Shown here: in pieces, positions 1-55,340 of the stretch | Position numbering within the stretch: the stretch's first letter is position 1 | How the letters are laid out: each line of letters opens with the position of its first letter | IMG/VR virus record: IMGVR_UViG_3300017771_002251 | Span: 1 to 55,340 of that record | Reading direction: 5' to 3' (one strand) | From: a virus | Length of the DNA stretch: 55,340 bases | Translations under genes and position numbers: made by a program | The notes under the pieces: model-generated | What the model saw: the letters and a program-made list of their open reading frames with translations, nothing else | Database searches by the model: none | Told to the model about the DNA's origin: nothing

Positions 1-841
1 CGTTTACGATATCACCCTTTACAGTTAGGTTTGCTGGAACAGCATCAGTACCTAATGTAATTGCCTTCTCGGCATTCAATACTTCTTTCAGTGTGGTGAC
101 ACCTTGTACATCTAGGGTATCTCTCAAGAGAGTTGCACCACCTACATCTAATTCACCACCAACAGAGAAGTCTGTACTAACTACCGAGTAGTTAAACTTT
201 GCGTAGACAGAGAAGGATACACCATCAGTGTCGGTAAATACGACTACTGATTGACCACCACGAATTTTTAAGTCGGTTCTTTGGTAAGAAGTTCTGGGAA
301 CAATGTCTCTATTGTATTCCAGATATTGATCAGAAGTGATTGCAGTGCCAGCACCTTCATCACTGATTGCTACTCTAAATCTAGCAGGTGATGGTCCTTG
401 GTTTGCGACAAACAAACTAACCAGTGCCTCTTCATCAGTAGGAACTGTATAGATTACTGTGTTTTCTCTTGGTGTTGGTAGAGATGCTGCAACAAATCCA
501 GTGGGAGTTGGGTCTTCTTGAATCTGACCGTGGAGAACAAATGATGTGCTCTCACAACTTGACCATACAATTAGAGATTGGTCACCACCATAATAGATGG
601 TGTCACTTTCATAACTTTGACCTTCACCAATCTCATAATCAAATAAGATATAGTTTTCTGGGTTGAAGTCTAACAGACCTCCGCTAGAAACACCGATTCT
701 AACCCGTACTGGATAAGGATCTTTATGTGTAATCGAAATTTTACCCTCTACAACTCTTCCCGTGGGGGCAGTGTGTAGTGCGACTCTAGTTTTTTTGGGT
801 GAAACGAGAGACGCTAAATATCCAAAAGTGGGATTAGACAT
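1..841 (-). CDS. Tail fibre-like virion protein, N-terminal part (runs off the window)
   Basis: An uninterrupted minus-strand frame of 280 codons opens with ATG at 841-839 and continues past base 1, so the C-terminus is missing. It begins MSNPTFGYLASLVSPKKTR. Two similar beta-rich modules follow, each with a 'TAPTGR/TVPTDE' strand and a segment ending near 'VVVFTDTDGVSFSVYAKF'. The second module resembles the whole 106-residue protein at 10305-10625. The last visible part, with 'GGATLLRDTLDVQGVTTLKE', has the short alternating strands typical of trimeric phage fibre shafts. A perfect late promoter lies 34 bases upstream. It is probably a fibre or fibre-attachment protein; its receptor cannot be inferred. 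Confidence 0.75.
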   Translation of the reverse strand, partial: MSNPTFGYLASLVSPKKTRVALHTAPTGRVVEGKISITHKDPYPVRVRIGVSSGGLLDFNPENYILFDYEIGEGQSYESDTIYYGGDQSLIVWSSCESTSFVLHGQIQEDPTPTGFVAASLPTPRENTVIYTVPTDEEALVSLFVANQGPSPARFRVAISDEGAGTAITSDQYLEYNRDIVPRTSYQRTDLKIRGGQSVVVFTDTDGVSFSVYAKFNYSVVSTDFSVGGELDVGGATLLRDTLDVQGVTTLKEVLNAEKAITLGTDAVPANLTVKGDIVN

Positions 842-845
842 CTTG

Positions 846-874
846 TTGTCGCTATAGTCCTTCTGTGTTATACT
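846..874 (+). promoter_or_regulatory. Candidate host sigma70-type promoter for the epimerase gene
   Basis: TTGTCG (846-851) and TATACT (869-874) are separated by 17 bases, matching the -35/-10 layout of housekeeping bacterial promoters at 4 of 6 and 5 of 6 positions. A start near 881 would leave a leader of about 17 bases before the ATG at 898. This is inferred from the sequence only. Confidence 0.4.
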
Positions 875-882
875 TATTTATA
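875..882 (-). promoter_or_regulatory. T4-type late promoter TATAAATA
   Basis: The minus strand reads TATAAATA here, an exact match to the T4 late promoter consensus, 34 bases upstream of the fibre start at 841. The same bases lie in the leader of the plus-strand epimerase gene. Confidence 0.75.
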
Positions 883-897
883 CCCGTCTACAATACG

Positions 898-1722
898 ATG
901 CCTAAACTGATTACTGGATGCAATGGATTCATTGGAAAGAAGTTTGCAGAAAAACACCAACCATTCATTGGAGTAGAAGATTATAACGCTTGGGCAATGC
1001 TTGAGAACTTTAATGGGTGGAAAGATATTGACGAGATCATTCACATGGGTGCAATCTCTTCTACTACATGTACAGATGAGGAAAGACTTACATGTTTCAA
1101 CGTAGAGTATTCCATTGCATTGTTTGAGAAAGCACTTGAGTATGGTATCCCTGTAAAGTATGCATCATCTGCTTCTGTGTATGGCAACAGGAACGATGGT
1201 GGATTAGATCCTCTCAATCTATATGCAAAGTCAAAGGTTGCTGTAGACCTGTGGGTGTCTGAAAATATTGATAGGTTTGACCTGATTCAAGGATTTAGAT
1301 TCTTCAATGTGTATGGTCTGGGAGAAGATCACAAAGGTAATCAACGTAGTCCCATAAGCAAGTTTGCAGAGCAAGCAGTATCGAATGGTGTGATTGAAAT
1401 CTTTGAAGGATCTGAAAGAATGTTCAGAGACTTTGTGTGGGTAGATGATGTTGTAGACATCGTAGATAACAATGGTGTAGAGTCTGGTATCTACGATCTA
1501 GGATCTGGACGTGTGTACTCTTTTAGAGAAGTAGCAGAAATCATTGCACAAAAATTCGGGGCGGAGATCAAAGAGATCCCCTTCCCCGAACATCTGAAAG
1601 ACAAGTATCAATACAATACTCTTTCTAATTTTAAGTGGGAGAACAAAGATTTTATCTCAATTGAGACCTACATCAGTCACCTTTCTTTACTCGATAAGAG
1701 TCAGAGTCAAAGTGTGTCGTAG
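898..1722 (+). CDS. hldD: ADP-L-glycero-D-manno-heptose 6-epimerase-like NAD(P) sugar epimerase
   Basis: This 274-residue extended SDR is close to HldD (RfaD), which converts ADP-D-glycero-manno-heptose to the L-glycero form. Visible are the Rossmann loop GCNGFIG (7-13), 'MGAISSTTC' (50-58), matching the HldD 'HEGACSSTT' region, 'YASSASVYG' (88-96), the YxxxK pair Y109/K113, 'GFRFFNVYG', and 'FEGSERMFRDFVWVDDV', which follows HldD almost residue for residue. It is slightly shorter than bacterial HldD (about 310). I chose ATG 898 over GTG 865 because it places the first beta strand directly after the start. It is the only plus-strand gene and its end overlaps the end of the cupin gene by about 50 bases. 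The family call is firm; the exact nucleotide sugar is inferred from neighbours. Confidence 0.85.
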   Translation: MPKLITGCNGFIGKKFAEKHQPFIGVEDYNAWAMLENFNGWKDIDEIIHMGAISSTTCTDEERLTCFNVEYSIALFEKALEYGIPVKYASSASVYGNRNDGGLDPLNLYAKSKVAVDLWVSENIDRFDLIQGFRFFNVYGLGEDHKGNQRSPISKFAEQAVSNGVIEIFEGSERMFRDFVWVDDVVDIVDNNGVESGIYDLGSGRVYSFREVAEIIAQKFGAEIKEIPFPEHLKDKYQYNTLSNFKWENKDFISIETYISHLSLLDKSQSQSVS

Positions 1723-2026
1723 AGAACTCATACATCTCTGTATCTTCTAACGCCTTCATTTGATGGCGCAATAACCTGGGGACTTCAAACTTGTCTCCAG
1801 GTTTTAATATTACTGTGTCTGCATCTATGAAGTCATCATGATATCCATAGACCAATTGCAATTTGCCTGAATGAATATAGAATGTTTCTTCTTTTAACTC
1901 ATGGTAATGCCAGGAACATTTCTTTCCTTTTTCAAAGAACAAAAGTTTTCCACAGTATTTTTCATTGTTGACGATCCACTTCTCGTGACCCCAACCTTTA
2001 GGGACGAACTTAATTGAAGAACTCAT
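1673..2026 (-). CDS. Single-domain cupin, sugar-phosphate isomerase-like
   Basis: A protein of about 117 residues beginning MSSSIKFVPKGWGHEKW. The N-terminal 'KGWGHEKWIVNNEKYCGKLL' pattern resembles the cupin tail of type II phosphomannose isomerases (PWG..E.L....Y..K.L). Metal-site residues are visible as 'WHYH', 'EETFY' and 'RHQM'. I took ATG 2026 rather than the upstream ATG at 2050 because AAGGAG lies at a good distance before it. It overlaps the phosphatase gene by 17 bases and the epimerase gene tail to tail. It may isomerise or epimerise a sugar, or be a non-catalytic cupin; it is listed with the heptose cassette because of position. Confidence 0.7.
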   Translation of the reverse strand: MSSSIKFVPKGWGHEKWIVNNEKYCGKLLFFEKGKKCSWHYHELKEETFYIHSGKLQLVYGYHDDFIDADTVILKPGDKFEVPRLLRHQMKALEDTEMYEFSTTHFDSDSYRVKKGD

Positions 2027-2333
2027 GGTCGCTGACTCCTTTGTCGTCAATGTATATATCTCCAGAAGGTTTACCTAGGTATAAAGCGTCGAACATGCAC
2101 CCCCATTCACATAATTGTTTCTTGGTGAACTCATAGAATTCGTCATGTGCTTTCTGACGATCATTATTATAGCGTCCCATACCTCTAGCTGTGAGGTAGA
2201 TTACTTCATTTCCTTCAATGTATAGTTGATTGATTCTACGGATACGATCTTCCCTGGGTCTGGCATGTGTGTACACAGCATCACCTTCACCAGGGAAACA
2301 GATAGTGCCGTCGATATCAACAACGTATTTCAT
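2010..2333 (-). CDS. Small HAD-superfamily phosphatase in the sugar cassette
   Basis: This 107-residue protein starts directly with HAD motif I (MKYVVDIDGTIC; nucleophile Asp in DIDGT). Motif II Thr is in 'YLTARG', and a late 'GKPSGDIYIDDKG' supplies the Lys and the acidic pair of motifs III/IV. Short HAD proteins with this 'TARG...GKP..D..IDDK' pattern are common in bacterial capsule and LPS clusters. In the heptose pathway a phosphatase (GmhB) removes the 7-phosphate from heptose 1,7-bisphosphate, and this enzyme could fill that step, though it is not a close GmhB by motif. The start overlaps the kinase gene by 17 bases. Confidence 0.72.
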   Translation of the reverse strand: MKYVVDIDGTICFPGEGDAVYTHARPREDRIRRINQLYIEGNEVIYLTARGMGRYNNDRQKAHDEFYEFTKKQLCEWGCMFDALYLGKPSGDIYIDDKGVSDHEFFN

Positions 2334-3102
2334 TTATATCATCTTTAGATAGAACATATGTGCCGAAGTGTGTAACGGCAATTGCTGCTGCTTTGTTTGC
2401 GTAAGGAATAGCACGATCAATCGTACCAAGCAACAGATAGAAATGTACCAGAGCTGCTAGGAACGTATCACCAGCACCTGCTACATCAAACACAGGGACA
2501 TTGATACCAGGAAAAGATCTTCCGTTCCAAGTACAACCTTGCGACCCTTTGGTTACAATTAGATTAGCATAATCTCCTTCTAACTTTTGTGCTTCACGAT
2601 CATTGATCTTAATGAAACACTGTTTTGGTAACCTGGTCTTCTTGCTATCAATAAAGACAGGACCATTGAACCACTTTACTAATTCTTCTATTTTCTCTTC
2701 GGATAGAAATCCTTTGTTGTAGTCAGAGATGACCATAACATCAAACTTTTCTGTTGGTAGTTCCCATCCAAAATCTTCTGCTTCGTCGTTCTCATCCAAC
2801 CGCATGATCTGCTGGTTGGACTTGGAGTCTACGTATCGAGTCTTTGTGATTTGTGATTCATGAGTCATCATGTAAACTTCATCGCCAAAGGACATGATAT
2901 TCTCCCTGACGTTATGTGCCATACCTTTGGCAGTCTCTACTCTATCGTATACCATGACTGGTACAGGTGCCTCTGGACTGATCCTGGTGACTGTACCATA
3001 CACATATTTGTCAGTGCAGGTGTCACCGATAAGGAGTACCTTGAATTGTTTGGGTTGTGGAGTAGTCTCCTTGTCGATCAAAAAACCGAACTGATTTTGC
3101 AT
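2317..3102 (-). CDS. hldE1: D-glycero-beta-D-manno-heptose-7-phosphate kinase-like (HldE N-terminal domain type)
   Basis: A 261-residue PfkB/ribokinase-family protein matching the kinase half of HldE (RfaE). It carries 'KVLLIGDTCTDKYVYG' (21-36), 'TRISPEAPVPV' (39-49), identical in order to the HldE 'SRISPEAPVPVV' sugar-binding segment, 'ISDYNKG' (125-131) and the ATP/anion-hole motif 'DVAGAGDTF' (206-214) with catalytic Asp212. It is somewhat shorter than the bacterial kinase domain (about 315). HldE1 phosphorylates heptose 7-phosphate at C1. The start overlaps the nucleotidyltransferase gene by 80 bases, unusually long, but no later ATG would keep the first beta strand. Confidence 0.82.
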   Translation of the reverse strand: MQNQFGFLIDKETTPQPKQFKVLLIGDTCTDKYVYGTVTRISPEAPVPVMVYDRVETAKGMAHNVRENIMSFGDEVYMMTHESQITKTRYVDSKSNQQIMRLDENDEAEDFGWELPTEKFDVMVISDYNKGFLSEEKIEELVKWFNGPVFIDSKKTRLPKQCFIKINDREAQKLEGDYANLIVTKGSQGCTWNGRSFPGINVPVFDVAGAGDTFLAALVHFYLLLGTIDRAIPYANKAAAIAVTHFGTYVLSKDDINEIRC

Positions 3103-3421
3103 AGCGTGAACCTACTACTTCTTTTCCTTTCCAGTCGGAACCGACTACCATTGTATCAGGTTTGATCGATTCCAGCAACTCCTCTAGCTCTTGTTTGGTG
3201 TCGAATGTGTGGACTACATCAACATACCTGATTGCTGACAGCATCAGTCTTCTATCGGATTGCGAAAAAATAGGTCTCTCGGGACCTTTCATTTCTGCTA
3301 CTTTCCTGTCGGAGTCGATAGCAACAATGAGATAGTCTCCGAAAGACCTAGCGTAATTAAGAAGTTCGATGTGCCCTGGATGGAGCACATCAAAACATCC
3401 ATTTACAAACGAGATTTTCAT
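3023..3421 (-). CDS. hldE2: Heptose-1-phosphate nucleotidyltransferase-like (HldE C-terminal domain type)
   Basis: This 132-residue protein has the nucleotidyltransferase signature 'VNGCFDVLHPGH' (6-17, HxGH) at its N-terminus, 'AIDSDRKVAEMKGPERP', 'VVGSDWKG', and a 'GDYSTTQTIQ' end matching the 'CSTTNIIKKI' end of HldE. HldE2 makes ADP-heptose from heptose 1-phosphate and ATP. I used ATG 3421 rather than an upstream in-frame start at 3469 because it gives ATGA overlap with the carbamoyltransferase stop and places the catalytic strand at the N-terminus. The kinase partner is a separate downstream gene, the reverse of the kinase-first order in bacterial HldE fusions. Confidence 0.84.
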   Translation of the reverse strand: MKISFVNGCFDVLHPGHIELLNYARSFGDYLIVAIDSDRKVAEMKGPERPIFSQSDRRLMLSAIRYVDVVHTFDTKQELEELLESIKPDTMVVGSDWKGKEVVGSRYAKSVRFFDRQGDYSTTQTIQGTPYR

Positions 3422-5100
3422 TCGTTGGGAACATGAACAAGTTTCTGGATCTCTGGTAGATACATCCATTCAATATCACTTCTCTTCAAAGTGAGGACTG
3501 CATCTTCGATTGTCTCGACCAACGGGTCTCCACCAAGATTAAAAGAAGTGTTAAACAAAATAGGGACACCAGCAATCTTATCGAATGCATCAATGAGTTT
3601 GTAGTAGTGTTCATTTTGCTCTTGGGTTACAGTTTGAATACGACAAGTATTGTCCACATGAATAACCGAAGGAATCTTCTCTTCCACTCCGTCATGACAC
3701 TTGACTGCATACATCATGTGAGGTGTCTCATCACGACCTGCTAGATCAAACCAGTCATTAACCTTTTCTTTCTTGATAGAACATGCGAATGGACGGAACC
3801 ATTCACGATGCTTAACTGCATTGACGTGATCTTTACCATCTTTGATAGTAGGATCAAACAGAATAGATCTGTTACCCAATGCACGAGGACCACCTTCAGA
3901 ACGACCCTGATAAATGGTTACGATATTACCTTCACGAATCAGTTTAGCAACATCATCATATGAAGTGTCGGTAGTTTCTAGACCTTCTAGATCTGCCTCG
4001 TAACCAGTGGGATCATATTGAGGACCATAGTAAACAGATTCCTGCTTACTGGGTTTCTCGGTTTCCATTACTTTATTGTAGATGTACTTTGCACCACCAA
4101 TAGAAGTACCACCGTCATGCGAAATAGGTTCGCAGTAGATATTGAGGTCAGGGAACTCCTTCCAATACTTGTAGTTTGCAACGCAGTTGAGACCATATCC
4201 GCCACATACTACAATGTTCTTTTCACCAGTCATTTCGTGTGCTTTGCGAATTAACTGAACCATACGGTCGGAAGTTTGTTCCTGAATCTTGTAAGCAAGA
4301 TCCTTTTGAATATCTGTATACTCACCCTCTACATGGTTGTCATAATCCTTCTTGAGAATATCAAAACGACCAATGTTAATTTGAGCGGCATTAGGATACG
4401 TAGGAATAATAACGTCCCTGTTACCCCAACCATCTCTGAAGAAGTCTGGCAAATCTTCGTTAGGTTTGCCGTATGGAGCAAGACCCATAAGTTTGCCAGC
4501 TTCAATTGCTGGGAATCCACAGTATTGAGTTACTGCTTCATACATCTTGGTGTGACCAGGGTATTCTGTAATGAAGATACCTTTCTCTGGTTCATTGCAA
4601 CCAATAGCTGCTTTTGATCCAATGTGTTTGAACACTGTATCAAATTCACCAGGATAAGATGCATCAAAGATAGTTTCAAACTCGTAGGAGACATCTCCTA
4701 CTTGTTCAATCTGTAGGAAACTACCTGCACCATCAGCAATGACACAAGCAGCAGTTTCAAAACCAGAGTTATAGAAACCACATGCAGCATGCATCTCGTG
4801 GTGATTAACGTCGATGAAGTGAGTTTCAAACTCAAACTTCTTCCTGGCAAGTTTCCTTACCCAACCTTGGTATGCATCCTCACCAGACCAATCCAATACA
4901 GGACCGTGACGGTGAGTATGACAAATAACCAGGTGGTCAATGTGATCAACATATTCAAACGCTTTTGCGATTCCCATTAGAGGGGATCCGTCATACTTAA
5001 ATCTAGTGAGGCGTTCTTCTTCTAGATAAAATACTACTTTACCATCAACCAGCAAAGTAGTGCTCCCGTTATGACCACGGGCAATTGCAAGAATGTTCAT
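3418..5100 (-). CDS. NodU/CmcH-type O-carbamoyltransferase
   Basis: A full-length 560-residue member of the carbamoyltransferase family (NodU, CmcH, TobZ), which moves carbamoyl from carbamoyl phosphate to a hydroxyl, often on a sugar. The N-terminal Kae1/ASKHA-like domain starts 'NILAIARGHNGSTTLLVDG' and has a metal-site His cluster 'VNHHEMHA' (98-105), 'GKLMGLAPYG' (202-211) and 'VVCGGYGLN'. The C-terminal domain has 'EGGPRALGNRS' (402-412) and 'REWFRPFA' (432-439). A GAGGTAAT ribosome-binding site precedes the ATG. It lies 11 bases after the glycosyltransferase gene and is coupled by ATGA to the nucleotidyltransferase gene. A heptose acceptor is inferred from context. Confidence 0.9.
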   Translation of the reverse strand: MNILAIARGHNGSTTLLVDGKVVFYLEEERLTRFKYDGSPLMGIAKAFEYVDHIDHLVICHTHRHGPVLDWSGEDAYQGWVRKLARKKFEFETHFIDVNHHEMHAACGFYNSGFETAACVIADGAGSFLQIEQVGDVSYEFETIFDASYPGEFDTVFKHIGSKAAIGCNEPEKGIFITEYPGHTKMYEAVTQYCGFPAIEAGKLMGLAPYGKPNEDLPDFFRDGWGNRDVIIPTYPNAAQINIGRFDILKKDYDNHVEGEYTDIQKDLAYKIQEQTSDRMVQLIRKAHEMTGEKNIVVCGGYGLNCVANYKYWKEFPDLNIYCEPISHDGGTSIGGAKYIYNKVMETEKPSKQESVYYGPQYDPTGYEADLEGLETTDTSYDDVAKLIREGNIVTIYQGRSEGGPRALGNRSILFDPTIKDGKDHVNAVKHREWFRPFACSIKKEKVNDWFDLAGRDETPHMMYAVKCHDGVEEKIPSVIHVDNTCRIQTVTQEQNEHYYKLIDAFDKIAGVPILFNTSFNLGGDPLVETIEDAVLTLKRSDIEWMYLPEIQKLVHVPNE

Positions 5101-5111
5101 TATTACCTCAA

Positions 5112-6257
5112 TTATTTTTTAACAGAAAACCCTTTACTGGGAATCTCGATTGCTGGAATCTTTACGTCTGTGCCGCCAGGAGCAGCTTGTTGCATTGGGA
5201 GTTGGAAATTGTTTCCATTGCTACTGGGTGCTGCTTCAGGCATGTTACAACCGTCTGCTGTAGGACCACCAAATTCTGGAGGAAGAACAACATCAGTAGC
5301 GGGTTTGCGATAGTATTTGTTCATGAATTTGTCAACAGACTTCATGATAACATCCTCGATCTTATCATTCATCGCCATGATACCATCATTAGCTCTCGCT
5401 GCTTCTTCATCAGGAGTAATGCGAATAGGATCGTAGATACGTTGTCCTTCACCCATATCCAGGATGTCAAACTTCTCTTCATTTGGATAAGAAACATTCT
5501 CTCCAAAAGTAGATCCCATGACAGCAACAACTGGAGTTCCTACTGCATGTGCAATATGCTGTCCTACAGAGTCACATCCTAGGAACAAGTCTGCTTCCTC
5601 AATGATACCTGCCCAACCTCTCATGGGGACTCCATTGCCAGCAGGGAATGAAATAGTATCGCGAAGTCCTTCTTTCTCGAAGTCGAATGCAAACTCTGAC
5701 ATTAGAATGACAGAATACTTTTTCTGCAGACGCTTGATGATAGAAACAACGTTTCTGTGCTCAAAACTTCTACCAGAAGGATCAGTGATGATACTACCCG
5801 CTTGCTGTACTCCTCTACCATATGGTTGGAATACTACGGTTTTTGGTTTCTTGGTCTTTTGTCTTACCTCTGCAACAATAAACTTTCCGTTAATTGCTTC
5901 TTCTCTGGAAAGTTTTAGAGTTGGTTTGGGTAGATCTCTAACACCTTTATTGTTGATAGCAATATCGAATGCTTGAGAGAGATTGCATTTCTGATTGTAA
6001 TACTCCCACACCCTGTAAGGTTCTGGGGAAATCGTGTCAGTATGAATCAGTTTGTCTCTAAAGAGATTCTTATGCCAGTTATCATACACCTTGCCATAAA
6101 GTGTAGGATGTCCTTTGAAGAAGTCTGTACCTCCTTCACATACGATTAGGAACTCCTCGTCGGGATGATCCTCTTGATATTTCTCAAGGGCAGGAATTGA
6201 ACAAAGCACACGTCCAGCACCACCATTGATAAAGAATGATTTAGGTCTCATAATCAA
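5112..6257 (-). CDS. GT9-family (heptosyltransferase-like) glycosyltransferase with a C-terminal extension
   Basis: A 381-residue GT-B fold protein. The N-terminal domain opens 'SFFINGGAGRVLCSIPALE' (7-25), like the 'GDVLLTTPALRAL' opening of heptosyltransferases. The donor-binding half carries 'ADLFLGCDSVGQHIAHAVG' (222-240) and 'PVVAVMGST', the GT9 hallmark (D.GP.H.A.A.G.P..A.FG.T) with Gly-Pro changed to Val-Gly. After about residue 320 comes a Pro-rich low-complexity tail of about 60 residues ending 'IPSKGFSVKK', unusual for GT9. ATGs at 6257 and 6251 are both possible; neither has a strong Shine-Dalgarno. It is first in the sugar operon. The acceptor is unknown: host surface glycan or virion protein. 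Confidence 0.78.
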   Translation of the reverse strand: MIMRPKSFFINGGAGRVLCSIPALEKYQEDHPDEEFLIVCEGGTDFFKGHPTLYGKVYDNWHKNLFRDKLIHTDTISPEPYRVWEYYNQKCNLSQAFDIAINNKGVRDLPKPTLKLSREEAINGKFIVAEVRQKTKKPKTVVFQPYGRGVQQAGSIITDPSGRSFEHRNVVSIIKRLQKKYSVILMSEFAFDFEKEGLRDTISFPAGNGVPMRGWAGIIEEADLFLGCDSVGQHIAHAVGTPVVAVMGSTFGENVSYPNEEKFDILDMGEGQRIYDPIRITPDEEAARANDGIMAMNDKIEDVIMKSVDKFMNKYYRKPATDVVLPPEFGGPTADGCNMPEAAPSSNGNNFQLPMQQAAPGGTDVKIPAIEIPSKGFSVKK

Positions 6258-6280
6258 TCACAAAATGATTTAGTTTCTAC

Positions 6281-6288
6281 TATTTATG
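6281..6288 (-). promoter_or_regulatory. Late promoter variant CATAAATA for the sugar operon
   Basis: The minus strand reads CATAAATA, a one-base variant of TATAAATA fitting a relaxed NATAAATA consensus, 24 bases upstream of the glycosyltransferase start and just past the terminator at 6293-6316. Confidence 0.5.
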
Positions 6289-6292
6289 CATG

Positions 6293-6316
6293 AAAAAAGG
6301 GGCGGTTCCCCGCCCC
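6293..6316 (-). terminator. Intrinsic terminator
   Basis: On the minus strand a 7-bp GC-only stem (6299-6305 with 6310-6316) with a 4-base loop is followed by six T (A-run 6293-6298 on the plus strand). It ends the transcript carrying the adhesin genes and 6339-7064, and separates them from the sugar operon. Confidence 0.85.
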
Positions 6317-6338
6317 GATTATACCACGGAATTGATGA

Positions 6339-7064
6339 TCATTCAGATAGAAGACCTTCCTCGTCTACGTTATAGTCATAGTTCTCTAGGAGACCAAGTG
6401 TAGGATCTTCAGGGAAAGGAATCATGAATGCGTCAACGCCATCATACTTGGTGTATACATTTTCCATCGTAGTGATGAATGTTTCGATAGCAGTGACTTG
6501 ACTTGCGATCAGATTAGCTCTCTGTTCTGCAAGGAAATCTTGTGCGCCTTTTAGGATACCGTCGCGAGCAGCTTTGTGCTGTTCCATGGTGATCCAAACT
6601 TCCATGAAGGGGAAGGGTTCTTTCCACTCACCAGCAGAAAAATCATACTCGATTGCATCTACATTGTAGGTGTGGTCGGGTAGTTGGGGATCGGGACGCT
6701 CGTAATATGCTTCGGTTTCGCCTGCCAACTTGTACTCCTTCTGGGGATAACCAGCATCTTTGCCAGTATCGGTGTGGAAGAAGACAGATGCAATGATAGC
6801 ATCAGTGTTGGAGGTTTTAGGGCGGAGAAGAATTGCTCTCTCGTCTAGACCTGCTCTGATTTGTGCATTCTCTGCATCTTCAGTTTCATTTCTGACAGGC
6901 ATGCAGGATTGCGCTGGTAGTAGTGTACCAGTCGCTGCATCAACGAATACATATAAGAATTCTGGACCATTGTAGGTCGCAGTAGCAGTTAGTCCAAGAT
7001 CACTAGTCTGCTTCGTGTACTCGTCAGGTAGGTTATAAGTGTATTCCTTTGAAATTTTCGCCAT
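6339..7064 (-). CDS. Phage protein of unknown function after the adhesin genes, possible fibre-assembly chaperone
   Basis: A 241-residue soluble-looking protein starting MAKISKEYTYNLPDEYTK, with no signal peptide or membrane segment. The N-terminal two thirds is beta-rich; around 137-155 is 'VDAIEYDFSAGEWKEPFPF', followed by a charged helical stretch 'QHKAARDGILKGAQDFLAEQR'. The end is acidic. It has its own exact late promoter 42 bases upstream and is followed by a terminator. Phage fibre genes are often followed by a tail-fibre assembly chaperone, and its place and helical C-terminus fit that idea, but I do not recognise the family. It could instead be a minor virion protein. Confidence 0.6.
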   Translation of the reverse strand: MAKISKEYTYNLPDEYTKQTSDLGLTATATYNGPEFLYVFVDAATGTLLPAQSCMPVRNETEDAENAQIRAGLDERAILLRPKTSNTDAIIASVFFHTDTGKDAGYPQKEYKLAGETEAYYERPDPQLPDHTYNVDAIEYDFSAGEWKEPFPFMEVWITMEQHKAARDGILKGAQDFLAEQRANLIASQVTAIETFITTMENVYTKYDGVDAFMIPFPEDPTLGLLENYDYNVDEEGLLSE

Positions 7065-7105
7065 GGTAGTAATCTCTGTGTATAGTCCGTGAGTATTGCT
7101 TTAGA

Positions 7106-7113
7106 TATTTATA
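7106..7113 (-). promoter_or_regulatory. T4-type late promoter TATAAATA
   Basis: Exact TATAAATA on the minus strand, 42 bases upstream of the start at 7064 and just beyond the stop of the gene at 7123-8022. Confidence 0.75.
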
Positions 7114-7122
7114 TAAAATTGA

Positions 7123-8022
7123 TCAGTAGCTGCATTCAGATTGCTTGTAGGAAATCCGAATAAGACCGTGATATCCATGCTGACCATAGCAGCATCCACC
7201 ATCAGTCCAAGCAGAAGCACCGCCAATGCCAGGAACATAGTTTCCTTCTGAATATGAACCGCCCCACTGTAGTTGTGCAGTAGCCCACATTGTGCTACAA
7301 TATCCACATCCTCTGTGCTCACACTGGGTCATGGGCAACCAACCGCCCTTACCGTTAACTAGACCAGCAGGGTAGGGGATGTATTGCTTGTTGTGGCAGT
7401 GGTTGCCTTGGCAGAACACGTTACCAGCACCAGCGTTGCCATAAGCACCACCATCAGCACCGTAGTATGGAGCACAAGGTCCATTACAGCATACACCACA
7501 CTTCGTCATCCAGAAGCAGCAGCACATGTAGCAGCAGGAGCATCCTCCATCACCACCATTAGCACAGAAGTTAGAAAGACCAAAACCTGTGATGTAGGTG
7601 TCTCCACCTTTTTGACCACAAGTCAAGTTATTCCTTGCTCTACCACCCTGTCCAATATCAATAGAATAAGAACAACCAGGAACAACATTATTTCCAGATA
7701 GTTTCTTATATGCATAAGCACCAGAACCACCAGGGATGCCTCTACCACAGCAGCGACTATCGCCACCAGATCCACCAGCACCCCAGATCTCAAAGATGAC
7801 CTCGGTGGTGTTTGCAGGAACTTTCCAATCAGGATACTGGAAGTATCCATAGTTAGAAGTCCAGTTATCACACGTTGCACCGCAGTGTGCTGCGATGTAC
7901 ATCACCGTGTAATCCTTTGAAGGATATGGGGGTACTTTTGTTGTAGTGTCCGCTTCAGCTAATGCCTGAATTTGTGCGGTAGTGACGACTCCTAATAAGT
8001 CTCGTAAATTGGTATTTGGCAT
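7123..8022 (-). CDS. Cys- and Gly-rich adhesin-like protein, copy 3 of a tandem trio
   Basis: A 299-residue protein with about 25 Cys by manual count and abundant Gly. It begins 'MPNTNLRDLLG', sharing the LRxLL start of its two upstream neighbours. At about 90 comes 'FEIWGAGGSGGDSRCCGRG', the Gly-rich phage fibre-tip motif, then 'GGDTYITGFGLSNFCANGG', a Cys cluster 'CSCCYMCCC', and a C-terminal 'GCCYGQHGYHGLIRISY'. The Gly-rich core resembles receptor-binding tips of phage fibres; the Cys clusters are not typical of them. The family suggests a surface-exposed adhesin; the target is unknown. Confidence 0.7.
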   Translation of the reverse strand: MPNTNLRDLLGVVTTAQIQALAEADTTTKVPPYPSKDYTVMYIAAHCGATCDNWTSNYGYFQYPDWKVPANTTEVIFEIWGAGGSGGDSRCCGRGIPGGSGAYAYKKLSGNNVVPGCSYSIDIGQGGRARNNLTCGQKGGDTYITGFGLSNFCANGGDGGCSCCYMCCCFWMTKCGVCCNGPCAPYYGADGGAYGNAGAGNVFCQGNHCHNKQYIPYPAGLVNGKGGWLPMTQCEHRGCGYCSTMWATAQLQWGGSYSEGNYVPGIGGASAWTDGGCCYGQHGYHGLIRISYKQSECSY

Positions 8023-8048
8023 CTTCTATGGCTCTTCTTAATTGATAT

Positions 8049-8981
8049 TTAGTTACAGAAGTGGAAAGCGCAGTCATTATTGACGCCTAACCAGCAGGAA
8101 CAGTATGTGATCTTAATAAATCCACCTTGACCGCGCCATCCATAGCAGCAGCTATTAGAGCAAGAAGTTGCGGAAGGAGCACCAACGCCAGGGATACCAG
8201 GACCGCCATTACAGTTTGTGCTATATGCCCAAGGAGTAGTTCCATTACAGTAGGTACGTTCCTGGTTACAAGCATTACCTCTATTATTAGACATAATGTG
8301 ACCACCTTTGTGGTCAATGAGTCTACCTGGGTATGCCATTCCAATTTTTGCCCAGCAAGTATCGGAGTTATTATAGGTTCTGAAGAATCCAGGACCACCA
8401 GGAATCATTTCGTCTCCACCATAGGAGTTGGACTTATCTGTTCCAGGTGTCCAACCACCAGCACCAGAGAAGTAAACTCTATCTTCACATCTGAATTCAT
8501 TGCCCCAGAATGCATAACAGCAAGTCTTACCAGGAAGACCACCTTCTGCACAAAGGTTACTTAAGTTGCAACCAGTGATGTAAGACTTACAACCTTGGAT
8601 ACCACAGCAGCACTGTGAGCAACATGTAGGCGATGCTACGACCATTGCGTAACACCATCCACCTTGGATCTGTGGATACTGTAGAGTCTTTCTGACATAT
8701 GCACCAGCACCACCAGGGATACCCTGTTGACAGCAGCATGCGCCACCGCCAGAACCGCCACCACCCCAGAGTTCAAAAGTGATCTGGGTAGTACCACAAG
8801 GAACACACCAATGATTGATGCAATAGTCGTGGTATGACTGCTCACAGTTTCCTCTGTTACAGTAAGGATGGAAGTTGAATACCATCCCGTCTCTGACACG
8901 GGTATAGCTACCATATACCGCTGCGGTGTCAGTAATTGTGGAAGCAAATTCCTTCCCTAGTAGTCCTCGTAAATTTGCCAT
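8049..8981 (-). CDS. Cys- and Gly-rich adhesin-like protein, copy 2 of a tandem trio
   Basis: A 310-residue paralogue of its neighbours, with about 31 Cys. Order: 'MANLRGLLGKEF' start; 'YCNRGNCEQSYHDYCINHWC'; the core 'FELWGGGGSGGGACCCQQGI'; 'CCSQCCCGIQGCKSYITGC'; 'LSNLCAEGG'; and an end 'SCCYGWRGQGGFIKITYCSC'. The core, 'SYITGC.LSNLCA.GG' and 'CCYG..G..G.I.I.Y' elements line up with the other two copies, so the trio arose by duplication. No Shine-Dalgarno is obvious at this start. Function is inferred as a fibre tip or receptor-binding protein. Confidence 0.7.
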   Translation of the reverse strand: MANLRGLLGKEFASTITDTAAVYGSYTRVRDGMVFNFHPYCNRGNCEQSYHDYCINHWCVPCGTTQITFELWGGGGSGGGACCCQQGIPGGAGAYVRKTLQYPQIQGGWCYAMVVASPTCCSQCCCGIQGCKSYITGCNLSNLCAEGGLPGKTCCYAFWGNEFRCEDRVYFSGAGGWTPGTDKSNSYGGDEMIPGGPGFFRTYNNSDTCWAKIGMAYPGRLIDHKGGHIMSNNRGNACNQERTYCNGTTPWAYSTNCNGGPGIPGVGAPSATSCSNSCCYGWRGQGGFIKITYCSCWLGVNNDCAFHFCN

Positions 8982-8987
8982 CTTTAA

Positions 8988-9923
8988 TTAAGTCTTACAG
9001 TACCATGTGATTTTAACAAGACCTGCAGCACCTTCGGAACCACAGCAGCAACCTCTACCAAATACATCAGCAGAGAATCCACCCATGCCAGGAGGACCAT
9101 TACGGAAACAGTCACTGGAAAGACCAGCGTTGTTACCTTCCATCCACATTGTTGCTTCTCTACCACATGTTGCCATAGAGCAACGTCTGGTAGTGTGGAG
9201 TGTGCCGAACTTACCATCTTGGTAAGGGGCAGTAGGCACATAGTTTTTCATCATACACCAGTTGCCGCAATCGGAGCAACTGTTCTGGTTATAGGAGTTT
9301 TGAGCACCCCAGTATTCCTTACCGAACTCACAGCAGTATTCGCGACATTCGCGATCTGCAGACCAGCAGTTAGTCTGCCATCTGCACCATGCTTGACTGA
9401 CCATCCAGTTCTCTCTGGATCTACAACCACCAGAGTAGTTAGCAGCACCGAAGCAACAGGAGCGACCGTGGCATCCACCACAAGCACAGAAGTTGTCTAG
9501 ACCAGGACCGTTGACCCAGGACTTACAACCGTCGTAACCACTGTTAGATGGAGATCTACAGGTGACCGAGGCAGCACAGAAGCAATACTTGCAACCATCT
9601 AGTTCGGTGCCACCAATGCTAGATTGTGCAGCGCAAACTGTGGTCTTATTGTACTGACCAGAATGTCCATTCCATCCGTTCATACAGCAGCAAGCACCAG
9701 CGCCGCCGCCGCCTCCACCCCAGATTTCAATCTCTAGTTTACAAACGCAGCAAACAGGGACGCACCAGCAAAGTTCTTGCCAGTTGTAACTGTGGTTGTT
9801 ATTATATTCCCAACAGTGACCCCCACGAAACCAAATTTGGTGACTGTTTTGGGGACCGTAATATGTAGTTACTGGTACTGCACTGTCGTCTGCAACATCC
9901 AGTAAGTCTCTTAAACTCGACAT
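8988..9923 (-). CDS. Cys- and Gly-rich adhesin-like protein, copy 1 of a tandem trio
   Basis: A 311-residue protein, the most Cys-rich of the three (about 36). It starts 'MSSLRDLLDVADDSA', preceded by GGAGG. 'LCWCVPVCCVCKLEIEIW' leads into 'GGGGGGAGACCCMNGWNG', then 'GYDGCKSWVNGPGLDNFCACGG', more Cys pairs, and a C-terminal 'GCCCGSEGAAGLVKITWYC'. The frame is open throughout and its paralogues keep the same landmarks, so this is a real gene and not a low-complexity artefact. The Cys could form disulfides after lysis or bind metal; the sequence does not decide. Confidence 0.7.
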   Translation of the reverse strand: MSSLRDLLDVADDSAVPVTTYYGPQNSHQIWFRGGHCWEYNNNHSYNWQELCWCVPVCCVCKLEIEIWGGGGGGAGACCCMNGWNGHSGQYNKTTVCAAQSSIGGTELDGCKYCFCAASVTCRSPSNSGYDGCKSWVNGPGLDNFCACGGCHGRSCCFGAANYSGGCRSRENWMVSQAWCRWQTNCWSADRECREYCCEFGKEYWGAQNSYNQNSCSDCGNWCMMKNYVPTAPYQDGKFGTLHTTRRCSMATCGREATMWMEGNNAGLSSDCFRNGPPGMGGFSADVFGRGCCCGSEGAAGLVKITWYCKT

Positions 9924-9946
9924 GACTTATATCCTCCCTAGGTATA

Positions 9947-10276
9947 TTAGTTAGAAAGGATCGACCAACCGTAAGAAGATCCACTATAGATTAACTCAAG
10001 TGATGCATTTTTAATATCGAAGTCTAGGTCTTCTGCAAGGTTAGCGATTTTATTGCCATTTCTAGCAAGAATTGCTTTCGTTGTACCACACTGACCTGCT
10101 GCATCAATTAGATTGATACGATCGCCCACTGCGGGGTTTGCGGGTAGTGTTAGTGTAATTTCCGATCCAGCGGTAGTGTCAATCATCAGGATTTCTCCCG
10201 ACAGAACACTGTGGTTTGCTGTGATACCTAGAGTAGTTCTTTGCTCTAGGGGTGGTGCTGATAGATTGCGTCCCAT
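9947..10276 (-). CDS. Small beta-rich virion protein
   Basis: A 109-residue protein beginning 'MGRNLSAPPLEQRTTLGITA'. It has alternating beta segments 'EITLTLPANPAVGDRINLID' and a C-terminal 'LELIYSGSSYGWSILS'. The same 'LTLTLP...GDTLEFID...VQLIWDGNYWRVI' pattern closes the protein at 14364-14822, so both share a small fibre-type domain. A late promoter variant sits 23 bases upstream. It is likely a decoration or fibre accessory protein; no enzymatic motif is seen. Confidence 0.65.
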   Translation of the reverse strand: MGRNLSAPPLEQRTTLGITANHSVLSGEILMIDTTAGSEITLTLPANPAVGDRINLIDAAGQCGTTKAILARNGNKIANLAEDLDFDIKNASLELIYSGSSYGWSILSN

Positions 10277-10298
10277 TGTTCTTAAAACTCCTTTGTAC

Positions 10299-10306
10299 TA
10301 TTTATC
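10299..10306 (-). promoter_or_regulatory. Late promoter variant GATAAATA
   Basis: The minus strand reads GATAAATA, 23 bases upstream of the start at 10276, overlapping the stop of the preceding gene. It differs from the T4 consensus only at the first base. Confidence 0.45.
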
Positions 10307-10625
10307 AAGCCTCTTCTTCAACGCCATACGCAGCTACGCTGACGTTTGCCGTATCGGAAAGCACTACAATGTTTTTAGTTGCCTGAAGCGCAATACCAGT
10401 TCTCTCCAGAATACCGTACCCTGCAATTTCTGCATTGTACTCAATGTATTCTGCGCCAGTAGGTGTGCTGGTAGCAGCGAGAGCAACACGAACGCTAACA
10501 GGCGTAGAGTTCGTGTTGACGATGTTAAAGTTAACGTATGCAACAGTTGCTGCAGGGACGGTATATACTGTGGTTAGGGTGTTAGCTGATAGGGAAGCTT
10601 GTGTCCCCAGGATGCCAGAAGCCAT
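10305..10625 (-). CDS. Small virion protein with the fibre-associated beta module
   Basis: A 106-residue protein, 'MASGILGTQASLSANTLTTV', with an AAGGAG ribosome-binding site. Segments 'TVYTVPAATVAYVNFNIVNT', 'EYIEYNAEIAGYGILERTGI' and 'NIVVLSDTANVSVAAYG' align by eye with the second module of the partial fibre at 1-841 ('VIYTVPTDEEA', 'QYLEYNRDIVPRTSYQRTDL', 'SVVVFTDTDGVSFSVYA'). It is thus a stand-alone copy of a domain that also occurs inside a fibre. Behind an exact late promoter. Probably a small capsid/tail decoration or fibre connector. Confidence 0.7.
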   Translation of the reverse strand: MASGILGTQASLSANTLTTVYTVPAATVAYVNFNIVNTNSTPVSVRVALAATSTPTGAEYIEYNAEIAGYGILERTGIALQATKNIVVLSDTANVSVAAYGVEEEA

Positions 10626-10669
10626 GTTTATTACTCCTTAAATTTGCCGAGATTTCGTAATTTTACTTG

Positions 10670-10677
10670 TATTTATA
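10670..10677 (-). promoter_or_regulatory. T4-type late promoter TATAAATA
   Basis: Exact TATAAATA on the minus strand, 45 bases upstream of the start at 10625. Confidence 0.75.
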
Positions 10678-10686
10678 AAGAGGGGA

Positions 10687-13600
10687 TCACATTGCTCCCG
10701 CCCAGAAAGTGAAGCCTTTCGTCTTCGTCTTTGTGTCAACGTAAGTCTTGACTGCCTTCTGCGTAGGAACTTTAGCGTTGCTATTTGCAGACATGGTTAC
10801 ATCCGCCGAGAACTCGTTAATAGATTCACCGATTTGAGCACCGATGGAACCAAGTCTCAAGGATGATAGACCAGACAAGTCGAAGGAAGATGCGTTCAAG
10901 GTTGTGCTACCAGTTGCCTGGTTAACTTTGAAGTAACGACCAACGGTGAAGTTACCATCTTGGTCCGTGGATACGAAGAACACACGACCAGGGAAGTTTT
11001 CAGTAACCTCATTACCTGGTGCAGGTGCCGATAGAGGCTGACCTGGCCAGTTAGTCTGGGTCTTGTTACCAGTACCGATATCCAGGAAGTCATGACCAGT
11101 TAGTCTGACTTGTGAATACAGGTATCTGATTCTTGTAGCTTGACGATCGTAAGTTGCACTAGGCTTCTCTTCTGCAAGAACAACCAGTACAGTACCAGTT
11201 GTAATTGTTGCGGATTGGGAAACCTGCATGAACTCACTGTCAATCTTGATGTAGTCAGAGGATAGAGTACCCGTAGACGTTTCAACAAGAATAACTGTGT
11301 CAGATGCTGTTAGGTCTCTAGCGGTAGTTGTCTCGGTAGGAACCTTGATCTGAAGTGCTCTGACTGTAACGCCAGAGTTATGTGCAGCACCAGTGGTGCC
11401 TTCTACTCCTCTGATAACTTCAACAGAAGTTGCAGTTGGGAACGAAACGACTTCCATCATCTCGTCTTCGATGATGACATAACCACCAGTGTTAATGCCA
11501 GTAATCGAAGCAACTTGGATGACAGTGCCAACCGCGTCACTAACAGGAGCAGATAGAGATGTTGCAGTACCAGTTTGGTATCTAGCAACAGTGCTCAAAC
11601 CATCATGAGTTGTAGCAGCAGAACCAAGAAGTCCTCTGGTTACAGTCAGTTCTCCACGTCCAGTAGGACCAGCGTAAGAAGAGTTAGCAACAACATAAGT
11701 GAATAGATCAGAACCGAGTCCACCAGGACCAGTGATGTATTCAATAGAACCACCTGGGTCAGGAGCAGCGGTTAGACCACCGAGAACAAAGGTGAAACCT
11801 GACATACCCTTTTGAGCGTCAGAGTTGTTGACCAGAGTTGCAGTTGCTGTAGAATTGCTACCAGTGACAACTTCGTTCTGTGCAAAGTTACCTTTGAGAG
11901 GACGGATAAGAATCTTATCTGCCGAAGGTTGGAAACTAGTAATTTCACCAACTGCACCAGAAGTACCACCCGTAACATTCTCGGCACTTTCAAAAGTTGC
12001 GCCTGTAGATAGGGTAAGGGGATCGTAGTTGAGTTCGATACCGTCGATGAATCCATCGAGAGTAGACTCATTTTCGTTGAAACCAGAGGAAACAATAGCG
12101 TAAGTACCCCAGGAGGAGTTACCTGCCAAGGATCTGATTCTACCGCCTCTAGTAGAGGTGTAAGAGATGTGGCAATAGTAGGTGAAGCAGGATACGATTT
12201 CAGCAGCGCCGTTGTTCGTAATCCAGAAACCTACACCACCGCTTTCGTGGATGTTAGTCCAGGAGTCAAAAACGATAGACTTGTTAGAAGGAGTTCCAGT
12301 TCCGTCATACTTATCGTGAACACCACCGTCAACAATTGCACCAATACCAGTCTGGGAGAATGCAGAACACTGCGAAACGTAAGGAGACTTGGAGATTGGG
12401 GAGTTGGGGTTCAGTCTAACGAATACACCATCTGGAGTAGAGGTGTTCATATCCTTTGGATCGGATACAGAAGGAACGAATCCTGCCATACCGTCCATAA
12501 CGAGATCCTTCAGCATCGATCTGTTAGACAGATAGAAGAGAGTTGCGTTCTCGTTATTGAGAGTGTTCACGGTGTTAAGTGCGATATTAGCACCACCATT
12601 GTCGAAAGTATCGGAGGTAGTCCAGACGCCGCCAGTAAGAGGCATAACGTCGATGCTAGCACCACCGTCTCTGACATCCATGATCTGTGCGGTCTTATCG
12701 CCAGCACCATTTGTGCATGTCTCGCCAATGACTCTCTCTGCAGCAAGAGGAATCGTTGCAAGTGTTAGTCTTTGGATGTTAGAAGGTTGTCCAACGTTTG
12801 GTTTAACGGTGGACGTTCTCATGTTGTCACCAATGATCGAAACGTTCTCGGGAACGATGATTGGTAGAGTTTCGTTATAGATACCTGCCTTAACATAAAT
12901 GGTAGCAGGACCAGTAACAAGACTTACTGCATGAGAGAGTGAAGCAAATGCTTTGCTGATGTTAGAACCGTCGTTTAGGTCGTTACCATTTGTGGTAACA
13001 TAGTAAACAGGGTCGGTAACATTGTTGTTTTCCCATGCGGGGAATCCGTTAGAATCAACGGATAGAACTTGACCAGTTGTTCCAATAGGTAGTCTTGCAG
13101 CACCTGAACCAGAGATGTAAAGAACATCACCAGCATCGGTTAGTACGTTAGACTGTGCGCCTTGGGTCAGGGAGTTCCAGTAGTCTCCGTTAACATCTAG
13201 TTCAGGTTCGTTGCCAGTTGTTTCGGCAACACAGATGTAGGAGTTACTTGCTCTGGTGACAGCATCACCAGGTTGGTAAGTTGTGCTTGTATCCCAAGTG
13301 CCTCTCCAGGTGAAACCACCAACAACGAAGTCCCAATCAGAAGGATTAGATCCAGGTGTGGAGTTTGTGTTGGTTGTTTTAGCAACGTAGGAGTTACCAC
13401 CAAGGAGTACAACGTCACCAGGCTTGTATTCGGTGCTGTTGCTCCATGTACCAACTACCTTGAAACCAGTAGTTAGGATCTCCCAGTCACTACCAATAGT
13501 GCTATTGGGTTGTGAACCAGTAGAGATTGTTTGAGCAACATAAGAGTAACCACCGAAAGTTACAATGTCACCTGGTTGGTATTCAGTATTGGTGTCCCAC

Positions 13601-13959
13601 GTATCTTCAAACTTCAGTCCGTTAATATACGAGACGAAGTTTGCAGCAGCGAAAGATCCGCTGGAAGTGTGGGGGTTGACAACCCTATACTGATCATTGC
13701 CATACTTGACAATATCATTAGTTCTATAGAAGGTTGCATCTGCCCATTCACCTCTGTGGTAAATGCCTTCGGTATGGAGTTGCCATCTGGCACCATCCGA
13801 TCCATACCATTGCGCCTCATTCGATGCTGACGTGTGGTTTGAAATACAAACAAAAGTGTTTGCACCAAACTTAACGATGTCATCGATGACGTATGCAGTG
13901 GCAACTGTCCAGTCGCCCCTCCAATTAAACTTAAGTCTGCCTAATCTGAAATCTGCCAT
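10687..13959 (-). CDS. Large tail fibre/spike-like protein with carbohydrate-binding-like repeats and a beta-helix segment
   Basis: A 1090-residue protein. Residues about 10-265 hold five or six repeats of 'WRGDW...T.Y..GDIV.FGGNSYV', a pattern like small carbohydrate-binding (CBM5/12-type) modules. About 315-390 reads 'VYYVTTNGNDLNDGSNISKA', 'ATIYVKAGIYNETLPI' and 'NVSIIGDNM', the start of a right-handed beta-helix as in pectate-lyase-like tailspikes. Around 830-870 are 'RGVEGTTGAAHNSGVTV' turns, shared with the giant gp7-position protein. The C-terminus has a 'FDLSGLSSLRLGSIGAQIG' coil. It likely binds or degrades a host glycan; no catalytic residues are identified. Confidence 0.75.
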   Translation of the reverse strand: MADFRLGRLKFNWRGDWTVATAYVIDDIVKFGANTFVCISNHTSASNEAQWYGSDGARWQLHTEGIYHRGEWADATFYRTNDIVKYGNDQYRVVNPHTSSGSFAAANFVSYINGLKFEDTWDTNTEYQPGDIVTFGGYSYVAQTISTGSQPNSTIGSDWEILTTGFKVVGTWSNSTEYKPGDVVLLGGNSYVAKTTNTNSTPGSNPSDWDFVVGGFTWRGTWDTSTTYQPGDAVTRASNSYICVAETTGNEPELDVNGDYWNSLTQGAQSNVLTDAGDVLYISGSGAARLPIGTTGQVLSVDSNGFPAWENNNVTDPVYYVTTNGNDLNDGSNISKAFASLSHAVSLVTGPATIYVKAGIYNETLPIIVPENVSIIGDNMRTSTVKPNVGQPSNIQRLTLATIPLAAERVIGETCTNGAGDKTAQIMDVRDGGASIDVMPLTGGVWTTSDTFDNGGANIALNTVNTLNNENATLFYLSNRSMLKDLVMDGMAGFVPSVSDPKDMNTSTPDGVFVRLNPNSPISKSPYVSQCSAFSQTGIGAIVDGGVHDKYDGTGTPSNKSIVFDSWTNIHESGGVGFWITNNGAAEIVSCFTYYCHISYTSTRGGRIRSLAGNSSWGTYAIVSSGFNENESTLDGFIDGIELNYDPLTLSTGATFESAENVTGGTSGAVGEITSFQPSADKILIRPLKGNFAQNEVVTGSNSTATATLVNNSDAQKGMSGFTFVLGGLTAAPDPGGSIEYITGPGGLGSDLFTYVVANSSYAGPTGRGELTVTRGLLGSAATTHDGLSTVARYQTGTATSLSAPVSDAVGTVIQVASITGINTGGYVIIEDEMMEVVSFPTATSVEVIRGVEGTTGAAHNSGVTVRALQIKVPTETTTARDLTASDTVILVETSTGTLSSDYIKIDSEFMQVSQSATITTGTVLVVLAEEKPSATYDRQATRIRYLYSQVRLTGHDFLDIGTGNKTQTNWPGQPLSAPAPGNEVTENFPGRVFFVSTDQDGNFTVGRYFKVNQATGSTTLNASSFDLSGLSSLRLGSIGAQIGESINEFSADVTMSANSNAKVPTQKAVKTYVDTKTKTKGFTFWAGAM

Positions 13960-13974
13960 GTTTATGCTGCCTTA

Positions 13975-14367
13975 TTATTTGGGTCCTTCGGTGGTAAAAT
14001 CATAATTTTCATTGAAACGAATTACAAAGTATCCGTCATCATCAATAAAATAGCTAATCTTGCGACTATCAAATCTATACTGTTGGTATTTATCTTGTGG
14101 ATGATTCTTATATGACTTCGATTCAGTAGTTTCTTCTACGTAGTCATACACACCTGTAGCAATATCTAGGTATGGGGTTCCGTCTAAACGGTAGAAATCT
14201 CCAATTTCATCATCAATAGATCTAATTCTGGTGTAACGCAGCATTCCATCATCATCTCTTTGAAGAGCGTGAATGGTAAAGTCGTTACCGAGGGTATAGC
14301 TATTGGAAGAAAAGGATTGCCCCGTCCCCCCAGATTGTTGATAGCTATCGCTGATAAACATTGTCAT
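13975..14367 (-). CDS. Small structural-module protein, unknown function
   Basis: A 130-residue protein beginning 'MTMFISDSYQQSGGTGQSFS'. The second half is acidic and rich in Tyr and Asp ('DEIGDFYRLDGTPYLDIATG', 'YFIDDDGYFVIRF'). No family is recognised. It is coupled to the upstream fibre gene by an ATGA overlap and followed 15 bases later by the 1090-residue fibre, so it is probably a connector or assembly partner of these fibres. Confidence 0.6.
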   Translation of the reverse strand: MTMFISDSYQQSGGTGQSFSSNSYTLGNDFTIHALQRDDDGMLRYTRIRSIDDEIGDFYRLDGTPYLDIATGVYDYVEETTESKSYKNHPQDKYQQYRFDSRKISYFIDDDGYFVIRFNENYDFTTEGPK

Positions 14368-14822
14368 ACAATTACCCTCCAGTAGTTACCGTCCCAAATT
14401 AGTTGCACTCTCGCTCCTTTCAAGTCGAATACTAAAGGACTGGAAATAACTCCAAAAGTGTTTTGAAATTCTCTTCCAATTGGATCGACGATTGTTACAT
14501 TATTTGTATCCCACGTAAAATTAATATCAATGAACTCCAATGTGTCCCCTGCTTTAGGAACCAATTGATTGTTATACAAAGGCAGAGTCAGTGTGAGTGG
14601 TCCACCTGACGAGTCTACGAGATAACGAAGACTAGTGCCAAGCGTGACACTCTGATTTAGATACTCCCACCGAGCACGAAAAACATCAAATCCACCGTTA
14701 GTTGTCCCATCATGGACAACCGCCATATTTTTATCAGTATCAATGGTCAACTCACCCTGCGCTCCCGCGAAGTGAGCATGTTCAGCAGTAGTACCTCTTC
14801 TAAACTGTACCTGGGTAGTCAT
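14364..14822 (-). CDS. Fibre-type protein with N-terminal tropism-determinant-like repeat
   Basis: A 152-residue protein. The N-terminus 'VQFRRGTTAEHAHFAGAQGE' followed by 'LTIDTDKNMAVVHDGTT' is the motif found at the start of many phage fibre and tropism-determinant proteins (RRGT...H..F.GA.GE...DTD...L..HDG). The C-terminal part 'GPLTLTLP', 'GDTLEFIDINF' and 'VQLIWDGNYWRVI' matches the protein at 9947-10276. It is first in an operon with an exact late promoter 26 bases upstream. Confidence 0.75.
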   Translation of the reverse strand: MTTQVQFRRGTTAEHAHFAGAQGELTIDTDKNMAVVHDGTTNGGFDVFRARWEYLNQSVTLGTSLRYLVDSSGGPLTLTLPLYNNQLVPKAGDTLEFIDINFTWDTNNVTIVDPIGREFQNTFGVISSPLVFDLKGARVQLIWDGNYWRVIV

Positions 14823-14847
14823 TAAAATTAATTTAGGATACCAATGT

Positions 14848-14855
14848 TATTTATA
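14848..14855 (-). promoter_or_regulatory. T4-type late promoter TATAAATA
   Basis: Exact TATAAATA on the minus strand, 26 bases upstream of the start at 14822. It lies between the repeat-protein gene and the fibre operon. Confidence 0.75.
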
Positions 14856-14858
14856 CTA

Positions 14859-17800
14859 TTAAATAATCCATCCATAGGTACGTGGTGGAGCAACATCAAT
14901 CTTGACAGTTGCTGCGCTACCAGCGATGTAGATGTGAACATCTGGTCTGTGCTGGAGTAGTGGGAAGTAGACGCTGCGAACATCGACCTTGATAGATCCA
15001 GTACCAAAGATACGGAGAGAAATGCCGATGATGGAATCGACATCGACCGTAATTTGACCAGATCCCTCGTAACCAAAGGAGCGAAGAACCTTCGCCTCGC
15101 CAGTGGTTGCAATCTCTGTGCCTTCTTCTGGTGGGTTGGCGGTTCTGCTTTCTGCTGCAGTACCAGATAGTTGAACTTCTGTCTGACCTGCATAAGGTGC
15201 TCTGACGAATGCAACACTTGCTTCGCCAGAAGTTTTGATCTCTGTGTCGCCAGTGTATACCTTGGTGATAGCAGGTTTGACCTGACCGAGGAAGTCGAAG
15301 ATTGCGACGTTCTCGACAGTAATTGTTCTGGACTCTGCTGCACTGTCGAATGCATACAGGTCTCCAGAACCAGTGAATACTCTGGATCTTGGAGTTGCTG
15401 CACGACCAGCAATGTTGACATCTGCGAGCAGACTTGGTACAAAGGCAACTCTTTCTGCTGCACCAGAGAACGAGAAGATAGAACCAAATCCAGATTCTGC
15501 ATTGGTAATTCTCTCGACTGCTTCGCCAGATAGATTGAAGAGAACTTGCTCTCCAACATAATCGTATGCAACTTTCTCGTCGCTCGTAACGAAACTGAAG
15601 AGATTGCCGTCGCCAATGTGGGAGACTGTGATAACAATCTTCGCTTCGCCAGTAATGTCGTATAGACCTTCTGCTGGTGGAGCAACAGTTCTAGATTCTG
15701 CTGCACCGTTGAGTGCGAAGAGAGAACCAGATCCATAGTAAGCACGAGTAGAACGTAGAGTCGCAATACCAGCTGTGGAGAATAGTAGATCCTTCTCCAG
15801 TGGGTTGACAGTAATGGATTCTGCTGCACCAGAGAATGTACCAATTCTGATGTCTCCAACGTAGGAGAGAGTAATAACAATACGACCAGCACCAGATAGA
15901 GTTGCTGTTCCAGAACCGATGTGTATCTTGGTGGTTGTTCCGTTGTTGTCTTCTGCTGCGAAGATTCTTGCGTCGGCAAGTTTGACTTCCGATACAGAAG
16001 TTCTGTATGCTGCTCTGCCTCCAATGGAGAACAGCATGTCTTTTTCGAGAGGATTGAAGGTAACAGACTCTGCTGCACCAGAGAATGTTCCGATGTTGAC
16101 CTGAACAACCTCGTCTCTCGCGACACGCTCGACCGCAGTACCACTGACAGGAATGACACCTTCGACATTCCAGTTGGGGGTGAATCTGATGTCTGCTGCT
16201 TCTGGGTAGATTCTGATCTGACCAGTACCAACAAATGCATTGGTTCTTCTTTCTGCAGCGATGCCAGCAACATCGAAGAGCAGATCTCTTTCCAGAGGAT
16301 TGAAGGTGACTGCTTCTGCAGCACCAGAAAGAGTTGCGATGTTGCCTTCGCCAACAAAGTCTCTTGCTCTGGTGGTAGCAGCAACGCCACTAATCTTGGA
16401 TAGAGTCTGTGGTTGCTCTGCAAACGTGAGGAGTGCGCGACCTGCAGATCCTCTGAACTTGAAGAGGGAACCAAAGAAGATCTCTCTGAATGTTGCTTTC
16501 TCTTCTGCGAGACCAGTAACATTGAGATGTGCTGTAAACTCTGGAAGTTTTCTGGTGACAGATTCGGAGGTGAATCCATTGGAGAAGATAGCACCAGTTC
16601 CGACATATACTTCGGTGTTCTTCTCGATTGCAACACCGCTGACAGCAACACGAACGGTTGGTTGCTCTGCAAATGTGCGAAGAGGAATAACGACCTCTCC
16701 AGAAAGGAGAAGATGTGCAGTTTCTTCTGGTGGATTGAATCCAACTGCCTCGACTGCAGAACCACGGAAGAGAATGTCTCCTTCTCTGACTGGAGGAATC
16801 TTGAATGTGACAGATTCTGAAGTGAATCCTCCAGAGAATAGAGTACCGAATCCACCGTATACATCGACGTGAATATAATCGCCAACACCACTGACAGGAA
16901 TAACCCCGAATGGTTGCTCTGCAAATGTACGAATTTCTGGAGATGTGGATCCAGAGAGTTTGATCTCTGTTCCTTCGACTGCAGGTGCTGCGGTGAATGC
17001 CTCTGTAGCAATACCACCCATGGAGAACAGAAGCTGTCTCTCCAGAGGATTCGCGGTGAAGGATTCTGCTGCTCCAGACAGTGCTGCAATACGACCACTT
17101 CCCCTGTAATGGGGGACAAATCTTTCTCCACCCTGACCGAGGATCGTAGCAGTACCAAATGGTTGCTCTGCAAACGTAAGGATCTCTGGTTCGGTTGTTC
17201 CAGACAGAGTGAGACGAGCGAGTCCAGACTCGACAACCGTTGCCTTGACTGTGCCACGACCAGTAAAGTCGAACAGAGTGAAGAATGGATCTGGACTTCC
17301 TGTTCTGGATTCTGCTGCACCAGAAAGAACAGAGATAGAACCAGAACCATTGAAGTTCGGGATGAATCTTTCGCCAGCGTTGCCACTGACCTTGATAAGA
17401 TTTCTCTTCTCTTCTGCAACAGCAACTGCCTCGACTGCGCCAGACAGTGCAAACAGTGAACCAGAACCAGTGTATGCTGCTGTTGCTTTCTCTGTTGCCG
17501 TTCCAACAAAGTCGAACAGACCAATGAGATCGTCTGGACTTGCTGTAACTGCCTCGGCAGCACCAGACAATGTGGAGATAACACCAGTTCCAGCATAGGA
17601 TGGTGTGTACTTGACGCCAGAGATACCGCGAAGAACAATCGTGTTCTCTTGGAATCCTGCGAATGCAACTGCAGAAGATGCTCGACCATCCAATCTGATG
17701 GTGCCGCCACCATTGAAGTTGGGGATTCTTCTTGTGGCAGCGAATCCAACAAAGTCGAATAGACCAGTAAGATCGTCTGGACTGAATGTTGCAGATTCTG

Positions 17801-20800
17801 CTGCGCCACCAGTGTTGAATAGAACACCACTTCCCTCGTGTTTGTTGGGAAGTTTGACGAATACATCGCCAGAAAGCTTGAGTGTTGGTTTGTCCAGAAC
17901 TGCGATGTGACGCAGATTGATGACAACCTTGACTCCACCAGAAAGACCAGAGAACTTGAATAGATGACCGAAGGGGTATCTGGAAGCATCGAGATCTGGA
18001 TCTCTGATGAACTGATAATCTTCGGTAGCATCTGGAGTATTGATGTTGGGGAGACCACCAATATTTTCCTGTTCTAGGAATCCATAATCGAAGAAGTCGC
18101 CACCACCAGTCTCGACAAGATCGACAAGTCTATCATTTCTGTAGTCTTGAATGACCTTGGTTGCATGGTTAGCAATGACCCAAGAATCAATGACTGGCGA
18201 AGCAACAGAACCATAGCTGATTCTGTTGAGTAGATCAATAGAACTGGAGTTGTAATGATATGTTCTACGCTCATCGAGATTGTTGAAGCTGAAGAGATCT
18301 CCACGCGCAGGAGGATTGAATGCAGTTCTCTCGACAAGTGTACCAGAAAGGGTTGCTGTACCAGATCCATTCCAGTTGGGAACGTATGCAACTTTCGCTT
18401 CGCCTGTAATTGTAAATACAGGATCTTGACGTGGATAGTCGAATGCAACTGCTTCTTCTCCACCGTTGATGGCAAATAGTTCTCCTTTGCCTTCGTATGC
18501 AAAGCTTCTTGCATCTGTCGTGCTGACAGGTAGAGGAAGAATACCAGAACCCTTGTATGCTTTGGTGAAGGTGTCTGTTGCAACACCCGTAAACTCGATG
18601 GGTACAAAGGCAATCCATCTTGGCAACACTCTGACAATAGTGTTGATATCGATGGTGATGGATCCAGAACCAACATGGACAGGTCTGAAGTTGACATCAG
18701 CAGCACCACTAACCTGTGGACCACCCATTGCATATCGGGTGACTGTCTCGGTGATGCCTTCATAGTCATCCGTGATGGATGGGAAGAAGTCATTGACAGA
18801 TCCATAATCGAAGTAAGAACCAGAGGTAGAACCACCAGTTACAAGATCAATAATTCTCTGGTCCTTACGACTCTCAATCGTATCATTAGCGATAGACTGG
18901 ATCGTGATGGAGTCGATTGGGTTGGCAGCAACCGAACCATAATCCAGAGGAGTGAATATAGTGTCGGAAGTATGACTGTAGTGATACGTTCTTTTCTCGA
19001 CAAGGTTGCCCATGTCGAAGAGGACACCAGATCCAACCTCGCTGAATGTAGTTCTTTCGACGTGCTCGACATCGATAGTGGCAACACCAGAACCATTGAA
19101 GTTTGGTACGAATGCAACTTTTGTGTCGCCAGTAACATCGAAGAGGACATATCCACGATATGGTGCTTTCTCGTATGCGATAGAAGCTTCGCCAGATGTG
19201 GAGAAGGTTCCTTGACCTTCGTAACCAAAGGTTCTTCTTTCTTCTGCTTTCTCGAAGTTGAATAGATTGCCATCTCCAATGAAGCGTTTGACGACCGCAT
19301 CTTGAGCCTCGCCTTTGACCTCGATGTTGACATTGGCAATCCATCTGGGTTTCGTTCTGCCACGACCCTCGACAAAAGCAAACAGGTCACCCTTACCAAC
19401 GTAAGAGAACTCTCTCCTGACTGATGCAGTACCCTGAACCAGCAGATCTCCCATTGCATAACGAGAGATGGATTCCATGATGGAACCATAGTCTTCGCGA
19501 ACAGTCTCTGGAGCGTCCTGACCATTGATAAGAATTTGACCATAATCCAGATAAGATCCAGAAGTAGTGCCACCTACTACCAGGTCAATAATTCTGTCGT
19601 CCTTACGACTTTCAATGGTCTCATTAGCAATAGATTGAATCGTAATAGATTCAATTGGAGTATCGGCAACAGATCCGTAGTTGCGATACTGGAAGATATC
19701 ATTAGATGTGCTGCTGTAATGATATGTGATTTTCTCGACAGCAGTCTCGAAGTTGAATAGAGTTCCAGATCCTTTGTAATGATCTGTCTGTCTCTCGACC
19801 GCCGTGCCTTCTGTCTTGACTGTACCTTGTGAAATCCAATTGGGGGAGAAAGCAACTCTTGCTTCGCCCTGTAGTGGCAGGATAGCAGTGCTTTCTGGTG
19901 GGTTGGCACCAACCGCTTCAGAGGCACCAGAGAAGGCGTAGAGGGCACCAGAACCGTTGTATGCATATGTTCTCTTATCTTCGGCGTTATTAACGCTGAA
20001 GAGCGAACCAGAACCTTTGTGCAGCAGACTGAAGTTTGTCTTCGATGCACCAAAGATTCCAATGTTGACAAAGGCAATCCATCTTGGTTTCGTTCTGCCG
20101 CGACCATTGACGAATGCGAACAGTCCACCAGAACCAATAAAGTTGGGAGTAAATACTTGCTTGGCAGTACCACTGATTGGGAACAGACCGAATGGATAGT
20201 CTGTCTGATTAGTAAGAATCTCACCCCAGTCAAGTCCGACTGTAGATGGAGTCTGCTCACCATCAGTGAGAATAGTACCGAAGTCTAGGAATGCACCAGA
20301 AGTAGATCCAGATACAACTAGATCAATAATTCTTTCGTTTGCACGACTCTGGATTGTCTCGTTAGCAATCGACTGAATCGTAATAGAATTGATCGGTGAT
20401 TCAGCAACCGATCCAAAGTTCTCATAGGTAAAGTAATCGATGCTGGAATTGTTGTAATCCCAGACAACTTTTTCTTCTGTAGAAGAGATGCCGAATAGAG
20501 TTCCTTCACCGACATAATCGTATGTCTGTTTGAAGGTAGTGGTGCTGAAGTTGAACAGGACACCAGAACCAACCCAGTTGGGTCTGAAGCTGATATCAGC
20601 ATCACCATGGACGTTGAATAGTGTCTTGCGATCTTCTGGGGATGTCTTAACAACAGCCTCACCAGCAAAGCTACCGCTGAATAAGGTGCCGAATACATTC
20701 CAGTTAGGAGCATACGCAATTTTAGTGTCACTACGAAGGGGTAGTAGTCCCTCCGTAGCAATCGCAGGTACATAATGAGTGTTGGCATTGCCAGCAACCC

Positions 20801-21251
20801 ACAGTGTTCCAGAAACGATGTATGGAGCATCCAGTCTGTATCTGGATCCGCCGAACTCGAATACTGTACCAGAACCAACCCAAGTCTTGATAACAGACCA
20901 GGTGGTAAGTGAATGGAAATGGGTGCGACCCATTGCCTGAATATTTGACGTGACTGTAATTTCGCCCCAGTCATCCGTGGCGTATGCTTCTACTTCTGTA
21001 ATAGATCCATAGTCGAGTTGGTTCAGGGGACCGCCTGACTCCACCAAATCAACTATTTGATCATCTTTGTAATCTTGTATTACTTTGGTTGCGTGGTCTG
21101 CAATTACCCAGTATGCACGACCTAAAGCACCAAAATCTAGATATAAAAACTGCTCCTCGATAGCTGATGTATAGCTGTACGAAATTAACCCCAGTGCCTT
21201 CACAGCAACAAACTGGGGCATTCTTCCAGTACCAGCGTAGGAGAATACCAT
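14859..21251 (-). CDS. Giant beta-repeat virion protein (2130 residues)
   Basis: The whole protein consists of short beta repeats around 'GSGxLFxxSGAAExxT' (20-25 residues). At a longer scale, five copies of 'ITIQSIANETIESR..RIIDLV..G.TSG.YLDYG' or its 'WVIA.HATKVIQDY' variant recur every 242-247 residues in the N-terminal 1100 residues, and 'TFAEQP' recurs four times every 83-84 residues in the second half. There is no signal peptide, enzyme motif or membrane segment. An elongated fibre, whisker or tape-like virion component is likely. A terminator lies just before the gene and no NATAAATA is visible there. A long alternative frame on the same strand (14828-18061) is judged a shadow. Confidence 0.78.
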   Translation of the reverse strand: MVFSYAGTGRMPQFVAVKALGLISYSYTSAIEEQFLYLDFGALGRAYWVIADHATKVIQDYKDDQIVDLVESGGPLNQLDYGSITEVEAYATDDWGEITVTSNIQAMGRTHFHSLTTWSVIKTWVGSGTVFEFGGSRYRLDAPYIVSGTLWVAGNANTHYVPAIATEGLLPLRSDTKIAYAPNWNVFGTLFSGSFAGEAVVKTSPEDRKTLFNVHGDADISFRPNWVGSGVLFNFSTTTFKQTYDYVGEGTLFGISSTEEKVVWDYNNSSIDYFTYENFGSVAESPINSITIQSIANETIQSRANERIIDLVVSGSTSGAFLDFGTILTDGEQTPSTVGLDWGEILTNQTDYPFGLFPISGTAKQVFTPNFIGSGGLFAFVNGRGRTKPRWIAFVNIGIFGASKTNFSLLHKGSGSLFSVNNAEDKRTYAYNGSGALYAFSGASEAVGANPPESTAILPLQGEARVAFSPNWISQGTVKTEGTAVERQTDHYKGSGTLFNFETAVEKITYHYSSTSNDIFQYRNYGSVADTPIESITIQSIANETIESRKDDRIIDLVVGGTTSGSYLDYGQILINGQDAPETVREDYGSIMESISRYAMGDLLVQGTASVRREFSYVGKGDLFAFVEGRGRTKPRWIANVNIEVKGEAQDAVVKRFIGDGNLFNFEKAEERRTFGYEGQGTFSTSGEASIAYEKAPYRGYVLFDVTGDTKVAFVPNFNGSGVATIDVEHVERTTFSEVGSGVLFDMGNLVEKRTYHYSHTSDTIFTPLDYGSVAANPIDSITIQSIANDTIESRKDQRIIDLVTGGSTSGSYFDYGSVNDFFPSITDDYEGITETVTRYAMGGPQVSGAADVNFRPVHVGSGSITIDINTIVRVLPRWIAFVPIEFTGVATDTFTKAYKGSGILPLPVSTTDARSFAYEGKGELFAINGGEEAVAFDYPRQDPVFTITGEAKVAYVPNWNGSGTATLSGTLVERTAFNPPARGDLFSFNNLDERRTYHYNSSSIDLLNRISYGSVASPVIDSWVIANHATKVIQDYRNDRLVDLVETGGGDFFDYGFLEQENIGGLPNINTPDATEDYQFIRDPDLDASRYPFGHLFKFSGLSGGVKVVINLRHIAVLDKPTLKLSGDVFVKLPNKHEGSGVLFNTGGAAESATFSPDDLTGLFDFVGFAATRRIPNFNGGGTIRLDGRASSAVAFAGFQENTIVLRGISGVKYTPSYAGTGVISTLSGAAEAVTASPDDLIGLFDFVGTATEKATAAYTGSGSLFALSGAVEAVAVAEEKRNLIKVSGNAGERFIPNFNGSGSISVLSGAAESRTGSPDPFFTLFDFTGRGTVKATVVESGLARLTLSGTTEPEILTFAEQPFGTATILGQGGERFVPHYRGSGRIAALSGAAESFTANPLERQLLFSMGGIATEAFTAAPAVEGTEIKLSGSTSPEIRTFAEQPFGVIPVSGVGDYIHVDVYGGFGTLFSGGFTSESVTFKIPPVREGDILFRGSAVEAVGFNPPEETAHLLLSGEVVIPLRTFAEQPTVRVAVSGVAIEKNTEVYVGTGAIFSNGFTSESVTRKLPEFTAHLNVTGLAEEKATFREIFFGSLFKFRGSAGRALLTFAEQPQTLSKISGVAATTRARDFVGEGNIATLSGAAEAVTFNPLERDLLFDVAGIAAERRTNAFVGTGQIRIYPEAADIRFTPNWNVEGVIPVSGTAVERVARDEVVQVNIGTFSGAAESVTFNPLEKDMLFSIGGRAAYRTSVSEVKLADARIFAAEDNNGTTTKIHIGSGTATLSGAGRIVITLSYVGDIRIGTFSGAAESITVNPLEKDLLFSTAGIATLRSTRAYYGSGSLFALNGAAESRTVAPPAEGLYDITGEAKIVITVSHIGDGNLFSFVTSDEKVAYDYVGEQVLFNLSGEAVERITNAESGFGSIFSFSGAAERVAFVPSLLADVNIAGRAATPRSRVFTGSGDLYAFDSAAESRTITVENVAIFDFLGQVKPAITKVYTGDTEIKTSGEASVAFVRAPYAGQTEVQLSGTAAESRTANPPEEGTEIATTGEAKVLRSFGYEGSGQITVDVDSIIGISLRIFGTGSIKVDVRSVYFPLLQHRPDVHIYIAGSAATVKIDVAPPRTYGWII
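16411..17170 (-). repeat. Four-copy repeat, period about 250 bp, in the giant repeat gene
   Basis: The plus-strand word ggttgctctg (coding EQP) starts at 16411, 16660, 16912 and 17161, that is every 249, 252 and 249 bases. It marks a TFAEQP motif repeating every 83-84 residues. Confidence 0.75.
18060..21110 (-). repeat. Five-copy super-repeat, period about 725-740 bp, in the giant repeat gene
   Basis: The codons for (I/V)(I/V)DLV lie near plus positions 21048, 20322, 19582, 18842 and 18117, spaced about 726, 740, 740 and 725 bases. Each copy also carries a 'TYHYSS...YGSV' block before it, and two copies have an almost identical 'FVNGRGRTKPRWIA' block. The repeats are in-frame and diverged, pointing to old duplication. 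Confidence 0.75.
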
Positions 21252-21267
21252 ATACTACAGCCAAGTT

Positions 21268-21304
21268 AAAAAAATAGGGGGATCGCCAGATAAGCAATCC
21301 CCCC
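21268..21304 (-). terminator. Intrinsic terminator before the giant repeat gene
   Basis: On the minus strand a G-rich/C-rich stem (21297-21303 with 21277-21283) with a 13-base loop is followed, after TA, by seven T (A-run 21268-21274). It lies after the stop at 21331 and only 17 bases before the next start at 21251. Confidence 0.8.
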
Positions 21305-21330
21305 ATGATGTAAAACTCAATTTCAGAATA

Positions 21331-22758
21331 TCAGTCGAGGCTGACGTTCAAGGTGACTTTGATTTGGTCACCAGCGTTTTGAATCGCGTATGGACCATTG
21401 GTGAATCTTTCAGCGAAGAAGATTGCGCTGTAAAGAGTTAGATCACCAGTGCCATCTAGTGCCTTGGTTGTAGTGAAGGTGTTAGCATCGAGTACATCGA
21501 ATACGGTGTAGGTGCCAGGAGTTGTGGTGGTGTTACCAGTGCCCTGGTCGATGTAGATTGCATCGCCCTTAACAAGACCGTGACCAGTTGCGGTTACCTT
21601 ACTGAAGTCAAACTCAACCTCGTCATTGTTGTTAGAAGGCTGAATGTTGTCGATCAGTACGTTGTTCAGGTAGACAGTAACTTGTCCCTGCAGTACCGAA
21701 CCAGCGTCGTCATAGGTCTCGTGATCGATACCAGTGATGATAGTTGCAGCGTCGATGCCGTTAGGAGCACCACCGACAACACCAGCAGTACCAGTCTGGG
21801 AGACTGCCATGCCGACTGTTAGATCTTCACCGACTTCTGCTTGGAATACACCGTTACCAGTAGCAGCACCAGTGAGTGCCTTGTCTAGATAAACAGTGGT
21901 TCCTGCGATACCAGCGATTCTTGCACCAGCAGCAACGCCAGTACCAGTTAGTCTCTGACCAACTGCAAGACCCGAAGTAGCGCCAACGGTTACGGAGAAC
22001 TCACCAGAAGTACCAGAGATGGTGGTGGTGTTAGCAACAGCAGCAAGAACGATGTAGTCATTGCCGATAGTACCACGAACACCAGTCTTACTGATAGTTG
22101 TTCCAGCGGATGCAGCACCTGCATCTAGTACACCATGAATGGTGGTAGGCATGTTGTTGGCACGAACAAGCATGTAACCATAAACGTCACCAGCAGCACC
22201 AGTGAAGGTGAAGGTTTGCTCTGGATAAGAAGCGGTCGTTCTGCCAGCACCAAAATCTAGGTTTTGGTTGGAGAATGTACCAGTGTTCTTGACGCTTAAG
22301 AGGAGAGTTAGACCGTCGATGTCAACGACATATGCACCAGTACCAACGTCGCCGCCAGTTACATAGTCGCCCTTTTTAATACCAGTGTTAGCAGCAACAG
22401 TGATGGTATACTCGTCTTGAGTACCGCTACCTTGGACTGCAGCAACTGCAGCAGTTTGTAGGGTTTCGATTGTCCAGCGGTTGCCGTTTAGCAGAATTCC
22501 ATACTGGTTAGCATAGTTCTGATTAGTTCTGTTATTTTCAACTTGGTGGTATCCAGTTACAGGTGCAGAACCATAACCCAACGTATTGTTGTTGGTGTAG
22601 GGCTCATAGTATCTGGTTTGGGAAGGCGTATCACTTTCAGCAGGATACGTATTTGTCGTGAACAACTTTAGAATTAAATTTCTAGGAATCTCCTGATTGT
22701 AATTCAGCAGATTACGTAGAGAATCAATTTCACCGTTGTCGGTTACTAGCAGTGCCAT
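21331..22758 (-). CDS. Virion structural protein with Ala/Gly/Thr-rich beta repeats
   Basis: A 475-residue protein starting 'MALLVTDNGEIDSLRNLLNY' with a GGAGAG ribosome-binding site. The N-terminal 100 residues are well structured ('PRNLILKLFTTNTYPAESD', 'NRWTIETLQ'). The middle has repeated 'G..VGQ.LTGTGVAAGARIAGI..TTVYLDKALTG' turns, common in phage beta-structured proteins. The C-terminus is 'YAIQNAGDQIKVTLNVSLD'. It is followed by an intrinsic terminator and preceded by two exact late promoters, so it may be a strongly expressed virion component. No named family recognised. Confidence 0.68.
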   Translation of the reverse strand: MALLVTDNGEIDSLRNLLNYNQEIPRNLILKLFTTNTYPAESDTPSQTRYYEPYTNNNTLGYGSAPVTGYHQVENNRTNQNYANQYGILLNGNRWTIETLQTAAVAAVQGSGTQDEYTITVAANTGIKKGDYVTGGDVGTGAYVVDIDGLTLLLSVKNTGTFSNQNLDFGAGRTTASYPEQTFTFTGAAGDVYGYMLVRANNMPTTIHGVLDAGAASAGTTISKTGVRGTIGNDYIVLAAVANTTTISGTSGEFSVTVGATSGLAVGQRLTGTGVAAGARIAGIAGTTVYLDKALTGAATGNGVFQAEVGEDLTVGMAVSQTGTAGVVGGAPNGIDAATIITGIDHETYDDAGSVLQGQVTVYLNNVLIDNIQPSNNNDEVEFDFSKVTATGHGLVKGDAIYIDQGTGNTTTTPGTYTVFDVLDANTFTTTKALDGTGDLTLYSAIFFAERFTNGPYAIQNAGDQIKVTLNVSLD

Positions 22759-22792
22759 GTAAACTCTCCGTGTTTATCTCTCGGTGTAAATT

Positions 22793-22815
22793 TATTTATA
22801 TCGTTACTATTTATA
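22793..22815 (-). promoter_or_regulatory. Tandem late promoters, two TATAAATA copies
   Basis: Exact TATAAATA occurs twice on the minus strand, at 22793-22800 and 22808-22815, 35 and 50 bases before the start at 22758. The distal copy overlaps the end of the gene at 22811-23530. Confidence 0.75.
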
Positions 22816-23530
22816 GTTTCAGTTTTAATGAGACCATGCATCGCGAAATGTCGATCGAGTAATTCACCTTAAACTGAAAAATGTCTCCTGCGTTCACCGT
22901 AGTGTTCCAGGTAGACAGACTGTCGTCTTTGTTTTTTCTAGCAGTAAATCTATTTATGGATCCCAAGGTAGGACGTTCAGTGCCACAAATAGACTGGAAG
23001 TTAGGGAAATCAGCAAAACTGCACTTCTCAATATCAACTTCAATATTGCCCTCGCTATCGGCAAGGATAGTCCAAGACTCGATAACTCCAGTGACATCAA
23101 CAGTCATAGTTCCTTTCGGACCATTCCCCATAGGGAAAGAACCACTGTCTATGACATAGTTAAGGGTTCTGGTTAGATCTGCTGTAGTAGCATATGCTAT
23201 TCCAAAGAATTCTACACCAGCGGTTGGTGGTGTACTAAAAACAATCTGGTCATTAGATACAATATAATCAACTCCTGGCGATAAAACAACATCGCCAACA
23301 GAAATCATTATTTGTTCTTCGTTGAGTGGAGTGTATGACTCTCCATTAACAATCAGATTGAATGTGTCTTGTGTTCCATCAAATTGTGATGCCAGTGATT
23401 CAATCAGAAGATTTGAATTCTGTACTGACTTCGATGGGATCTGGTAGTTTACGTCAAGTTTATGTTGTGCTGGCAATTGCTTACCAACACGATATGCATT
23501 ATTACCAACCCTGACGTTATACTGTGCCAT
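22811..23530 (-). CDS. Virion structural protein sharing a module with the gp7-position protein
   Basis: A 239-residue protein, 'MAQYNVRVGNNAYRVGKQLP'. A segment at about 45-110, 'QFDGTQDTFNLIVNGESYTP...EEQIMISVGDVVLSPGVDY', matches a module repeated in the 3032-residue protein ('SFDGRTRIFDLKWEDG', 'YNEQELLMTIDGVAQRPGYS'). A second half 'GTMTVDVTGVIESWTILADS' is a further beta domain ending in a hydrophobic strand. It starts in a TGATG overlap with the upstream gene. Role inferred: tail or baseplate accessory. Confidence 0.65.
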   Translation of the reverse strand: MAQYNVRVGNNAYRVGKQLPAQHKLDVNYQIPSKSVQNSNLLIESLASQFDGTQDTFNLIVNGESYTPLNEEQIMISVGDVVLSPGVDYIVSNDQIVFSTPPTAGVEFFGIAYATTADLTRTLNYVIDSGSFPMGNGPKGTMTVDVTGVIESWTILADSEGNIEVDIEKCSFADFPNFQSICGTERPTLGSINRFTARKNKDDSLSTWNTTVNAGDIFQFKVNYSIDISRCMVSLKLKL

Positions 23531-23862
23531 CAGGAAACTCCAGGACTTACTTCTGCGTTCCCCATAATGACTCTAGTCTTGTAACCGTTAGGATCTGTAA
23601 GAACAATATCGTAGACATATCTCCTACGATCTAACGCCAGGGTTTCGGTGTCTGTTAGTACCAGAGCAATTTCCCCTGTGGTTCTGTTTACAAAATCTAG
23701 AGTGAATGGGACTGAAGTGGTTGCAGAATAACTCTTCTTCATCGATGCAGCACCAGTGTACCCCGACATGTTTAGTGGAGTGCCATCTTTATTTGTGATG
23801 AAAAAGGTGACGGCAAAGTCTGCTCCTTTATCAATCAGTATGTTGACTGGTATCGCTGCCAT
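23530..23862 (-). CDS. Small conserved-looking phage structural protein
   Basis: A 110-residue protein, 'MAAIPVNILIDKGADFAVTF', with 'GTPLNMSGYTGAASMKKSY' and 'TETLALDRRRYVYDIVLTD'. The pattern (membrane-free Ig-like beta sandwich with 'Y.YD..L.D..G...R...G') is common in short phage proteins next to baseplate genes, sometimes BppU-like N-terminal domains. AAGGAT precedes the ATG, supporting a real 32-base overlap with the preceding coiled-coil gene. Confidence 0.65.
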   Translation of the reverse strand: MAAIPVNILIDKGADFAVTFFITNKDGTPLNMSGYTGAASMKKSYSATTSVPFTLDFVNRTTGEIALVLTDTETLALDRRRYVYDIVLTDPNGYKTRVIMGNAEVSPGVS

Positions 23863-24019
23863 CGGTATCCTTTTCTAGTAGGTTAAGTGCTTCCAAACCG
23901 CCTTCTAGTTTAGTGCGATATTCACGCAACTTGACGAGTTCTTCTTCACCTCTTCTGATCTTCAGATCATAGTCTGCAAACTGCTTTTCAAATTCAGCTC
24001 GCAACTTTGCGTTGTCCAT
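23831..24019 (-). CDS. Small coiled-coil protein
   Basis: A 62-residue, highly charged, almost wholly helical protein, 'MDNAKLRAEFEKQFADYDLK', with heptad-like spacing through 'EELVKLREYRTKLEGGLEAL'. It lies between the protease gene (end of 26299-24044) and the small structural protein it overlaps. Function unknown; an assembly or oligomerisation helper is possible. Confidence 0.6.
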   Translation of the reverse strand: MDNAKLRAEFEKQFADYDLKIRRGEEELVKLREYRTKLEGGLEALNLLEKDTDGSDTSQHTD

Positions 24020-24043
24020 ATGGAATATAACAAGTATCTATAT

Positions 24044-26299
24044 TTAGACGTTCAATTCTGGGTAGGTTGTGGTGCTTCTTCCGATTGAATTTGGTGTTCT
24101 AGGATATGTTGCTCCCTCAACTGGTCTTCTACCTTTAAGTTTTAATTTATGACCAGAGAAATCTGGTTCATCAAAGAATGCTCGGAGTCCAGGTGTTCCT
24201 GCTGCCTCTGTATATGTGTAACCACCGTTTCCACCGCCACCACCAATGTAGCAGTTACCAAAAGAGATTGCGTTGGATAAAGATGCACCACCAGCACTAG
24301 GAACATTAGTCCAAGAGAAACTAGTTCCACCTGAAGGAATACTACGAACTACATTCTTTGCTGACCTAACCAATAATTGCTTGGTTACACTTGGGTTTGG
24401 CCAAGATCCGTTGTAATGCTTATATTTCTCCATCAGGCAGGCAATTTTTCCTACAACAGTTGGTGTTGCACAACTTGTCCCAGAGAACATACCCCACTTA
24501 TAAGATCCATACGTTGAACTTTGATATGAACTATAAGTATTTGCTCCAAGTCCTGTAACAGTAATACCAGGTCCACGGTTTGAATATCCATCCCAACCAG
24601 GCATTGCTTCCGAGTTGTATCCTGCTGCTACATCAATATTGTTATTAGTTCCATGGGGACCATATGGTATGTGAGGATACCAAGTAGTTGTGCTAGATGT
24701 AGAAGCACTATTGTCATTCCCATAACTGATGAATGTAATATCATATGGCGTTGCTGCATCTACAGTGATATACACATCTTGAGCATCATCTCTCTTCGCG
24801 TATGTTCCTCCATTATTACCAGCAGCATTGACACATATGATACCACTATTCCAAGCGGTTTCTAATGCAGTGTGCAGAGAACTATATGAACTCTGGTTAG
24901 GCATCACGACACACCATCTGGTGCCGTTAGTTGCATCGTAGACTTTGAATGGAATAATATTTGCCTTCACAAATTCCGACAAATCAGATCCCCAAGAACC
25001 ACCACCAGGTCTATTGACAGTTCCATTTGGAGTGACAATCTTATCAACATAATCTACTGGAATTGCACGTTTCCTGTCTTGCAGATACTGATATTCTGCA
25101 ATCATGATAGTGGGGTTTTTCTCTCCAGTTTCTGGATTAGATGGTTTGGCGTTGTGCCAATCAATCAATGCCTGAATACACTCTGTTGGACTGTCGCCAG
25201 TAACTAGGTACATTGCATAGAGATTTGCTTTCTTTGCAAATCCACAAATAGTACCACCAGAAACACTCAATACACCAATGCCATGATTGGTTAGTCCACT
25301 GTTGCCACCATCTTGGGATGTTACCTGATTGTTAGCAGCTGCTTCTAGATCTGGCCAATCCATTGGAGTAAATCTAGATGCTGTTCTTAAATTCCAGACA
25401 ACATCTCCAGAATCACTACCATTATTATCTACACTGCCATCATTTACTGCACTTCCACCATCACCAACTCTAATCTCAAATGGGTGAGTAGAAGCAGTTA
25501 TGGTGAATGTAACAGTATCTCCTTCTTGAAATACTAGTGGAGGATTGCTTCCACTAACAGATCCATTTCTATCCGTTCCAGTTAAAGTGTAGATACCAGA
25601 ACCACCAAAACTTACAGCAATGCTATATTCTTCTCTAGTGCCATCAGCAGGATTAATGCTGATGGTGTTTTTCATGTTGGGGTGTGCTGTACACTGATAC
25701 CAATAAGGATCTACCCTTGAATGAGAATCATCTTCACTTGATAACTTTTGAAAGTCTGGGTGCTGATCATGCAAACCCTGATGAGTAGACCAATCTCCAC
25801 TACTACCAGATTCTAGAGTGACGATATCAACATTCTTTCCAGTCCATCTGGAAGTATAAGTGCCATCAACAAAATATGCGTCATCGCCATTGGTAGTACC
25901 AACTTCTCTACCAATTTTTTGAACTGCGCCGCCAGGATCTGTCGCAACAATATGTTGTGTGTCCAAGTAAAACTGGAGACCAGAATTATCTTCTCCTAGT
26001 CCAGATGCTGCTCTATAAGATGAACTCGTGGAAGAAGTAAATCTTTTTGACATACTCTCTTTATCTGGGAGAGTACATGGAAATGACTGTGGAACTTCAT
26101 CTGCAGAAACAACTCTGGGGTCTGCTACTAGAGTTTCAATAAAATCTCCTTCGACAAGCATGACGAGCAAAGAGGGCATGGATGGAAGCATATTCCACCA
26201 CTCTGCTTTATTCTCATCAAAACTATCTACAAACGCTTGCTTGTCAGTTCCTTCGACAAGAATGACATCTACTAATACCGCTGAACCGCCCAGTTCCAT
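24044..26299 (-). CDS. Subtilisin-like (S8) serine protease with an inserted domain and altered catalytic Asp
   Basis: A 751-residue protein. Residues 8-70 look like an I9-type propeptide. Subtilase landmarks follow: first catalytic segment 'VDIVTLESG' (157-165), where the usual Asp of DTG is Glu163; 'HPDF' (180-183); catalytic His339 in 'TNHGIGV'; oxyanion Asn495 in 'NAAGNN'; and Ser609 in 'FSGTSCATP'. Between the first two elements about 150 residues are inserted, including 'YWYQCTAHPNM' (199-209) and 'FTITASTHPFEIRV', both cupredoxin-like. A Gly-rich stretch and a basic C-terminus end the protein. It may cleave virion or host surface proteins, or be a structural pseudo-enzyme. It starts one base after the stop of the upstream fibre gene. 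Confidence 0.82.
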   Translation of the reverse strand: MELGGSAVLVDVILVEGTDKQAFVDSFDENKAEWWNMLPSMPSLLVMLVEGDFIETLVADPRVVSADEVPQSFPCTLPDKESMSKRFTSSTSSSYRAASGLGEDNSGLQFYLDTQHIVATDPGGAVQKIGREVGTTNGDDAYFVDGTYTSRWTGKNVDIVTLESGSSGDWSTHQGLHDQHPDFQKLSSEDDSHSRVDPYWYQCTAHPNMKNTISINPADGTREEYSIAVSFGGSGIYTLTGTDRNGSVSGSNPPLVFQEGDTVTFTITASTHPFEIRVGDGGSAVNDGSVDNNGSDSGDVVWNLRTASRFTPMDWPDLEAAANNQVTSQDGGNSGLTNHGIGVLSVSGGTICGFAKKANLYAMYLVTGDSPTECIQALIDWHNAKPSNPETGEKNPTIMIAEYQYLQDRKRAIPVDYVDKIVTPNGTVNRPGGGSWGSDLSEFVKANIIPFKVYDATNGTRWCVVMPNQSSYSSLHTALETAWNSGIICVNAAGNNGGTYAKRDDAQDVYITVDAATPYDITFISYGNDNSASTSSTTTWYPHIPYGPHGTNNNIDVAAGYNSEAMPGWDGYSNRGPGITVTGLGANTYSSYQSSTYGSYKWGMFSGTSCATPTVVGKIACLMEKYKHYNGSWPNPSVTKQLLVRSAKNVVRSIPSGGTSFSWTNVPSAGGASLSNAISFGNCYIGGGGGNGGYTYTEAAGTPGLRAFFDEPDFSGHKLKLKGRRPVEGATYPRTPNSIGRSTTTYPELNV

Positions 26300-26300
26300 T

Positions 26301-26942
26301 TTATGCCTCTAGTTGGAGTACAGTCATTTCAACAGTGATAGATTGTTGTCCTCCAGACTTATTCATAACTGATAGATAAACATTTGTTGATGGAGTTCCA
26401 TCATCATTAAATCCGATCAAAGCAGGAGTGAAGAGAACATCTTCGTTGTTTCCAGTTGTGATAGCTTCTGCAATTACTCCAGAACCAGGGGTGGGATCTT
26501 CAGAAATAGTTCTAGATCCATCTGCTGTTCTTGCTGCAGATGTAGGATAAATTCTTACCCATGCAGGGTGAGAAACATTCAACTTCAGTAGTGCATATGA
26601 TTTGTATGCCGTGATAACAATACCTTCATCGACATCATTTGCATGAGTAGCACTGGTGGAGTTATTAAAATCTGATCTTGTTCCGAGACTGGTGCCACCG
26701 CCTCCACCTCCACCACCGCCGCCAGCGGAGCTAATTACGCCATCGGTGATAGTGACGGTAGAACCATCTACTTTAACGCCACCTAATACAGTTGTACTTG
26801 CAGTTGGCAGTAGGTATGAATCAAGGGTTCCACCACTGGATTTCCAGCTGCTACCATTCCAGATCCAAGTTAGACCACCCTCGGTATGTGTAAATGAACC
26901 GTCTGTAGCTTGTCCAGCGGTATCTGGGAATAGAATTGCCAT
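26301..26942 (-). CDS. Short tail fibre-like protein with poly-Gly hinge
   Basis: A 213-residue protein. The N-terminus 'MAILFPDTAGQATDGSFTHT' and 'GLTWIWNGSSWKS' is a common start of marine T4-like phage fibres ('YTWDG..W'). A shaft-like 'LGGVKVDGSTVTITDGVISS' is followed by ten consecutive Gly at about 74-83, then a C-terminal beta domain with 'YALLKLNVSHPAWVRIYPT'. The C-terminal domain is a common phage tip module. An AATAAATA late promoter variant lies upstream. It precedes the protease gene by one base, so the two are co-translated. Confidence 0.7.
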   Translation of the reverse strand: MAILFPDTAGQATDGSFTHTEGGLTWIWNGSSWKSSGGTLDSYLLPTASTTVLGGVKVDGSTVTITDGVISSAGGGGGGGGGGTSLGTRSDFNNSTSATHANDVDEGIVITAYKSYALLKLNVSHPAWVRIYPTSAARTADGSRTISEDPTPGSGVIAEAITTGNNEDVLFTPALIGFNDDGTPSTNVYLSVMNKSGGQQSITVEMTVLQLEA

Positions 26943-26965
26943 TTCTTAAGATCTCTCCGTTTAGT

Positions 26966-26973
26966 TATTTATT
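26966..26973 (-). promoter_or_regulatory. Late promoter variant AATAAATA
   Basis: The minus strand reads AATAAATA, 24 bases upstream of the start at 26942 and directly after the stop of the preceding fibre gene. Confidence 0.4.
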
Positions 26974-28410
26974 TCAAATTTCTTGAACATATAACTGACA
27001 TGTTTCAGTGCCAGATCTACTTCCAGATGCAGTCAAAGACTTCAATCTAATTTGATATGTCATGATATCGCCAGTAGTTCCTCCATGACTATCAACAAAC
27101 TCAAAATACAATGGAGTCACACCAGTGACATTTGGATCTGTTGTAGCGACTGTACAGATTTCTGTCAGTGAGGATCCATCACTTCTTTCGAGAGCAATAA
27201 GTCCACTGGTATTGTTAGTACCATTTAGTTTACCAAACAGAATGCTAATTCTAACTCTGGAAAAGGTTGTTACAGTAATACCTGCATTGAATGTTCCATT
27301 ATCATCAGCGAACACAGTTCCAGAACCACCCAAAGTGAATGATGCATCAACATCACCAACAGCGGTTCTGAATGCTGCAGCTGGGGCATCTGCTACGAGA
27401 GGAGGAGATGCATCGACCCATGCTGCTGGGTTTGCTCCATTGTCGTAATAAACTTTTAAGCGACCAGAATCACTCTCCCACCACATATCTCCACTAGTGG
27501 CATTTGATGGTGGATTGTCACCTACTTCGACATTGGCACCACCACCTTCGCCCCAATACAGTTGACCATTTCCATCAGTGGTCAGAGATTGACCAGCACT
27601 GCCATCAGAAGTTACGAACTTGACGACACCATTAATTTTTCCAGTACCGTCAATATTGAATGTGGTGTTACCACTAGACTTCAGTGTTAAACCACCAGAA
27701 CCTGGTGCGTGGTTGATTACAATTTCACCATCTTTATCAACAAGCACACCGTAGTCATTTGCCAGTGCAGTAGCAATCGTACCAAACCTAGTATTAGATG
27801 GAATAACTATATTGTTTCCAGTTAACGTTAAGTTTGCTGATGCTGTTGCTGTAGTAATCGAATTTGTATTTACCCCACCAACATTAATGCTAGAAGCAGT
27901 TGTATCTCCTCGTCCAACCACATCATTAAGTGTGGAAGTCTCTGTGTAACTTGTTAGATATCCAACAGCATCGTGATCACCCCATGCATACGCGGTGTCC
28001 CAAGATACATTGTTGTAGTTTAGAGGAGTCAGATACTTGGTTGTTTGACCTAGAGATAGAGTAATAGAATCTTGGGGACCAAGATTAGTAATGTTCAGGT
28101 TATTGACAAATGTCTGTGTTACTCTCGCGTCAATAGCGGCATTCGCTCTAGTGTCTGTGTAATAAAGATTCGTTCCTTCAAGAACTGAAGATGTGGAAAA
28201 CTCATTGAATGCTAGATCAATTGTTAGGGATCCATTAGCATCATCATAAGTAACCGCTGTTCCCACGCCACCTTGTAATAGGGCAGCAACCCTATCATCT
28301 ACCTTCTCGTCAAAGGTAACGTCTAACCCGTTTACATCAGCAGCAAGAGCATTGATCTCCTGTCGCTGCTGGTCAAGGGTATATGTAATTGGTACGTTTC
28401 TTAATGGCAT
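26974..28410 (-). CDS. Tail fibre protein
   Basis: A 478-residue fibre. The N-terminus 'MPLRNVPITYTLDQQRQEIN' shares an anchor with the next gene upstream (LRNVP...TL.QQRQEIN..A.D). Then come 'LEGTNLYYTDTRANAAIDAR', 'VSWDTAYAWGDHDAVGYLTS' (widely seen in phage shafts), a 'SANLTLTGNNIVIPSNTRFG' shaft, 'NGQLYWGEGG', 'PSNATSGDMWWESDSGRLKV' and a C-terminal beta-sandwich tip. The order anchor, shaft, tip is typical of T4-like cyanophage fibres. Preceded by a CATAAATA element. Confidence 0.8.
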   Translation of the reverse strand: MPLRNVPITYTLDQQRQEINALAADVNGLDVTFDEKVDDRVAALLQGGVGTAVTYDDANGSLTIDLAFNEFSTSSVLEGTNLYYTDTRANAAIDARVTQTFVNNLNITNLGPQDSITLSLGQTTKYLTPLNYNNVSWDTAYAWGDHDAVGYLTSYTETSTLNDVVGRGDTTASSINVGGVNTNSITTATASANLTLTGNNIVIPSNTRFGTIATALANDYGVLVDKDGEIVINHAPGSGGLTLKSSGNTTFNIDGTGKINGVVKFVTSDGSAGQSLTTDGNGQLYWGEGGGANVEVGDNPPSNATSGDMWWESDSGRLKVYYDNGANPAAWVDASPPLVADAPAAAFRTAVGDVDASFTLGGSGTVFADDNGTFNAGITVTTFSRVRISILFGKLNGTNNTSGLIALERSDGSSLTEICTVATTDPNVTGVTPLYFEFVDSHGGTTGDIMTYQIRLKSLTASGSRSGTETCQLYVQEI

Positions 28411-28436
28411 GATACCAGACTATTCCTCTATTTTAG

Positions 28437-28444
28437 TATTTATG
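28437..28444 (-). promoter_or_regulatory. Late promoter variant CATAAATA
   Basis: CATAAATA on the minus strand, 27 bases upstream of the fibre start at 28410, overlapping the end of the upstream fibre gene. Confidence 0.45.
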
Positions 28445-30902
28445 AGTGTGCAATAACTTGGACAGCGATCGATCCACTATCAGTGGCACTTCCCCCCGCT
28501 AGGACACTAAAAGCTATCTTGTCAGCAGATCTCGTTATTTCTAAATTCGTTGTTCCATTAATATCCATGACATTAGCAATAACATAGTAGTCAGTGGCAT
28601 TAGTAAATGCACTTGTAAAGTTCAGCTCATAGTTGCCAGCAGATTGCCGTGACACCGTTGCTCCTGCTGTTCCAGTCCACGTAGGAGTTGCACCTAGCGT
28701 AATCTCACCAGCCTTGCTAGTTGCAGGTGGTGTATAAGTTGTCGTAGTGCCACTGACAGGATGTGCTGCTGCTGGTGGTGTGAAAGATTGCGTGTTACTA
28801 CTTTGAGATGATGTATATCTAGCATCTTTTGTAAAACGAATATCGTCAATATATGCATCAACAATACCAGCAGTGTTAGTAGATACTTGACTTCCTCCAA
28901 ATAAAATTGGTTCGGAAGTATTGGACATATTGGTGCCACTATAGGAGGTTCCCTTTGTCCAAGTGATATCTTCTAGACCATTTACATAAAAATGAAGTTG
29001 TCCATCAGATTCTTTTACTAAAGCAATATGATTCCAACTTTGTACAAATTTGCTAGCAAAAACCGTGCTACTATCGGTTTGAAAACCTATGGTACTAGTT
29101 GTATTAGTAGCTGTATCATGTATGTCAAGTCTCCATCCTATGTTAACACCAACATACGCATAATATAGTTGCCATCCACCACCTGTCGCTCCTGCAGTTT
29201 TATTATTACTTCCAGCAAGAGTGCCAGCAGATTTTGATACAATAACATACTTATCATTTACCCCAGTCAGAGAAGCGTTTGGTGCGGAATCTATATTAAT
29301 CCAAAACTCTAATGTAAATGTGTTAGTGAAATCATAGTCACTTCTGTCGTCATACCTAACACCATTACCAACTGTTTTTAGAACTTTCGCTCCATAATTG
29401 GCGGGGGTTCCTACAAGGGTTGAGGCAGCTATACCGCCATAAATTTGAGCAGTGCCAGTGTCACCAAACTTTACGTCGTTAAAATCACTATCGAAAGTGG
29501 ATCTTAATAGAACCTTATCCCAATCAGTTTCTGCTGGGATAGTAGCTGTTTGAGTGCTACCAAGAATAAACTCTTGCCAGTTACTTCCATCATAGAAATG
29601 TGGTTTACCACTAATCTGTCTGATCTCACCTTGTGTTGCTGTTGGACCAGATCCTTCATTGACGCCAAACTTGAATCCATTAGCAGTGAATGGGTCGCCA
29701 CCACCAGCTACGCTGATAACACCATTGCTATCAACAGCGATGGTTGTGCCATCTGGTTGTACAACACCAGTAGAAGATGTGGTTGCGGCACTACCTGCAG
29801 TGAATGGAGAACCACCAACTGTGAATGCCGTAGCATCAAGAGTTCCTGTGACTGTTACACCAGTGGAGGTAGTCTGTAATTTTGTACTATTAGAGTGTTG
29901 AAGTGTAACTGGTGCAGCATCAATTTCAATTTCACCAGCAGTTAATCTTTCAAATTTAACAATATTTCCAGTGTTGTTATAAATTAATCTTGCATCATTG
30001 TTACTACCAAGATTAATTGCATTCTCATCATACATGTATAGTGAACTATTTCCACTAGCTGCTTTGAATTCAACGTGTGCATTTACATCAACAGCATCAT
30101 TGAAATCAACAGTACCACCAAAAGTAGCAGTGCTACCAATGTCCAGGGTGCCAGCAAACGTGACATTACCAGCAGCATCGATTTCTGATGTGATTCCAGC
30201 AGTTCCTACTTGTCTACCCTTCCAAAGAGCCTGTGCGCTAATGTTAGCAATATAAATCTGTCCACCGTTGCTTACACTAAATCCAGCATTAGTGGATGTC
30301 TCGTTGATACCACCACCAGGAAATTCAGCAATAGGATATGTACTAAAACCGTATGGTACATACATTGATCCACCAAAGACAGCTTCAGTAACCATCTGAC
30401 CAGGAGTTATCTGATCTGCCGTTTTAATAATAAAACTACCTGATGCAGAATGTAACTCGTCATTAACTTCGAGATCTCCTAAAACTGTCGCACCTGTAAG
30501 ATTAGTTCCAATTTTTTTAGCACCGTCATAGTAAAGTTCGACAGGACCATCTTTGAGAGCTGTGAGATACAGTTCACTAGTATCAGTCTTTGATCTGATC
30601 TGCAAAGCATCAGAATCAATGAATGATGTTAGGACACCTACAGATCCATCGTAGTAAATTTTTAGGTCAGCATCATCACCAAAGTTTGCTGCTACATTAT
30701 CAGAAAAGGTAGGACTGCTATTGAATGTTGCAATGCCGTCAAAGTCTACAGTGCTTTGGAATGTTACATCACTAGAGAATGTCTTACTCCCACCAAATGT
30801 TTTCGTGCCCTCGACCGCATTATCGAGATCAGATGCAATTAAGTTAATCTCTTGACGCTGCTGTTCCAGCGTATGCGCCTTTGGTACGTTACGTAGTGTC
30901 AT
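28440..30902 (-). CDS. Tail fibre protein with LamG/concanavalin-like domain
   Basis: An 820-residue fibre beginning 'MTLRNVPKAHTLEQQRQEIN', the same anchor as the next fibre. A beta shaft of 'GSKTFSSDVTFQSTVDFDG' repeats runs to about 400, with 'DADLKIYYDG' and 'ELYYDGAKKIGTN' turns. 'GEIRQISGKPHFYDGSNWQE' leads to a LamG-like domain at about 520-700, with 'FTLEFWINI', 'SWNHIALVKESDGQLHFYVN' and 'AYIDDIRFTKDARY', a fold that often binds carbohydrates. A small C-terminal domain follows. It is coupled by ATGA overlap to the coiled-coil gene upstream. Confidence 0.82.
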   Translation of the reverse strand: MTLRNVPKAHTLEQQRQEINLIASDLDNAVEGTKTFGGSKTFSSDVTFQSTVDFDGIATFNSSPTFSDNVAANFGDDADLKIYYDGSVGVLTSFIDSDALQIRSKTDTSELYLTALKDGPVELYYDGAKKIGTNLTGATVLGDLEVNDELHSASGSFIIKTADQITPGQMVTEAVFGGSMYVPYGFSTYPIAEFPGGGINETSTNAGFSVSNGGQIYIANISAQALWKGRQVGTAGITSEIDAAGNVTFAGTLDIGSTATFGGTVDFNDAVDVNAHVEFKAASGNSSLYMYDENAINLGSNNDARLIYNNTGNIVKFERLTAGEIEIDAAPVTLQHSNSTKLQTTSTGVTVTGTLDATAFTVGGSPFTAGSAATTSSTGVVQPDGTTIAVDSNGVISVAGGGDPFTANGFKFGVNEGSGPTATQGEIRQISGKPHFYDGSNWQEFILGSTQTATIPAETDWDKVLLRSTFDSDFNDVKFGDTGTAQIYGGIAASTLVGTPANYGAKVLKTVGNGVRYDDRSDYDFTNTFTLEFWINIDSAPNASLTGVNDKYVIVSKSAGTLAGSNNKTAGATGGGWQLYYAYVGVNIGWRLDIHDTATNTTSTIGFQTDSSTVFASKFVQSWNHIALVKESDGQLHFYVNGLEDITWTKGTSYSGTNMSNTSEPILFGGSQVSTNTAGIVDAYIDDIRFTKDARYTSSQSSNTQSFTPPAAAHPVSGTTTTYTPPATSKAGEITLGATPTWTGTAGATVSRQSAGNYELNFTSAFTNATDYYVIANVMDINGTTNLEITRSADKIAFSVLAGGSATDSGSIAVQVIAHS

Positions 30903-31096
30903 TTGATTAACTGCTTAAGGAGGGACTTGATTTCGGACATTTCTTCCTTCAAAGTATTTAGATCATCCTGCACATTTCGGAACTCTTCTGCGAGTCTCTT
31001 TTTTGGTTTGGGTGCCGTGTTGATAATGGCACCCGTATTCATGTCTCGGACAAGTCCTTCTTGACCTTCGACTTGCAAATATTCAGATAGTTTCAT
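30899..31096 (-). CDS. Small coiled-coil phage protein
   Basis: A 65-residue protein taken from ATG 31096, 'MKLSEYLQVEGQEGLVRDMN', just after the stop of the 2706-residue gene; a TTG at 31111 would add five residues and seems less likely. The first half is a short conserved-looking motif ending 'TGAIINT'; the second, 'EEFRNVQDDLNTLKEEMSEI', is a clear coiled coil. Its end overlaps the fibre start by ATGA. Probably helps attach or trimerise the fibres downstream. Confidence 0.65.
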   Translation of the reverse strand: MKLSEYLQVEGQEGLVRDMNTGAIINTAPKPKKRLAEEFRNVQDDLNTLKEEMSEIKSLLKQLIK

Positions 31097-31097
31097 A

Positions 31098-34000
31098 TTA
31101 GAAAGAAGCAACAGTTCTCATGTCCTGAATCTTGGGAACATAAGAAGGATTATCAGACTTCATAACAATCTTAATAGCGAAGGATGAGAAGTCTGGGATA
31201 TCAGATACTGTGAATGACAATTCTTGATATGCGCTTTGAGATTCATATTGACCAGAAATGCTATTCTGTGCCGTAGCGATTACATCATTGTCAGAAGAAC
31301 CATCTTCATTGAAGTAGGTCCAACTAATATCATCAAATTTTTGTTGCGATGCTTCTGGTTTTGTCTTATACAGAACTTGGATATTGTTAACATCCGTTGC
31401 ATTGACTGTAAGTTTGGTGGACAGAGAAGCAGCAGAACTTGCTAGAGAGATCTCTTTAGTTACATACTTCGCAACAGCAGACGTGTTGACAGATCCATTT
31501 TCTGCAACAAAGTCAATGCCATTTCCAAATTCCATCGCCTTGATTTCAGAGAACTTGGATGTCTCGAAAGAAGCACCGTCAAAATCAATTAGATCTCCAA
31601 CTCTGAATACATCAGATGTTTGTAGACTTGTGGTTGCAGTTCTAGCAAAGTCACTGCCTAATGTGATTTCACTAGTATAGTCACCATTAATAGGTCTCTT
31701 ATCATTCTCAAGAGTCAGTGTCTTGGTATTGGAATCCCAGAAGATTACTTTTCCACTGACTTTGTTGTCATACTTCTCGGTTCTTGCCGAAGGGTTGAAT
31801 GCAGTAACGGTTGAACCAACTACGAAGTTTGGAAGTTGATTGAAGATACCATCATTTGTGATTGTAACTGTGATACCGTCTAGTTCACCACCACTGGCAG
31901 ACTGTGTACTGAAGTATAAAGTTTCGCCCAAAGTAAAGTTTACAGAGTTTTTAATTTTGACAAAAATGTCATTGTCACGAACTCGTAAGACTTCAGATTC
32001 TGCACCAGAAGTTACGCCAGTGACATTCTGGTTGATGACGATAGGAACAAGGTTCCCCCCAACTTCATTTCCTTGAATAGTAAATTTGTATACAGGGAAT
32101 ATTTGAATTTTCTGATATCTCTTGCCATATCTATCTTCCTTTCCATAAGAGTTTTCAACTCTGTTGGTAACAGTTTTTGCAGAAGCAGATCTTAAATCAA
32201 CTACTGGGGAGAGATAGGATTGATCAGACTTTAATGTCATCTTGTACATTAAAGATGCATCCATGTTATTGAGACTTTCGTTGATTGGTGATGCAATCAT
32301 CTTCTGGTTCAAGAAGTATTGCTCTTCATTCAGGAAAGTTGTTTCATAATCCGTCATGGAATATGAAGTGTAGTTATTAGTGTCAGAGTCAACAGGAATA
32401 ACATTGGTAGTCTTGACCATGCTGTCGATGGAAGTTCCACTTACCTGTAGATATGGAATCTGTGCATAAAGTTTTTCGTACTTTCTGTTGTAGGATGCAA
32501 GAACTGCATCACCACCAAAGAATCCAGTATCTGATGCTCTAGATGGTCCAACGATATTGTAAGAGTCAATGCCTGCATTAGAAACTTGGAATAGGGTGGA
32601 CTCTAGTTCGATGGCATCATATCCAGCGAAATCAGGCAGTCCTCTGAAGAATACTTTAGAATCTCCACCTTGTTCAAATCCATTGTCTCTATGATATACC
32701 TTAATGATACTGCTGTTGTTTTTGAACAGAGGAGAAGTTGCTGTGCTGTTAGCAAGAGCATATGTCTCAAGTGGATCTGATAGTAGTTTTTCGTATCCCA
32801 GATCCTCGTTCTTGATAACCAGTTCGCCATTTCTAGAAGTGTCGAATTCTGCTCTGTATAGAGTGAATTTAATATCTTCAAACAGATCTTCTTCCCAGTT
32901 AGCAGTATTTTGAGACTTGAATAGAGATCCAAGGAGAGGTTGTGCATTGACAACCAGACCAGAAGAAATATCTTCCTCTCCCAACTTGGAAGACCATAGT
33001 TTGTATTCAACAGCATCACACTCAATATTGAGTGCATACTCGGTATCATTCTGTAGATAAACAGGATACTCGAAGTTGAAACGTGTGGGTGTGGTGGATC
33101 TGATTCCACCTTCAGGATCGATTGCAACACCCATTCTTACAGCAGGTTCATCGACCTCGATTTCAGACTCGATAACAGCACCGTTATTACCAGCACCAGT
33201 TCCTCTGATAACAACAGATGGTGCTTCGGTGTATCCTCTACCAGCAAGACTTACTTCACTGAAGAATAGTTGACCACCAGATACTTTGACAGATCCAGTA
33301 GCATTGCTTCCACCAGGTAGCTGTGGACTCTCGATAGTGATGGTTGCACTCTCATATCCAGATCCCAGATTAGTAATATTCAGTTTGGATACGCGACCAG
33401 AATCTTTAGCAATCTTCAGACCTACTGTAGCATTGTTAGCATTATTGTATGCAGTAACTGTGCCGATGGTTAGATCTTCATTTGGTAAGAAGTCTCTTCC
33501 ATTGTGATTACTCAAGATGAACGTATAAGTCTGCTCATTTGTTAGAGAAATCTCACCATTGCTGGAAGGGGTAACTTCAAAGTTGTTTCTATCCAAAACT
33601 TTGGTGATAGGTCCTTTAGCAAGACTTCTGTTGCCAGTGATGTCTTCATCCTTCTGAATAGTGATGTTTCCAGAAGAATATACCTTGAGGAAAGTATCTG
33701 GATAAAGGGTCTTGATAGAACCAGGAAGGATGTACTTACCAGGTTTGTCTGATTCTACGTTAGAGAGATACACTCTCAATGGAACAGTAGAACTCTTCTC
33801 GGAGAAGAACAGGTCAACGCCTGTTGCAAACATACCACCCTCAAAGCTTTCGACTTTGAAAGTCTGTGCCATTGGGTTGGGTCTTTCTTTATTCTCTGTG
33901 TTGCTATCAATCTCCTGAACACCTTCATTTGCTTTGAAGATCGCAGGGGTTGTAGAGATAATAGAAGAAGGATTCTCTGGAAGAATACCAGTTGCATAGA

Positions 34001-37000
34001 ACTTAACTTCTGCGAAAGAACTTACTCCATCAACATCAGTGATGGGAGCATCAGACATACTAGAAGTAAATCTAATCGTCTTGATACCAGTAGTAAAGTA
34101 AATCTCTTCAGCAGTATCATCATACTGCATGGTGTCGATATTTCCAGTCCAGAAAGAATTTTCTGCTGGTGCATAACCCGATGGAATTAAGATAATGCCA
34201 CTAGCATTACCATATTCATCTGTAGTAATACTAGTACCAAATGTAGTAGGAGAGTTCGCAGCAATACCAGTAAATCTTGAGTCTGGGTTGATCCATCTAG
34301 CGATGTTTCTACCTTCCATGAAGACATGCAGTTTTGTCTTGGGTTTCATACGCCTTACGACATACTTAACAGGAACAGATCTAGCATAGAACTTCAGTGC
34401 ATTTGATACGTTAGTACCATTGATAGTCTTGTATCCAACACCCTTCGCAATCTCGTTGTTCTGTGGACTGACGTTAGATGAAGATGAAATGGATGCACTG
34501 CTTACAGTAGACTCTGCAGATCTTCCATTGTTTTCTGCAAAACTCTTCAGGTTGTAGAAGGTCTTGTTCACACCAACCCAGTTGATTACAAAAGAGTTGT
34601 AGATACTGGAGAATGCTACTCTTGCATCTTGCTTTGCCAAGAAGACCGAGAACAAATTAGTATTGTTTTCAGTAACCAGAGGTGCTACAAAACTGTTATA
34701 CCATTGATCAATATTTGGATCTAATGCAGCATCACCAACATATTGTAGAACAACGAATGGGTTTGGATTTACTGTCTTTGTTGCAAATACATTACTTGCG
34801 TATTCAACACTCGTAAATGGCAGTGTGATCACACCATTAGAATTTGTGTAACCAGAAATAACTCTCTGATCGTCTCTTGTATTGACTTCTTTGAGTGCAA
34901 AACTGTCTTCTTTGGATTGTGGTCTCAATACAGACTGCTGTGCATCAATGGAACATAGATGATCAATAGACTTGACATTACCAACATTATGAGTTTCGTA
35001 GTTGTCTACAAGGAATCCACTCTTGGATCTATCAATACCAAGAGAATCCTTGACTTGCATGTTAAGTGCTTGCTGCTCAAGAACACTCAATGTAGTGTAA
35101 TACTCAAGACGTTCAATACGCTTCTCTAGTTTACCGATGTCACGCATCGTGTAACGACGGTTGTCAACAGGAGTAATTCTTACATCCTTGCTAGACTTCG
35201 TGAAAGCAGGGATGAACATATAGTAAAGAGGAATGCCATCCTCAATGATCTCTGGTTTGCTTGGGTTCAGAGATGCATTTCCTTTCTTGACAATGAACTC
35301 ACCTTTCTTATTGAGGAAGACGCCATCAATTCTGTCAAGATACTGTGACTCACTGAAAGAGATGGTATAAGGAATATTTCTAGCAGAAGATGGTGTACTG
35401 GAAACAGAACCACCAGGTCCAATGAAGTTGATGTACTCCGACTGTGACAGTAGTGATGTGTCCTGATAACCAGGAATAATTGCAGTAGAATCTACTTTTG
35501 GTCTGAAGTCAATAACGTTCTTAAGACTTACATTACCATGAACGTTGGAGTTGAAATCAGGAATCTCATCTAGGACTACACCTGCTTCATGAATGTAGGA
35601 ATCAACCGTGCAGAAATCACCTTGAGAATGCTCAAAGTAATCGAAAGCAACAACTAGTTGACCTGTGGGTGGATCGAATCCAGGTTTCAGAACGATTCTG
35701 GACACGTCATAGAATGTATCCCTTTGTCCATCATCAAAAGTAAATCTGTTAGTAAGATCTGTACCAACAACTAGATTACCATTGACATCAACCGTTGGTG
35801 GGGCAGAAGATGATCCTTCATAGATGTATCTAATACGGAATGCATCTGAATAGGAGAATACTTCACTGCTATCGCTATCGTAGTCCAAACCGCGAAGAGG
35901 TAGAACCTGATCACCAGGAGATTGGACGATAACTCTCTTATTCTTAATTGCTGTCTTGAGTTTTGGTCTACCCTTGGAAACTTCAATGGTAGCAGTCAAC
36001 TTCAGTTTGGGGAAGTTGGTTACATTGTTACCAAAGTAATTGCCAGGGAAAGTCAGAGTGATACTACCCGAAGACAAACCAGAGGTAGCATCTGTAGTAT
36101 TCAGAATGCTGACAAACTCGGGAGAAACGTAAATAACATCGCCAGTTTCTACTAGGTCAGAACCACCTTTGTCTAGGACAGTGATGAGGAAGTCTCTTTC
36201 TGTAAATTGAGTAAATCTCTGTGTACCAAAGTCTAATTGTGCAGCGAAAGTAACGTTACCACCGTTATCACTACCAGTAGTTACAAAGTCTCTTCTGATA
36301 TAGTATGTGATCTTCGTGTTTTCTGTGGAAGAAACAAGACTGCCGACTTCTTTACTTCCCGTTGGGAAAATCAACGTAGAAGTAGATCCATTTAATACCT
36401 TTCCTCTCTGTCTGATGACAGTTTTAGCAGTCATCGAATCTGGTAGAGCACCATTCAAATAAACTCTAGACTTATCAGTTCCTCTAGGTTGGGTAACCTG
36501 TGAAACGGAGAACTTGTTTAATCTTCCAGTGTCATCATTAAATTGAACAATGTCTCCCTGTTGGAGAACTAAAGATGCATCGGAATTGAATCCATTACAT
36601 TCGATAAATCTGTAACCTTTTGTACCAGAGAAAGTATTCTCGGTTACATCTCTCGTATCACCAAGAGAGTCATCTCCAGTTTCGATATCAGCGGAGAATT
36701 TGTTGTTAGAACCAAAAGTCGAGTACAAAGACTTGACGTTCTGTGAGTTGTAAGTAAGAACACTATCTCTGAACAGAACAGGAGCAATATTTACAGCGAT
36801 AGTGCTTGAACCAAGAACCTCACAGACAGGAGGTGCAGCAAATTCTGTTTGCAATGCATCTCTGTTCTTAATTGTAACTTTGTAAACAGTACCACCATCA
36901 ATGCCAACTTCTACGTCAGCACTTTCAAAGATAGTTCCATTGATATTGATTTTTGATCCTGCAGTGTAACCAGTTCCTTGACGTTGTACAACGAAGTGAG

Positions 37001-39218
37001 AAATAGTATTGTTCTTTGGAATACGTAATGTAGATCCTTCTTCGCTGGTGATTGTTTCACCAGGAATGAAGTTGCCATACAGAGTTTTTACATACAAACT
37101 CCTTCCCAGAGACATATATCCATTGGAAGCACCCTCTATGACCCCATAAGCGCCGCTTTGGGCACCTATGATGTATTTGCCAGGAGAGAAGTCAGGAGTG
37201 ACTGGAGAGTCTACTAGGAGTCTTGTGAAGAAGACAGGGTTGAAGTATGAAAGGTTGAAGTTGCCGCTGTAAGTATCTCTACCATCAGCAAGTTTTCCAC
37301 GAGAGATAACAATGTCAGTGTCTTGATTAAATCCGTCTGGTCTCTTTGTTAAAGAAAAGTCTTTAGGTTTTGCAATACCAACAACAGGAACAATGCTCTC
37401 TGTATAGTCTACAATGTATCCAATGTTATTAACTTCCTGTTGGACGTTAGCAAGACTGGTGTAAAGAAGTCTTCTTCTGATTGATACATCATCGTCATAT
37501 TCAAGGAACATGTTGTCCAGTAGATCCTTTCTACCTTGAACAGTCAATTGAAGGAATTGTGCATTCAAATCACCAATTTCTGGTCTGGTGACCTTTGCAA
37601 ATGACAAGCACTTAACTGTATTTGTTGTTGCAACACCACCAGTAGAAGATCTAGTCTGAACAAAGTACAAAGTTCTCAAATCTAGTTTTCCAGCACCAGG
37701 AGAATCGGAAATACTAGTGTCGTCAATAAGACCTAGATCAGCAGCTGCCTGAATCCAGATAGTCTTAATGGCATCATCTTTGTCAAATCCTTGTCCTCTT
37801 CTAGAAATAGTCTGTCTGTATTCAGCAACTTCCTCTAGATTGTTGAGACCAACAGTTCCATCATTATGTACTGCATTCAGGAAAATAGTTGGGTATGCAG
37901 TAAGATCTGCTCCCTCTGCATTCAGTGGGAGTGTGTTGTATACATTGGTTAGTGTAAATGTCGAAAGTCCATTAGACTTGATCGATACATTATCTCTAGA
38001 TAGGGTTTCTCTTGCCTTATCAACTTCTAGATACTTGGTTTCTTTGTTTACAATCTCGAAACCACGGACATATGCTCTACCAGCACCAACGGTAGCAACT
38101 AGTTTATCCGCAGCATCAGCTGCAGAAATGCCATTGGGTCCTACAGTGCCATCACGACCAGCGGTGTATAGACCAAAGTTTCCATCTCTCTGATAGAACT
38201 CTCTAATGTCAACGTCAAAACTATCTACTACGTAGTCTCCAGACTCATCGTAGGTTCTTCGTGCAAGAGTATTCTCAAGCGTATTATATGCTGCTTGCTT
38301 GACTTGCTTCTGGATAACTCCATTCTTGATAGACAGGAGTTGAATAAAATTCTTATCAGGAGTCTCTTCAAATTGATACTTGACTAGAGATAGTGAAATC
38401 TGTAATCTATGTGCTCCAGGTGCAGCATAGTTAGAAGATCCAAACGCATTGTCATACAAAGAGGGTTCATCCTCTGGTGTGACTAGAGTTTCATCAATTT
38501 TGAATCCAACTTTTACAGAAGGATTGTCACTGTAACCATCAACAACGATTAGACCAGAATCATTTCTTACAAAGAAACCATTGACAAAATATACACCTTC
38601 TTCTACTTGAACAGCAGAACCAAATCCCATTGCACCACTGTCTACAAATGTAGTCTCACTGGTATCAGGATTTAAGACTGCAACGCTAGTAGGTAGAACG
38701 CTGCCGTCAGTGCCAACAACGAGTAGAGGGCTATTAATGCCATCGATAACTTCGAGCGTTTCTCCTTGGCGGAACCTTTCTTCATCTCCACTGTCACCTG
38801 CCGTCAAATATTTTACATATAGTGTATCAGAGTTATTCTCTGTTGCTTTTACAACAGTCTGAACAATCGCAATGACACCAGAAGATAGTCCGTTGATCTT
38901 TTGACCAATCAGACCATCGATGTCATACTTTTGATATACCAATTCGCCGTCTACGTTGACAGCAACTTCAGAAACAGACGATAGTTTTACAAAGTCAAGT
39001 TTTTTGTTGAGACCGACCTCTCCAGGGACAACTAGGTCGCCCTGTTTGAAAGCATATTTGCCATAGCTTTCGATTTGATTCTGTAGGATAGATTGCGTAG
39101 TATTAAGTTCCCTGCCCTGTACAGGGTAACCAGGGCGGTATAATACTTTATAGAAATCTTTCCTAGAATCGTAGTCGTCAAAATATGGGGCGGCTTTAAG
39201 ATTAGTCTTCTGTGGCAT
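31098..39218 (-). CDS. Giant DUF4815-type baseplate/tail protein (2706 residues)
   Basis: It begins 'MPQKTNLKAAPYFDDYDSRK' and continues 'YKVLYRPGYPVQGRELNTTQ' and 'QIESYGKYAFKQGDLVVPGE', the start of the DUF4815 family seen in T4-like cyanophage and other myophage baseplates. A coiled stretch 'MRDIGKLEKRIERLEYYTTL' lies near residue 1360. Later come 'GSGYESATITIESP' and 'GRGYTEAPSVVIRG' turns, shared with the gp7-position protein. The C-terminal 300 residues are beta sandwich-like, ending 'NPSYVPKIQDMRTVASF'. It sits directly after gp8, where T4 carries gp9-gp12, and probably forms the baseplate periphery or fibre attachment. Confidence 0.78.
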   Translation of the reverse strand: MPQKTNLKAAPYFDDYDSRKDFYKVLYRPGYPVQGRELNTTQSILQNQIESYGKYAFKQGDLVVPGEVGLNKKLDFVKLSSVSEVAVNVDGELVYQKYDIDGLIGQKINGLSSGVIAIVQTVVKATENNSDTLYVKYLTAGDSGDEERFRQGETLEVIDGINSPLLVVGTDGSVLPTSVAVLNPDTSETTFVDSGAMGFGSAVQVEEGVYFVNGFFVRNDSGLIVVDGYSDNPSVKVGFKIDETLVTPEDEPSLYDNAFGSSNYAAPGAHRLQISLSLVKYQFEETPDKNFIQLLSIKNGVIQKQVKQAAYNTLENTLARRTYDESGDYVVDSFDVDIREFYQRDGNFGLYTAGRDGTVGPNGISAADAADKLVATVGAGRAYVRGFEIVNKETKYLEVDKARETLSRDNVSIKSNGLSTFTLTNVYNTLPLNAEGADLTAYPTIFLNAVHNDGTVGLNNLEEVAEYRQTISRRGQGFDKDDAIKTIWIQAAADLGLIDDTSISDSPGAGKLDLRTLYFVQTRSSTGGVATTNTVKCLSFAKVTRPEIGDLNAQFLQLTVQGRKDLLDNMFLEYDDDVSIRRRLLYTSLANVQQEVNNIGYIVDYTESIVPVVGIAKPKDFSLTKRPDGFNQDTDIVISRGKLADGRDTYSGNFNLSYFNPVFFTRLLVDSPVTPDFSPGKYIIGAQSGAYGVIEGASNGYMSLGRSLYVKTLYGNFIPGETITSEEGSTLRIPKNNTISHFVVQRQGTGYTAGSKININGTIFESADVEVGIDGGTVYKVTIKNRDALQTEFAAPPVCEVLGSSTIAVNIAPVLFRDSVLTYNSQNVKSLYSTFGSNNKFSADIETGDDSLGDTRDVTENTFSGTKGYRFIECNGFNSDASLVLQQGDIVQFNDDTGRLNKFSVSQVTQPRGTDKSRVYLNGALPDSMTAKTVIRQRGKVLNGSTSTLIFPTGSKEVGSLVSSTENTKITYYIRRDFVTTGSDNGGNVTFAAQLDFGTQRFTQFTERDFLITVLDKGGSDLVETGDVIYVSPEFVSILNTTDATSGLSSGSITLTFPGNYFGNNVTNFPKLKLTATIEVSKGRPKLKTAIKNKRVIVQSPGDQVLPLRGLDYDSDSSEVFSYSDAFRIRYIYEGSSSAPPTVDVNGNLVVGTDLTNRFTFDDGQRDTFYDVSRIVLKPGFDPPTGQLVVAFDYFEHSQGDFCTVDSYIHEAGVVLDEIPDFNSNVHGNVSLKNVIDFRPKVDSTAIIPGYQDTSLLSQSEYINFIGPGGSVSSTPSSARNIPYTISFSESQYLDRIDGVFLNKKGEFIVKKGNASLNPSKPEIIEDGIPLYYMFIPAFTKSSKDVRITPVDNRRYTMRDIGKLEKRIERLEYYTTLSVLEQQALNMQVKDSLGIDRSKSGFLVDNYETHNVGNVKSIDHLCSIDAQQSVLRPQSKEDSFALKEVNTRDDQRVISGYTNSNGVITLPFTSVEYASNVFATKTVNPNPFVVLQYVGDAALDPNIDQWYNSFVAPLVTENNTNLFSVFLAKQDARVAFSSIYNSFVINWVGVNKTFYNLKSFAENNGRSAESTVSSASISSSSNVSPQNNEIAKGVGYKTINGTNVSNALKFYARSVPVKYVVRRMKPKTKLHVFMEGRNIARWINPDSRFTGIAANSPTTFGTSITTDEYGNASGIILIPSGYAPAENSFWTGNIDTMQYDDTAEEIYFTTGIKTIRFTSSMSDAPITDVDGVSSFAEVKFYATGILPENPSSIISTTPAIFKANEGVQEIDSNTENKERPNPMAQTFKVESFEGGMFATGVDLFFSEKSSTVPLRVYLSNVESDKPGKYILPGSIKTLYPDTFLKVYSSGNITIQKDEDITGNRSLAKGPITKVLDRNNFEVTPSSNGEISLTNEQTYTFILSNHNGRDFLPNEDLTIGTVTAYNNANNATVGLKIAKDSGRVSKLNITNLGSGYESATITIESPQLPGGSNATGSVKVSGGQLFFSEVSLAGRGYTEAPSVVIRGTGAGNNGAVIESEIEVDEPAVRMGVAIDPEGGIRSTTPTRFNFEYPVYLQNDTEYALNIECDAVEYKLWSSKLGEEDISSGLVVNAQPLLGSLFKSQNTANWEEDLFEDIKFTLYRAEFDTSRNGELVIKNEDLGYEKLLSDPLETYALANSTATSPLFKNNSSIIKVYHRDNGFEQGGDSKVFFRGLPDFAGYDAIELESTLFQVSNAGIDSYNIVGPSRASDTGFFGGDAVLASYNRKYEKLYAQIPYLQVSGTSIDSMVKTTNVIPVDSDTNNYTSYSMTDYETTFLNEEQYFLNQKMIASPINESLNNMDASLMYKMTLKSDQSYLSPVVDLRSASAKTVTNRVENSYGKEDRYGKRYQKIQIFPVYKFTIQGNEVGGNLVPIVINQNVTGVTSGAESEVLRVRDNDIFVKIKNSVNFTLGETLYFSTQSASGGELDGITVTITNDGIFNQLPNFVVGSTVTAFNPSARTEKYDNKVSGKVIFWDSNTKTLTLENDKRPINGDYTSEITLGSDFARTATTSLQTSDVFRVGDLIDFDGASFETSKFSEIKAMEFGNGIDFVAENGSVNTSAVAKYVTKEISLASSAASLSTKLTVNATDVNNIQVLYKTKPEASQQKFDDISWTYFNEDGSSDNDVIATAQNSISGQYESQSAYQELSFTVSDIPDFSSFAIKIVMKSDNPSYVPKIQDMRTVASF

Positions 39219-39251
39219 TGTATTAAACTACCGTCTTGTTTTCGTTTATAA

Positions 39252-41117
39252 TCAGAATTCGATGACTAACTTGATATCCTCAATCTGGTCAGCTGCTCTA
39301 GTGATTAGTCTTCTGTTCTCTATGTATATGAGATCGCCCGTGTTCGCTTCGATCTCGGGGTCTGATAGACCATCGGTGAATACGGAACCAATTAGTTCTG
39401 TACCATCTGCCAATGCAACATCAACAGTACCTTGAGAAGCAGAATCTACACCTACAATTGCGTTAGCAGCATCAGATGCAAATGCTCTCACAATGTAGTT
39501 AGCATCCATATGATACTCGGAACTTTGCATGTACTTCAGAACGCCGCTACCAGGGGTTCCTGGCGTTGGAGTGGGAGATCCAGCATCTAGGGTCCAAGAG
39601 ACTACGGTGCCCTTTGCAGTGCCTCCTGCAACAGTCTGGGTGATCATCTCATCAGGGGTGAAGTCTCCAGTTGCTCCAGTGATCTTGACTGCCTTCAATC
39701 CAGAAAGAGTGTCCGAAGTAGAGAAGGTAGTAGTACCGTAATCATATGGGTCCTTGATGATGCCGATACGACGGAAGTCGTTATCGACGGGGAAGTCGCC
39801 AGCACTTTCAACGAAAGTGAGACGAATGTTTGCCATAACGCGCTTTGCGTTGAATTCTGTCTCGAAGTCAGAACCGTGACCACCTTGGGGAGGAATGATT
39901 ACTTCTAGTGAAGGAGCAGATGTTGCTGCAACTGCTTGGGATACTGTGAGAGCATTATCGGAGAATAGACCAATTGCTTCAGTGCTTCCAGCAGTTCCAG
40001 AAGGAATACCAGTTGTAACAGGAATAGATGCATAGGTGTAACCAGAACCTACCGTTTCCATTTCGATTTGGTCGATAGCACCACCAGCAACTACTAGTTT
40101 AGCAACAGCGCCAGTGCCGTCTCCTAGTACAGGAGCATAGAAAGTGCCGTTGGTAAGACCAGTGCCAGCATCTTTAATTAGAGCAATGTTGAGACTGCCT
40201 GCAACAGCAGCGGTTTCGGTTGCAACTCTGCTTGTTTCTCCTACTGCCGCAAGAGGCATAAAGTCGGAGGAGAGGAATGCTAGTACATCATCAGTAGGCA
40301 TGGTGTACATGTACTTCCAGACATAAGAACCGTCAGGAGCAGTAAAGATGCCATTAGCATATGTACCAAGACCCGAAGAAGGGTTGGTTTTGGGTTCGTG
40401 AACTACGTTAACGCCAGATGGGTTAGCAACAGTCTCACCGTTGTAAAGGCACTTGAATACCTCATAACCCTGGTTCATTACATAGAACTTTGCTCCAGAG
40501 ATGGAAGATCCACCAAGAGCAGTTCCAACACCGACCTGACCACCACCAGCAGGGGTAGCAGAGTAGTTGGGTTTCCACATGTCGAACTTTGGATTGTTCG
40601 CTGTGTCCCAGTTGTATCTTCTTACAACAGATCTTGCATAGGAAGAAGTGATTCTCTTCGCTGCAATGATGTCACTATAAACGCTGAATTTCTCGGTTAG
40701 GTTATCAAGAGGTACAGGAGGAACGTTCTCTGTAGAATATCTGTAGACACCCGTGGTTGCTTGGACACCCGTATCCGCCGAACCGTCGTATTCTTTTAAC
40801 AGAGATCCTAGAGCAGGAGCACTAGTTGGAAGTGGTCCTACCAAGTTAAGTAGAAGACTTTCAGGAAGAACCTTTGCGATTGTTGCCTTGAACGTAGCGC
40901 CTGCGTAGTTGGCACCAACATATACTTCATTACCTACGGCGAACGAACCACCGTCTGTAGAGTATACTTCTAAAAATGAATCCCATGCTTGGGGTCTGCC
41001 GACAAAGAAGTACATACGACTTCGATCGACACCAGTATCGCTAGAACCTTCAGTAAGAGACTCTAGGAACTGCTTCGCATTAAAAATTCTGAACTTTTCC
41101 GAGATAATAGCAGCCAT
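39252..41117 (-). CDS. 8: Baseplate wedge protein, gp8-like
   Basis: A 621-residue protein. The N-terminus 'IISEKFRIFNAKQFLESLTE' and 'YFFVGRPQAWD' is typical of cyanophage gp8, as are 'NPKFDMWKPNYSATPAGGGQ' and 'GSYVWKYMYTMPTDDVLAFL'. It is longer than T4 gp8 (334 residues), as cyanophage versions often are, with extra beta modules at about 330-400 and 480-540. In T4 gp8 is part of the wedge and contacts gp7, gp10 and gp6. Gene order (gp25, gp6, gp7 position, gp8) supports the name. Two overlapping late promoters precede it. Confidence 0.85.
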   Translation of the reverse strand: MAAIISEKFRIFNAKQFLESLTEGSSDTGVDRSRMYFFVGRPQAWDSFLEVYSTDGGSFAVGNEVYVGANYAGATFKATIAKVLPESLLLNLVGPLPTSAPALGSLLKEYDGSADTGVQATTGVYRYSTENVPPVPLDNLTEKFSVYSDIIAAKRITSSYARSVVRRYNWDTANNPKFDMWKPNYSATPAGGGQVGVGTALGGSSISGAKFYVMNQGYEVFKCLYNGETVANPSGVNVVHEPKTNPSSGLGTYANGIFTAPDGSYVWKYMYTMPTDDVLAFLSSDFMPLAAVGETSRVATETAAVAGSLNIALIKDAGTGLTNGTFYAPVLGDGTGAVAKLVVAGGAIDQIEMETVGSGYTYASIPVTTGIPSGTAGSTEAIGLFSDNALTVSQAVAATSAPSLEVIIPPQGGHGSDFETEFNAKRVMANIRLTFVESAGDFPVDNDFRRIGIIKDPYDYGTTTFSTSDTLSGLKAVKITGATGDFTPDEMITQTVAGGTAKGTVVSWTLDAGSPTPTPGTPGSGVLKYMQSSEYHMDANYIVRAFASDAANAIVGVDSASQGTVDVALADGTELIGSVFTDGLSDPEIEANTGDLIYIENRRLITRAADQIEDIKLVIEF

Positions 41118-41149
41118 TGAAATAAGAGATACGGGTTGGATTTCTGTGT

Positions 41150-41163
41150 TATTTATATTTATA
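41150..41163 (-). promoter_or_regulatory. Two overlapping TATAAATA late promoters
   Basis: Exact TATAAATA on the minus strand at 41150-41157 and again at 41156-41163 (sharing two bases), 33 and 39 bases before the gp8 start. Confidence 0.75.
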
Positions 41164-41171
41164 CGGTGTTT

Positions 41172-44100
41172 TTAGAGAGTTGTCTCTAGACCGATAGTCC
41201 TGATGAATGTACCTGCAGTATGTGCTTCTGCAGTGGTGCCATCGACACCCCTTGTAACACCAGCAAAACGATCAGCTGACTTGCTAGTATATGTTACAAG
41301 TTCTTTACCCAATAAGAGTTTTCCAGAGTCAGGGAATCTAGATGTGTCGGGAACATAAAGAACAATTGACACATCAGTTGCAGGAGCATCCAAGAAACTG
41401 ACATGCTCTTGTAGAGATGGAACACCTGGGTTGAATAGCGTTCCATTTGTCGTCAATGAAGAGGCATTGATTGCCATATTTTCCATCCAGGTATCAACTC
41501 CTTCGCTGATACCATTGAATTGTGTATAAGTCAACTCAAGTTGCTCAAGGGTGATACCAGATACATTTGCGTATCCAACATCTAGATATAGATAATCGAG
41601 GAAAGATGCTACTGTAGTTCCCAACTTACCTTGAGAGTAGTATTCGGGGTTAGCAACAGGGTTCTCATCCAATGCAACAACACCAGAACTAAAGTATCTG
41701 GTTTTAATTGCTCTGAATGACTCAAAAGCAACATCCATATTCTCTGGGAAGATTCTCGTAAATGCAGGTTGTGATACCGCAGCAGGAGATTCTGTAGCAA
41801 CAACATACTGAATTTGAGTGAGGATATTCTGTTCAGATACTTCACCCATTCCAATTGCTGGACCAATAAATTGAATAATTCTAGTAACTTCAGCGCCAAA
41901 AGAAACTGGATCCAATACCTTGACAACGCCAACAGATTCAATGATGTTCTTGTAGTAGAGAGGAATGACAGTCGATACTGCAGTGATAGTGGCAACTAGA
42001 TTCTGACCTCCACCACCAGTGGTATATCTGGTCATGAAGAACTCTGGATGGTTATTCTCACGAAGGATTGAATAACCTCTGGAGATTACGACTTTAGGTG
42101 CCTTGGTATAACCAGATCCAGGATCTACGATCTCAATATCAATGATTTGTCCACCATATACAATCACTCTTGCTTTAGCACCACCACCTTCACCATTGAC
42201 AGGAACAAAGTTTAGGACTGGTGGGGTGTTGTAATTATATGCAGTGGGATTAACAAGAATACCATTATTGAAATAGTATGAGAGATCTCTACGATTCCAA
42301 TCAAGGGAAGTTACTTTACCAGCATCAACATTAGCAATTACAGACAGACCTTCTCCAAATTTTTCTTTGTCATAACCACTTGCAGCAATTTTTGTGAAGA
42401 AGTTATTGGAGATTTGTTCTCCATCACGATAATCAGTTGGTCTAGCAAATAGTGGTGAACTGATAATACTTCTGTATGATTTTTCACCATCAATTTGGAT
42501 CTTATCACCAACACGAAGGTTTGGATGTTGCTTCAGAATCTCACCTCTGTAGTCATAACTATCAAAGGCATCACCTGTAGGTAAGTAAGGAATATAGTTT
42601 GCCTCTAGTCTATTGAGGATTCTATCGCCATCTTCATTAGTTACATATGTAATGGTGAAACTATCTGGATTCAGTGTAAGAGGAGTTCCATCATTTCTAT
42701 CGAAGATGATTGGTTCTGATGCAGAGGATGAGATATTCTGCGAACGGAGCTCAATAACAAACTTGTTACCAGAACCTAGAGAAACCGAGATAAGATCTCC
42801 CCATACATTATTGCCCTGCTTGACAATAGTAGTATCAGTGGTGTTTTGTGTACGCCAGGTTGTTAGGGAATCATAACCACTAGCAAGGTCTATTTCAACC
42901 TTTGCTCGGTTGTAGTAAACATCAGGTTCATGATTAAACAGAGTAACTGTTGGGATTGCATCCTTTCCATATAAACGAATGATGTCAACTCTTGCAGATG
43001 CATAAGTACCATCTGCTTGTTCTGCATAAGGAACTGCTTGATTGAATCTAATCAAAGATCCAGCAATTTTATAAGATAGTTCCCTATTCTGCAATACACC
43101 ATCGACATAAACATATAAGTTTTTGTCGTCAACAGAATTGATTACATTATTATTGCTATCGTAAATGAGGTATTGATTATATTGGTTGTATGGTACTACT
43201 CTTTCGTCAATTCCAAGTCTTTCGTATAGACCCACACCAAATCCATAGAAATATGTTTCATTCTGTAGTTCTTGTGGAAAAGCATCAGCATCGTATAAGT
43301 CTTTGTAGTTTTTGGGTGCTTTAGCAAAAGCGATACGATCTGCTTTGTTTGCGCTTGAAAATCGTCTGATTTCATACGAACCTTGCTGTAATACTCCATC
43401 AAGATAGATAAACAAATCTTCTTTATCAGATGTCTTTACAAGACTACCATCTTCCCATTTAAGATCGAAGATTCTAGTTCTACCATCAAAAGAATCTGCA
43501 ATGTTTTGCAGTCTCTTGAGATAACGAGAATTGTCGGTGTCTTCTCTAAACCTAAAGGATCTGATGTACTCTTTCTGTGCTGGGACTTCCTGATCTTCGT
43601 TGATTCTGATACCTAGAGGTGGTTCGTAGAAATTGAGTTGGTTGCCAGTCACCTTGAAAGAATAACCAGGTCGCTGTGCAACACCATCAATAGTCATGAG
43701 CAGTTCTTGCTCATTATATGGAGTGTATGCAGTGCCTGTTGCTTTATCAATGATAGTGAACTGGGTATTACCAATCTTCAGACCTGTTTGAGGATCGTAT
43801 CTACCATCAAAGGCAGGAGTGAGTTCTAACTCTCTAGTTCTGAATAGAGTCTCGTCAAACTCATCAACAGATACAGAACCAGCACCTCTCGAAACTCTAG
43901 AGTCTTTTACCTTGAATATACTAGTAGTAATAGATCTCTTGGTAGAAACAGTAGATAGACTTACAGGGGGACCTGTAATAATCACCGTAGTCTTTTTGAC
44001 AGGTTGATTAACAGGCATGATCGCAGGTGCCTGTGTTTCCAGGTACACCTCACCAAATGCCTTGAATCCTGCAGGGTGTGTAGTATCTTTGATGATATTA

Positions 44101-47100
44101 CGCCACTGCTTGATTGGAGTTCTAGATCTAATTACATACGAGTAATCTTGATAGAAATCTGAATCATGGATTCTCTGATTTCCAGAACTGATCTTTCCTC
44201 TATCAGACTTGAATACGCCAAGAGTCTTGTCTCTAGTTACGATAACAGGAGAGAATATAGACTTCCTGATGCTATCAATGATAGCAGTACCTTTATTCTT
44301 ACTCTTCCCAACAATCTGTTTGCCAGCTTCAAATACACCTACAATTTCTTGTAGTCTCATTATATTTGAACCTTTCTTCCATCCGTCAGGTGCTACTCTA
44401 CCTTGAGCAGTAACAGTTTGTCCAGAACGCTGTTCAATGATCTCACCCGCTTTAAACGCATCCAATTCAAAATCTTTCAAGATAAAGATGGATGGTGTCG
44501 AGTATTCAGAAATAATTGTGTTGTCTGTATGGAATCCAGATCCATACTTAACAAAATTGACATTTTGTGGAACACCAATATTTTCTGATTCAAAGAACAA
44601 TTTGTTATCAGTTTCAATGACTTCTACTAATGGAGTTTCTGTATATGTACCTCCATTGATAATTCTGATCTGTTTGACAACACCGAGCTCAATATCAATT
44701 TCTGTCTGTAATCCAGATCCATTACCACTCGCAACCACTAATTCTGGTTTAGAATACTTCTGACCAGGATTATCAATAGTAATTGCTTCAATTGCATTAG
44801 TAGAGGCATTTCTAACTGCCGTTACTTGTGCCTTACATGAATCAGCAGGCACAACGCCTTTGATAACTGGCATTTGGGTATATCCAGAACCCAGGTTATC
44901 TAGTTTGACAGATGCAATTTTTCCAACAGATCTTCCTGTATAGTTAATATCTCCAGATCCATCATATTGTGGGATGTTTCCGATTTCATACACAACTTTG
45001 GTGTCTGATGTGTATGTAACTCTCTTTCTACCAGAAAGAGGATCATCGATGACTCTCAAGAAAGATCCTTCTGTGTCTGTGGAAGAATTAGTGAGGAAGT
45101 AATAGTAACTAGTGAAGTTTACATCTTTACGTGTCTTTTCACCGATGTCTGCACCATAACCAAGTCTGATTCTGACATATGCACCAGGATTACCAGGTTC
45201 AGTCAGACCGACTTCTTTCTCTTCTGTAAAGACATTGAAGTTTGGACTTGTAGAAATATCCAGGTATGAATTCAGCATCGAAGGATGACTGACATCGAAC
45301 TTATAGAAGTAATACTTCTGAATGTCTACAACAGGATTAGTTATAAAGTTGTTGTTATCTAGAGAGAAGAGAAGTTTCTCTTTGATAGGATAAGTATTAG
45401 AAATAGACACCACTTTAGATGGTGTGCTCTGGTCTTCAATAGAAGACACAGTTGTTAGAGGAATTGTAGATGTTGCGTTGTAATCCCAGTTGACAATTAG
45501 TCTCTTGGTAGTCTTATTGTAAGACACAACAACAGGATCATTAGCAGTATTGCCGCCAAGTCTAGATCCAGGTGTAAAGTTGTAAGATGGATTGAAAGAC
45601 GTTATATCCTTTCCATCACCATGATCTGACTTACTGGTGCCTTCCTGTGCTCTCAACACAGTCATCTTCTTATTAGCGTTGTCAACTGTGACAACCTTGA
45701 TAACTTCAGATCCGATAGACAGTAAATCATTTACTGCAATACCGAAAGTGTTAGTTACATTGAGATCTGTTCTGTCAACACCAAATCCAGCAGAATCTAC
45801 ATTGATTAGAGGAGTGGATGATCCTGGGGAAGGATACACAGTAATGGTTCCAACCATTTCTGGGTGGGCAATACAGATATAGTAGTATGTACCAGCAAAT
45901 TGTGGTGTGAATGTAATTGGGACAGATTGATCGGTAGAAGATCCAGTAGCAATATCATAATCCTCAATCTTCAATGCATATCCATCAAGTGCCAGCGTTG
46001 TGCTGTAATCAGACACCACATAGATGGTATGACCACCCATGTTGGGAATAGTGAGTGTGCTGCCAACACGAAGGTTGTAGGTGGGGTTTTCTTCGTTGGT
46101 AGTTAGATCTTTGAATATGTACTGTGGTAACAGTGAACCAGGAGGATAGAAGGTATCTACAGCAGTAATTACATATCCACCAATTGTATCGGAAGTTGTG
46201 ATTTCATCTCCCTCTTCATCAACAATAAAATACTGAATACTAAAATTATTTGGATCTGTGCCCTGATAAATGAAGTTTACGTTACCACCGTCATTTACAC
46301 CAAAAGCAGCTGCCACATATTCATTGGCAATGAAATTATCGTAGTCAGCTTCTGCAACGAAGAATCTCTTCGATAGATTTGCTTCTACTTGCGATTGGTT
46401 GGTATACACCATACCAAGATTAGGACTCTGATCCAAATCAGCAGGATCTACTCTAGGGATAGCAGTTGGTTCTAAAGTTAAGATATCATCTCTACGATAG
46501 TTAGAACCTGGATCGGTAACAGTAATGCTTTCGATATTGCCACTACCATCAAAATTACCAGTACCAACAACTACAGTCGCTTTTGCCTGAACAATATCAT
46601 CTCTGTTCTTTGCAGAATTTGCAAATACCAGGGGTACATCATTATATGTGTTTGAATAGTAGTCTTTACCCAAACCGATGACAGTAGATGCTCCGATACC
46701 ACTATCGTCTACTTTGGCACTATATTGTAGATCAATTAGATCTAGTTCTTGGAATTTCTTCTTCGTGACATAGTAAGTAGTCTCTGTAGTTGCTTCATCA
46801 GGATCTACAATAATATCGATGATATCTCCACCACCAAAGTCATGTGCTTCAGTAGTTTCTAGAATAGCAATATTCTCTTCAATATCAGTGACTCTGATAT
46901 TTCTACTTAACTCATTAATAATGACAATTTCTGTTCCAGCAGTGTTACCTAGGTCACTACTCTTCAAGATTACTTCGCCTTCTTCATAATTTAGATAGTC
47001 ATCAAAACTACCAGTCAATACTTTTAGTCTAACAGCATTCTGTTCGACTGTTCCTGCTAAAATCTGACCAGTAGCAATTTCTGTGGTGGGATCGTCAAAA

Positions 47101-50100
47101 AGTACAAGAGCAAGTGTTTCACCTTGAGTGTATGTACTATTTTTAGACAAGAGTATGTTAATTACTCTAGTAGAAGAATTGATGTCATATCCTGGTTCAA
47201 AAGTACCACTGATGTTTCTCAACACCATGGTGTTCTCTTCACTCACATCTCGGATGAGTTCGCCAGTAGCATTAGTTCCCTGTTGAGTGATTGTATCGCC
47301 AGTAAAACCAAAGAAGGTTTGTAGTGTGGAGATTTGCGCTGCTTTTAGTTCTTTTGATTCAATACCAGTGACATATTTACCAAATGTGGATGCAACGATA
47401 CCAGAAGCACCACTACCACCAGTTCCAGAGTCATCAACATAAATTCTACATCCAACTTGGAAATTGGGTTGCGAATCTTCAATCTTCACTGAAGATACAA
47501 ATCCAGAACTGACAGAATCTACAAATGCAATTTCATCAGCACCATTCTTCAATGTGCCAGGGACAAACAACCTTCTAGAGTTAGAAGGAATGGATTTCTG
47601 TGTGATCTTACTTTCGTAGTTAGATCTAACAGGCAGAGAATAGAAATTGTCTCCAAGGATATATGGATATACAGGTTTGTTCGTAGCATCCATCGAAATG
47701 AAGTATGCATACGTTCCCTGTGGGAATTCTGGTGTTACACAGAATCTACCATTATTGATATCAAGACGAGTCTTACCAGTATCAACTGTAGCAACCCACT
47801 CGTAGTCATCAACAAATGTGCCCATCTCGTATGGAGCATCGACGGGACCATCAGTTCTTGTATTCTTGAGTTCGTACCCACTGTTCATTCTCGCAATGGA
47901 AGATGAACTGTCTAGAGGGTCAGAGAATGCATATGGACCATAAATTGGATTTCCATCATAAGCATACCCGAGAATTGGTGAGTGAGTGAGAGTTGCTGTC
48001 TCCTGAAGAGTGACTGGATTGATGTTATCCTGTAACTTTACACGCAGTCTTTTGGGGTTTGCAGCAACACCATAATAATATTCATTTTCAATTGCATCCT
48101 TTACTGCTAGTCCGTTGTTATCATCTAAAACGAGCTCATTTTCAAAGTACCTATTTCGCACCCAACGATAAATTTTTGCAGTCGCTGCAGCTGGGTTGTT
48201 CTGACCTTCGGAGAACAGTTCGACTCTTACATTTTCTTGTGTATAGAATTTACCACCAGAGACTTTTTCAAATTCGGTGATTTTTCCTAACGTGTTGATC
48301 TTTGCACGATATTCTGCAAACCTACCTTTACCTGCTAGGTCACTGATTAAGATGAGAGGAGGGGCAGAATAATACTCACCACTGTTAATAACTCTGATGC
48401 TAGTAATTTCTCCAGAAGTCACAACCGCTTCTGCTGCACCATATCTACCAGCAGTGATCTCGATCAGTGGATCTGCTGTATAATTTTTATTTTTGATCGT
48501 TGTGATTGCATTAACAGTATCACCTGCCAAAGAAGACAGAGCAATCGTTGAATCACCGTTCACCAGAACATAAGGAGGTTTGGTGTATCCAGAACCACGA
48601 TTCGTAAGGTTGTAAGTCTGAATATCACCATAAGCAATATTATTCTCACTCTTGAAACTAAAAGCAATAGAACCATCAACAAAGATGCCAATATCTCTTG
48701 TTGGGGTTTTATATACTTCTGGTGTTGTACTAGACTGCTTTGGAATTAATTTAAGCAGTTGAGGATCAACCAAAGGTGTAGGTTGAGTAGCACCTGTCAA
48801 AATCCTTGTAGAAGGATATGAAGATGTTGAGATGTAGAAATACTGACTATCTTCGTATATTGCACCTACATCAGCAACATAATTTGACAACCCTTGACCA
48901 ACACCAGGATTCAGTGGAACTGAAGGTGTTAATGAACCAGGGTTCATCTGCCAACGAATTCTGTTAGCAGTTTGATCATAGATTACAGGATTCTTGGTTT
49001 CAAATCCTGGTTTGGAGATTTGTACCTTATCTCCAACTTTAGAATATGGTTCAGCAACATCAACATTTAAATTTGTTAGTGTTCCATAGACAAGTAACTT
49101 GACATCACCTTGATCAGTAGATGCAGTGACATTAGAATAACCTACTACAAGGTCACCTACATCGTGAGTTCTTGTGACATTACCACGCTCTCTAATAATA
49201 AACTGTCTAGAACCCTTTCCTTCGTATCGGATGACTTCATTATTAATTTGAACGTATCCATTCTGTGTATTCCAACCTAATGTGGAGTCTACAGTGACTC
49301 TACTACCAGCACCTTGACTAGGCGTGAGAACCCTGTCCAGCACTGTCTTTTCAGGGATTGTAAATTCACCATTTACGGTACTTGGGTTAATGATCAGGTT
49401 GAACAACCCATAATCACCAACTTTACCAATGCCAATGACATTCTCAATACCTACAGATGCATATGAAGCATTTGGAGAGTTCTTGTCAGACTGCTGAACA
49501 ATAGTTTGTCCAATCAACCAGTCGGCATCACCTTGTAGAACAATGACTTGTAGTGCAAATGAAGCATCCCAGTTGGATTCTGATACTTTTACAGTAAAGT
49601 CTTTTGGATAGTATGTTGTGGGGATATCATCAGCACTCTTCGAGACGATAGAGTTGAAGATAAACCTAATTGACTTGTCAGTTCCTTTGACTTTGTAAAA
49701 GTCAGCGATGTTCTTGATTAACTGACGTTTGTCGATATCTCCTTTGAGATATACTTCTGGCACATCAACCAGATATTCTCTCTCAAACGCCTTCACAAGA
49801 GCGTACAGGAAGAGGTGACTTAAATTATGTACTACCGAACTGGTAGCGTGAAACTTTGCGTCAGAGGACGTGTATTGGGACTTTTCGTAGAGATCCCCTA
49901 GTTGGGTGGTTCCACTGACTCCTCTGGAGACTCCCAAAAACTCTGTATCTGTTCTGGAAGCATAAAAACAAATTTCATCACCAATTTTGACATATCCATT
50001 CTTTCTGGGGAATGAAGATGCATCAGCAACCGCAATGGTGGTATCTGTAACAGAAATGCCAGCAGTTGTGGTAGTTTGTTCTGTTAGTAGATTTTTTTCG

Positions 50101-50270
50101 TAAAAATCGATATCACGGTATGATGTGATGTTCGATATAATATCTAAAGACTGACCAGTAGATTCTAGTTGCTCATAGTATGCTTCGATGACTGCCGCGA
50201 CATTTCCATATTCAGAAACGATAAACGCAGGAAGCTGTGTCTCAATTAGCGATGAAATTTTATTACTCAT
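41172..50270 (-). CDS. Giant baseplate wedge-region protein at the gp7 position (3032 residues)
   Basis: About three times the length of T4 gp7. The N-terminus 'MSNKISSLIETQLPAFIVSE' and 'IKNIADFYKVKGTDKSIRFI' (about 185-205) is a baseplate-type opening. Repeated modules follow: 'GSGYTKPPYVLV'-type turns (at least seven), 'IGDEI..Y.S...F.GVSRGVSGTT'-type modules (four or more), and 'DGVLQ...Y' modules near residues 2200-2420. A YHYH-like domain is seen near 770 ('GYAYDGNPIYGPYAF', 'CVTPEFPQGTYAYF'), and a cupredoxin-like end near 1465 ('GTYYYICIAHPEMVGTI'). It starts 4 bases after gp6. Position and N-terminus support a wedge role; the expansions suggest host-contact arms. Confidence 0.78.
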   Translation of the reverse strand: MSNKISSLIETQLPAFIVSEYGNVAAVIEAYYEQLESTGQSLDIISNITSYRDIDFYEKNLLTEQTTTTAGISVTDTTIAVADASSFPRKNGYVKIGDEICFYASRTDTEFLGVSRGVSGTTQLGDLYEKSQYTSSDAKFHATSSVVHNLSHLFLYALVKAFEREYLVDVPEVYLKGDIDKRQLIKNIADFYKVKGTDKSIRFIFNSIVSKSADDIPTTYYPKDFTVKVSESNWDASFALQVIVLQGDADWLIGQTIVQQSDKNSPNASYASVGIENVIGIGKVGDYGLFNLIINPSTVNGEFTIPEKTVLDRVLTPSQGAGSRVTVDSTLGWNTQNGYVQINNEVIRYEGKGSRQFIIRERGNVTRTHDVGDLVVGYSNVTASTDQGDVKLLVYGTLTNLNVDVAEPYSKVGDKVQISKPGFETKNPVIYDQTANRIRWQMNPGSLTPSVPLNPGVGQGLSNYVADVGAIYEDSQYFYISTSSYPSTRILTGATQPTPLVDPQLLKLIPKQSSTTPEVYKTPTRDIGIFVDGSIAFSFKSENNIAYGDIQTYNLTNRGSGYTKPPYVLVNGDSTIALSSLAGDTVNAITTIKNKNYTADPLIEITAGRYGAAEAVVTSGEITSIRVINSGEYYSAPPLILISDLAGKGRFAEYRAKINTLGKITEFEKVSGGKFYTQENVRVELFSEGQNNPAAATAKIYRWVRNRYFENELVLDDNNGLAVKDAIENEYYYGVAANPKRLRVKLQDNINPVTLQETATLTHSPILGYAYDGNPIYGPYAFSDPLDSSSSIARMNSGYELKNTRTDGPVDAPYEMGTFVDDYEWVATVDTGKTRLDINNGRFCVTPEFPQGTYAYFISMDATNKPVYPYILGDNFYSLPVRSNYESKITQKSIPSNSRRLFVPGTLKNGADEIAFVDSVSSGFVSSVKIEDSQPNFQVGCRIYVDDSGTGGSGASGIVASTFGKYVTGIESKELKAAQISTLQTFFGFTGDTITQQGTNATGELIRDVSEENTMVLRNISGTFEPGYDINSSTRVINILLSKNSTYTQGETLALVLFDDPTTEIATGQILAGTVEQNAVRLKVLTGSFDDYLNYEEGEVILKSSDLGNTAGTEIVIINELSRNIRVTDIEENIAILETTEAHDFGGGDIIDIIVDPDEATTETTYYVTKKKFQELDLIDLQYSAKVDDSGIGASTVIGLGKDYYSNTYNDVPLVFANSAKNRDDIVQAKATVVVGTGNFDGSGNIESITVTDPGSNYRRDDILTLEPTAIPRVDPADLDQSPNLGMVYTNQSQVEANLSKRFFVAEADYDNFIANEYVAAAFGVNDGGNVNFIYQGTDPNNFSIQYFIVDEEGDEITTSDTIGGYVITAVDTFYPPGSLLPQYIFKDLTTNEENPTYNLRVGSTLTIPNMGGHTIYVVSDYSTTLALDGYALKIEDYDIATGSSTDQSVPITFTPQFAGTYYYICIAHPEMVGTITVYPSPGSSTPLINVDSAGFGVDRTDLNVTNTFGIAVNDLLSIGSEVIKVVTVDNANKKMTVLRAQEGTSKSDHGDGKDITSFNPSYNFTPGSRLGGNTANDPVVVSYNKTTKRLIVNWDYNATSTIPLTTVSSIEDQSTPSKVVSISNTYPIKEKLLFSLDNNNFITNPVVDIQKYYFYKFDVSHPSMLNSYLDISTSPNFNVFTEEKEVGLTEPGNPGAYVRIRLGYGADIGEKTRKDVNFTSYYYFLTNSSTDTEGSFLRVIDDPLSGRKRVTYTSDTKVVYEIGNIPQYDGSGDINYTGRSVGKIASVKLDNLGSGYTQMPVIKGVVPADSCKAQVTAVRNASTNAIEAITIDNPGQKYSKPELVVASGNGSGLQTEIDIELGVVKQIRIINGGTYTETPLVEVIETDNKLFFESENIGVPQNVNFVKYGSGFHTDNTIISEYSTPSIFILKDFELDAFKAGEIIEQRSGQTVTAQGRVAPDGWKKGSNIMRLQEIVGVFEAGKQIVGKSKNKGTAIIDSIRKSIFSPVIVTRDKTLGVFKSDRGKISSGNQRIHDSDFYQDYSYVIRSRTPIKQWRNIIKDTTHPAGFKAFGEVYLETQAPAIMPVNQPVKKTTVIITGPPVSLSTVSTKRSITTSIFKVKDSRVSRGAGSVSVDEFDETLFRTRELELTPAFDGRYDPQTGLKIGNTQFTIIDKATGTAYTPYNEQELLMTIDGVAQRPGYSFKVTGNQLNFYEPPLGIRINEDQEVPAQKEYIRSFRFREDTDNSRYLKRLQNIADSFDGRTRIFDLKWEDGSLVKTSDKEDLFIYLDGVLQQGSYEIRRFSSANKADRIAFAKAPKNYKDLYDADAFPQELQNETYFYGFGVGLYERLGIDERVVPYNQYNQYLIYDSNNNVINSVDDKNLYVYVDGVLQNRELSYKIAGSLIRFNQAVPYAEQADGTYASARVDIIRLYGKDAIPTVTLFNHEPDVYYNRAKVEIDLASGYDSLTTWRTQNTTDTTIVKQGNNVWGDLISVSLGSGNKFVIELRSQNISSSASEPIIFDRNDGTPLTLNPDSFTITYVTNEDGDRILNRLEANYIPYLPTGDAFDSYDYRGEILKQHPNLRVGDKIQIDGEKSYRSIISSPLFARPTDYRDGEQISNNFFTKIAASGYDKEKFGEGLSVIANVDAGKVTSLDWNRRDLSYYFNNGILVNPTAYNYNTPPVLNFVPVNGEGGGAKARVIVYGGQIIDIEIVDPGSGYTKAPKVVISRGYSILRENNHPEFFMTRYTTGGGGQNLVATITAVSTVIPLYYKNIIESVGVVKVLDPVSFGAEVTRIIQFIGPAIGMGEVSEQNILTQIQYVVATESPAAVSQPAFTRIFPENMDVAFESFRAIKTRYFSSGVVALDENPVANPEYYSQGKLGTTVASFLDYLYLDVGYANVSGITLEQLELTYTQFNGISEGVDTWMENMAINASSLTTNGTLFNPGVPSLQEHVSFLDAPATDVSIVLYVPDTSRFPDSGKLLLGKELVTYTSKSADRFAGVTRGVDGTTAEAHTAGTFIRTIGLETTL

Positions 50271-50274
50271 CTAC

Positions 50275-52077
50275 TTACTCTGGGTATACCGCGAACTTAC
50301 TATTAGCAACATCTACATCCAAGTACATATGTCTAGATGCATCGATATCGTTATTACGAGGAACGACACGAACTGAAATTCTGTTGTCGAAGAAAGTACC
50401 TTCTATAATAGTCACGTCATACAACTTGATTTCACCCTCGTCGTAATCAACATCGCCAATATAGTCCTTCAATACTATCTTTTCGCCAGTTCCAGGATCT
50501 AGTCTATATAGGATCATTTTGCCGAAGCGATCTTCCATATAGACATCAGTAACAGGATATTCACTGACTCTAAATGCTGTACTCTGAATTACAGGACCAT
50601 CTTCAGGGCAATTGCTCTTAAATGCGTTCTGGAAGCAAAGTTCATAGAAAGAAGTGCTGTTGATAAGAGGATAGAAATCCTTTCTCATCATTACGGTTGT
50701 AGTGTTAGATGTGATCGATCTATCAGAAGAATCGATGACTCCAATGTACTTACTATATCTAAACTTACCGTTGAATTTCTCGGTGCTTGATGCTTTGGTG
50801 TACTGTTCAACACCAGAATAGACTTTAGTTCTGATGTCTTCTGGATATTGATTAGTAATCCTTGTATTGAACTGAACTCTACTGTCTAACTCCAAATATA
50901 GAATAGATGGGTCCTTGATTTCAGGAGTTACCGAAGCAACAGCATAATCTTTCAAACCAGCGATAATTTGTTGCTTGGTGGTTGTGGATAAGTTCGCACC
51001 ACTCTCTGGTTTGATGACAATCTTGACTTTACCAAATTCAGGGTATCTCTCCTCTTCACCACCGTATGTAATGATGTCAGAGATCGCTGGGTAGATCTTT
51101 CTTACAATAGCAGCGTAATCACTCGCAGTTACCGCTCTATTCTGTGTAGCATATAATTTCGGTGCATTGAACTTAATCTTGTCAATGCTCTCGATGTCAG
51201 CACCGCCGTTTGCATTATCAACAACTGTGATGTTTCTTACTTCAGTTCCAAACGCAGTTCCGTTGACATCCTCTAAAACACCAGCAAATACAAATAATGA
51301 CGCACCATTTGCTTCAGCGCCATTAGAAATAAGATATGATGCCTCAACATAGTTGTTGTGCTCTAGTTTTTGACCAATAACACCGTCACCAAAGAACAAC
51401 TCATATCTCTCGTCAGCAGATTCATCTACGTAGAAAATGCCGTCAGTGTCTTTGATGTCAATGATATTATCAATCATAGTGAAGTAAGCGAACTCACTAG
51501 ACTGTTCTGTGGGATATACTTTGACTCTAATGGTGCTAGTATCCGCTTTTCCGTTAGACAGTACGTACTTCTGTGATTTAACGAAGTTACTTGTGGTAAA
51601 GTTGTCCTCAACAACAGAACCTTCGTACAACTCTACGTTAGTGAAAAACGCTTGACCATTAACAACACCCGCCTTGTAGTCATCTAATACTACAAAGCGG
51701 TATAGTTTATCATTATAAGTGGTGACAAATCCCGTACCCTTCTTCAATACAATGATTGCAGGTGCGGATCCTGGAAAATTTACTTGGAAATTAACCATTG
51801 CCTTTGCAGCAACTACGGACTTTGGTTTATATCCTAGTTGCTTTGCCAGAGAAATTACGTTGTCACGAAGAGTGGCAGACTCCAAGAACAACTCGTTTAC
51901 CACCATGTTCGTGTTGAACGCGGTGTAATACGTGTTATACGCTAATACATCGAGGAATGTGCTCCAGACAGAACCCTCGAAATCATAATCAGTAAAATCA
52001 GACTGTGCTCTCAAGTATTCTTTGAGAGTGGTCTTAATATTTTCAAAGTCTAAATTATTTACTTGAATATGCTTCAT
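50275..52077 (-). CDS. 6: Baseplate wedge protein gp6
   Basis: A 600-residue protein close in length to T4 gp6 (660). The N-terminus 'DFENIKTTLKEYLRAQSDFT', 'DYDFEGSVWSTFLDVLAYNT' and 'NMVVNELFLESATLRDNVIS' is characteristic of the gp6/J family, as is 'AKQLGYKPKSVVAAKAMVNF'. Further on are 'YELFFGDGVIGQKLEHNNYV' and 'AVTASDYAAIVRKIYPAISD', also family landmarks. Gp6 joins neighbouring wedges into the inner baseplate ring. It overlaps gp25 by ATGA. Confidence 0.92.
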   Translation of the reverse strand: MKHIQVNNLDFENIKTTLKEYLRAQSDFTDYDFEGSVWSTFLDVLAYNTYYTAFNTNMVVNELFLESATLRDNVISLAKQLGYKPKSVVAAKAMVNFQVNFPGSAPAIIVLKKGTGFVTTYNDKLYRFVVLDDYKAGVVNGQAFFTNVELYEGSVVEDNFTTSNFVKSQKYVLSNGKADTSTIRVKVYPTEQSSEFAYFTMIDNIIDIKDTDGIFYVDESADERYELFFGDGVIGQKLEHNNYVEASYLISNGAEANGASLFVFAGVLEDVNGTAFGTEVRNITVVDNANGGADIESIDKIKFNAPKLYATQNRAVTASDYAAIVRKIYPAISDIITYGGEEERYPEFGKVKIVIKPESGANLSTTTKQQIIAGLKDYAVASVTPEIKDPSILYLELDSRVQFNTRITNQYPEDIRTKVYSGVEQYTKASSTEKFNGKFRYSKYIGVIDSSDRSITSNTTTVMMRKDFYPLINSTSFYELCFQNAFKSNCPEDGPVIQSTAFRVSEYPVTDVYMEDRFGKMILYRLDPGTGEKIVLKDYIGDVDYDEGEIKLYDVTIIEGTFFDNRISVRVVPRNNDIDASRHMYLDVDVANSKFAVYPE

Positions 52078-52469
52078 CGGGTTCTCTGGAGGAGGAAGTT
52101 GATTGATTGATCGGGAGTGTCCTGACGACCAATAATAGTAAACTCTAGGTTTGCTTCAAATGCATTATTGTCAAAGTCTGGTAAGACCTCAACTTCTTGC
52201 AACCTTATTCTAGGTTCGTATTTTGATAAAGTACGTTTGATCTCATCAGCAATGAGACCTGCAATAGCAAAATCAAGTTGTTCAAACAACAAGTCGCGAA
52301 TACCCGAACCGATTTCACTATCAAACAATCGTTCTCCAGGTGATGTCAATAACAAATTAGTAATTGACTGCTTAATAGACGCCTCATCTTTAGTCACCTG
52401 CAAATCCCCTGTAATAGGATGTGGATTGAAGGTGACCTTTAAATCTTTAAAAGACTGTTGATTAGGCAC
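52074..52469 (-). CDS. 25: Baseplate wedge protein gp25
   Basis: A 131-residue protein matching the gp25/IraD (lysozyme-like baseplate) family in length and motifs: 'DLKVTFNPHPITGDLQVTKD', 'ASIKQSITNLLLTSPGERLF' and 'SEIGSGIRDLLFEQLD', the hallmark E-G-S-G-I-R element, then 'EIKRTLSKYEPRIRLQEVEV'. Gp25 binds gp6 in the wedge core and helps start sheath assembly. Preceded by a CATAAATA late promoter variant. Confidence 0.95.
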   Translation of the reverse strand: MPNQQSFKDLKVTFNPHPITGDLQVTKDEASIKQSITNLLLTSPGERLFDSEIGSGIRDLLFEQLDFAIAGLIADEIKRTLSKYEPRIRLQEVEVLPDFDNNAFEANLEFTIIGRQDTPDQSINFLLQRTR

Positions 52470-52487
52470 AATAACACAATTTATTGT

Positions 52488-52616
52488 TTATTTATGGTCC
52501 TTTTTCTGATCTTCTTTCTCTTTCTTCTTTAGATACCTATCAGAGTCAATCTGGGTGATCAGGGTCATTCCAGACTTGATAAAATCTTTGCTCTTGTCGG
52601 TTGGTGAATTACCCAT
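52488..52616 (-). CDS. Small basic protein, unknown function
   Basis: A 42-residue protein from ATG 52616, 'MGNSPTDKSKDFIKSGMTLI' followed by 'TQIDSDRYLKKKEKEDQKKD'. I chose this ATG over one 63 bases upstream because a clear AAAGGAG lies 7 bases before it and it overlaps the preceding stop by only 8 bases. The C-terminal third is almost all Lys, Glu and Asp, probably helical. No function recognised. Confidence 0.65.
   Translation of the reverse strand: MGNSPTDKSKDFIKSGMTLITQIDSDRYLKKKEKEDQKKDHK
52489..52496 (-). promoter_or_regulatory. Late promoter variant CATAAATA before gp25
   Basis: CATAAATA on the minus strand, 20 bases upstream of the gp25 start, overlapping the stop of the small gene upstream. 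It would open the wedge operon gp25, gp6, gp7-position, with gp8 having its own promoters. Confidence 0.45.
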
Positions 52617-53262
52617 TTTGTTTCTCCTTTGGTGTTTGCCAGAAATAGTCGTCGGTGTCTCCAAGGCGTCCCCAGTCAATTCCTGCCTCTACTTGGTATT
52701 CTATGGTGGATACCTTAAAGTCAGGGAATTGAGGGTCCTGGGGCGTTATAGAGAGGTCATACAGTCGCATTCTGTTATTAGGATATAGTGCATACTGACC
52801 GTTAGTTAAAGCGATACAATTATGCGACTTGTGCTCTTGTGGCACCTCACTTACATTATTATCTATAACATCGATGTTTGCATGATAGTTATCAAGTGTA
52901 AACAAGTATTGACCTTTCATCAATCCATGGTCTCTTGTAAAGACTTCACAGTCCATAGATGCCACAAATCCTTTGCTCATACATGCAACACCATAATCCA
53001 TACAATTCCAAAATTGTAGATTCTCCAGACTCATATCAACATCTGGTGTCTTGGGTGATCTTACGAATGCACTGATCGGAAGTTTATCATACATTGCCCC
53101 ATAGGTAGGCAAGTACGTCTCAAAGTAAAAAGCACGTCCAGGTATGCTTTTAGCACATACCCAGACGCCCTCTACAAACTCCCCATGTCCATCCTGGTGG
53201 TCTCGTAAGTATTCTTTACGAACCCATACCTTTTCGGCAGGAAGATTGCAAATTAAATTCAC
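52609..53262 (-). CDS. Conserved-looking phage protein of unknown function
   Basis: A 217-residue protein starting with GTG at 53262, where GTGA overlaps the stop of the 48-residue gene and an AGGG lies just upstream. 'NLICNLPAEKVWVRKEYLRD', 'GVWVCAKSIPGRAFYFETYL', 'MDCEVFTRDHGLMKGQYLFT' and 'ECHKSHNCIALTNGQ'-like segments (exactly 'EHKSHNCIALTNGQYALYPN') suggest a compact alpha/beta protein. The neighbourhood is baseplate, so a structural or assembly role is possible, but no family is recognised. Confidence 0.7.
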   Translation of the reverse strand: MNLICNLPAEKVWVRKEYLRDHQDGHGEFVEGVWVCAKSIPGRAFYFETYLPTYGAMYDKLPISAFVRSPKTPDVDMSLENLQFWNCMDYGVACMSKGFVASMDCEVFTRDHGLMKGQYLFTLDNYHANIDVIDNNVSEVPQEHKSHNCIALTNGQYALYPNNRMRLYDLSITPQDPQFPDFKVSTIEYQVEAGIDWGRLGDTDDYFWQTPKEKQNG

Positions 53263-53405
53263 TTACCCTGACCACGATAACGCTTCTTTGCCTTGTTACG
53301 AGATGTTGCTGCATACTTGGTATGCTGTCCACAACCCTGTCGTGATTTCTTGGGTGTTGCCTCAATAAACTGTTGACCAAGAAGAGACTTTTTAACCTTT
53401 GCCAT
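53259..53405 (-). CDS. 48-residue basic protein
   Basis: A short gene from ATG 53405: 'MAKVKKSLLGQQFIEATPKK', then 'SRQGCGQHTKYAATSRNKAK' and 'KRYRGQGK'. It has 14 Lys/Arg in 48 residues and no membrane segment. The 'KSLLGQ.FIEA.PKK.RQG...TKY.ATSRN..KK.YRGQG' pattern resembles small conserved proteins of T4-like cyanophages. It overlaps the next gene by GTGA. A host-type promoter lies directly upstream. Nucleic-acid binding is plausible from charge alone. Confidence 0.8.
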   Translation of the reverse strand: MAKVKKSLLGQQFIEATPKKSRQGCGQHTKYAATSRNKAKKRYRGQGK

Positions 53406-53427
53406 TAATCAATGATGAACTGATCTA

Positions 53428-53456
53428 ATTATACCACAAATTCATCAACCTGCCAA
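53428..53456 (-). promoter_or_regulatory. Candidate sigma70-type promoter before the 48-residue gene
   Basis: On the minus strand TTGGCA (53456-53451) and a perfect TATAAT (53433-53428) are 17 bases apart, and TGG before the -10 gives an extended -10. The start would fall near 53421, about 16 bases before the ATG. The -35 lies inside the end of the PAAR gene. Confidence 0.6.
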
Positions 53457-53738
53457 CACCGTATGACTTCCTTGTGTCATCACTGCTCCAAATGATAATA
53501 CATCACCAATACGCATGATTGCTTTCTTGTTACAGAAAATCGTTAACGATCCCTTTACACACTTATCAGTATGAGGTGGGTTGTTACCACATACATGCAC
53601 TGATGTCACATCACCAACACGCAATGCTGCTTTCTTATTCACAAAGACGTTCAGAGACCCTGTAATCACAGGAACAGGTGGCCAACACTGATGACCACTC
53701 TCTAGATCTTTGATTCGACTCACACCGCTTCCTGCCAT
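53445..53738 (-). CDS. PAAR-domain baseplate spike-tip protein
   Basis: A 97-residue protein of typical PAAR length. Repeated 'G.L.VFVNKKAALRVGDVTS' and 'GSLTIFCNKKAIMRIGDVLS' hairpins are the PAAR hallmark ('V...G.P..R.GD'). His and Cys for the metal at the cone tip are visible in 'GHQCWPP', 'VHVCGNNPPH' and 'GSHTVLAG'. PAAR proteins cap the central spike of myophages and T6SS. The start overlaps the upstream stop as TAATG. T4 gp5 and gp27 genes are not in this window. Confidence 0.9.
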   Translation of the reverse strand: MAGSGVSRIKDLESGHQCWPPVPVITGSLNVFVNKKAALRVGDVTSVHVCGNNPPHTDKCVKGSLTIFCNKKAIMRIGDVLSFGAVMTQGSHTVLAG

Positions 53739-54607
53739 TAGGGATTGCCTCCAGTTGTTCCTACATTACCTTCAGTGGCAGTACGTTGCCTCTTCAGTCT
53801 ATTTAACGTCCTACTCTTATGATGACGCCAATTATTGTCTACATCCACATATGCTGGGAATGTCCAAGTATATGGTGGACATGTACTCGTAACAGTAATG
53901 AGATAATGATAACGTAGTGTTTGTATCAGAGAGGGTCGGTAGGACCACATATAGTTACTATTCTGTTGAGCAAGGTCATGTCCTATAGGTCCATATAACT
54001 CTCTACCTACACTATTCTGATATGCATAGTTCCTTACACCTCCTCCAGGTATCTTTCGTGCTATCAGAGGCTCGGTCCTCATTTTTTGTGAGATAGGCTT
54101 CACCCTACCCTGACCACTGATATACGATGAACTTCTCACATTGTCCTGTGCTGTTGGCACCTCTAATCCCTTATAACTCTCAATGAAACCTGCCTCACCA
54201 TCATATAACCACTTCTCCGTGTAATTACCAATGATAGGCAACGGCAGCACTAATGTGGTGACTCCAGGTGCTACACTGATGCTCCCAAGACTCACAGCAT
54301 CAGAACCATCCCTCATCTCTGCAATGGTGGGTACTCCTCCTTTCAGGACAACCACACCAGGTGGATTGATACTGACACTGATACCTGTGATTAACTCGGG
54401 ACTCGGCTGCGAGGGACCTGGTGTGCCTCCAGGACATACCAAGTTCGCTTGAGCAGTGACATTCACTACCCCAGCAGTCTCGTAGATATTAATCTCCTGC
54501 CCCTCTCTCCTCATGTCGGGTAACACAAAGATTCCAGGGGCAGGCAGCATCTTCCACATGCCACCCACATTCGTAAAGGATTGACCTGCAGGTATGAGTA
54601 TTGCCAT
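53738..54607 (-). CDS. Baseplate-region structural protein, unknown function
   Basis: A 289-residue protein, 'MAILIPAGQSFTNVGGMWKM', Pro- and Gly-rich in the first 100 residues ('GGTPGPSQPSPELITGISVS'), with beta segments to about 140 and a more extended basic C-terminal third ('WRHHKSRTLNRLKRQRTATE'). Joined by TAATG overlaps on both sides to the coiled-coil gene and the PAAR gene, so these three are likely made together. Probably part of the central hub or spike; no named T4 family recognised. Confidence 0.65.
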   Translation of the reverse strand: MAILIPAGQSFTNVGGMWKMLPAPGIFVLPDMRREGQEINIYETAGVVNVTAQANLVCPGGTPGPSQPSPELITGISVSINPPGVVVLKGGVPTIAEMRDGSDAVSLGSISVAPGVTTLVLPLPIIGNYTEKWLYDGEAGFIESYKGLEVPTAQDNVRSSSYISGQGRVKPISQKMRTEPLIARKIPGGGVRNYAYQNSVGRELYGPIGHDLAQQNSNYMWSYRPSLIQTLRYHYLITVTSTCPPYTWTFPAYVDVDNNWRHHKSRTLNRLKRQRTATEGNVGTTGGNP

Positions 54608-54813
54608 TACCTTTCTAATACTCGTAGTCTTTTATCTACATCATCCAAGTAATCTGTTACCTTCTCATGTGCGTCAGCACCAGGGCGTCTATACATGAGT
54701 TGTGGAGACTTTAGACGCTCGACTTCACTCTTCAGTTCCCGTATCTCCTGAAATGCTCTCTCCAGCACTTGTTCCAGGTTCAGCGATTTCTTGGAGGAGT
54801 TTGAATCGTTCAT
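54607..54813 (-). CDS. Small coiled-coil protein
   Basis: A 68-residue protein if begun at ATG 54813 ('MNDSNSSKKSLNLEQVLERA'), with a coiled coil 'FQEIRELKSEVERLKSPQL' and a C-terminal 'VTDYLDDVDKRLRVLE' helix. A longer start at 54879 would add 22 Arg- and Pro-containing residues and overlap the upstream gene more. It ends in a TAATG overlap with the 289-residue gene. Likely an assembly partner of it. Confidence 0.55.
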   Translation of the reverse strand: MNDSNSSKKSLNLEQVLERAFQEIRELKSEVERLKSPQLMYRRPGADAHEKVTDYLDDVDKRLRVLER

Positions 54814-54931
54814 CGGATTTGTCTGCATTCTTAAAGTTCTCGGAGGCACGTTTCTCAAATTGTTCGCAAAAGTCGTCAAACTCGTTAAGGACTTCTGCTT
54901 GCTTATTCAGATATCCATCGTAGTCTTTCAT
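54725..54931 (-). CDS. Small acidic coiled-coil protein
   Basis: A 68-residue protein, 'MKDYDGYLNKQAEVLNEFDD', mostly helical and acidic with 'EQFEKRASENFKNADKSDER', and a Gly/Thr/Ser-rich tail. It overlaps the next gene by about 90 bases in another frame. No Shine-Dalgarno is evident. It follows a GATAAATA late promoter variant, which supports it as the first gene of the unit, but both this and its overlapping partner are short and less certain. Confidence 0.5.
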   Translation of the reverse strand: MKDYDGYLNKQAEVLNEFDDFCEQFEKRASENFKNADKSDERFKLLQEIAEPGTSAGESISGDTGTEE

Positions 54932-54991
54932 GATTCAACTATGGGGGTAAAAATTTTCTGGGGGATTTTTTTGTATAGGGGGGACCCGTAA

Positions 54992-54999
54992 TATTTATC
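54992..54999 (-). promoter_or_regulatory. Late promoter variant GATAAATA
   Basis: GATAAATA on the minus strand, 61 bases upstream of the start at 54931. The 170-base stretch between 54931 and 55101 also holds several G-runs on the plus strand and the terminator at 55067-55090, but no gene. Confidence 0.4.
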
Positions 55000-55066
55000 T
55001 CGCTTGGGTAACACTTTGTAGGTTAGGAAGAAGGTACTTTTTTGGTACGGCGATCGGGGGTATCAC

Positions 55067-55090
55067 AAAAAAGGGGCAAATCACTGCCCC
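55067..55090 (-). terminator. Intrinsic terminator
   Basis: On the minus strand a 6-bp stem (55085-55090 with 55073-55078) with a 6-base loop is followed by six T (A-run 55067-55072). It lies 11 bases after the stop of the gene at 55101 and insulates the baseplate genes from upstream transcription. Confidence 0.85.
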
Positions 55091-55100
55091 TGTGTGTTAC

Positions 55101-55340
55101 TTACTGGTTGACTGCTGATCTCACCCAGTCTGCGAAAGATTCGAGAGATTGTGTATCTAATGGGTCGCAAGTCTTGTAGATGGGATTATTACTATCACGT
55201 TGCTTGGTTTGGTTAACAACGAACGTGTCAAACTCACATTCATCTTTGAACCAATCATAGGTCTCATGCTTAACATCGAACTGACCTGTAAATACCGCTG
55301 CAGGTATACCAGGGTACACACGCCTGATCTTATCGAACTC
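55101..55340 (-). CDS. C-terminal part of an unknown phage protein (runs off the window)
   Basis: The frame is open to the right edge and continues past it: the last visible residues read 'EFDKIRRVYPGIPAAVFTGQ', so the GTG at 55319 is probably internal. The visible 79 residues include 'ETYDWFKDECEFDTFVVNQT' and end 'LESFADWVRSAVNQ'. No family recognised. Followed by an intrinsic terminator. Confidence 0.6.
   Translation of the reverse strand, partial: EFDKIRRVYPGIPAAVFTGQFDVKHETYDWFKDECEFDTFVVNQTKQRDSNNPIYKTCDPLDTQSLESFADWVRSAVNQ

Follow-up and report, generated by a model that had tools for sequence, protein, structure and literature searches.

The viral DNA of 55,340 nucleotides that was analyzed here (the window) is a fragment, and its virus shares ~99.9% identity with Synechococcus phage S-CAM1. 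It carries a seven-gene cassette that, with a probability of about one half, encodes a GmhA-independent, self-contained ADP-heptose pathway joined to a tail-adhesin modification unit. Sequence analysis supports this reading at the levels of protein family, fold, active-site conservation, integrity of the module and linkage to an adhesin locus. In the proposed pathway, for which we infer all substrates, the acceptor and the carbamoylation site, a cupin would convert host sedoheptulose 7-phosphate (S7P) to D-glycero-D-manno-heptose 7-phosphate, a PfkB kinase would phosphorylate C1, a HAD phosphatase would remove the C7 phosphate, a nucleotidyltransferase would form ADP-heptose, and an epimerase would invert C6. 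A GT9-like enzyme would then transfer the heptose, most likely onto the adjacently encoded tail-fibre/adhesin proteins, and a carbamoyltransferase would cap a hydroxyl of the attached sugar. S7P would be drawn from the Calvin cycle and the pentose phosphate pathway, both of which are manipulated by cyanophages; it is also a substrate of transaldolase, which S-CAM1 encodes as well.

The preliminary description had placed the cassette at 898-6257. All seven open reading frames were found there, their families were matched, and tail genes flank them. The gene order and the reading frames are also seen in S-CAM3, P-SSM2, P-SSM5, Sf-FS3, S-SSM7 and many viral contigs; thus, the arrangement is not a product of chance. 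Among kinase loci flanked by 3 kb on either side, the cupin gene was present in 59/59 and the HAD gene was missing from three of the 59; the nucleotidyltransferase gene accompanied the kinase in 75/76 loci and the HAD gene in 69/76, all these being counts of non-independent events from related contigs of unequal lengths. The nucleotidyltransferase, kinase, HAD and cupin genes constitute a genuine module. Cupin loci were also found in MAGs, but their taxa were mutually inconsistent and some of them carried the whole phage cassette, so they were taken as mis-binned phage DNA.

Activation of heptose, as put forward in the preliminary description, is well supported by the conserved active sites of three predicted enzymes and by the linkage of the cupin to two unrelated heptose-7-phosphate kinases. 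The PfkB-type kinase resembles HldE domain I (2317..3102, minus strand; PDB 4e84, HldA), the nucleotidyltransferase is of the HldE domain II type (3023..3421, minus strand), and the HldD-type ADP-heptose 6-epimerase has 274 aa with a short N-terminus (898..1722, plus strand), with 1eq2 (HldD) as its nearest PDB entry. Their top NCBIfam models were all heptose models: TIGR02198 for the kinase (139.4 bits, E 1.3e-40), TIGR02199 for the nucleotidyltransferase (122.8 bits, E 9.6e-36) and TIGR02197 for the epimerase (188.5 bits, E 1.6e-55). These scores lie below the curated equivalog cut-offs (345, 181.5 and 274.6 bits, respectively), and the HldE and HldD models outscored those for ribokinase, GCT and GalE by ~50-150 bits. 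The kinase, with 261 aa, matched the 315-position HldE domain I model in three separate stretches only. The HldE motifs RISPEAPVP, NQQxxRLD, SDYxKG and GAGD were found in the phage kinases, and in the alignment to E. coli HldE (n=126) the residues R118, D120, S150-Y152, K154 and G155 were kept in 126/126 and D264 in 125/126. NGxFD and HxGH of the nucleotidyltransferase were kept in 119/119 relatives, and S116, Y140, K144 and K178 of HldD each in 101/101 epimerase relatives.

The HAD gene (2010..2333, minus strand) is a candidate substitute for GmhB. EcbF/BcbF was the sole family model matched, and weakly (TIGR01689, 33.6 bits, 3e-8), PDB 1xpj was also matched, and GmhB identity was not obtained. 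The generic HAD motifs are intact, with D6, D8, T48, K88, D96 and D97 invariant (n=117). The database name "phosphoheptose isomerase" for this gene is a mislabel; the protein is a HAD phosphatase.

The preliminary description listed the cupin and missed both the absence of GmhA and the probable role of the cupin. From its sequence and gene context, we predict that the cupin (1673..2026, minus strand) replaces GmhA as the S7P isomerase. Its start was set at 2026 because relatives carry stops just upstream. By profile and by fold, its closest relatives are D-lyxose/D-mannose ketol-isomerases: the profile matched PDB 2y0o (E 5e-5) and 7nzo (6.5e-5), and the structure model (pLDDT 93.3) gave 7nzp as the best Foldseek match. 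The metal ligands H40, H42, E47 and H88 (3-His-1-Glu) are invariant (n=43). CapF and oxalate decarboxylase also match the fold well. The aldoses and ketoses used by the ketol-isomerase relatives carry no phosphate, and substrates of D-lyxose/D-mannose isomerases share the C2-C4 configuration of the S7P/heptose-7-phosphate pair. Databases carry the cupin under the misleading name "cysteine dioxygenase".

GmhA or SIS_2 matches were detected in 0/20 records, six of them complete phages, and in 0/50 kinase contigs. With one positive among six further phages, 11/12 complete phage genomes with the cupin were without GmhA. The exception is SynMITS9220M01, where a GmhA-like gene stands in a separate operon; cupin and GmhA thus do not strictly exclude each other. 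In phage Bellamy, the operon reads HddA (NF049969, E 7e-83)-cupin-HddC-like, and no GmhA was found in 205 kb. Since the cupin here stands beside the unrelated HddA-type kinase, it appears to track heptose 7-phosphate and not one kinase fold. As main readings, an FdtA-type NDP-sugar isomerase and a phosphomannose isomerase were rejected, because the S-CAM1-type cassette has neither a 4,6-dehydratase nor a mannose-pathway gene.

The GT9-like protein (5112..6251, minus strand; disordered tail 328-379) is predicted by modelling to have an ADP-heptose-transferase fold. Its Pfam GT9 match was barely at the cut-off (22.0 vs 22 bits), and phmmer and profile searches against PDB sequences gave only chance-level matches, so that a fold search was needed. 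A structure-based search, suggested earlier for all seven proteins, was made by Foldseek for this protein and the cupin. The AlphaFold model (pLDDT 81.8, pTM 0.80) had WaaF, WaaC, TibC and the GT9 structure 3tov as its top 30 matches, and it shares the WaaC/WaaF GT-B fold (1psw, E 5e-10, probability 1.00, TM 0.54/0.60); plant NDH-PSI complex chains also match. The donor loop D-[ST]-x-x-x-H is present as CDSVGQH, aligned to DTGLSH of WaaC, with D227, S228 and H232 invariant. However, the catalytic Asp of the N-terminal GxxGD motif (WaaC D13, TibC D110) is Arg14 in 54/54 relatives, and GGxGR is likewise found in the homologues of Vibrio phages. Thus, the heptosyltransferase-like label holds for fold and donor loop and not for the catalytic Asp, and transfer of heptose is uncertain.

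The carbamoyltransferase is of the NodU/CmcH/TobZ type (3418..5100, minus strand). Both Pfam domains were well above their cut-offs (Carbam_trans_N 73.9/24 and Carbam_trans_C 196.1/27 bits), TobZ (3ven) was matched at E 3.7e-52, and the motifs HHxxH, DG, GPRALG and NTSFN are conserved in the alignment to TobZ. Its records are misnamed as pyrimidine synthesis; the actual type is NodU. The carbamoyltransferase proposed at first is therefore present with its motifs, but heptose as its specific target is weakened, because at roughly every second GT9-like locus the pair of GT9-like and carbamoyltransferase genes is unaccompanied by heptose genes. In most of these pair-only loci, an SGNH-like gene lies between the two; it had no match among cultured phages, Pfam or PHROGs.

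The GT9-like and carbamoyltransferase genes belong to the tail-adhesin locus. Next to them on the minus strand lies a tail-locus protein of unknown function (phrog_9740, 6339..7064), a constant neighbour present at 71/78 GT9-like loci. It is followed by three Gly/Cys-rich fibre/adhesin-like genes (7123..9923, minus strand, as 7123-8022, 8049-8981 and 8988-9923; Gly_rich_2 E 4e-10, phrog_4205; 14-18% Gly, 8-12% Cys) and by a tail fibre that contains multiple CBM_5_12 carbohydrate-binding modules (10687..13959, minus strand), all candidate targets. On the other flank is a tail fibre gene (2..841, minus strand; phrog_11338, E 2e-163). Tail genes also flank the GT9-like homologue in Vibrio podophages. 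A terminator-like hairpin (6299..6316, minus strand; seven G-C pairs and TTTTTT) lies between the adhesin genes and the cassette, and one of differing sequence was at the equivalent position in 33/58 loci; thus, the adhesin genes and the GT9-like gene may not be co-transcribed. Conversely, when full-flank loci were found via the neighbouring tail gene, the GT9-like and carbamoyltransferase genes were present in 48/48 and heptose genes in only 33. Host remodelling and virion decoration had been listed as equals; this context favours virion decoration.

We considered whether ADP-heptose is made but attached to an envelope glycan of the host (LPS or capsule), for a superinfection block or surface remodelling. 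WaaC and WaaF, the archetypal GT9 enzymes, are among the top fold matches of the GT9-like model; S-T4, S-SM2, SynMITS9220M01, P-TIM68 and Sf-CH8 carry the module amid glycosyltransferases that resemble surface-polysaccharide clusters, and O-antigen modification by phages is well established. Nevertheless, the S-CAM1-type pair is tied to the adhesin locus even where heptose genes are missing, and no flippase/acyltransferase gene was recognised within the cassette. We regard an envelope acceptor as unlikely, though well within reason.

Two further explanations touch the chemistry itself. The sugar phosphate activated by the module may be a different one (of a hexose, or of a deoxy or branched sugar), the heptose names reflecting family drift. 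The sub-cut-off scores of the three models and the unphosphorylated substrates of the cupin's relatives would suit this, as would the genes for a class II aldolase, or for alcohol dehydrogenase and PDH/transketolase-like proteins, that some related clusters contain in addition. However, NQQxxRxD and SDYxKG of HldE and K178 of HldD are almost invariant, the heptose models lead over those for ribokinase, GCT and GalE, and the HddA heptose kinase is also accompanied by the cupin, which makes a different sugar improbable. It is less probable again that the tail locus uses the GT9-like protein without catalysis, in a lectin-like or assembly role, and that the heptose genes serve something else. The invariant Arg, the independence of the pair from sugar-activation genes and the matching NDH-PSI fold point that way, but polar residues of the protein are invariant at many positions, its donor loop is intact, and its constant partner, the carbamoyltransferase, keeps its catalytic motifs.

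The host is a marine Synechococcus, as the preliminary description had allowed for; heptose-free LPS is stated in a review for WH8102 and CC9311, and WH7803, the host of S-CAM1, is not named there (PMC4515613). psbA was found on 8/38 contigs with the activation genes versus 0/38 with only the GT9-like and carbamoyltransferase genes, a skew consistent with phages requiring activation genes when their hosts do not produce heptose. A fuller proposal is that cyanophages evolved a GmhA-free ADP-heptose route (cupin isomerase and non-GmhB phosphatase) from Calvin-cycle and pentose-phosphate S7P, and that their own tail adhesins thereby receive heptose, a sugar not made by the host, and O-carbamoylation. 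This is tentative, and somewhat more probably wrong than right. If true, a non-orthologous S7P isomerase would be identified, carbamoylated heptose on tail fibres would be a virion modification that could affect host recognition, and misleading names of the HAD, cupin and NodU-type carbamoyltransferase in surveys of phage metabolic genes would be corrected. It would also assign a function to gene clusters of P-SSM2, S-SSM7 and S-CAM1 for which the 2010 study (PMC3037559) settled on none. We found no literature joining cyanophages, heptose and a carbamoyltransferase, and none tying a cupin to S7P and heptose.

The co-occurrence of several cassette genes is already known, as are the heptose names in the records. 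Sullivan et al. (2010, PMC3037559) listed seven co-occurring cyanophage "LPS genes" (T4-GC 260, 265, 266, 304, 305, 307 and 308), of which 304, 305, 307 and 308 are the nucleotidyltransferase, kinase, cupin and epimerase of the cassette; the GT9-like (302), carbamoyltransferase (303) and HAD (306) genes are not in that list. They gave no pathway and left "stuffer DNA" possible, a reading that the near-invariant active sites rule out. SynMITS9220M01, for which heptose-related LPS genes were reported (PMC7378029), is likewise a cyanophage with heptose genes and a cupin; it differs in that its HddA kinases are of the GHMP type and are joined by an HddC-like transferase and by a GmhA-like isomerase, and neither a PfkB kinase nor a GT9-like protein was found in it. 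With the bacterial ADP-L-glycero-beta-D-manno-heptose pathway (GmhA, HldE, GmhB and HldD), the phage shares the diagnostic residues of kinase, nucleotidyltransferase and epimerase. In contrast to that pathway, HldE is split into two genes, a cupin stands instead of GmhA and an EcbF/BcbF-like HAD instead of GmhB, and the models score below equivalog cut-offs. The autotransporter heptosyltransferases TibC and AAH share the GT-B/GT9-type fold with the phage protein, but the latter begins at the first Rossmann strand without an N-terminal beta-barrel, has Arg for the catalytic Asp, and lacks the four-Cys iron-finger set, only C38 and C226 being invariant and C89 nearly so. TibC nonetheless provides a precedent for a heptosylated adhesin protein (PMC4358343).

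Over its first 8 kb, the window, a 55,340-base IMG/VR virus record, matches Synechococcus phage S-CAM1 at about 99.9% identity; this T4-like cyanophage had been isolated on WH7803. The seven genes of the cassette (898-6257), for several of which heptose names already exist in public records, were found where the preliminary description had placed them. Its placement between tail genes was also borne out, with a tail-fibre gene (2-841) on one side and a series of tail genes spanning 6339-14822 on the other. This series includes a 1090-aa tail fibre (10687-13959) with several carbohydrate-binding modules of the CBM_5_12 family (five matched stretches, E 1e-20) and a 152-aa tail protein (14364-14822) with Mtd_N, the major tropism determinant N-terminal domain (E 1e-14). 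A tail-region protein at 24044-26299 carries a subtilase-like Peptidase_S8 domain. Over most of its length, the 2130-aa ORF at 14828-21251 overlaps long open frames of 1077, 253, 244, 228 and 218 aa that are read in a second frame of that strand; the 2130-aa protein gave no match in the Pfam search. S-CAM1 possesses a second NodU-type carbamoyltransferase gene (NC_020837.1, 42650-44122), distant from the cassette.

The top NCBIfam matches of the kinase, nucleotidyltransferase and epimerase are heptose models, with scores that are all under the curated equivalog cut-offs. The phage proteins were aligned to E. coli HldE and HldD. R118, D120 and SDYxKG of HldE were kept in all 126 kinases and Asp264 of GAGD in 125 of them; NGxFD and HxGH of the HldE C-domain were kept in 119/119 nucleotidyltransferases, and S116, Y140 and K178 of HldD in 101/101 epimerases. 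All motif positions of the HAD protein, which resembles the EcbF/BcbF capsule phosphatases and not GmhB, were kept (117/117). The carbamoyltransferase shows the two domains of TobZ together with its motifs. At the sequence level, these alignments and the locus comparisons described below demonstrate the families, the active sites, the integrity of the module and its linkage to the adhesin locus. The cassette is real and conserved, and apparently functional.

A full ADP-heptose route requires a sedoheptulose-7-phosphate (S7P) isomerase, usually GmhA. The "phosphoheptose isomerase" label on the HAD gene in records is wrong, the family of the gene being HAD. No GmhA or SIS_2 was detected in 20 phage records (six complete), no GmhA match in five of six further phages, and no SIS_2 match in 50 kinase-bearing contigs; control genomes gave a positive signal in these searches. 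A cupin profile built from 43 relatives matched D-lyxose and D-mannose ketol-isomerases best, and Foldseek ranked the same enzymes first for the structure model (pLDDT 93.3). The substrates of these isomerases share the C2-C4 configuration of D-glycero-D-manno-heptose. The metal ligands are invariant among the relatives, and the cupin was present in all 59 kinase-seeded loci flanked by 3 kb or more on each side. In Bellamy and SynMITS9220M01, the cupin gene lies between a GHMP-type HddA heptose-7-phosphate kinase (E 7e-83 and 3e-85, respectively), which is unrelated to the cassette kinase, and an HddC-like transferase. Thus, the cupin accompanies two unrelated kinase types that have heptose 7-phosphate in common, which supports it as the isomerase candidate. 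GmhA is absent from Bellamy; since SynMITS9220M01 has GmhA in a second heptose operon, the mutual exclusion is not absolute. We therefore predict, with gene context as the strongest argument, that the cupin is a candidate S7P isomerase substituting for GmhA.

The glycosyltransferase (GT) and carbamoyltransferase genes behave differently from the activation genes. Among 78 GT-seeded loci, the carbamoyltransferase was found in 76 and the 241-aa tail-locus protein (6339-7064, minus strand, in the window) in 71, and 41 loci carried the pair without any heptose gene. In most pair-only loci, the two genes are separated by an SGNH-hydrolase-like ORF of about 308 aa (locus L169, 9905-10828, and 31 other loci), which had no match in Pfam, PHROG or cultured phages. 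Conversely, when full-flank loci seeded with the 241-aa protein were counted, both GT and carbamoyltransferase were present in 48/48, and activation genes also in 33. Vibrio podophages have a GT homologue that is flanked by tail genes and not adjoined by activation genes. Thus, the pair is part of the adhesin locus, with the heptose genes as an addition to it. The psbA gene occurred in 8/38 contigs with activation genes versus 0/38 pair-only contigs, contigs of unequal length, so that an association of the activation genes with cyanobacterial hosts is only suggestive. Within a reference genome set, phage cassette contigs were binned in archaeal, Patescibacteria, Planctomycete and other MAGs. 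The preliminary description had also noted that marine Synechococcus LPS has been reported to lack heptose; a review (PMC4515613) states this for WH8102 and CC9311; WH7803, the S-CAM1 host, is not among the strains named there.

In the pathway that we infer, the cupin would convert S7P to heptose 7-phosphate, the kinase would form the 1,7-bisphosphate, the HAD protein heptose 1-phosphate, the nucleotidyltransferase ADP-heptose and the epimerase ADP-L,D-heptose; the GT would then transfer the heptose onto a tail protein, and the carbamoyltransferase would act on the attached sugar. S-CAM1 has a transaldolase gene and thus touches S7P metabolism. We give this whole chain a probability of about 0.5. 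Heptose activation by itself is quite likely, and the virion is the somewhat favored target; that heptose is the sugar carbamoylated is an even call.

Several observations bear on the later steps. The 379-aa GT9-like protein (5112-6251, minus strand) gave a good model (pLDDT 81.8, pTM 0.80), whose top 30 PDB fold matches consist of WaaF, WaaC, TibC and the GT9 structure 3tov, and TibC heptosylates an adhesin protein (PMC4358343). The GT9 catalytic Asp (D13 in WaaC, D110 in TibC) is aligned to an Arg, invariant in 54/54 relatives and shared by the Vibrio phage homologues. Judged from this alignment, either another residue would act as the base, or the protein would be no canonical transferase. 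The following observations count against the inferred chain. A terminator-like hairpin (6316-6299) separates the GT gene from the adhesin genes, and 33/58 loci have a hairpin, of varying sequence, in the equivalent position; thus, GT and adhesins may be transcribed separately. Across L104-L115, the stems of such hairpins differ in sequence at a constant position before the GT gene. In other cyanophages, the activation module occurs in clusters resembling surface-polysaccharide synthesis, and is thus not bound to a single target. The cassettes of S-SSM7 (15046-22036 of its locus) and Sf-FS3 (9033-13491) contain extra 2OG-Fe(II) oxygenases and a second carbamoyltransferase, and that of S-SSM7 also a tryptophan halogenase; the end product may therefore be more elaborate. 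It is conceivable that the embedded oxygenases hydroxylate tail proteins ahead of glycosylation.

A set of seven "LPS genes" that occur together in P-SSM2, S-SM2 and S-SSM7 was described by Sullivan et al. 2010 (PMC3037559), who could not say if they work; T4-GC 304, 305, 307 and 308 of that list are the cassette nucleotidyltransferase, kinase, cupin and epimerase. The heptose genes of SynMITS9220M01 are mentioned in PMC7378029. In two papers (PMC9146016, PMC10436341), a role in pyrimidine synthesis is attributed to a cyanophage carbamoyltransferase, an assignment unsupported by the NodU/TobZ family membership of the present group. Our literature search turned up no publication that suggests an isomerase role for the cupin or names tail adhesins as the target. 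The most interesting claims, that the cupin replaces GmhA and that tail adhesins are heptosylated, are predictions. The cassette is partly known already, and what is new is an ADP-heptose pathway variant joined to a tail-adhesin modification unit.
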